31,323 nt of DNA from a virus, in IMG/VR virus record IMGVR_UViG_3300010151_000081, positions 1-31,323 of that record; one strand, given 5' to 3'. Below, in pieces: positions 1-31,323 of the stretch. The notes under the pieces were generated by a model that did no database searches, was not told where the DNA came from, and worked only from the letters and a program-made list of their open reading frames with translations. A program made the position numbers and the translations under genes. Position 1 is the stretch's first letter; every line of letters starts with the position of its first letter.

Positions 1-7
1 GACGCTC

Positions 8-244
8 TTGAAGATCGTCTTGATGCTCTGGCCGCTGGCGGTTCTCCCGCTGACAAGCTGCTCATGGAACGAGTTGCCAAACGCATCAAGCGCGAACGCG
101 AGCGCCCTATACGATCCTCCGACGATCACGCTTAAAGAGGGTAAGGTCTACGAGTTTAAGGAAGGAGCACTGGTTGGTCGTAAAGGTCACCGCTTCCATT
201 CGGATTACAGTTACCGGAGGGCCGTGATCATCGGGGAGAAATGA
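8..244 (+). CDS. small lipoprotein, possible spanin
   Basis: A 78-residue protein with a short lipoprotein-type signal: Lys2, a hydrophobic run, then a lipobox-like L-T-S-C with Cys18 as the predicted lipidated residue. The mature part is about 60 residues, begins with a small-residue and Asn-rich stretch, and has no further membrane segment. The start used is TTG. An in-frame ATG at 23 would leave only 12 residues before the Cys. The frame is open to the window edge, so the true start could lie upstream. The stop overlaps the next start by ATGA. Its place before a one-pass membrane protein and an amidase suggests a lysis role, such as an outer-membrane spanin, which would imply a Gram-negative host. 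That role is inferred from position only. Confidence 0.6.
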   Translation: MKIVLMLWPLAVLPLTSCSWNELPNASSANASALYDPPTITLKEGKVYEFKEGALVGRKGHRFHSDYSYRRAVIIGEK

Positions 245-405
245 TAAACCCCCGATTCATAGATTCTCTGGTTGGCATGGCGGCTCCCACGCTGGGCCTG
301 ATAACCAGTATGCAGGAGCAGTTTGAATACTGGCTCCGTGTTGGGTCACTACTTGTGGGCATCACTGTGGGACTCGTGTCCCTGTATCGCGTCATAAAGA
401 AATGA
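241..405 (+). CDS. 54-residue one-pass membrane protein, holin candidate
   Basis: An ATG-started frame of 54 codons lies exactly between the lipoprotein and the amidase, overlapping both by ATGA (241-244 and 402-405). Residues about 34-50 form one hydrophobic segment rich in Val, Leu and Gly, followed by a basic tail ending R-V-I-K-K. The N-terminal half is moderately amphipathic. Small proteins of this kind next to an endolysin are often holins that open the inner membrane. No holin family can be assigned from sequence alone, so the role rests on size, topology and neighbours. The double overlap makes it very likely a real, translationally coupled gene. Confidence 0.72.
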   Translation: MINPRFIDSLVGMAAPTLGLITSMQEQFEYWLRVGSLLVGITVGLVSLYRVIKK

Positions 406-977
406 AGATTGGATTATGTGTGGGCCATAGCCGCTTGGGGGACCAAGGGGCTTACACGCATGGGGAATATGTTGTCAGCGAGTGGGACTTTAACCGCGAC
501 CTTGTGCGCCGTATTGGGCATGTACTAAGCAACAGTCATGGATGGGCCAGTGGCAATAACTACGTCATCTACGACAAATACCCCGCGCAGAGCTACACCG
601 GAGCGATCAACTATATTGCCCGAACGATGCGCGAAGACGAGGTCACTGCGGCGATTGAGTTGCACTTTAATTCCGCCAGTCCATCCGCCAAGGGGCACGA
701 GTGGCTGTATTGGCCCTCAAGTTCGGGCGGTAAGCGGCTAGCCACGGCGCTACGCGATTCGATGGAAGAGTCTTATCCCGATATGGCCTCACGGGGTATA
801 AAGGCACGCGGTCCCCGTCAGCGGGGGTCCGCTTTCTTACGTAAGACACATTGCCCCGCCGTTATCGCGGAACCTTTCTTTGGGTCTAACGAAGCCGAAT
901 GGCGGATGATTAACGATAGCCGCGATAAACTGGCGGGGGTCTATGCCCACGCCCTCATCAAGTTTACTGGAGGATGA
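402..977 (+). CDS. N-acetylmuramoyl-L-alanine amidase (Amidase_3 type endolysin)
   Basis: A 191-residue protein that is all catalytic domain. It carries the Amidase_3 zinc signature: G-H at His9 near the N-terminus, Glu27, E-L-H-F-N with His88, and a late A-E-P-F-F with Glu157 as the probable catalytic acid. The family cleaves the amide bond between N-acetylmuramic acid and L-alanine in peptidoglycan. No signal peptide or wall-binding domain is visible, so export would depend on a holin, which fits the preceding 54-residue membrane protein. The start overlaps the previous stop and the stop overlaps the next start, both by ATGA. The preceding A-rich sequence is not a good ribosome site, so coupled translation is likely. 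Confidence 0.93.
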   Translation: MKIGLCVGHSRLGDQGAYTHGEYVVSEWDFNRDLVRRIGHVLSNSHGWASGNNYVIYDKYPAQSYTGAINYIARTMREDEVTAAIELHFNSASPSAKGHEWLYWPSSSGGKRLATALRDSMEESYPDMASRGIKARGPRQRGSAFLRKTHCPAVIAEPFFGSNEAEWRMINDSRDKLAGVYAHALIKFTGG

Positions 978-1273
978 AAGTCCCCCAAAGTATAACTATG
1001 GCTGGGGTCCGAGTTCGGATTCAGTTCAGGGACTTGGGGGATGATGATTGTTATGGGACTTACTCTCATCGGCGCAAACTCATCACGATTGACAAGGCCC
1101 TCAAGGGTAAAGATCTACACGACACGATCCGTCACGAGATGCTCCACGCGGCTTTAGGTATTTCAGGGCTCTCGTTTTGTGAGACCTACGAAGAAGAGGC
1201 CATAGTGAGGTGCATGGACGAGATCTATTTTCCTGCATGGGAAAGATTCATTAAACGCTTTCAAGCGATTTGA
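974..1273 (+). CDS. small HExxH (zincin-like) putative metallopeptidase
   Basis: A 99-residue protein with a clear zinc-protease signature, R-H-E-M-L-H-A-A, giving His54, Glu55 and His58. A cluster of Glu residues follows at 70-75, a plausible third metal ligand. Before it, residues about 28-40 look like the beta strand that precedes the active helix in minimal zincins (I-T-I-D). The size and arrangement resemble compact SprT-like or ImmA/IrrE-like phage proteins, but no specific family is certain. The start overlaps the amidase stop by ATGA. A GGAGG lies directly against the ATG, too close for normal spacing. It may process a phage or host protein late in infection. No substrate can be inferred. 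Confidence 0.78.
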   Translation: MKVPQSITMAGVRVRIQFRDLGDDDCYGTYSHRRKLITIDKALKGKDLHDTIRHEMLHAALGISGLSFCETYEEEAIVRCMDEIYFPAWERFIKRFQAI

Positions 1274-1296
1274 GCAAATGCCCTAAGTAATCATAG

Positions 1297-1833
1297 ATGA
1301 AGAAAAAACTGCCCCGTCAGTTTTCCAAGGAGCGGATTAGCAAGTTCATTGTGTTCACTCCCCATTCCGAAAACGTAAAACAGGCTTTTGAGCGGAGCCA
1401 GAAGCTAGGCGTGTTGCCTAATTCATTCACCAAGGGTGGTGGACGCATGACTGGCTTCCTTGGGGAGATCGCATTTGAGTTGCTACATCCCGAATCCACT
1501 TATGTGGGGGGCCGTTGCTACAGCCACGATTACGAGATCGGGAAGAAAACAATAGACATAAAATCCAAGACTTGCACCAGTAAGCCCTTGCCGCATTACA
1601 CAGCTTCTGTGAATTGCCCCAAGCGCAAGAAGCCACAGGCGGGGTATTACTATTTTGTCAGGGTTCTGAAGGATTATTCAAAAGTTTGGCTTCTTGGCTG
1701 GATCAGCACCAAGAAATTATTGGAACAGGGAGAATACAAATTCCGTGGAGATCCGGACGAGTATGGGTTCACCTACAAGGTGGACGGCTACCACGTTCCC
1801 ATCAAAGACCTTCGCTCTGCCGCCAGTCTTTGA
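1297..1833 (+). CDS. PD-(D/E)XK superfamily nuclease-like protein
   Basis: A 178-residue protein with the ordered residues of the PD-(D/E)XK nuclease fold: Glu57 in G-F-L-G-E-I-A-F, Asp78 in H-D-Y-E, then I-D-I-K with Asp87 and Lys89. The first helix-Glu, the strand-Asp and the D-x-K pair are spaced as in small resolvase or restriction-like members. The N-terminus is basic. No established ribosome site precedes the ATG, and the gap from the previous gene is 23 bp. It could be a DNA-processing or host-DNA-degrading enzyme. The specific activity cannot be assigned. Its 3' end overlaps the convergent gene on the other strand by 32 bp. Confidence 0.7.
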   Translation: MKKKLPRQFSKERISKFIVFTPHSENVKQAFERSQKLGVLPNSFTKGGGRMTGFLGEIAFELLHPESTYVGGRCYSHDYEIGKKTIDIKSKTCTSKPLPHYTASVNCPKRKKPQAGYYYFVRVLKDYSKVWLLGWISTKKLLEQGEYKFRGDPDEYGFTYKVDGYHVPIKDLRSAASL

Positions 1834-2008
1834 TTTTGGCTGCACGGGCCTTTAACTTCCGGAGGACGGTTTCCAGCCTGCTTCGTTCCCGTGTGTAGTG
1901 GTGGATCTTGTTGGTCAACAGACGGTAATCGTCTCGCGTAAATTGGATGTGCGCTTCCACACTTTCCAGATCATCGTGGGTTTCTTCTTCTTCCGATTTT
2001 CCCGACAT
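1802..2008 (-). CDS. small charged coiled-coil protein of unknown function
   Basis: A 68-residue protein with an acidic N-terminus and a long helical, heptad-like stretch from about residue 14 to 60 rich in Arg, Lys, Glu and Leu. It starts 8 bp after the primase-helicase stop, so it is the last gene of the minus-strand replication operon. The start is preceded by AAATAAA then CAA, matching the leader seen before several genes at the right end of the window, which supports this ATG. Its end runs 32 bp into the convergent nuclease gene. No family recognised. Confidence 0.6.
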   Translation of the reverse strand: MSGKSEEEETHDDLESVEAHIQFTRDDYRLLTNKIHHYTRERSRLETVLRKLKARAAKIKDWRQSEGL

Positions 2009-2016
2009 TTGTTTAT

Positions 2017-4170
2017 TTAAGGAGAAGATTTAGAAATGTCAAATCTTTCCTCCACGCTGATAACCCACACTTTTCCGCCTCCTTTGCCCGAAGAATGCAC
2101 GGGGCGTATGTTTTTGTTAGCCTTACCCGCTTCCTCCAAGGTGGACATCCCCCTCCGGACGAACTCCAGATTGTTGCTCATGCCCACGCTGCGCCCACTA
2201 TTCATGTCGTGGAGCGTGACTTGAAATTCTGTCAGCGTCCCTTCCCAATATGTCATTTTTGGGTCTAGGTCCCTGCAACGCTTGGAGAATATCTCGACTA
2301 GTTCTGCCACTGCCGAGCGGCTTGAATTATCGTAGGCCGCAGATGCCACAGAGGCATCAATAAAGCTGGCGACCCCGAATCTTCCGTAGTTCTCGACCTC
2401 CTGTGGCGGGGTCCAGTCCCTGAGCCACTTGGCCAAGAAGGGGAGTTCCTCGATGATGGTCGCCTCCAGCTTCATGTTTGGGGGGAAGTCGCTGGTCGCG
2501 CCGTCCCGCACGCGCAGCGCCATGAGCTTGTCGCGGTTACTGCTATCCAGCGCAGGGATGACGGACAGGCTGTTTGCGTCCATGTTCAGTGACAGGATAA
2601 CGCGCCCAGACCACGGAATTGAGATTGAGTCCGCATACTTAGCCATGTATTCGATTCTCGGGTTGGCTACGGCGCGTTTAATTAGCTCTGTTGCCTTCCT
2701 TTGGTCCTGAAATGAACTTGCACTGGTCGTATCGTCAATGACCCATGCGGCCACCCGACCGAGATCCTTGTTGAACTTGGTATGGCCTGACAGGTAATCC
2801 GAGGCGTCAGAGAATCCACCTACCAGTCCGGAGATAACCCTGTTTGACAAAAGTGACTTACCTTTTCCGGTGGGGCCTACCAGAATCAGTGCCTGTCCTT
2901 GGTAGGGTTGCTTCTCCAGCACGGCGGCGTAGAACCGTTTGAGCCACGCAAAGAAATAGTCGATGGTTGGTTGGGGCGTTGAGTCCTCAAACAACTGGTG
3001 CAGCCAGTCGTGGAGGAAGGGCCAGTTCTTTGGGTCACCGTCACTGGCGGGTTCGACAGGTTCGATAGTGGAAGTATTAAGAATCCGGTTACCGTTGCAC
3101 TCCACCACCCGCTCATTGGAAAATATGACAGGCGCAATCTCGCTGATCCGGTTCTGGTTACTGATGACCAGTATGGCGGCTTCCACTTCCGAGAGGGTTT
3201 GTCCTTTCTTGAGCCGCATGGAGAAACCCATCTGCCTTAGCTCCAAGACGAGTTGTTCCCGTGGGATCTGCACAGCGGTCCCGAACAGCAACTTGAAGAA
3301 GGTTCGTCCGTTGAACCAGTATTCATCCAGCAGGTTTCCCATCTTCTGCTGTTCGTATTCTTCCACGAACTTGGGGCCAAGAATGTCGCGCCAGCTAAGG
3401 AACCCTTTGCCTGCCCTGTCCGAGTAGCAGATCATGCCGTCCTCTGTTACCTGACAACCTTCCCTGTCGATCCCGTCATCCACCCAGAAGAGTGGCCCCC
3501 TTGTGCCGACTTCAAAATCACCCACCCACCTGTTGGGGAACCGTCCCTCAATTTCGGCAGCGACCACATCAATAGGGATGGATGTGTCATTTGTTTGCGG
3601 GGGCTGCTCTGCCGCTGCTTTCAACAGGGCCGTCTGGACGATGCTGGCTGGGATTGGCGTTCCTATTTTTGTCCAGTCTTCCCCTAATTCAAAATACTGG
3701 GATGCCTTTAAGGATGTAGAGTCAAACCCCGCAAGCACCCTGTCGAGTTTAAGGGTGCTTTTCATATTCTTCATAAAGAGGTCAAACATCTGCGGGGAGA
3801 TGGGCAAACCCTCTTCAAATTCCCAGACCAGTCGAATGTAACCAGACTGTGTTTTAGACCGCCATGTTGGTAGACACTTTGTGCATACGAGTTTTATGTC
3901 CGAGTCCACCCTGCCCCACTGCACGGGGGCGTCATAGTCTGCAACTACACCGTAAATACAATTAGGTGGGTTGTCCCCTGCCACCCGCTCGGAGGGGGCG
4001 TCCCCTTCAACCATGCTGTAGAACACATGGTCCGTGGTCTTGTTGGCGCACCACGACCTGTAATCTGCCTTCTTGCTAAACTTAGGTTTTACTTTTTTGA
4101 TTAAGGATAGGTCGTTAGTCTTTTGAGTTTTGTTGTCTCTAAGGTTCTTAATATATCTATATGTAATCAT
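2017..4170 (-). CDS. primase-helicase (AEP-like primase plus SF3-type helicase)
   Basis: A 717-residue protein. The N-terminal third resembles an archaeo-eukaryotic primase/prim-pol core: G-V-V-A-D-Y-D gives Asp78 and Asp80 as likely metal ligands, followed by S-G-Y-I-R-L-V-W near 109-116 and a C-x2-C at 96-99. The C-terminal half is a helicase ATPase. Walker A G-P-T-G-K-G-K-S is at 432-439, Walker B W-V-I-D-D at 476-480, and a sensor-like segment ending L-N-M-D at about 528-531, as in D5/VirE-like superfamily 3 helicases. It would unwind DNA and prime synthesis at the phage fork. Its start overlaps the polymerase stop by ATGA, so polymerase and helicase are coupled. The helicase assignment is firm. 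The primase part rests on short motifs. Confidence 0.88.
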   Translation of the reverse strand: MITYRYIKNLRDNKTQKTNDLSLIKKVKPKFSKKADYRSWCANKTTDHVFYSMVEGDAPSERVAGDNPPNCIYGVVADYDAPVQWGRVDSDIKLVCTKCLPTWRSKTQSGYIRLVWEFEEGLPISPQMFDLFMKNMKSTLKLDRVLAGFDSTSLKASQYFELGEDWTKIGTPIPASIVQTALLKAAAEQPPQTNDTSIPIDVVAAEIEGRFPNRWVGDFEVGTRGPLFWVDDGIDREGCQVTEDGMICYSDRAGKGFLSWRDILGPKFVEEYEQQKMGNLLDEYWFNGRTFFKLLFGTAVQIPREQLVLELRQMGFSMRLKKGQTLSEVEAAILVISNQNRISEIAPVIFSNERVVECNGNRILNTSTIEPVEPASDGDPKNWPFLHDWLHQLFEDSTPQPTIDYFFAWLKRFYAAVLEKQPYQGQALILVGPTGKGKSLLSNRVISGLVGGFSDASDYLSGHTKFNKDLGRVAAWVIDDTTSASSFQDQRKATELIKRAVANPRIEYMAKYADSISIPWSGRVILSLNMDANSLSVIPALDSSNRDKLMALRVRDGATSDFPPNMKLEATIIEELPFLAKWLRDWTPPQEVENYGRFGVASFIDASVASAAYDNSSRSAVAELVEIFSKRCRDLDPKMTYWEGTLTEFQVTLHDMNSGRSVGMSNNLEFVRRGMSTLEEAGKANKNIRPVHSSGKGGGKVWVISVEERFDISKSSP

Positions 4171-5915
4171 TTTTCGTATCTCGTAAGTATTGCCCCCTCG
4201 GCAGCAAGTGGAAGGTCAATCCACTCAGGAGGCTGCGACATGATCTCCACAACCTCCTTGTAAACCTTCTCTGCGTCCTGTGCGTCAGCCTCGATCACCA
4301 TTTCATCGTGGACATGGAACACGATATTGTGCCCCGCACTGCTGACGCGCAGTAGCATGTCACTGAATATATCCCGCGCCAGTGCTTGAGAAGCATTTTC
4401 CGCGATCAGCCCACCCCACAGCTTGATGGGGATCTTCTTCCCGTGCCTTGGCAGGAGGGCCGTTTCCTTGAAGTCGTCCCCCCGCTTGATTATTCCGTAG
4501 TCTAATACCCTTCCGCTTGGCAAGGTAACAGTGAATGGCTTCTTGAGGGCAAGACTGCCTTTGATGTCCGAGTTGTATTTGGCCCACAGTCTGGTCACCG
4601 TAGGCATAGAATTCCGGTAAATGTTTACGGATAGGTCCGCTTCACGCTGGGTCATACCCGACATCTCCCTGAAGCGGTTTTTACCTGCTCCGTAACCGCA
4701 TCCGAGAACCATCTGTTTAACCTTGTGCCTTAGTGCTGGGTTGTTCTTCTTTAGAGGGCCAGCCACCTCGCTCCACATTTTAAACCGGATGGCGAAGGCT
4801 TCGTAAATATCATCCACGCTGGCGATCTCTTCCAGCATCCCACCATCCCCCGCCAGCCAGCACAGGGTGCGGACTTCGATCTGGCTGAGATCCACCACCA
4901 CAAGACGTTTACTTTCCTCAGTGGCGATCAAGTGCCGCAGGTTGACCCCAAACATTTCACTACGGGGCAAGTTCTGAAGGTTCAGGTTCCCGCCCGACCC
5001 GCTGAAGCGGCCAGTATGTGCTCCGAAATACATGATGCCGCCGTAGTATCGGTTGTCTGGCATCGTCGCGTAATCAAAAGATTCTATTTTCTTCTTTAGG
5101 GCATTGATGCGCCTCCAGTTTTTGACCGCCCCGACCCACGGATATGTTACCGAATGGGTGTCTATCCACTTCTGCGACTCCTCGTTACTGGCCGCGAGAC
5201 TGGCGGGTGGCTCCAGATCAACCTTGCGGCATTCGTCATTGAACGCTGCCCTGCTCAACAGGGGCCGTTCCCCGTTCCAAGGGATGGATTGCTCCACCTT
5301 GAACTGGGTTGCCCTGATGCTCTCCAGTTGCTTTTGCAGCAGAACAATGTCTATGGGGATGCCCCCCTGCACAATCTTCCGGTTCAGCAGGCTGATAGCC
5401 CGTTCTGTTTCAGGCCATTGCTTGTTGTGCTTGAGCCAGAGTTCAAGGCACAGCTCGGAATCCTTGAGGGCATATTTGGTTACCTCTTCCTTGCGTTCCG
5501 GTTTCAGCTTGCTCCACCGCTTTCCAGACATCCGGTCACGGGTGGACTTGCTGACTATGTGCCCTAGCGATTCTTCTGCCGCTCCCTTAAGCGAGCGAGG
5601 AAGTTTACAAAACGCAGCCAGATCCGCCGAACAATACCACGCTTGCGGTTGGGTCTGGGGCCACCATCCCTCTTTATTTCCATATAGATATAAGGTCTCA
5701 TCGAAGGAGGCATTATGTGAGATTACGATATTCCCGTTTAGGGTGTGCCAATCAAAGCCATCCGGATGACCAACAAACTTGGTTCCGTCCGTTCCGACCA
5801 CCGAAACCATGTAGGCTTCAAAATCAGGGTGGGAGAAATAACCAAGGGGTCCGAGGTTCTTTATTGAGCAGTGCTTATCGTAATATGTCTCAAAATCTAA
5901 GGCGTAAGTTTCCAC
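4167..5915 (-). CDS. DNA polymerase, family A, with 3'-5' exonuclease domain
   Basis: A 582-residue replicative polymerase. The exonuclease domain has Exo I A-L-D-F-E-T (Asp7, Glu9), Exo II H-N-A-S-F-D (Asp72) and Exo III around Y148/D152. The polymerase domain has T-G-R-F at 301-304, N-L-Q-N-L-P after 311, motif A with Asp342 and Glu347, the O-helix R396...K400...L404...Y408-G409, and motif C V-H-D-E-M with Asp537 and Glu538. By alignment to the E. coli Pol I O-helix (R754, K758, F762, Y766), Leu404 sits at position 762. The start is GTG. No later Met could be used without losing Exo I. No 5'-nuclease domain is present, and the length is short for the family, as in T7-like phage enzymes. It leads into the primase-helicase gene. 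Confidence 0.97.
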   Translation of the reverse strand: METYALDFETYYDKHCSIKNLGPLGYFSHPDFEAYMVSVVGTDGTKFVGHPDGFDWHTLNGNIVISHNASFDETLYLYGNKEGWWPQTQPQAWYCSADLAAFCKLPRSLKGAAEESLGHIVSKSTRDRMSGKRWSKLKPERKEEVTKYALKDSELCLELWLKHNKQWPETERAISLLNRKIVQGGIPIDIVLLQKQLESIRATQFKVEQSIPWNGERPLLSRAAFNDECRKVDLEPPASLAASNEESQKWIDTHSVTYPWVGAVKNWRRINALKKKIESFDYATMPDNRYYGGIMYFGAHTGRFSGSGGNLNLQNLPRSEMFGVNLRHLIATEESKRLVVVDLSQIEVRTLCWLAGDGGMLEEIASVDDIYEAFAIRFKMWSEVAGPLKKNNPALRHKVKQMVLGCGYGAGKNRFREMSGMTQREADLSVNIYRNSMPTVTRLWAKYNSDIKGSLALKKPFTVTLPSGRVLDYGIIKRGDDFKETALLPRHGKKIPIKLWGGLIAENASQALARDIFSDMLLRVSSAGHNIVFHVHDEMVIEADAQDAEKVYKEVVEIMSQPPEWIDLPLAAEGAILTRYEK

Positions 5916-6126
5916 AGGTATAAAGAACCCCCGCCCCCGTTAGCTGCGCCCCGTATTATAAGACAGCCAACAGAAGCGGGGTAAAATAAAGGGGCGTCCA
6001 GCTTTTATGCAGTTACTGGACAGGCGATGAACATAACCAGAGCTTTCATTCGGAAGTAAACCGATGACAAAACCTTCCGATGCTCCGCTGCATTACCCGT
6101 TGTTTGTCACAACATGTCCCCATAAA
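5916..6126. other. non-coding gap with several inverted repeats, possible control region or origin
   Basis: This 211-bp stretch is the longest gap in the window and lies inside the minus-strand replication block, between the polymerase and the gene upstream of it. It holds GTCCAG (5996-6001) facing CTGGAC (6016-6021), TCGGAAG (6050-6056) facing CTTCCGA (6074-6080), a TTGTCACAA palindrome at 6104-6112 and ACATGT at 6112-6117. No convincing frame is present. An 85-codon plus-strand frame that overlaps it starts within the gap but runs antisense to a better gene. Promoter, operator or replication origin are all possible. Confidence 0.45.
5955..5960 (-). promoter_or_regulatory. possible -10 box for the polymerase operon
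   Basis: Read on the minus strand this is a perfect TATAAT, about 40 bp upstream of the polymerase GTG. No good -35 is found 16-18 bp further upstream, where the sequence is C-rich. If used, it would need an activator or a phage factor. It sits in the loop of a weak CCCCG/CGGGG inverted repeat (5949-5953 and 5977-5981). Confidence 0.35.
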
Positions 6127-6414
6127 TTAACCCTCCTTCTTTTCAAAGGTGAGGGTGACCTCGTTGTCATCGCCCAACTCAATTTCCGGTTCTTTAAACG
6201 AACACTCCATCTGCGTTGGTCGATTGAACAAGCCGTCCTTGAGACAGGACCGGATTGTGAGCAGGTGGTCCCTAGCAAAAGAGGCTTCCTGAATTTTGGA
6301 TTCAAGCTCATCGATTGTTAAATCCAACTTGGCCATCTCACCAATAACGCTTTCCCGATACGGGTCCACCGCAGATTCAATCGGCTCAGTCCGTTTTTTC
6401 TTTCTTTTAGCCAT
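6127..6414 (-). CDS. small coiled-coil protein of unknown function
   Basis: A 95-residue protein with a very basic start (M-A-K-R-K-K-K-R), a helical heptad-like middle (about residues 22-55) and an acidic, beta-like tail ending in E-K-K-E-G. The ATG has one of the better Shine-Dalgarno sites in the window, GGGAG about 8 bp upstream. It lies between the putative ssDNA-binding protein and the non-coding gap. A replication accessory role is possible from position only. No family recognised. Confidence 0.62.
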   Translation of the reverse strand: MAKRKKKRTEPIESAVDPYRESVIGEMAKLDLTIDELESKIQEASFARDHLLTIRSCLKDGLFNRPTQMECSFKEPEIELGDDNEVTLTFEKKEG

Positions 6415-6426
6415 TGCTTGATCTCC

Positions 6427-7080
6427 CTACTTGTTAAACTTGTCGATGAAGGCGATGACTTCCTTGTCAGGAGAGTCCTCAGTGTCCTTGACCCGCAGGG
6501 ATGGCGCGAAGTAGGTTACCTTGCCGTCGATGGTGATTGCTTCCAGTTCCCAAAACACATTGTATGCTGGATCATCAGCAGCGCGGAATTTTCCGTAGGT
6601 CGCCAACCGCTTGAAGGTTTGGGCATACGCCATCTTAGCGACGTTCAAGGTGCCAATGGCGTAGTTCTTTTTCCCGATTGGAAATGGATACGCCCCACTA
6701 CCTTTAGCCTCCTTTGGCTCCGGAAACATCAGGGTGATGTTAGCGAATTCGACAACAGGAAATTCTGTGTCCTTTTTAAGAGCCTCCAGATCCTCCGGTG
6801 AGTAAACGGAACGCCCCATCCCCTCCAAGCCGTAGGGCTTGTCCTCACGGTAGCCCTTGATTGCGGACATCGGGATGACGGTGATAGGCGTGTTAACTTC
6901 TGCCAGAACGTGCCGCTTGTCGATTACGATACTCCCATGTGGGGCCTCGATTTGGGATACCGCTTGAACCACATTCAGGCGGGGGATGTCTATGTCCTCT
7001 GACGTAACATCGAACCCACCCCTGCGGGGGACGATCTCGTTCTGCGGATCTTGCTGCTCAATAATTGCTGAATCACTCAT
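6427..7080 (-). CDS. unknown replication-module protein, possible ssDNA-binding protein
   Basis: A 217-residue soluble protein with no membrane segment. An N-terminal disordered stretch of about 25 residues leads into a mixed alpha/beta domain with many short beta segments (about 46-75 and 140-205). No catalytic motif is visible. It sits between the DUF2800-like nuclease and the polymerase. In many phage replication modules this slot, beside a RecB/Cas4-like nuclease, holds an ssDNA-binding or annealing protein. It lacks the acidic C-terminal tail of T7 gp2.5-type proteins, ending instead in F-I-D-K-F-N-K. The role is a guess from neighbourhood; the gene itself is secure. Confidence 0.75.
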   Translation of the reverse strand: MSDSAIIEQQDPQNEIVPRRGGFDVTSEDIDIPRLNVVQAVSQIEAPHGSIVIDKRHVLAEVNTPITVIPMSAIKGYREDKPYGLEGMGRSVYSPEDLEALKKDTEFPVVEFANITLMFPEPKEAKGSGAYPFPIGKKNYAIGTLNVAKMAYAQTFKRLATYGKFRAADDPAYNVFWELEAITIDGKVTYFAPSLRVKDTEDSPDKEVIAFIDKFNK

Positions 7081-7104
7081 AATGTTATCTCAATAATGTT
7101 AATG

Positions 7105-8220
7105 CTACTTCTCCGAAAGAGTCCATCTCTCCGGAGTTCGGGTGATAATGCCCTGCTTTTCGCAGTCGTCAAGGAATTCTTCCACGTTTTTTTCTAAGGT
7201 CCCGTTTTTTGCCATGCACTTGGTAACCTTGGTCACTGAAAGGGTGGCTGTTTTCAACAGATCTTCTTCGGTTACTCCGTGCAATTTAGCCAGTTCGATG
7301 AGTTTCTGGTTGTCAGCAATGCGGCGGGAAGCCCCAAGGGAACGCAAGGCGAAGTTGTCGTATTCAGCCCCATCCTTGGCAACTTCGACGGCCTTCTTCC
7401 GGATGGTTTCAGCCCACTTTGTCAGGATTTTGCTGACGGAAAACATCTTCTCCAATTCGGCAGGGTCGTCCACCGCACCGATCTTGAAATCCGGAAGACT
7501 GTCATCGACTTGTGACGCAACGGACAAGGCCAGCCCACCCAAGGCGGGACACTTCTCTTCGTGTCGGCAATACGCGCAATGCACCGTGGGTTTCAGCGTG
7601 TTCATTTCCGGTGTCCCCTGTTCCCACTTTGGACGGGTAACGCTTGCTGCTTTGATGACGCTTGTAATTGCTGCCTGTAGTGCGCCCATGTCGCGTCTCT
7701 TGAATGTGTGGTGCAGGGTTACCTCCCGTTGCGGGACGTAGAAGACGAAGATGACTTCCGTTAAATCTGCGAATGCTTGGAACGCCCCGATAGTGTAAGC
7801 CCACGCTTGCCAGTTCTTCTCAGGCGGGTCTATCCTTGAAACACCTGTCTTGTAATCAGCCATGACCGCAGTGTCGTTGTCGAGGATGGTGAGCCGATCA
7901 CATGTCCCCCATGTTACAACTCCATCGTTCAACTTGATGTCGAGGGCGATCTCCATATGATCTTCGTGCACTTCCTGATCACCCCGTGCCGCCCGAAGAA
8001 AGCAATCCTCTTCGTAAACAATCTGGTCATAGATGGTGACTTCCTCATTGTCTTTCAACCCTGACGGGTCACGCACCTCCAATGCTTCGTGAATGCGCGT
8101 TCCTTTTTCAGCAGCAGGACTTGTCCCATCCTTGCCGTGGTAACCATTGCAACTTGCCAGATATTTCAGGGCCGAGGGGGAGAATTCGGAATGGTCCCTG
8201 TCGGTGTGTGGAGAACTCAT
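7105..8220 (-). CDS. DUF2800/Cas4-like PD-(D/E)XK nuclease
   Basis: A 371-residue protein with the layout of phage DUF2800 and RecB/Cas4-like nucleases. S-P-S-A-L-K lies near residue 14, G-T-R-I-H-E-A-L-E supplies His44, W-G-T-C-D-R-L supplies Asp108, D-Y-K-T-G supplies Asp122 and Lys124, and a Gln-x-x-A-Y motif follows at about 138-142. Cys24 with C215-x2-C218-x5-C224 could form the iron-sulphur cluster typical of this group. The C-terminal 140 residues are helical. Such proteins are usually encoded beside phage polymerase and ssDNA-binding genes and are thought to resect DNA ends. A G-rich sequence precedes the ATG. Confidence 0.85.
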   Translation of the reverse strand: MSSPHTDRDHSEFSPSALKYLASCNGYHGKDGTSPAAEKGTRIHEALEVRDPSGLKDNEEVTIYDQIVYEEDCFLRAARGDQEVHEDHMEIALDIKLNDGVVTWGTCDRLTILDNDTAVMADYKTGVSRIDPPEKNWQAWAYTIGAFQAFADLTEVIFVFYVPQREVTLHHTFKRRDMGALQAAITSVIKAASVTRPKWEQGTPEMNTLKPTVHCAYCRHEEKCPALGGLALSVASQVDDSLPDFKIGAVDDPAELEKMFSVSKILTKWAETIRKKAVEVAKDGAEYDNFALRSLGASRRIADNQKLIELAKLHGVTEEDLLKTATLSVTKVTKCMAKNGTLEKNVEEFLDDCEKQGIITRTPERWTLSEK

Positions 8221-8234
8221 AGTCCCCCCGTCTA

Positions 8235-8723
8235 CTAATTTTTCTGCACGCGAGTCAAATAATATCTCGCAATAAGGAAGGCATCAACCATCCCGTCATG
8301 GGGTGTGCGGCACCGCTTATTTTTGAGCCAGTTTTCTTCGGGGGCGAGTTCCTGTGCCATACCTAAAGCGAATACCTTCGATTTTCCTTTAGCTACCGCG
8401 CCAAGCATTTGCTTCTGCCATTTGTGGACAGAGATTCGGTTGGCCTCAAACCCGCAGCACTCGGCCATGCCCATCAACTTACCAAAACTAAGCGCCATCG
8501 ACCGAACCGCCTGTGAACTTTTTGCAAATCCCAGCGGTTCCTCGACTGCCAGCACGAATGGGGTCTCCATATCGAGCAGCCATTTTTTTATCCTTACCGT
8601 ATCTATCTCAGTCTTCTTCGACCGTTGCATCGTGGGCATTGAGCATTTGTCGATGATCCCGCCGTCAAACTTGGATATGGCGCATAGCCCCCCTTGCAAC
8701 CCATTGTCAATGCCGACTATCAT
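8235..8723 (-). CDS. RuvC-like Holliday junction resolvase
   Basis: A 162-residue RNase H-fold protein. Acidic active-site residues appear in the RuvC order: Asp6 in V-G-I-D-N-G, Glu61/Glu62 in L-A-V-E-E-P, and Asp143/Asp147 in H-D-G-M-V-D-A. The segment V-H-K-W-Q-K at about 99-104 is also typical. The length matches bacterial RuvC and phage homologues. It would cut four-way junctions or branched replicating DNA before packaging. Its start overlaps the stop of the upstream 80-residue gene by ATGA, and the DUF2800-like gene follows after 14 bp. Confidence 0.88.
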   Translation of the reverse strand: MIVGIDNGLQGGLCAISKFDGGIIDKCSMPTMQRSKKTEIDTVRIKKWLLDMETPFVLAVEEPLGFAKSSQAVRSMALSFGKLMGMAECCGFEANRISVHKWQKQMLGAVAKGKSKVFALGMAQELAPEENWLKNKRCRTPHDGMVDAFLIARYYLTRVQKN

Positions 8724-8962
8724 ACTGGTATTGCGTGCGCCGACACAATAAGACCGTCACCTTCAGCGGGGGCAAAATAGTCATATCCCTTTTGTAACGA
8801 CCGTAGATACGCCACATCCTTAGCACTGGAAGGTATGACCCTGTAAAACCACCCCACCCGTTCTTGCACCCTGAACGTGAAGTCGTTTTTTACGGGGTCG
8901 TCCTGCCTCAAAAGAACCTTGGGATTGTTTTCCGCAACCCGTTCATGGAATAGATCACTCAT
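8720..8962 (-). CDS. hypothetical protein, 80 residues
   Basis: An 80-residue protein, slightly charged, with a beta-rich central segment (about residues 26-60) and no membrane span or catalytic motif. Its start and stop overlap the neighbouring genes by ATGA on both sides, so it is translated as part of the chain from the HTH gene to the RuvC-like resolvase. The family is not recognised. Confidence 0.7.
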   Translation of the reverse strand: MSDLFHERVAENNPKVLLRQDDPVKNDFTFRVQERVGWFYRVIPSSAKDVAYLRSLQKGYDYFAPAEGDGLIVSAHAIPV

Positions 8963-9303
8963 TCAATGATACTTGTATCAAGGAAGCATGGGGATTCGGG
9001 TCCGAGATCCGTATCCATCAACTGTTCCAAGGCCAACTGCGCCTGCGACCCAGTTAGGCCGTGCTTTGTTTTAAGGATCGAGATGGTCATGCTGGATGAA
9101 TAGCAGGCAACTGCTGGATGGGACGGGTGCTCTACAACCCCGAGGAGGGCCTCCCTAAGTTCAGAAAACAAAATAAACTTAGGTTTCCCACCATCCTTGG
9201 GGTCAATTTTTATATCATAGCAGTTAAACCCAATCTGCCGTTCCGCGTATGGATCGTCCATTGGGTCATAATTAAAACCCAAACCGTCAAAATTACTTAT
9301 CAT
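8959..9303 (-). CDS. hypothetical protein, 114 residues
   Basis: A 114-residue acidic protein. An Asp/Tyr-rich N-terminus is followed by a helical half with L-T-G-S-Q-A-Q-L-A-L-E-Q-L at about residues 82-94, which could be a small helical hairpin. No family is recognised. Its first codons overlap the 3' end of the HTH/small-terminase-like gene by 11 bp, and its stop overlaps the next start by ATGA. Confidence 0.7.
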   Translation of the reverse strand: MISNFDGLGFNYDPMDDPYAERQIGFNCYDIKIDPKDGGKPKFILFSELREALLGVVEHPSHPAVACYSSSMTISILKTKHGLTGSQAQLALEQLMDTDLGPESPCFLDTSIIE

Positions 9304-9907
9304 TATTGGGTTCTATGTCGATTATGGGTTGAACACTACCCGCACCCTTGTCTGCTTTGGCGTTATTGAGTATGGAAATATCGATCTGCATTTTACTGTT
9401 ACCACCAACTTTGGCATTCAGGCCGAGACTACGTCGAATGATCTGATCCAGTTGGTCGAGATCCTTGACGGTGCGTGGCCCCCTGAGATTTTTAAGGTTA
9501 TCGCGCATCAGCTTGATACTGGCGGCTGCAATGTAATGCTGATACTTATCAGCAGGGGTTACCTGACTTTCGGCTATCGACAGAATTGCGGCGTCCTCTT
9601 CCGTGCAAGCATCATGCTGGGCACTCAGGATCGCTTCCTTGGTTCGCTTATCGAGGTTATCCTCAAGATCCCTTGCCAGTTCATCGGCATCGAATTCCAT
9701 CTCTGCATCCGGATGGAGTTCTTCCGGTTTCTCATAGGCCATGCTCCGGTCGTTCTTGCGGGGTGCAATCCCCAATTTCTTGAACCACCGCCGCACGGTT
9801 CCAGAATGCACGCCAAGCTCCTTGGCTATAGCGATTGTCTTCCAGTCGGCATTGTATAGCTTGACGGCTCTTTCCTGTAGGGTCTCTTTCGGTTTGTCAG
9901 CAGCCAC
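9293..9907 (-). CDS. HTH DNA-binding protein, probable small terminase subunit
   Basis: A 204-residue protein. Residues about 12-46 form a homeodomain-like helix-turn-helix (I-A-K-E-L-G-V-H-S-G-T-V-R-R-W). The middle is acidic and helical, and the C-terminus is disordered and acidic. An N-terminal HTH followed by helices matches phage small terminase subunits, which recognise the packaging site, and the large subunit lies next door. It is however on the opposite strand, with only 26 bp between start codons, and it is the first gene of the minus-strand replication chain. A transcription regulator is the main alternative. The start is GTG. No other start precedes the HTH. Confidence 0.68.
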   Translation of the reverse strand: MAADKPKETLQERAVKLYNADWKTIAIAKELGVHSGTVRRWFKKLGIAPRKNDRSMAYEKPEELHPDAEMEFDADELARDLEDNLDKRTKEAILSAQHDACTEEDAAILSIAESQVTPADKYQHYIAAASIKLMRDNLKNLRGPRTVKDLDQLDQIIRRSLGLNAKVGGNSKMQIDISILNNAKADKGAGSVQPIIDIEPNNDK

Positions 9908-9933
9908 GATTTTTATTACGTTACGGTTTAATT
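9908..9933. promoter_or_regulatory. 26-bp divergent intergenic region
   Basis: This AT-rich spacer separates the divergent HTH gene (minus, GTG) and the large terminase (plus, ATG). It is too short for two full promoters, so at least one must overlap coding sequence. A weak plus-strand candidate is TTGTCA at 9894-9899 with TACGTT 17 bp later, which would give a very short terminase leader. Neither start has a recognisable ribosome site. Confidence 0.3.
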
Positions 9934-11721
9934 ATGTCCAAGAAGAAGCGTTCCTTCAAGGCGATACTGGAACCCCGAATAGACCCCAAGACAAAGAAGA
10001 TGGATGTGGGTGGGTTACTGATACCACCAACAAGTGTCTTGACAGGATTGTTGTATGGTTTCGCGCACCATAAAGCCGTTCGGGCAAGGGAGTTTTATTT
10101 CTGGCGCATCTGCGATGAACTTTGGAACCACCCAGACCTACCGGAAAAACTGATGGTCAAACACCTGTGGGCCGAGCAGATGATCCGCGCAGCGTTGAAC
10201 AACAAATACCTTTCCATTGGCGGGTCCGCTTCATCCGGCAAGAGTCACACGATGGCGGCATGGGGAATCGTGAATTGGTTGTCACAGCCGAGGGACACCT
10301 TAGTCCTGATGACATCAACCACGTTAAGGGAAGCGCGTAAGCGTATCTGGGGTTCCGTGATCTCCCTGCTTTCAGTCATCGAAGGTGCCCCCATTCGGGT
10401 ACGTGACTCAATCGGAAACGCTAGTTACGTGGATGAGCGTGGGCTGCTTATTGAAAGAGCGGGACTGTCCTTGATCGCGGCAGAGAAATCTAAAACAAGA
10501 GAAGCAGTCGGCAAATTCATCGGGATAAAGCAAAAAAAAGTGATCCTTTTGACCGACGAGATGACGGAATTGTCGGAGGCCATTCTCCAAGCGGGTCTGT
10601 CGAACTTATCCAAAAACCCAGAATTCCAGTTAATCGGATTGTCGAACCCCAACAGCCGCTTCGACGCTTTCGGGGTCTGGTCGGAGCCAAAAGATGGCTG
10701 GGATTCAGTGGAAACCAACGTGGACGATACTTGGAAGACCAAGTGGGCTGGCCGCTACATCCGACTGGACGGCGAACGCAGCCCGAACATTCTGGCGGGT
10801 AGAACGATTTATCCGTGGCTACCAACCCAACAAAAAATTGACGAGGACAAGGCTTTGCTGGGCGAGGAGTCCCGAGGCTATATGCGAATGGTCAGGGCGG
10901 TATTCTTTGATTCCGATGAAACTACCGGAATCTACAACGAGACTGAACTGACCATGAGTGGTGCTTTACAGCAGGTGGATTGGCAGGGCGAACCCACGAA
11001 AGTGGCGGGGGTGGACCCAGCATTCACCAACGGCGGCGACAGGACCATATTATACACAGCGACAGTGGGTTATGATAAAAACGGTCATTACGTTATCGAA
11101 TTCGGGGAAGCCCTTAATTTGAATGATGACGCTACTAATAAGGCCGTTCCGCGCACCTATCAGATTGTGCGGCAAATTAAGGAAAAATGTGAGAAGCTAA
11201 AAATCCTTCCGGAAAACGTCGCGGTCGATGCGACCGGAGCGGGGCAACCCTTTTGTGATGTGTTGGCAGGCGAGTGGTCAAACAGGTTTATGCGGGTTGG
11301 TTTTGGGGGCCGCGCCAGCGATAAACGGGTCAGCGCCAACAGCCAACTCATTGGTGAAGAACTATATGTGAACCGAGTCTCCGAGCTTTGGTTCGTTGGC
11401 AAAGAATTGATGCGGACGCGCCAAATCTTCGGGGTCAGCACCGATCTGGCCAGCGAGATAACCAGCCGCAACTACGATATGATCAAGAGCGGGACTCTGC
11501 GGGTTAAGGTAGAATCGAAGCCTGAGTTTAAGGCTCGCTTTGGACGCAGCCCCGACCTCGCGGACGCCGCATTTCTGGCCCTTGATTGTGCCCGTCAACG
11601 CCTTGGCCTTGTGGCGGTGGACCCGCCCGAGAAAGGGGACAAGAACTTCAAACGACCCCCCAAGACAATCAAGCAGTTAGGGTCCGCTTTACAGAACTCC
11701 GAGGCCGTTTTGCTGGATTGA
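9934..11721 (+). CDS. terminase large subunit
   Basis: A 595-residue packaging motor. The ATPase has a Walker A-like G-G-S-A-S-S-G-K-S at 96-104, a Walker B V-I-L-L-T-D-E at 203-209, and a coupling motif L-S-N-P-N at about 236-240. The C-terminal RNase H-fold nuclease has Asp361 in G-V-D-P-A, Asp432 in V-D-A-T-G and Asp541/Asp544 in D-L-A-D-A. ATP hydrolysis drives DNA into the procapsid and the nuclease cuts concatemers. The length is typical. The ATG has no Shine-Dalgarno site. The next genes on the strand are not a portal and capsid pair, which is the usual order. Confidence 0.96.
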   Translation: MSKKKRSFKAILEPRIDPKTKKMDVGGLLIPPTSVLTGLLYGFAHHKAVRAREFYFWRICDELWNHPDLPEKLMVKHLWAEQMIRAALNNKYLSIGGSASSGKSHTMAAWGIVNWLSQPRDTLVLMTSTTLREARKRIWGSVISLLSVIEGAPIRVRDSIGNASYVDERGLLIERAGLSLIAAEKSKTREAVGKFIGIKQKKVILLTDEMTELSEAILQAGLSNLSKNPEFQLIGLSNPNSRFDAFGVWSEPKDGWDSVETNVDDTWKTKWAGRYIRLDGERSPNILAGRTIYPWLPTQQKIDEDKALLGEESRGYMRMVRAVFFDSDETTGIYNETELTMSGALQQVDWQGEPTKVAGVDPAFTNGGDRTILYTATVGYDKNGHYVIEFGEALNLNDDATNKAVPRTYQIVRQIKEKCEKLKILPENVAVDATGAGQPFCDVLAGEWSNRFMRVGFGGRASDKRVSANSQLIGEELYVNRVSELWFVGKELMRTRQIFGVSTDLASEITSRNYDMIKSGTLRVKVESKPEFKARFGRSPDLADAAFLALDCARQRLGLVAVDPPEKGDKNFKRPPKTIKQLGSALQNSEAVLLD

Positions 11722-11774
11722 CAGGGGGGGCCTTAACTCATAATATCACTAGGCACTTTAGTATTTTTAGCGCA

Positions 11775-12194
11775 ATGGGTAATACTTTTTTTCCTGACTA
11801 TGGCAGCTATGACACGGGGCACCCCCTGTTGGATATAATTTCTGGACGCGCAAAGAAAAGAGAAGAGGAGGAGGAGGAACGAGATCCGTTTGATCCAGAG
11901 GATTGGGTCAATTTTGGCGTGGCACCACCTGCTGCCCTGCCCGAAGCACCCGCCGCTGCTGCACCTGCTGCACCTGCTGCACCTGCTGCACCTGCCGCAC
12001 CCGAAGTAAGGACGTTGCAAAAAAGAGAGTTAATCAACAAAGAGCGGCAGAAAAAGAAAGAAGCTGAGGATAAAGCTAAAGGTGCAGCACCAGAAAAAGG
12101 CCGTGGAGCGGGTGGGGGTCTATGGACCGGAGACCTTCAATCTGGTGGGTTCGGCACAGGCCGTCGAGTAGGCAAAAAAGGGTGGGATGATTAA
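11775..12194 (+). CDS. Ala/Pro-repeat, low-complexity protein of unknown function
   Basis: A 139-residue protein starting at the ATG at 11775. The open frame extends back into the terminase gene, but that part reads as an out-of-frame shadow. The N-terminal 30 residues have some order (G-N-T-F-F-P-D-Y-G-S-Y), followed by an acidic run of Glu at about 32-37. Next comes a tract of Ala-Ala-Pro repeats near residues 60-76, a Lys/Glu helix, and a Gly-rich tail ending W-D-D. It looks largely disordered. Place and composition suggest a small virion or scaffolding-associated protein. No family is recognised. Confidence 0.62.
   Translation: MGNTFFPDYGSYDTGHPLLDIISGRAKKREEEEEERDPFDPEDWVNFGVAPPAALPEAPAAAAPAAPAAPAAPAAPEVRTLQKRELINKERQKKKEAEDKAKGAAPEKGRGAGGGLWTGDLQSGGFGTGRRVGKKGWDD
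11958..12002 (+). repeat. five tandem 9-bp units encoding Ala-Ala-Pro
   Basis: Four exact copies of GCTGCACCT run from 11958 to 11993, followed by a variant copy GCCGCACCC to 12002. They stay in frame and give a flexible Ala/Pro linker. Copy number is likely to vary by slippage. Confidence 0.9.
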
Positions 12195-12227
12195 ACCCCC
12201 GCAATCGATTACAACTAAGATCAAGTT

Positions 12228-13967
12228 ATGGCAAGCGGACGAAGACAAAGACGTAGAGGAAAGCCCCCAGTGGGGCCATCAAGAAGACCAGCAGGGCGCG
12301 GCCCCTCCGTGGGGCCAACACCACGTACGGGGCCAACACCACGTACGGGGCGTCCGAGTGCGGTGAGAGTGCGGACGCCTGCCCCGACGCCTGCCCCGAC
12401 GCCTGCCCCGTCCAGCACACCAGTGCGGCGGGGGCGTCCAGCAAGAATGCGTGCGCCTAGGCGTGTACCCCCAACGGTTAAACCCCCTAAACTCCCTAGT
12501 GTGTGGTCAAAAGTTGTTGGCAGAACACCAGCAACGTCAACTTTGGGTAAGTATGGTCAAAAAGCAGTGGGGAAGGTGGCAGTGCCCCTCCACATTGGGA
12601 CAGAGGCCCTCTCCGCAGGAGAACAAACAATCAGCCCAGAAGCCCGTAAAGAGGCCGTAGCAAAATACGGCACAGACTTGGGGACTTCTGGTAACGTAGG
12701 CCGCGCTCTTAAGGGTGGGTTTTTAGACCCTGCCCGTGCAATGTCCGCGTATTACCAAGGAATGTATCAGGTGCCGGGTGCTCTTTACACTGCACTTAAC
12801 CCTGCACAATATGCTGGTAAGGCGCAGCGGCAGTACTGGGCGAGTCGGAAAGCCGAGTTTGAAAAGAGCGCCCGACAAAGAGAGTCAAAAAAACTAAAGT
12901 CCTTTGGGGATGCCCCGCGTGAGTTTTCCCCCCTGAAAGTAGATCGGTCTGACGCAGAGTATTTCTACGGTCGCCCCGATGCTGTTGGTGAGGCTGACAG
13001 AAGCAAGGTCATGGAGAGGGAGCGCAGGAATGCAGAAACCCAAGGTAGAGAACCACGCTCTTGGGAAAAGATGCAAGGATCGCCCGACAGATATGATCGG
13101 GAGGCACACCTATATTGGACCGACGAGGACCGTGCCACATACGCGGAGATGGCCAAGAACAACCCCGACAAAATTCGCGGGTGGTTTGATACAGACAAAA
13201 GCGGCACGATTGACGCAAAGGAGCGAAAAGCTATCTTTGATCCTAAAGTTGGGTTTAAGGCGCAGGTTAAACAAGAGGTTAAACAAGAATTCGATGACCA
13301 CCTCCGCGACCTATGGTTAGACGCCGAAGCAGCAGTCGAAGCGGAAGACGCCGCCGAAAAGAAGGCACAGCATCAATGGGACCGCGAAATGTATGACTTT
13401 GAGGGGGAAATTCTGGAGGAAGAAGCCCAAAGGGAAGCCGAAGAAAAACGTAAAACACTGTTAAAGCAACAGAAGCGGCAAACGCGGAAAGATGCCACAC
13501 AACTTAAAAAAGACCGCATCTTGTTTGCCAAGGGTCTTGAGGGCGACTTGGGCTACAGTGACACTCCCAACAGTGCGTTCCAGAATCCGGAAACACGGCA
13601 GCGCATTATGGAAGAAGCCTACGCACGCGCCGAAGAACTTAATGTCAGCAGACCCCAACTACGCAAGTTCCTTGAAGACAAGGGGCTGCTGGACAAGGGC
13701 TTCAGTGAATCCTATGAGGACTTCCACAAGCGCACCACTGCTGGTGGCGGCTTACGGACAGGCAAGGTTGGCGGTCGAAGAACTGTCTCAGCACCCAAGC
13801 GCGAAGGGGGTGGGGTAAAGACGGAGGCTGATATTGCGAATGAAGAAGATCGGCGGCGTTATGCAATATGGTTGTATAATGAAAGGCTTAAGGATCAGCA
13901 GAAGCCTCAACAAAGGTTTGTCCAGACACAGCCGAAAAGCCATTTTCCAGCCGCGCCGCCACAATAA
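12228..13967 (+). CDS. large helical protein with an EF-hand calcium loop, putative virion protein
   Basis: A 579-residue protein. Residues 1-85 are Arg/Pro-rich with tandem repeats and look disordered and very basic. Residues 100-200 hold a Gly/Ala and Tyr-rich region. Residues 205-320 are charged helix. Residues 321-332 read D-T-D-K-S-G-T-I-D-A-K-E, a complete EF-hand calcium loop with ligands at positions 1, 3, 5, 7, 9 and 12. Flanking residues fit the entering and exiting helices. Residues 345-435 form a long charged coiled coil. The C-terminus is Gln/Pro-rich. It lies between two likely virion genes ahead of the giant gene. No known phage family is recognised. The weak start region (CTAAGATCAAGTT) is no strong ribosome site. 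Confidence 0.75.
   Translation: MASGRRQRRRGKPPVGPSRRPAGRGPSVGPTPRTGPTPRTGRPSAVRVRTPAPTPAPTPAPSSTPVRRGRPARMRAPRRVPPTVKPPKLPSVWSKVVGRTPATSTLGKYGQKAVGKVAVPLHIGTEALSAGEQTISPEARKEAVAKYGTDLGTSGNVGRALKGGFLDPARAMSAYYQGMYQVPGALYTALNPAQYAGKAQRQYWASRKAEFEKSARQRESKKLKSFGDAPREFSPLKVDRSDAEYFYGRPDAVGEADRSKVMERERRNAETQGREPRSWEKMQGSPDRYDREAHLYWTDEDRATYAEMAKNNPDKIRGWFDTDKSGTIDAKERKAIFDPKVGFKAQVKQEVKQEFDDHLRDLWLDAEAAVEAEDAAEKKAQHQWDREMYDFEGEILEEEAQREAEEKRKTLLKQQKRQTRKDATQLKKDRILFAKGLEGDLGYSDTPNSAFQNPETRQRIMEEAYARAEELNVSRPQLRKFLEDKGLLDKGFSESYEDFHKRTTAGGGLRTGKVGGRRTVSAPKREGGGVKTEADIANEEDRRRYAIWLYNERLKDQQKPQQRFVQTQPKSHFPAAPPQ
12311..12346 (+). repeat. two tandem 18-bp units
   Basis: Two exact copies of an 18-bp unit (GGGGCCAACA then CCACGTAC) encode Gly-Pro-Thr-Pro-Arg-Thr repeats in the disordered N-terminus of the EF-hand protein. 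Confidence 0.9.
12377..12412 (+). repeat. three tandem 12-bp units encoding Thr-Pro-Ala-Pro
   Basis: GCCTGCCCCGAC is repeated three times, the last copy with one change. It encodes a Thr-Pro-Ala-Pro linker just after the previous repeat in the same gene. Confidence 0.9.
13188..13223 (+). other. EF-hand calcium-binding loop within the 579-residue protein
   Basis: The twelve codons give Asp, Thr, Asp, Lys, Ser, Gly, Thr, Ile, Asp, Ala, Lys, Glu. All positions diagnostic of a canonical EF-hand (Asp1, Asp3, Ser5, Gly6, Ile8, Glu12) are satisfied. It is a single copy, with helix-forming sequence on both sides. Confidence 0.8.
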
Positions 13968-13970
13968 GTA

Positions 13971-15086
13971 ATGGCCACCTTTAACCCTGTTACCCCCGAT
14001 TCACTTTACGGGCAGTTGCAGCCTGAGACCTTCAGTGCTGGCATGAGGGGCGAACACTTTGGCCCTGATGTCGCGGCCCTGATGCTGCCCGAAGGGGCGT
14101 CCCAGACTGAAGTGAATCGCGCCGTTGCGGGTTACCAGCAGGACATCCTGCCCCAGCAGCAAGCCTTGGAACAGGCACGGGCGAGACAGGACAAGCAGAC
14201 GATGGAACTGATGAAGTTCCGGATGGCGCAGGACTCGCACCGGATGGCACTGCGTTCGGCTGACCTCTCAGCCAGAAAAGCCCAATTTGAGTATCAAAAA
14301 ACCATTACGGACGCTAATCAGGAAGCCAGCATTATGCAGCGTATGCCGATAGTCATAGACCAGTTGGATGTGATTCGCCGTGATCCAACATTAGATCACT
14401 ACCAAAAGTCCAGTGAAGCCGCACGACTACAGGGATACTACGCGACTCAGATTGCAAAAAGCCCTGCCTTAAAGGGTCTGTTCGATTCGTGGCAGGTTTC
14501 CAACGCAGCAGAAAGAGCAGGTGAAGCGCAGGAATTCCAGAGAGGCTTCCAACTTGGCCAGCAGGGATACGCCCCTGACACCACAATGCCCGAATTTGCA
14601 GCAGGGCAACAGGCCAAGAAGAGAGCGACCATTGCAAAAGAGGGCCGTGACGACCAGATAAAGAAACTTAATGCCGAGTGGGAATACCTTGATGGTCTGG
14701 AGAAGCGGCTCGATGATCTGGACACCATGTATGCTGCGGCTGATCCTGTGACAGACCGCCCCGAAGGTCTTACACTTTCTGATGATGGCACACTAAAAGT
14801 TGATCGCACCATGCCGAAGGTCTACACGCCAGAAGCGCAAAAAGAAGCTGTTCTTATTGCTAGAAGGATTGGAACGCATTCGGGCATGACGCAGCAACAG
14901 ATTGAGGAACTCGTCAAGGGGGCCACTGACATGCCATCCTTTATTCCGCTCCTGAAGAGCGGGCTTTGGGATCTACGCAACCGTAACTACGAGCAGAAGG
15001 GTGCTTTATTTAATTACGGTCCTACAGGTGGCGCAGCAAGCCCCACCGCCCCAAGCATTGGTAGCTGGGGTGCTCCATCTACTTAA
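13971..15086 (+). CDS. Gln-rich helical protein, putative virion or internal protein
   Basis: A 371-residue protein that starts 3 bp after the stop of the EF-hand gene. Residues about 55-130 are a long Gln/Ala/Met-rich helix, 160-245 is another charged helical stretch, and 255-330 looks like a small mixed domain. The C-terminus is Gly/Ser/Pro-rich. No catalytic motif or membrane segment is visible. The all-helical, Gln-rich composition and its place directly before the giant gene resemble internal virion (ejection) proteins of podophages, but no family match can be claimed. Confidence 0.75.
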   Translation: MATFNPVTPDSLYGQLQPETFSAGMRGEHFGPDVAALMLPEGASQTEVNRAVAGYQQDILPQQQALEQARARQDKQTMELMKFRMAQDSHRMALRSADLSARKAQFEYQKTITDANQEASIMQRMPIVIDQLDVIRRDPTLDHYQKSSEAARLQGYYATQIAKSPALKGLFDSWQVSNAAERAGEAQEFQRGFQLGQQGYAPDTTMPEFAAGQQAKKRATIAKEGRDDQIKKLNAEWEYLDGLEKRLDDLDTMYAAADPVTDRPEGLTLSDDGTLKVDRTMPKVYTPEAQKEAVLIARRIGTHSGMTQQQIEELVKGATDMPSFIPLLKSGLWDLRNRNYEQKGALFNYGPTGGAASPTAPSIGSWGAPST

Positions 15087-15125
15087 GTAAAATCTCCTAA
15101 AAATACATACCCAAGTCTTACTGCT

Positions 15126-18100
15126 ATGCCAGAAGAACAGTTTAATCCATTGGATGTCCTTGAACGTGCGGAATCAATTTTCCCGTCCGGACCAGCCGCA
15201 GACCAGAAAATCGACGTTTCCAGTTACGATGACTGGATTACCGCCAAGGACATTCAAGACCCCCTTGAGGGACACCTTGGGTATGGTGACTATCTCCGTG
15301 AGGAATATGTAAAGGCTGACGCTTACAGCAGCGGGGTCGAGCAGACGATCCAGAACGAATTTGGTTCTGCCCTTGTCCAGAAGGGCCTCCTGACTAACGA
15401 GAACAAGGACGAGATTTCCAGTCGGATTGATGCCCACAACCAACCTACTTTTGAACAGAAGGTTCGGGACATGGTGGCCCATACGGGGCTTGAAAAAGAT
15501 GACTGGCACAACGGGGTCGCTTATCTGAACAGCAGAGACACCGCTACTCCGGAAGAACTGGCTTTAATAACCGAAAGAGCCGAGGCGTCTGTTGCCAACA
15601 CGCGCAACAATATCGTGCAGGCTAAACTCGATGGGGGAGAAATTGCTTTCGGGCGGTTCACCGATGCGGACGGCAACAGCTTTGTAAAAGCGGGGGATCT
15701 TGCGCTTGCGATGCCGTTGCACGCCGCGCTCCGCAAATCGCAGGAAGCTGGTGGCGGGGTAAACATGACCGATGCACTAAGCATTAAGTCCACCGGACTA
15801 ATGGATGTGCAGGAAGGCATGAGCGCCCCCCGCTTTAAACTTATTCAACTGAGTGAGATCGAAAAGCTCATCCATTCAGAGGTGAAGAACAACCCGAATT
15901 TTTCCATTCAGGTGGAAGCCTTGGGCAAGAGGATGGCAGAAAAGGATTATAGTTCTTTTGACCATTTTGAAGAAGGATTCCGTAAGCACGTTTCCATGCC
16001 CGTAAGAAAGTTCTTTGAAGGTGTAATCGGGACGATCTCTAATCCGGACCCAATGGGGACAGAACGCGAAGAGGCCGTGGACAATGCCATGTCTCAGGGC
16101 ATTGACGAAACCGTTATGCACCTAGCGCATAAATACAATAAGGACCCAGACGCAGTTAGGACTGCGCTTCAGGAAGTTGTTGTGAACAACGCCCCCATGA
16201 AGGTTTTCAAGGATGAAGACGATGTGGGGAAGAACATTCGCATGGACGGCTACGGACTCCCTTATGTCCCAGCGGCTGTAAAGTTGAACGACGATCTTTT
16301 TGATTCTGCGCTTGAAGCTAGGGCAAATATTTCCGCAGCCACCAAGGAAGCCATGCGGACTGAGCGTGATGCTTTCCTCACAAATAACTTTGTTGAGATC
16401 AGCAAAAAACTGACAAATTCAGAGCTATCCAAAAAATGGCTGGATCACCTTAACGCGGGAAGATCAAAAAACATTAAGGATAGGGACATCCTGTTGGCAT
16501 TCACATCGAACGAAGATAACCGGACATACGCGGACACTATCTTTGGTGACCTTGACCTTGGGTGGAAGGATCTCTACAGGCCGTTCACTTCTGCGTTTTC
16601 TACTGTGTTTGCTCTCAGTGGTGCCGACTGGGCAAAAGAACACCTTAAGGATATTGCGGAGGACAACAACCAGAGACGGGAACTCGCAGAACTTTTTGGT
16701 GGTAAACTGGGCATGACCCAAGACCTTATCAAGTTGGCCCCTGAAGTTACGGTGGACATTGCTGCCACCGCCTTGTTGTCAAAGTTCGGTGGCCGCGCCG
16801 CCGCTACTTCACTGGCGGCAACAAAGGCTCCGTTATATGCCACCATGACCAAGAAGGGCGTGCTAAAGGCTTTGACCACAAATGCCTTTAGGCGCAAGGC
16901 AGGACAGGGAACCGCAGACCTTGCCGAGAACCTTGCGGCACAGAATCTAATCCGGAACGCAACAAGTAAGACGGCACTCGACGCGCTGGAGGCTTACAAC
17001 AAGGTGAACCTTAGAGCTATTACGGTTACTTCTATCGGGCTTACTGCGGCGAACCGATCTGCTGGTGCGACCTACGGCACGGTTTACAACCAGATGCTGA
17101 AGTCCGGCTCGACCGAAGCAGAAGCCCACGACAGGGCACTTGGCACGGGCATGGTTGCAGGAACTGTAACTGGTTTGGTTACAGGGACCTTTTCCGCTTT
17201 CGGAATGGGGGGCTTGGAAGACGCCCTTCTCAGGGGCATGTCCTACAGGAATTTCAAGGACATAACCGCCCGTGTTGTCCAGAAAGCCGACCACGTTTCG
17301 CTGGATGGGGTTTCAGATGCAGTCCTGCAATCTGCAATCAAGGAATCCGCTAAGTCGCTTTTGCGTAAAAACTTTCTCGGTAAGGGTGTTCTCAGGGCGG
17401 GTGCCCATGAATTTGCGGAAGAGTCCATTGACGAGTTTATAAATACGTTCGTTACCGATGCTGGTCTGGAGCAGGACACCCCGATCTTTGACCACATGAA
17501 GCACTCACTTTATGCAGGTGTGCTTGGCGGCATCATGGGTTCTGCCGCACCTGTGGTTGCTGCGGGGGCTAGGAGAGTTCGTCCCGACCGGATGCAGGAA
17601 ATCCAGCAAGCACAGGCTTACGAGGCTAACCTTATTACTGATATTACAAAGCGTCTTAAGGAGTCGAACAGTGAGATCACGGCTAATGTTGTCGGGGACT
17701 TGCTTCGTGGAGACCTTTACACAATGCCCGAACGGGGTGCCTTAACCGAAGAAGACGCAGACGCTGAAACCCTTGCCGAAGTTACAGTAGTTGACGAAGA
17801 ACAACTGGAAGAAGTACTTGCCGCGTTACGGGATGTGTCCCCTGAAAGTATTCAGGAAGAGATTGAAGCCGTGATGGGTGGGCGGCACCCTCAATTTGAT
17901 CGTTTCGACCCCGTTACGGGCAAACTTGATGAAGACGGCTCAGTGTTCGTTCTCGATGAGGATGGCGGTATTATTTACACGGACGAGCTTATTGATGACC
18001 TTGAAACAGATGACCCCAAGCTCCGCGAGATCCTAGAAATCAATCCCCGACTGCTGACTATGGATCAGTCTTTATGGGAATCTTACGATCCTGAATTTGC

Positions 18101-21100
18101 GAACCTTGTAAAAGAACGGTTCAAAAAAGATAAGGACGGCAATCTGGCTACGCCCCTCACAGAAGAGCAACAAAACTGGGTAGACGCAAAATTACAGGAG
18201 TTTGATGTAACCCAACAGAAGCTCGCTAAACAGCTAAAGATTAAGAACCCAACTTTTGGTCCGCAGTCACTTAAGGACTTAGGCTTAACCAAAGACCAGT
18301 ATTTTGAGATAGACAGGATTCGGATGGAGCGAATCATTCCGAAATGGCCTTGGCAGGGCGTAAGCCTTGGAGGCACAAGATTTAAAAATACCAAGCCTGT
18401 AAGTGAACAAGGGTTGGATGACGCCCTTGAAAGGGTAACCAAGTTTCAGGTTATTAGCACTGCAACCTACACTACACAAAATGAGGTCCCCTTCGCGGTG
18501 GGGGCCAACGCACAAAGAACAGTTGCTGCTGACGGCACGGTCACGGACACCATTTCTCGCGGTTACTTCAGCACCCGAGCGGAAGCACAAAAAGTGGTTA
18601 ACGCTGTGGGAGATACTTTGGGCATAAAGTCTGAGATCAAAGAGGTATCTGTAGTTACAAAGAATAAAAAGAGGGAAGAAGTAGGGAAGGTCGAAATAGA
18701 GCAGGTTACTAAATACCACGTTTGGATAACCAAGAAGGCCCTGCCAGAAGGAGAGGTAGAGGAAGTTGTAGCGTTGGCTCCGATGCCAAAGGTTGATGAC
18801 GAAATCAAGTTTACGTTTACAGGCAAACGGGGTGCTCCAGAAGGGCGAGGATTGGTCACAGCTATCGATAAAAAAGCCAAGAGCGTTTCTGTTATTGAAG
18901 AAGGAGACGATTTTGAAATCGAAGTAGACCAATCTCAGATCGTAACCGATGCCGAAATAGCCAAGGGGGCAGCTAAGACAACTAGAAAAAGGACCAAGAA
19001 ACCCAAGGCCGAACTTGTTGGCACCTACGACACGCCAGCGGAAGCCAACATGAAGATGGAGGAGCTTCGGAAAGAATTTTCCGAAGAACAGGCTGACATT
19101 GAGGTTAAGTCAGAAACAACAGACCGGACTGATTTCTCAAAAGTCACTTCAGGGGACGTTCCCGTATTTGAAGAAGGTGGTTTAGAAGAACGCACTGAAG
19201 CAGAAAGCGAACTCCACAACAAGATCCTTAACGGGATCAAAGACCTCGACCCGTCTGTCAAAGTTCGTGACGGCAAAAAACCTTTGCTTACTTTCAAGGA
19301 CGCAAAGAAGAAGCTGGGGGAACTTCTGGCCGCAAAGAATTCCAAGGAGGCAAAAGCAGAAGCCAAGGAGCGCAGGACGGCCTTGGAGGAAATTGAGGCC
19401 ACTTACGAAAAAGCTATTGCCAATGCTGATTTTGAATTGGAAACCGAAGCAGACACCGATGCTGCGTGGCACGCACTCCAAAAAGCAATGGCGCTCAGGA
19501 CTCGTCTTGAGGCTTTGACTAAGCTGGAACAGACAGGCAAGGTTAAGGCCACTCTCAAGGAAGCGCAGAAAGCCCAAGCCAAGGGAACTCCGCTTCTTGT
19601 AAAGGGCAGGGGCAACACACTCAGGGCGGCGGCTATTGTTGCAGGTAAGGGTGGGGCGCTGAAACTTAAGACCCTTACAGGGAAAAATAATAATCCCATT
19701 ACGCCCGTTGATATAAACGGGAACCTGTATCTGGTTACCCATAAGACTGACTCTGTAACTGGCCAGAAGGTGTGGCACGAATTCGGGCGTCAGGATGTTG
19801 GGGTCAACTACAACACCAAGACAAAATTTCTCCAGTATCTTGAATACGGACCTAAAGATGCACCGTCCAAGATGCCTTGGGAGAGCCTTCGCTTAACCGC
19901 CGAGGAAAGCGCCGAGGTTGGAGCCATAGCTTATTACGGCTTGCCCCCATCTGGATTATCTCGAACCAAGAGATTTGGGATTACCAAGCAGCGGAAAGCT
20001 AAAGGGTTCTACCAGAACCTTAACAGGGCAATAACGAAGAGGATCTATCAAATGTATCCTGTGCGGGCTGTTAGCAGGCCCGTTAACGGCAGCGTAGTTA
20101 CTGCCACGGATCAGGTCACAGGATTTTCACCTTGGGCTGAAGTAAAATCACCAGCAGGCAAAGTAGTTAAGGGTAAGAAAAGAAAAGATCCAAACCTGCT
20201 TGTGCAAAGCAGATACAGACCAAAGGCGTTTGTCCACCGAAACGGTGTGGGGGTCTTTGACAACGATCCTGTCGCCATGTCCGTGTTGATGGACAACAAC
20301 CACCCCATTATCATCCCCGACGATTTTACTGGGCGTATCAACACGGCGTTCCGCTACGACCGGATTGATGGAGACTTGGTTATTCACGATATTATTGGTG
20401 TTGGGCCGAACGGCGTCTCGCAGTCAATGAAGCGGAAAAAGGAAACGACCACTCCGTTTTCCAGAACCGCGATGGATAAGGAAGTAGGATTCCTTGGGTT
20501 GTTCAAAGCCCTGTCTGCATTCCGGAATGACGCGACGAATAAAACTGCGGAAGTCGAGAACCCAAATGGCGCAGGCATTACGACTGTAGAGGATCTCCTC
20601 AACAACCTTAACGATATTATTGATAATGCGCGTAAGGTTAATGTGGAGGAGAAGCATCTTAGGTCCGATAAGAAGCGCATAGCTGGGGTGAAGCTTGGCG
20701 AAGATGCTACGTTGGGCGATCAGCAAGACGCTCTGGAGTCGATTGGGTTTTCCAGCAAACGAGCAGCCGCCAAGATAGATGAGATAAAAAATGAGATACG
20801 CATAACAGAGTATCAAATCCTCGCAGCCGCAACAGAGGAAGACAGTGCTAGGCTTAAGAATGAGCTTGCCGGAAGACAGGCCGCGCTCCAACGAGCCATT
20901 GATGATTTCAGCAACACTGTAGTTCCAGCCGCACAACTTCTAGCTACCGTTGACGAGAACGTGCAGGCCAGTCTTGACCGCTTCAGGAAAGTCGAAAGTG
21001 AAGCAAACAGTTTGCAGCGGCGGCTTGACGCCACAGACGAGACTAAAAAAGTAGAGGACTTAGGTAAGAATAAGAAGGTGCAGCGGCTCGTTAAGGGTTT

Positions 21101-24100
21101 GGGCGATCTCAGGGCACAACTGAATGAGAACCCAGAAAACCAAGACTTGGTGGATAGGCTCGCCGCACTGGAGAAGAAGGCAAAAGAGGACATTAAATAC
21201 CAAGAATACGAGGCCGCGAGCAAGGCGTTAGCCGACCTGTATACCAAATCACTTAAGACGGATGTTGTTGGTCAACTGCTGCGCGTGCAGGAAAGGCAGA
21301 CGATGATGCTCGAAGGTCTGCACCGCTCTGTTCTTGCAAAAGAAAAACTCATTGCGGGTGGGTCCGTTGCTGCGACCAGAGATCCGTTTGCGGCTAAGGC
21401 GTATCTGGATCGCATCCTCACATCCCGAAGAGGCGGGAAAATTGAAGAAGACTTTATTGGTGACGCCGAAGCCGCACTCCGGACAGAGTATGAATTACAT
21501 ACCTTGATGTTCCAGATACGTCAGGACATGCGCCCCTTTGTTGATGAGGATGGGAACCTTAGAGAATCGAAGATGAACAAAGCGTTTTCGCTACTGTTCA
21601 GTAGGATTAACCATAAACTTATTGCGGGGCCAACAGCGAAGAAGACGGCCAAGGGAGCCATCCACAAGGAAGCAAAGCAGGAGTTTGCGGCGGTCCTGAA
21701 CAACCTTGCCGACTTGGGCGTCGATAACGCAGAGGTAAACTACGTTGAGGTTTACCGCCAGTTTATCGAAAAGCTGTTTATCAACGGCCCAACTTACTGG
21801 GCCAGAGGTGACACCCTCCCGTCCTTTATGGATGTCGGGCAGCGAGTAGCGCGTAAGGTGATTCAGCAACAGGCGCGGCGAAATACTCGCGGCATAAACA
21901 AGCAACTCTACGGAGAAGACTCGACTCCCTATGATAAAATCCAAGAGACCCTTTCGGAAGAGGAAAGACTGGATGGTGAGGACAAGGGGCAGGCTTTGTT
22001 CTTCAGGCACTTTATTGCCAACGACCTTAACCAATTCGAGTTGACCGAACTGCTGGAGCACATTCAGGCTGATGCGATAAACATTCTGGAGCATAATCCA
22101 AAAATAAGGCGAGCTTGGGACAAACTACTTAAGAATGGCCCCTTCAAGTTGATGGATGATTTTTCTCCATCAGAATTGAGTGCCGCCAGTGCGTGGGCTG
22201 AAATGGTTTCGTATGTCCGACAAGCCAGTATCGGTGAGACTACAGGAGTCGAGAGCGGTGCGGGTCCTGCGGGTCCTGCGGGAGTCGAAGGCGGTGCGCC
22301 TGTAACTATCGACGGGAAAGTGGTGCGGAGAAAAGCGGCCACAGGAAGTGTTGGCCCACTAATTTTTCTCAAAGAACTGGAAACGGGGTCCACTCCCGAG
22401 GCGCAGGCAATCAAGAGGGCCTTCCGGATTTACCGCATGGCTGATTTCCATTTTACCCAAGACCCGTTCAAGACTGCTAACGAAGAAACCATTGCCGAAC
22501 TTAAAGAAATCTTGGTTGACCCCGAAGTCAGCGCCGAAGCCAAGTCAGCCGCCGAACAGCAACTTAGCGAAGTTAATGACGCGCTTGAATACACGACTTG
22601 GCTCAAAGACGAAATACGTTTCCAGTTGGCGCACAGGGTAGATGATGATCCGGATCTGTCTCCCGAACACAAAGCTACAATTCTTAACTTTCAAGCACAG
22701 AATGTGCATAAGGTTATCAATGAGATGCAAGCACGGAGCTACTTCTCCAAGTCTCAATTCGCCAAGGCAATAGACATTGCAGTCGCAGAGAACGTAAACA
22801 ACAGGGTTGCTAGGAAGTTAGGGCTGCTAATAAAAATTACCGAGAAGAACCCAGATGTTGTTCTGGAGGCGATGGACAAAATTTACAATGCTGCTCCAGC
22901 GGGTAGTGATCTTGTAAATGCCAAAGAATACCAGCGCATGATGGCGCGGCTGTTTGCTTCGGATCAACCCAATGCTGCCTTTGTTCGGTCTGTAGTTTTC
23001 AGAATCGGCGCAGTCAACAACTCGTATGCGAGCAAGACAGAAGTTCTTGCGGACGGCAAGGTTGGCGTGACGATCAATACAAGGGGTTGGAATGGACGAG
23101 GGCTTATGGATACGGTCATCCGTTCCTTTGCACACGCTAAGTTGCTCGACACCCTGAAAAACTCCGAGCTTACCGAGAGCCAGCAAAAAGCAAAGGGCAA
23201 GATTGAAGAAACGATTAAGGCTTTGCGTGGCAAGTTCGGTGGTAACACCCAGCTTGTAATGCGGTCTGGAACAAAATCACTTAACGCTTTCATTGATTAC
23301 TTCTTTGACTCGTCTGATTTCCAGTCGGCATTGAAGGTGCGACTGAGCAAGAAAGGTATGCCGAGCTACGACGCTACCCTGAACAACCTGCTCGCCTTGA
23401 TAGACTCAAGAGCGGAAGTCTCTGGAAACAAGGGATTCCAGAAGCACTTTAAGGATATGATGGATCTTGCTGGGTTCACCTACTCGTCGCCCCTCACCCC
23501 CGATGGGGTTCGGGACGAGGCGGTCGCCCACGCGAGCCACGCCCTTAAAGAGAACGAGAGTATCCACAAAATCCTTGGCTCCCGATTCAGGAAGCAAGGT
23601 GACGAGAAGGGTCTTACTGAGATTGGTAAAAAAGACCTTACTGAGCGTGCCAACCTCCTTGGCAGGTTGGCAATGTCGAGAGTGCCAGCGGAAATTGAAG
23701 TTGTGCTGGCCGCGCTTCCAGACGGCAGGGTGGCGCTTTTTGATAGGGTTTCCGGTAAACTTCTTTTTGACCCCCGAAACGCAGCCATCGCCACACTGGA
23801 ACGGGGCATGGATAACATAAGCGCACAGGGTATGGCGGGGCGTGTCATCAGGGAAGAGATGGCACACAAGTCGGCCAAGGCCGCGCTTACAGCGGGAATG
23901 GTTAAAGCAGTTATGGATGCTTCGTCCGATGTGGACTTCCAGAACGACATTGATAGCTACTACGGGGAAGGAACACCCGAAGCTGAAGAAGCAGCGAAGC
24001 GCCTGAAAGATCCTAACGAAGCCTTTAAGGAGAAAGAACTTCTCGTTCAGGAAAGGTTGGCCACATTAACGCAGAAGATAATGGACAACCAAACCACTGA

Positions 24101-27100
24101 GGAGGCAGAGGCATTTTTCTCTGCCAACCCCAGCACGTTGTCCGTAGCTATCTTCTACATTAAGAAATTCATTAACGGTTTTATCGGGGCATTCAGGGAT
24201 GGCACCAAGGGGCTTAAGCCAGAAGAGAGGATTGCAGTAAACCGTATGCTCGTTGAACTACGGGGAATGGAGATGGGCTACCGTATGCCACGGCACATGG
24301 ACCCGAAAGCAGGGCCAGAAGAAACAACGGTCCAGTTTCTGGAGACGGCTGGTTTTGAGCCAACCGAGAAAGACGATACAATTAAAGTCAATAAGACCAC
24401 GCTTCCGCAGAAGATGCCATCCGGCCTTGAGGCAGGCGCAGGTTCCGCAGAAAGCAAGTTCGCTGTCGAAGGCGCTGAAGACATTGCTTACATGGAAGCA
24501 GTTAAGGCAGGCGACACTAAGGCAGCTAAGGAAATACTGGATAAGGCTACAGACGGAATCACCGTTGCGTCCTTCCGTCAACTTGCCCACACCGTGACCT
24601 TGCAGCGCATGGGGGTCGGCTCTCTTCTCAGGGCGCAACAGGAGTATGCTAAGAAGCAGGACAGGTTGGTGGAACTGGAACCTGCTGAAGATGAAACGCC
24701 GTCTAAGGAACACGCAGAACTCAAAAAGTTCTTTAAGGCCGAAGTCGATCTTCAACAGAAGGTGTTCGATCTGTGGGAGGAGAAGACAAAAGTTGGCCCC
24801 AAGCACCTTGAAATAATCGTCCGCGACAAAGACGGTAACCCTGTCCCCTTAAGTCAAAGGTTAGGATTCGACGTTAACGTAGCCAAGGAGGAAGCCCCGC
24901 CTGAAGTGTTGAAGGCGAGGATACCAATCGAAGAATTCGATGAGCGTGGTGCGCCTATTACTGGAGCACCAAAATTCCGTGAAGAACTAAGTTTGTCTGA
25001 GCTGCAAAGTTTACTTGAAAATGCGGAGGAGGGTTCAGATAGAATCCCACTGATTGAGTCGGCTATAGAACGCATCGAGAGTGAAATGCGGGACAGGGAA
25101 AAAACGAGCCGCCCACAGCCTGATGGAGACGCATTACTCAAGATGTTTGCTTCGGAGTTAGGGCTTAAGGTTGATGCCAACATCGACAAAGGTGGAGTGC
25201 TCTACTCTGGATTCCGTGCAAAGCATAAGATGGGGGACACGGACTTCGACGCATTCGATTTTGATTACACGAAGTTCTTTGCACAGTTCGACATGCCTAT
25301 GCTTGAGGTCGATGAGCTTAACGTCGAGAAAGGGATCAAAGGGTTTATGAAGAAACACCTTGTCGGGTTGTTGCAGCCCGAGATCCATCACTGGATGAAG
25401 CACCGACAGGCTCTTAAGAAGACCATTGCAAATGAACTTAAGATGATGCAGGTGCAGTTGCGGGGCCTGATCGAACAGGTCTACCCCGATGGCACCGTGC
25501 CCGTGGATTCCGATGGGTTGACCATCATCCAGAAAGCGACTGGCTCGACAGAGGGCGTGTTCCTTTCCGATGCCGTAGCGGAGCGGCTCGATAATGAATA
25601 CAACGATGCGAAGAAAGCAGCGTGGTTGAACGCGCATACGGAATCCCAGCAGGATGCGGCCGACATAAAGCAGATCCAGAAAGACCAAAAGGAAGCAATC
25701 AAGGTGGCCAAGGCCAAGTATGACGCGGACATTAAGACCGAATTGATAAAGCGTAGGGCTGAGATAGTAGCTGAACGGGATGCTGCTCGCGCACGAATCG
25801 CGGTTGATTCAAGAGAACTGTTGGAGGTTCTTCTTAAACTGCGGGACTTAGCCGATAAGTTTACGACCAAGTTGGAAGCGATTCATAAAGTGTCTGGTAA
25901 GTATGATGTGAAGATCAGCGATAACAACGGCATCTACCTGACGCGAACATACAAGATGTTCTTGGACGTTGGCTATGCTGATGCCGTCCGGAAGAATCCG
26001 GAATACCAAGAGGAACGAGACGAGGCCATTAAGTTCTTTGAGGAAGTGCATCTTGAAAACGCGGAGAACAAACTTCGCATGGAGCACCCCGCCAAGACAG
26101 ACGCCGAGATCAAACAGATGGCCAAGGACAGCATGGTCGGGCAGAGGATCGGTGAACGGGCGCTTGAGGCCTTCATCAGTTCATACGAGATGAAGGGTGA
26201 CGGGGACGCATACTTCTCTGCACAGGAGTCAATCAAATCGATGATTGATAACTTCAAGGCCAAGAAGAACATCCCTGAACCATTGCGGAAGATTCTGGGT
26301 GAGCAGAAGGATACGACTACACCGGACAACCTGCTCCGCACGATGATGACGGTGGGTTCGATGGCGGCGAACCAATCGTTCTTAAACGCAATAGCAAAAT
26401 CTGGGTTAGACAATGGCTGGCTTGTTACCGAGGAAGAGTTCAACAGCGACAGGTTGAAATACACTGACCCCGATACGCACAAGGAATGGCAACGTGTTGT
26501 CCAACATACATCAGACAAGGAATACAACCCGCTCTCCGGATTGTATGGTCGCCCCGAACTGGCGGGGGCCTTCACAGAAACCTTCAAGGAGTATGGGACA
26601 TCGTATGCAAATGACTCCGAGAAACTTCTGGCTGGGTCGTTCAGGTATTTCCAGAAACTTACTGGTTATTCGATGGCATCCAAGACACTTGGTAGTACGG
26701 GTTTCTACCTGAGAAACGGTCTGAGTAACATCCTGTTCTTTGGCCCGATGCAGATGGGTGGGATTGGCAATATGTTCTTAGCCAAAGACTACTTGCAAAA
26801 TTTCTTGTCGGAGGTCAAACGAGCGCACAAGGGAGACAGAGCTAAACTCGATGCTGAACTAACGAATTTACGTTCGCTCCGCATCATTGGTGACGAGAGC
26901 AGGACCAACACAATGCGTCAGTTGATGCTTGGCGAGAGGTCGCTGGAGGATGTCGAAACGGAATTCCTTAGTAAGATGGAAGAAGCCGAGGGTGTCGTGG
27001 GCAAAGCGAAGGAGAAGGCAGAGGGGGGTCTTGAATACCTTTCCCGATTGGCAGCGGCTATGGATGCCTTCTACAAGATTGCTTACTTCAAACATGAACT

Positions 27101-28409
27101 TGGGGTTTTAGAGGAAGCATACGCCAAGGAACTGGCAGACGGGAGCATGACCCCAGCACAGGTCGAGCAGGAGGCCGCAAAGAAAGTCCTTCGCACATCG
27201 CAGGCTTACTCCGAAGCACCGCCGTTGGTGCGTGCGCTCCAAAGATCCGTGTGGGGTTCCTTCTTCGCACCGTTCGTTCGCTTCAAGGCTGACGTAATCA
27301 GGGTGATGTATAACACCGTTAAGGTTGCACTGGAGGAGCGAGCAAGTGGTAATGCAGTTTTGATAAAACGCGGTAACCAAAGGTTGCGCGGGTTCACATT
27401 CACGATTGGTGGCCTGTCATTCCTTGCACCACTGCTCCTGAGAATGATCTTCGGAGTGGGCGAAGAAGAAGATGAGGCATACAAGGCGGCGGGTCCGAAG
27501 TGGGCGCGGCACAACACGCTGTGGTATTTCCGCAAAAAGAATGGTGAGCTGAACGCAGTAAACCTGACGTTCCTTAATCCGTTCTCAACCGTGATGGACG
27601 GGGTGAACAGCGCCGTCTTGGGTGAGTTCTTCGGTGGAGGTAGTGTGGAGAACGCGATTGAGGTTGCCTTCTCTGCGATGTTCGTTGACCAGTTTCTTGA
27701 TGACCAGATATTTTCCAGCGCCTTGAAGGAAGCCTTTGTTACAGGGATTGATGAGACAACAGGTAAGCGGGTGTGGACTGAAGGAGTTGATAGGGGGACA
27801 GAAAAAGTTCTTAAACAACTTTGGCACACTTGGGAAAAGGGTTTCGAGCCGAGGACATGGACGAAGCTGGAGGCCGCATGGAAGGCCAGCAAGGGAGACT
27901 ACACCGAGTTAGAATACAGCCCGATGGGTATTATTGGCAATGAGTTCAAGGCAGTGCGTTCACGCACAGTAAAACCTGACCAACTCTTCAAGCAGTATAT
28001 CTTCAAGATGGAACAAGCACGGTCACAGGTCCGTGAGAAGTTCAGACCGATCTACAATAAGAATGTATCAGTCTCTGAGGATGAGATCATGGACATCTAC
28101 GAAGAGGTTTACAAAGACCTGAAGCATCTCAACAAGGACATCATCCGGAAGATGGGGGGCTTTGAAGGGCTGGGCTTATCTAAAGGTGACATTTACAGAT
28201 TAGCGCGTGGCTCCGGTGGTGGGCCGAAGATGGGCAAGCGGAGAACAGAGTTGCTCATGCAGGGCTACATGGAGAAGCCCGTCCTGTCTGCTAACAAGGT
28301 GGCCATAATGATGCAGGAAGCTGAGGCAGATCCGAAGATGGCCGAGCGACTGAGGATCTTTGCTGAAGCTATGAGTAGGCATGACCGCTTCAGCAAGATC
28401 GTTGATTGA
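15126..28409 (+). CDS. giant 4427-residue polyvalent or ejection-type virion protein
   Basis: A single uninterrupted frame of 13.3 kb. Order by residue: about 1-480, charged helical region; 534-820, Gly/Ala-rich hydrophobic segments around a conserved-looking A-H-E-F-A-E-E-S at about 760; 830-1050, acidic linkers; 1143-1330, two similar G-x-Y/F-x-T-x-x-E-A units around a small beta-rich region; about 1510-1770, a beta-rich domain; 1885-2060, coiled coil; 2374-2392, a G-P-A-G-P-A-G linker; 2909-2914, R-E-E-M-A-H, like a decayed zinc-protease motif; 3480-3600, long coiled coil; 3830-4200, a C-terminal domain with hydrophobic segments (notably 4090-4112). No RNA polymerase or lysozyme motif was found. 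It resembles the large polyvalent proteins of phages. Placement after the terminase suggests a virion protein injected with the DNA. No Shine-Dalgarno site precedes the ATG. Confidence 0.85.
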   Translation: MPEEQFNPLDVLERAESIFPSGPAADQKIDVSSYDDWITAKDIQDPLEGHLGYGDYLREEYVKADAYSSGVEQTIQNEFGSALVQKGLLTNENKDEISSRIDAHNQPTFEQKVRDMVAHTGLEKDDWHNGVAYLNSRDTATPEELALITERAEASVANTRNNIVQAKLDGGEIAFGRFTDADGNSFVKAGDLALAMPLHAALRKSQEAGGGVNMTDALSIKSTGLMDVQEGMSAPRFKLIQLSEIEKLIHSEVKNNPNFSIQVEALGKRMAEKDYSSFDHFEEGFRKHVSMPVRKFFEGVIGTISNPDPMGTEREEAVDNAMSQGIDETVMHLAHKYNKDPDAVRTALQEVVVNNAPMKVFKDEDDVGKNIRMDGYGLPYVPAAVKLNDDLFDSALEARANISAATKEAMRTERDAFLTNNFVEISKKLTNSELSKKWLDHLNAGRSKNIKDRDILLAFTSNEDNRTYADTIFGDLDLGWKDLYRPFTSAFSTVFALSGADWAKEHLKDIAEDNNQRRELAELFGGKLGMTQDLIKLAPEVTVDIAATALLSKFGGRAAATSLAATKAPLYATMTKKGVLKALTTNAFRRKAGQGTADLAENLAAQNLIRNATSKTALDALEAYNKVNLRAITVTSIGLTAANRSAGATYGTVYNQMLKSGSTEAEAHDRALGTGMVAGTVTGLVTGTFSAFGMGGLEDALLRGMSYRNFKDITARVVQKADHVSLDGVSDAVLQSAIKESAKSLLRKNFLGKGVLRAGAHEFAEESIDEFINTFVTDAGLEQDTPIFDHMKHSLYAGVLGGIMGSAAPVVAAGARRVRPDRMQEIQQAQAYEANLITDITKRLKESNSEITANVVGDLLRGDLYTMPERGALTEEDADAETLAEVTVVDEEQLEEVLAALRDVSPESIQEEIEAVMGGRHPQFDRFDPVTGKLDEDGSVFVLDEDGGIIYTDELIDDLETDDPKLREILEINPRLLTMDQSLWESYDPEFANLVKERFKKDKDGNLATPLTEEQQNWVDAKLQEFDVTQQKLAKQLKIKNPTFGPQSLKDLGLTKDQYFEIDRIRMERIIPKWPWQGVSLGGTRFKNTKPVSEQGLDDALERVTKFQVISTATYTTQNEVPFAVGANAQRTVAADGTVTDTISRGYFSTRAEAQKVVNAVGDTLGIKSEIKEVSVVTKNKKREEVGKVEIEQVTKYHVWITKKALPEGEVEEVVALAPMPKVDDEIKFTFTGKRGAPEGRGLVTAIDKKAKSVSVIEEGDDFEIEVDQSQIVTDAEIAKGAAKTTRKRTKKPKAELVGTYDTPAEANMKMEELRKEFSEEQADIEVKSETTDRTDFSKVTSGDVPVFEEGGLEERTEAESELHNKILNGIKDLDPSVKVRDGKKPLLTFKDAKKKLGELLAAKNSKEAKAEAKERRTALEEIEATYEKAIANADFELETEADTDAAWHALQKAMALRTRLEALTKLEQTGKVKATLKEAQKAQAKGTPLLVKGRGNTLRAAAIVAGKGGALKLKTLTGKNNNPITPVDINGNLYLVTHKTDSVTGQKVWHEFGRQDVGVNYNTKTKFLQYLEYGPKDAPSKMPWESLRLTAEESAEVGAIAYYGLPPSGLSRTKRFGITKQRKAKGFYQNLNRAITKRIYQMYPVRAVSRPVNGSVVTATDQVTGFSPWAEVKSPAGKVVKGKKRKDPNLLVQSRYRPKAFVHRNGVGVFDNDPVAMSVLMDNNHPIIIPDDFTGRINTAFRYDRIDGDLVIHDIIGVGPNGVSQSMKRKKETTTPFSRTAMDKEVGFLGLFKALSAFRNDATNKTAEVENPNGAGITTVEDLLNNLNDIIDNARKVNVEEKHLRSDKKRIAGVKLGEDATLGDQQDALESIGFSSKRAAAKIDEIKNEIRITEYQILAAATEEDSARLKNELAGRQAALQRAIDDFSNTVVPAAQLLATVDENVQASLDRFRKVESEANSLQRRLDATDETKKVEDLGKNKKVQRLVKGLGDLRAQLNENPENQDLVDRLAALEKKAKEDIKYQEYEAASKALADLYTKSLKTDVVGQLLRVQERQTMMLEGLHRSVLAKEKLIAGGSVAATRDPFAAKAYLDRILTSRRGGKIEEDFIGDAEAALRTEYELHTLMFQIRQDMRPFVDEDGNLRESKMNKAFSLLFSRINHKLIAGPTAKKTAKGAIHKEAKQEFAAVLNNLADLGVDNAEVNYVEVYRQFIEKLFINGPTYWARGDTLPSFMDVGQRVARKVIQQQARRNTRGINKQLYGEDSTPYDKIQETLSEEERLDGEDKGQALFFRHFIANDLNQFELTELLEHIQADAINILEHNPKIRRAWDKLLKNGPFKLMDDFSPSELSAASAWAEMVSYVRQASIGETTGVESGAGPAGPAGVEGGAPVTIDGKVVRRKAATGSVGPLIFLKELETGSTPEAQAIKRAFRIYRMADFHFTQDPFKTANEETIAELKEILVDPEVSAEAKSAAEQQLSEVNDALEYTTWLKDEIRFQLAHRVDDDPDLSPEHKATILNFQAQNVHKVINEMQARSYFSKSQFAKAIDIAVAENVNNRVARKLGLLIKITEKNPDVVLEAMDKIYNAAPAGSDLVNAKEYQRMMARLFASDQPNAAFVRSVVFRIGAVNNSYASKTEVLADGKVGVTINTRGWNGRGLMDTVIRSFAHAKLLDTLKNSELTESQQKAKGKIEETIKALRGKFGGNTQLVMRSGTKSLNAFIDYFFDSSDFQSALKVRLSKKGMPSYDATLNNLLALIDSRAEVSGNKGFQKHFKDMMDLAGFTYSSPLTPDGVRDEAVAHASHALKENESIHKILGSRFRKQGDEKGLTEIGKKDLTERANLLGRLAMSRVPAEIEVVLAALPDGRVALFDRVSGKLLFDPRNAAIATLERGMDNISAQGMAGRVIREEMAHKSAKAALTAGMVKAVMDASSDVDFQNDIDSYYGEGTPEAEEAAKRLKDPNEAFKEKELLVQERLATLTQKIMDNQTTEEAEAFFSANPSTLSVAIFYIKKFINGFIGAFRDGTKGLKPEERIAVNRMLVELRGMEMGYRMPRHMDPKAGPEETTVQFLETAGFEPTEKDDTIKVNKTTLPQKMPSGLEAGAGSAESKFAVEGAEDIAYMEAVKAGDTKAAKEILDKATDGITVASFRQLAHTVTLQRMGVGSLLRAQQEYAKKQDRLVELEPAEDETPSKEHAELKKFFKAEVDLQQKVFDLWEEKTKVGPKHLEIIVRDKDGNPVPLSQRLGFDVNVAKEEAPPEVLKARIPIEEFDERGAPITGAPKFREELSLSELQSLLENAEEGSDRIPLIESAIERIESEMRDREKTSRPQPDGDALLKMFASELGLKVDANIDKGGVLYSGFRAKHKMGDTDFDAFDFDYTKFFAQFDMPMLEVDELNVEKGIKGFMKKHLVGLLQPEIHHWMKHRQALKKTIANELKMMQVQLRGLIEQVYPDGTVPVDSDGLTIIQKATGSTEGVFLSDAVAERLDNEYNDAKKAAWLNAHTESQQDAADIKQIQKDQKEAIKVAKAKYDADIKTELIKRRAEIVAERDAARARIAVDSRELLEVLLKLRDLADKFTTKLEAIHKVSGKYDVKISDNNGIYLTRTYKMFLDVGYADAVRKNPEYQEERDEAIKFFEEVHLENAENKLRMEHPAKTDAEIKQMAKDSMVGQRIGERALEAFISSYEMKGDGDAYFSAQESIKSMIDNFKAKKNIPEPLRKILGEQKDTTTPDNLLRTMMTVGSMAANQSFLNAIAKSGLDNGWLVTEEEFNSDRLKYTDPDTHKEWQRVVQHTSDKEYNPLSGLYGRPELAGAFTETFKEYGTSYANDSEKLLAGSFRYFQKLTGYSMASKTLGSTGFYLRNGLSNILFFGPMQMGGIGNMFLAKDYLQNFLSEVKRAHKGDRAKLDAELTNLRSLRIIGDESRTNTMRQLMLGERSLEDVETEFLSKMEEAEGVVGKAKEKAEGGLEYLSRLAAAMDAFYKIAYFKHELGVLEEAYAKELADGSMTPAQVEQEAAKKVLRTSQAYSEAPPLVRALQRSVWGSFFAPFVRFKADVIRVMYNTVKVALEERASGNAVLIKRGNQRLRGFTFTIGGLSFLAPLLLRMIFGVGEEEDEAYKAAGPKWARHNTLWYFRKKNGELNAVNLTFLNPFSTVMDGVNSAVLGEFFGGGSVENAIEVAFSAMFVDQFLDDQIFSSALKEAFVTGIDETTGKRVWTEGVDRGTEKVLKQLWHTWEKGFEPRTWTKLEAAWKASKGDYTELEYSPMGIIGNEFKAVRSRTVKPDQLFKQYIFKMEQARSQVREKFRPIYNKNVSVSEDEIMDIYEEVYKDLKHLNKDIIRKMGGFEGLGLSKGDIYRLARGSGGGPKMGKRRTELLMQGYMEKPVLSANKVAIMMQEAEADPKMAERLRIFAEAMSRHDRFSKIVD
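22246..22297 (+). repeat. imperfect 16-bp duplication flanking a Gly-Pro-Ala linker
   Basis: GAGTCGAGAGCGGTGC (22246-22261) recurs as GAGTCGAAGGCGGTGC (22282-22297), with two GCGGGTCCT units between. It encodes a short collagen-like G-P-A-G-P-A-G linker inside the giant protein and probably marks a domain boundary. Confidence 0.75.
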
Positions 28410-28411
28410 TC

Positions 28412-28609
28412 CTATTCCCGTTTTTCCACTTCAGACTTTAGGTTGCTGACATCCGTGAGGAAATGTCGGTAGCCCATGAGGTATAACCTGTCGAGTGCGG
28501 ACTCCAGTTGCACCTTGTCCCACTTGCGGCTTGATACGTTAGTCACAATCAACTTAACCAAGCGAGCGTGTTCCATTGCGTTGGTTGTTTTCCTTTTAGT
28601 AGTCGCCAT
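28412..28609 (-). CDS. hypothetical protein, 65 residues
   Basis: A small basic helical protein (M-A-T-T-K-R-K at the start) with a Tyr/Leu-rich centre and a charged helix at the end. It is the last gene of the right-hand minus-strand cluster, and its stop lies 2 bp from the stop of the convergent giant gene. An AGGAG lies about 13 bp upstream of the ATG. It overlaps the gene before it by 14 bp. The family is not recognised. Confidence 0.62.
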   Translation of the reverse strand: MATTKRKTTNAMEHARLVKLIVTNVSSRKWDKVQLESALDRLYLMGYRHFLTDVSNLKSEVEKRE

Positions 28610-28838
28610 AGTCTGACTCGTTCTCCTGTTGCATACTCTTCTCGTATAACTTCGTTAAGCGTTCAGCTACACTCTCGCGTAAGTGGTGCATGATATCTTC
28701 CGGAAGGGGGTCACCAATCACGGCCCCGAAGATGGGATACATGCAGGCGGTATTGGGGTCAACCACACCTCCTGTTATGGTGCCCATCAAAACGATTGGT
28801 GCCCCATCCGGTTGGAACTCACGGATCAAGTGTCGCAT
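28596..28838 (-). CDS. hypothetical protein, 80 residues
   Basis: An 80-residue protein with a compact beta-like first half (P-I-V-L-M-G-T-I-T-G-G-V-V at about residues 14-26), a helical second half and an acidic tail ending D-Y-G-D-Y. The region just upstream of the ATG is purine-rich with GGAG repeats. It overlaps the next gene by 14 bp. The function is not recognised. Confidence 0.62.
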   Translation of the reverse strand: MRHLIREFQPDGAPIVLMGTITGGVVDPNTACMYPIFGAVIGDPLPEDIMHHLRESVAERLTKLYEKSMQQENESDYGDY

Positions 28839-28877
28839 TGCTCCTGCTCTCCGTTACTCTCCTTTGTGTATTTTACG

Positions 28878-29183
28878 TTAATGCTCACGGCTGTGCCATT
28901 CATGGATGCCTTTGATCGCGAAGAGTTCATTGTTGGTCACCTTGTGGATTGAATCAACCAGTGCGGTGCGCTCCTTTTGGATCGTTCCCCCTTCAATGCC
29001 ACCGAGGACAGTAGCGGCATCGATGAACCTGCCGAATGCTTCACCATCGTGGATGTGCATGGTCCGGATTGATCCGACCGCAGTGAACACGCAGATCGAC
29101 CAGCCACAACGTGCACTGTTCTCACGCAGGGCTGTGACCGTGATCGTGTTGTTCTTATCTAGTGTAATTAGTTCCTTGTTCAT
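28878..29183 (-). CDS. hypothetical protein, 101 residues
   Basis: A 101-residue soluble protein. The first half is beta-rich (I-T-V-T-A-L, then W-S-I-C-V-F-T-A-V-G) and the second half helical, with an H-I-H-D-G-E segment at about residues 43-48 and a His-rich C-terminus. Its ATG overlaps the stop of the upstream gene by one base (TAATG), so translation is probably coupled. No family is recognised. Confidence 0.65.
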   Translation of the reverse strand: MNKELITLDKNNTITVTALRENSARCGWSICVFTAVGSIRTMHIHDGEAFGRFIDAATVLGGIEGGTIQKERTALVDSIHKVTNNELFAIKGIHEWHSREH

Positions 29184-29653
29184 TATACTGTTTCGGTAGT
29201 TTTTACTTTAGCTACTTGTTCAGCGAGGAACAGTGCCTCGTTCAACTGCTTCTCGTAAGCCATCAGTTCGTCCACCTTCTCGGCCACCCTGTCGAACAGT
29301 TCGGTCGGCTTCATAGCGGACACGGTTACATTGCCTTCCAACCAGATAGGGGGTGGGGTGTTAGTAAGGTGTCCACGGTGCCAGTGTAGCGAATCCATCC
29401 GGTAGGTGAACGTGCACTCCCACGGTTCTACATCGTCGCAGTGGAAGGGCTTGTCATACTCTACCTCCCAGCTACGGATCGGGCATTGACATGATGAAAG
29501 GATCTTACCGATGACCTTCTTGGTGTTGGCTCTTAGTTCGTTGAAGCTGTAGCTTCCTGACGTTGGGAAGTTGCTCTCGGGGAGCATACCCTCATCTTCG
29601 GCCACTGCTCTGTAAGCCATAGTTCGCTTGTTGTATCTTTGTGTTTTGCTCAT
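29183..29653 (-). CDS. hypothetical protein, 156 residues
   Basis: The frame is open to a TTG at 29707, but the ATG at 29653 is preferred because it carries the AAATAAG-N3-ATG leader shared with two neighbours, and the extra 18 residues look like untranslated leader. The protein has a basic start, a middle with C-Q-C at about residues 55-57 and several Trp, His and Cys residues, and a C-terminal helix of about 45 residues (E-L-F-D-R-V-A-E-K-V-D-E-L). No family is recognised. Confidence 0.62.
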   Translation of the reverse strand: MSKTQRYNKRTMAYRAVAEDEGMLPESNFPTSGSYSFNELRANTKKVIGKILSSCQCPIRSWEVEYDKPFHCDDVEPWECTFTYRMDSLHWHRGHLTNTPPPIWLEGNVTVSAMKPTELFDRVAEKVDELMAYEKQLNEALFLAEQVAKVKTTETV

Positions 29654-29656
29654 TTG

Positions 29657-29666
29657 CTTATTTGGG
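29657..29666 (-). promoter_or_regulatory. repeated A-rich start leader, copy 1
   Basis: On the minus strand this reads ACCCAAATAAG, followed by CAA and the ATG of the 156-residue gene. Its AAATAAG core and 3-base spacing match the leaders at 29942 and 30248. Confidence 0.6.
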
Positions 29667-29689
29667 TTGGTGTTGTTAGGTTTAAGGTC

Positions 29690-29719
29690 GCCCCTTTTGT
29701 CAGGCAAGGGGCCAGCCTT
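29690..29719 (-). repeat. hairpin repeat, copy 1
   Basis: GCCCCTT (29690-29696) faces AAGGGGC (29706-29712) across a 9-base loop, followed by CAGCC. The right half, GGC-A-AGGGGCCAGCC, recurs with one change at 30288-30302. No T-run follows on either strand, so it is not a standard terminator. It lies just upstream of a gene carrying the AAATAAG leader. Confidence 0.65.
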
Positions 29720-29725
29720 TGGGTT

Positions 29726-29938
29726 CTATTCTTGATCGGAGGTAGCCAAGGCAATCCGGATATTGGTCAACCTAGCAGGTATCACCTTGTCCGCATTGCA
29801 GACTCCGCAGCAGCGGCCCGATTCAAATGGCTTCAAGGGTTCAGGGTTGTTACCCCACCCCCTTGAAAGGTCGCCACACAGGACGCAATGCCACACCTTG
29901 TGCTCTCCGATTTCAACTTCAGTAGTTGGATCACTCAT
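29726..29938 (-). CDS. small zinc-ribbon-like protein
   Basis: A 70-residue protein with two Cys pairs, C18-x2-C21 and C44-x2-C47 (plus Cys43), spaced as in a zinc ribbon. The segment between is polar and includes two Gly-Trp-Gly-like turns. Nothing else suggests function. Such small ribbons in phage early regions often bind nucleic acid or host proteins. The ATG has the shared AAATAAG leader. Confidence 0.65.
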   Translation of the reverse strand: MSDPTTEVEIGEHKVWHCVLCGDLSRGWGNNPEPLKPFESGRCCGVCNADKVIPARLTNIRIALATSDQE

Positions 29939-29941
29939 TCT

Positions 29942-29951
29942 CTTATTTGGT
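29942..29951 (-). promoter_or_regulatory. repeated A-rich start leader, copy 2
   Basis: Reads ACCAAATAAG on the minus strand, followed by AGA and the ATG of the zinc-ribbon-like gene. Three further upstream bases also match copy 3. Confidence 0.6.
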
Positions 29952-29964
29952 TTGGTCAGTTGGT

Positions 29965-30057
29965 TTATCTTCTTCTGCTATTCAGGATAACCCAGAAACA
30001 AAAGTAAAGGATTGTCTGGATAAGAAGAACGGGCAGAAGATTAAGTAGGTCACTCAT
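29965..30057 (-). CDS. 30-residue single-pass membrane peptide
   Basis: An ATG-started frame of 30 codons begins one base after the TAG stop of the upstream C2H2-like gene. Residues about 4-25 are almost wholly hydrophobic (Leu, Ile, Val, Phe, Trp, Tyr), flanked by a short polar N-terminus and the basic tail N-S-R-R-R, which predicts one membrane span with the tail in the cytoplasm. It fills what would otherwise be a 120-bp gap between two genes, and its placement suggests coupled translation. Tiny phage membrane peptides can inhibit host proteins or aid lysis. No role can be assigned here. Confidence 0.55.
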   Translation of the reverse strand: MSDLLNLLPVLLIQTILYFCFWVILNSRRR

Positions 30058-30058
30058 G

Positions 30059-30244
30059 CTAGTTGCTCCAGTTGAGGATGCTGTGGGGGCACTTGTGGAT
30101 GGGGTGCTCCTCAGTCAAGTGGTCACGCACCGTGTGTGGTGGCAGCGTGTTCCCGCATTCATTGCAGATGATCCCTGCCACAATAGTTTCGGGATCAAGT
30201 TTCGGTTCTTCCGGTGTCATTGGTGTCATTCTGTTTATGCTCAT
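30059..30244 (-). CDS. small C2H2 zinc-finger-like protein
   Basis: A 61-residue protein with C27-x2-C30-x11-H42-x4-H47, close to a classical C2H2 finger, plus C52 and H54 downstream. The N-terminal 24 residues are Pro/Glu-rich and probably disordered. A nucleic-acid or protein-binding role is plausible. The ATG has the best-conserved AAATAAG leader, with a hairpin repeat just upstream. Confidence 0.65.
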   Translation of the reverse strand: MSINRMTPMTPEEPKLDPETIVAGIICNECGNTLPPHTVRDHLTEEHPIHKCPHSILNWSN

Positions 30245-30247
30245 TGT

Positions 30248-30257
30248 CTTATTTGGT
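30248..30257 (-). promoter_or_regulatory. repeated A-rich start leader, copy 3
   Basis: Reads ACCAAATAAG on the minus strand, followed by ACA and the ATG of the C2H2-like gene. Weaker relatives with the same 3-base spacing precede the starts at 2008 (AAATAAA) and 31105 (AAATAGA). Confidence 0.6.
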
Positions 30258-30272
30258 TTATGGTGTTTGGTT

Positions 30273-30302
30273 GCCCCTTCTTAGAACGGCGAGGGGCCAG
30301 CC
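30273..30302 (-). repeat. hairpin repeat, copy 2
   Basis: GCCCCT (30273-30278) faces AGGGGC (30292-30297), and the right half GGCGAGGGGCCAGCC matches copy 1 at 14 of 15 bases. Like copy 1 it stands immediately upstream of a gene with the AAATAAG leader. The loop sequence differs in length and bases while the stem is kept. Confidence 0.65.
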
Positions 30303-30315
30303 GTCAATTGTTTTC

Positions 30316-30375
30316 TCACAGTTTCTTGATGACCATCTGCACAGATGGCAGGTATTTCCTTACGTCGATTATCAT
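30316..30375 (-). CDS. 19-residue frame, possible remnant or leader peptide
   Basis: A 19-codon frame starting M-I-I-D-V-R at an ATGA overlap with the stop of the upstream 80-residue gene. Its start resembles the start of that gene (M-I-I-N-I-R), and the DNA around the two junctions is a direct repeat. It may be a leader peptide or the decayed start of a duplicated gene. No independent evidence of expression is visible. Confidence 0.3.
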   Translation of the reverse strand: MIIDVRKYLPSVQMVIKKL

Positions 30376-30397
30376 TTTTCTGGTTTACGTCGGGCGG
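30367..30397 (-). repeat. gene-junction repeat, copy A
   Basis: This 31-bp segment matches 30606-30636 at 27 of 31 positions. On the minus strand it encodes the end of one protein (R-K-P-E-K-stop) overlapping the start of the next frame by ATGA. Confidence 0.75.
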
Positions 30398-30614
30398 CTG
30401 CATCATCCAATAGCTTTCGCCAAGCCTTGATTCCGATATTGCGGTAGCGAAAGAATGCTCGACGAAGTTCTTCCGCTTCCCATATGGATTCAACTTGCAG
30501 TGCCGCTTGAAGGATAGCTTCTCTATCTTCACTAGTCATCCCCCAGTTAGACCATGAACGGCGTGTTATTTCTTCTATGTCTTCGATCATTGTTTCTCTA
30601 ATGTTGATAATCAT
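30372..30614 (-). CDS. hypothetical helical protein, 80 residues
   Basis: An 80-residue protein, almost entirely helical and charged, with a tail ending A-R-R-K-P-E-K. Its ATG overlaps the stop of the upstream gene by ATGA and its own stop overlaps a 19-codon frame in the same way. A competing minus-strand frame across 30281-30532 has a less protein-like composition and was not chosen. No family is recognised. Confidence 0.62.
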   Translation of the reverse strand: MIINIRETMIEDIEEITRRSWSNWGMTSEDREAILQAALQVESIWEAEELRRAFFRYRNIGIKAWRKLLDDAAARRKPEK

Positions 30615-30636
30615 TTTTCTAGTTTACGTTGGGTGG
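30606..30636 (-). repeat. gene-junction repeat, copy B
   Basis: Encodes R-K-L-E-K-stop overlapping M-I-I on the minus strand, parallel to copy A. The same GAAAAATGAT core also appears at the polymerase/primase junction near 4170. Confidence 0.75.
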
Positions 30637-31105
30637 TGTGTCCCTCGATAGCTCCCTCCGATACTGCACGGTCATCCCAACCGAAGGGGAAACGATGCTC
30701 CGTCTCAGGCCAGCACCACAAGTGGAACTGGTTGGCGGTGTCCACCAATCTGGACTCAGCAGGGAACAGTTCAGCAGCCTCGCACTCTTCGCCAACGAGT
30801 TGGTTCTTGATGAGTTGCTTGTGCCGCCAGTCGGTCACAGGTTCACGGTCGTTCCTCCGGAATGAGAGGTGGACCCATCCGTTATACTCTTCGTTGTTGC
30901 GGTCAACGAGCACCAAGTAGATGTCATTCTTCCACACCTCCAAGGTATCATTGTGCCGCAACTCCTTCAGAGCTTCTTCTCTGGGGATGCCATACTTGGC
31001 AACCACCTTGTCAACCCAATCCCTATCCTGCTCCGGACTCATCCTGTTGAGTTCGGTTCGATAGAGCGGGGTCCAATGTTGTTTTTGTTTTTTGCGTTTA
31101 GCCAT
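30611..31105 (-). CDS. conserved phage protein of unknown function (DUF7694-like)
   Basis: A 164-residue protein with a basic N-terminus and a distinctive central block: W-V-H-L-S-F at 77-82, N-D-R-E-P-V-T-D-W-R at about 85-94, L-I-K-N-Q-L-V-G at 98-105, then P-A-E-S-R-L-V-D-T-A-N-Q at 115-126, and P-F-G at 140-142. I recall this block from a widespread family of small phage proteins annotated DUF7694. That match is from memory, not a search. The biochemical role of the family is unknown. It sits 11 bp after the SNF2-type helicase, with AAATAGA-ACA before the ATG, and overlaps the next gene by ATGA. Confidence 0.72.
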   Translation of the reverse strand: MAKRKKQKQHWTPLYRTELNRMSPEQDRDWVDKVVAKYGIPREEALKELRHNDTLEVWKNDIYLVLVDRNNEEYNGWVHLSFRRNDREPVTDWRHKQLIKNQLVGEECEAAELFPAESRLVDTANQFHLWCWPETEHRFPFGWDDRAVSEGAIEGHTTQRKLEK

Positions 31106-31116
31106 TGTTCTATTTT

Positions 31117-31323
31117 CTATTCGTGGAAGTCACTGTGGTTAGCAATCTTCCGGTTGATGCTTTTCATCACCTGCTCCTCGATGGAGTTGGCAGCAACCAG
31201 CACCTCCTGCAAGGCATCCGACTTGGCACCGTTACGGTGAATCCTGCCGAGCACCTGCTGGTGATCCTTTGAGTTGAAGGTGGGGCAGATGTAAGCAACA
31301 CGCGGACGGTTACCTTGCACATC
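31117..31323 (-). CDS. SNF2-type DNA helicase, C-terminal end (partial)
   Basis: Only the last 68 codons are in the window; the frame runs out at the right edge. Helicase motif VI is clear, D-H-Q-Q-V-L-G-R-I-H-R-N-G, with the arginine finger typical of superfamily 2. The following S-I-E-E-Q-V segment is typical of the SNF2 C-terminal end. It would use ATP to translocate on double-stranded DNA. It is the most upstream visible gene of the right-hand minus-strand cluster. The missing part should hold the Walker A and DEAD-box-like motifs. Confidence 0.85.
   Translation of the reverse strand, partial: DVQGNRPRVAYICPTFNSKDHQQVLGRIHRNGAKSDALQEVLVAANSIEEQVMKSINRKIANHSDFHE

Follow-up and report, generated by a model that had tools for sequence, protein, structure and literature searches.

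A giant protein with a conserved C-terminal module and two degenerate zincin-like domains, a probable virion protein of a podovirus-like phage

The window, as we call the whole 31,323-base stretch of viral DNA analysed here, encodes a protein of 4,427 aa in a single frame without interruption, from ATG to stop (15126..28409; this and the other features from the terminase gene rightward lie on the plus strand). Since the parts of this giant follow the same order as those of N4 gp50 and no polymerase is detectable in it, we propose as the probable reading that it is a virion protein of a podovirus-like phage, packaged via its C-terminal module and ejected with the DNA in the manner of gp50, with a different and changeable cargo. 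The giant also contains two zincin-like metallopeptidase domains, which the first reading of the sequence missed because their motifs are degenerate in the window. That two tandem metallopeptidase-like active sites have apparently been lost step by step in one family of giants is, in our view, the most testable new point.

The giant gene and its genomic setting

The open reading frame is a genuine gene under purifying selection, and its length is far above chance expectation. Full-length colinear frames are found in three other lineages, with 4,480 aa in L002 and L003, 4,680 in L004, 4,158 in L007, 4,274 in G004 (L030) and 4,242 in G005 (L033). Divergence between the window and L002 is 0.178, 0.124 and 0.456 at codon positions 1, 2 and 3, with a dN/dS of 0.118 overall and of 0.06-0.15 across all segments; between G004 and G005 the ratio is 0.165, with all segments below 0.3. 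The frame kept in relatives and these ratios bear out the description of an uninterrupted 4427-residue frame in the earlier note, and its remarks on texture were likewise right, as residues 481-870 are Gly/Ala-rich, the variable parts are charged and a hydrophobic segment lies at residues 4092-4112. The share of the window given there as 42% was measured as 42.4%, but it reflects the size of a record that is probably a fragment; the giant takes up 24% of a related contig of 58,465 bases and 19% of one of 68,155 bases.

The gene stands in a rightward block that opens with the terminase large subunit TerL (9934..11721; phrog_2, 8.5e-14) and continues with a small Pro/Ala-rich protein, a 579-aa protein (12228..13967), a 371-aa protein directly upstream of the giant (13971..15086) and the giant itself. 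The 579-aa and 371-aa proteins are conserved neighbours with no known homologue: the order TerL, gene of ~600 aa, gene of 349-371 aa and giant recurs in L004 and L007, and in L022 a 633-aa and then a 370-aa gene lie immediately upstream of the giant. No homology was found between these two upstream genes and N4 gp51/gp52, JC1 gp67/gp68 or phi18:3 gp120/gp121. A leftward replication block in the window encodes a primase-like protein, DNA polymerase A, an exonuclease, a Holliday junction resolvase and an HTH protein, and an amidase-type endolysin is encoded at 402-977. A search of 50,697 phage records matched TerL once, weakly, and a late gene of G002 not at all, and the group is therefore far from described phages; a scan of cellular genomes for relatives found none and yielded no host assignment. 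The presumed virion genes of G002 (L027:5449-15336 and L026:99-4147) have almost no PHROG matches and constitute a poorly sampled structural module. It was also observed that tandem repeats of 9-18 bases occupy 11956-12410, in the small gene after TerL and the 5' part of the 579-aa gene, where they encode Pro/Ala/Thr-rich stretches.

This setting bears on whether the protein belongs in the particle at all. The giant could be an intracellular polyvalent or regulatory protein that is made during infection and left unpackaged, its C-terminal module having been reused outside the virion, and the location of its gene near the replication block as well as TerL would agree with such a role. However, all relatives seen have the gene behind TerL in the rightward block, and a protein sharing its C-terminal module, gp123 of phage phi18:3, is a virion protein by MS/MS, so that we regard an unpackaged giant as improbable.

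A leader of 20 bases abuts the start codon of the giant (15106..15125, within about 15102-15125), occurs once per genome and is identical in the window, L004 and L007; the match to L007 is 20/20 while 65% of the third codon positions of the gene differ. It contains no Shine-Dalgarno sequence and could possibly be a promoter or a translation element. Many gene starts in the window have no clear Shine-Dalgarno sequence, an observation that may bear on the host.

Conserved ends, variable middle and the C-terminal module

Mapping of three-way identity between the window, L007 and G004 per 60-residue bin indicated that both ends of the giant are conserved (residues 1-870 and 3331-4427) and that the middle is mostly variable, with conserved islands at ~1500-1790 and 2881-3060. 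The N-terminal region (residues 1-870; 15126..17735) has 37-68% identity per bin and is nearly ungapped, and the highest conservation in the whole protein is reached at residues 481-840. Within it, the helical part formed by residues 481-870 (16566..17735) consists to 24% of Gly and Ala and has about twice the density of small-xxx-small patterns of the other parts of the giant; a membrane role for these residues is plausible, and we propose that they form an envelope-inserting segment. An AF2 model of residues 1-870 was too weak to interpret (pLDDT 44), no sequence relation to the NTD of N4 was found (E 0.21), and a PDB profile search with the N-terminus was negative. It had been suggested in the earlier note that the giant is delivered with the genome and combines membrane passage with anti-host activities. 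The virion part of that suggestion gains support from the homology of the C-terminal module and the N4-like layout; membrane passage, the one basis of which is the Gly/Ala-rich conserved N-terminal half, and an anti-host role do not, and no anti-host enzyme was identified by Pfam scans of the whole protein and its segments.

The C-terminal region (residues 3331-4427; 25116..28406) contains a module, at residues ~3590-4304 (25893..28037), which sequence and profile matches place in gp123 of Cellulophaga phage phi18:3 (E 1e-17), ORF31 of Pseudoalteromonas phage Y3 (3e-21) and gp85 of Pelagibacter phage HTVC027P (1e-9), with further matches in Cellulophaga phages phi13:2 and phi19:3. Comparison of the groups by profile gave an E of 1e-36 and a score of 294, compared to 31 for a reversed and 19 for a shuffled control. 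In the phi18:3, Y3 and HTVC027P proteins the module is again C-terminal, and BLAST finds no relation between their N-terminal parts and the giant; that of Y3 ORF31 is ADP-ribosyltransferase-like (E 2e-6, just under the Pfam cut-off). As phi18:3 gp123 is annotated as a virion protein 'based on experimental MS/MS', homology transfer from it suggests that the giant is packaged as well. Via Y3 the module extends to StenR_269 and other phages. The StenR_269 protein (L037:11351-18163), which carries the module and has no Pfam match, is annotated as a 'putative virion-associated RNA polymerase'. The Y3 genome paper classes ORF31 as an auxiliary metabolic gene (PMC11654794), and adjoining it in vB_PunP_Y3 (L009:843-14217) is a 3,421-aa protein with DdrB-ParB, ART-PolyVal, methyltransferase, LPD5 and LPD1 domains.

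More distant kinship of the module is suggestive only: it matched LPD38 proteins at E 3e-4, above controls, and the C-terminus of the N4 vRNAP (C2) at E 1.5e-3 over 47 columns (score 42, shuffle maximum 18). The LPD38 model (PF18857) itself has no match in the giant family, the positive control JC1 giving 8e-37, and the giant is placed outside the LPD38 family. A PDB profile search with the module was negative.

Between the conserved ends lie a charged variable region (residues 871-1480; 17736..19565) that is gap-rich with 3-15% three-way identity, a conserved middle domain (residues 1481-1830; 19566..20615), a second variable region (residues 1831-2520; 20616..22685), the two zincin-like domains and a variable linker (residues 3061-3330; 24306..25115). 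The middle domain has a dN/dS of 0.062 and no Pfam or PDB match, profile search of the PDB included, and is our candidate for the cargo. Neither the complete giant nor its segments scored above chance against Pfam and PHROG, and no characterised enzyme matched it over its full length. The statement that the protein has no lysozyme or polymerase motif holds after the Pfam scans, comparison with the N4 RNAP and a motif B check. These comparisons also address whether the giant might be an N4-type virion RNA polymerase so diverged that its polymerase is unrecognisable in the middle region. An order of parts equal to that of gp50, a first zincin-like domain related to that of N4 and the suggestive match to the N4 C-terminus would all be expected of such a protein, but the middle region compares with the N4 RNAP at E 0.44, the motif B pattern is absent in six of six members, and a middle that is gap-rich and mostly 3-15% identical is unlike a polymerase. 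We consider a hidden polymerase very improbable and, as no RNAP domain was found, place the giant outside the N4 vRNAP family.

The linker preceding the C-terminal module illustrates how such a protein can change. Although the giants of L004 and L002 are 98.9% identical, L004 carries an extra domain of ~240 residues at this place (residues ~3190-3433; L004:19563-20299), encoded by ~737 bases, compared with ~20 at that position in L002 and L003, and flanked by Pro-rich stretches. The domain has no relative in phage records, in IMG/VR outside its own contig, in the PDB or in Pfam, and gain and loss are indistinguishable here. That the domain is present in one of three giants with 98.9% identity shows that entire domains can change in the linker, a point of relevance to how phages diversify what they inject.

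Two zincin-like domains and the loss of their motifs

The first of the two, Z1 (residues ~2521-2800; 22686..23525), is by its profile match a zincin-related domain with motif loss. It aligns with the zincin of the N4 vRNAP with the HEXXH in register (E 1.3e-6, score 52), the shuffle maximum being 25 and the reversed profile scoring 13, and no other part of the giant matched the N4 zincin profile. The match weakens to E 2e-3 with only the three intact sequences, and its support therefore depends on the wider alignment. In the window the motif reads RSFAH (residues 2666-2670; 23121..23135), and NAFIDYF (residues 2720-2726; 23283..23303) stands at the position of the third ligand. For the second domain, Z2 (residues 2801-3060; 23526..24305), the same assignment is made less firmly, from the motif of relatives and a predicted topology. 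Here the window has EEMAH (residues 2910-2914; 23853..23867) followed by QERLA (residues 2975-2979; 24048..24062), which is invariant among the relatives compared and a candidate third ligand. An AF2 model of Z2 from five sequences predicts a helix, three strands, the motif helix and a Glu helix, with a core pLDDT of 58-85. Foldseek with this model returned the minimal archaeal zincins selecase, jannalysin and abylysin as 9 of the first 18 PDB matches, none of them significant, and the best viral structural match was a podovirus 'large polyvalent protein'; a PDB profile search with Z2 was negative. Neither domain gives a Pfam match, and the lack of one to PF18818 (MPTase-PolyVal) in the giant is uninformative, as the same test also missed the zincin of N4 itself. 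An apparent match between Z1 and Z2 over 41-43 columns arose from overlapping slices and was discarded.

Relatives of the window retain these motifs to different extents. G004 and G005 have two intact HEXXH motifs, HELFH or HEYFH followed by QEFVSN in Z1 and HELAH followed by QERLA in Z2, for a chance expectation of ~0.04 per protein; L007 has one, keeping the first (HEAFH, then EEFASN) and having QEIGH as the second; and the window has none, the first His being absent from both motifs in L002 and L004 as well. By parsimony, the catalytic residues were probably lost in the lineage of the window, not gained elsewhere. It has been proposed by Iyer et al. that the zincins of N4-type and polyvalent virion proteins serve in self-processing before packaging, in the head or after injection, or act as effectors (PMC5512222), and the two, one or no HEXXH found in otherwise colinear giants offers a natural series that bears on the self-processing idea.

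The lost residues also argue for a giant with a structural role only: a core, scaffold or tail-tube-like protein that would stay in or on the particle, the zincins being remnants with no role in the host. Consistent with this, phi18:3 gp123 is known as a virion protein and not as an ejected one, and no enzyme is recognised in the giant. Against it, the zincin and middle domains are still under purifying selection, ejection or injection is known for N4 gp50, kin to the giant through its zincin, and for giants of this class (PMC12633501, PMC5512222), and whole-domain change in the linker is easier to reconcile with cargo than with a symmetric structural part. We therefore hold a solely structural role to be unlikely, and favour an ejected virion protein. 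Packaged through its conserved C-terminal module, the giant would enter the cell with the DNA as the large member of an ejection-protein set, its first 870 residues would insert into the envelope of the cell or traverse it, and its middle region would be cargo acting early in infection of the host. In the ancestor, the zincin pair may have cleaved the giant chain or some target as metallopeptidases, and both domains would now be non-catalytic in the window lineage. A bolder version, which we offer only tentatively and do not expect to hold in full, is that the giant is a gp50-like delivery chassis in which the polymerase has been replaced by cargo centred on residues 1481-1830, and that the zincin pair, ancestrally releasing this cargo, was switched off stepwise, so that the cargo is now delivered uncut.

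Comparison with known systems

Among giants of similar size, gp69 of Burkholderia phage JC1, which is DarB-like, has ~4,500 aa, is encoded at the end of a podovirus virion block and was found in purified virions by MS (PMC9144972). The giant resembles it in size and gene position, but has none of the LPD38, LPD3, methylase/helicase and LT-like domains of gp69 detected in it. The T7 gp16-type lytic transglycosylase domain likewise had no Pfam match in the whole giant or its segments. When the Z1 profile was compared with PDB sequences, the best match, which lies downstream of the motif, was gp48 of Pectobacterium phage PhiM1, a tetrameric ejection protein of 1,263 aa (8vb2; PMC11440229), the relation of which to the giant is undemonstrated at a non-significant E of 0.09.

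Polyvalent proteins with MPTase domains share with the giant zincin-like domains, variable domain content and a late-gene setting (PMC5512222), and more than one zincin-like domain per chain is known among them (PMC5512222). They differ in that no second kind of enzyme is recognised in the giant, and that the Pfam MPTase-PolyVal model does not match it. With its zincin-like MPTase domains and its late or virion gene setting behind TerL in one rightward block, the giant appears closest to the polyvalent proteins in the sense of PMC5512222, a class assignment under which multiple enzymatic activities are unproven.

N4 gp50 consists of a membrane-inserting NTD, the RNAP, a C1 zincin and a helical C2 of ~110 kDa, and follows gp52 and gp51 in the order of ejection (PMC12633501); DEV is similar to N4 in this respect (PMC10925440). 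Common to gp50 and the giant are the succession of an N-terminal part, a middle, a zincin and a C-terminus of ~1,100 residues, the smaller genes adjoining, and the relation of Z1 to C1. In contrast, the giant has no detected RNA polymerase and two zincin-like domains, both degenerate in the window; the N-termini are unrelated by sequence and the C-termini suggestively related only.

The phi18:3 protein gp123 (phrog_22602, virion structural protein, Pachyviridae) has 1,935 aa, its N-terminal ~1,150 residues are without BLAST relation to the giant and the module is ~24% identical. The two share a homologous C-terminal module, and gp123 is the MS/MS-verified product of the last gene of the late block in its own record. 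The family described here also ties poorly placed IMG/VR lineages to a virion module verified by MS/MS.
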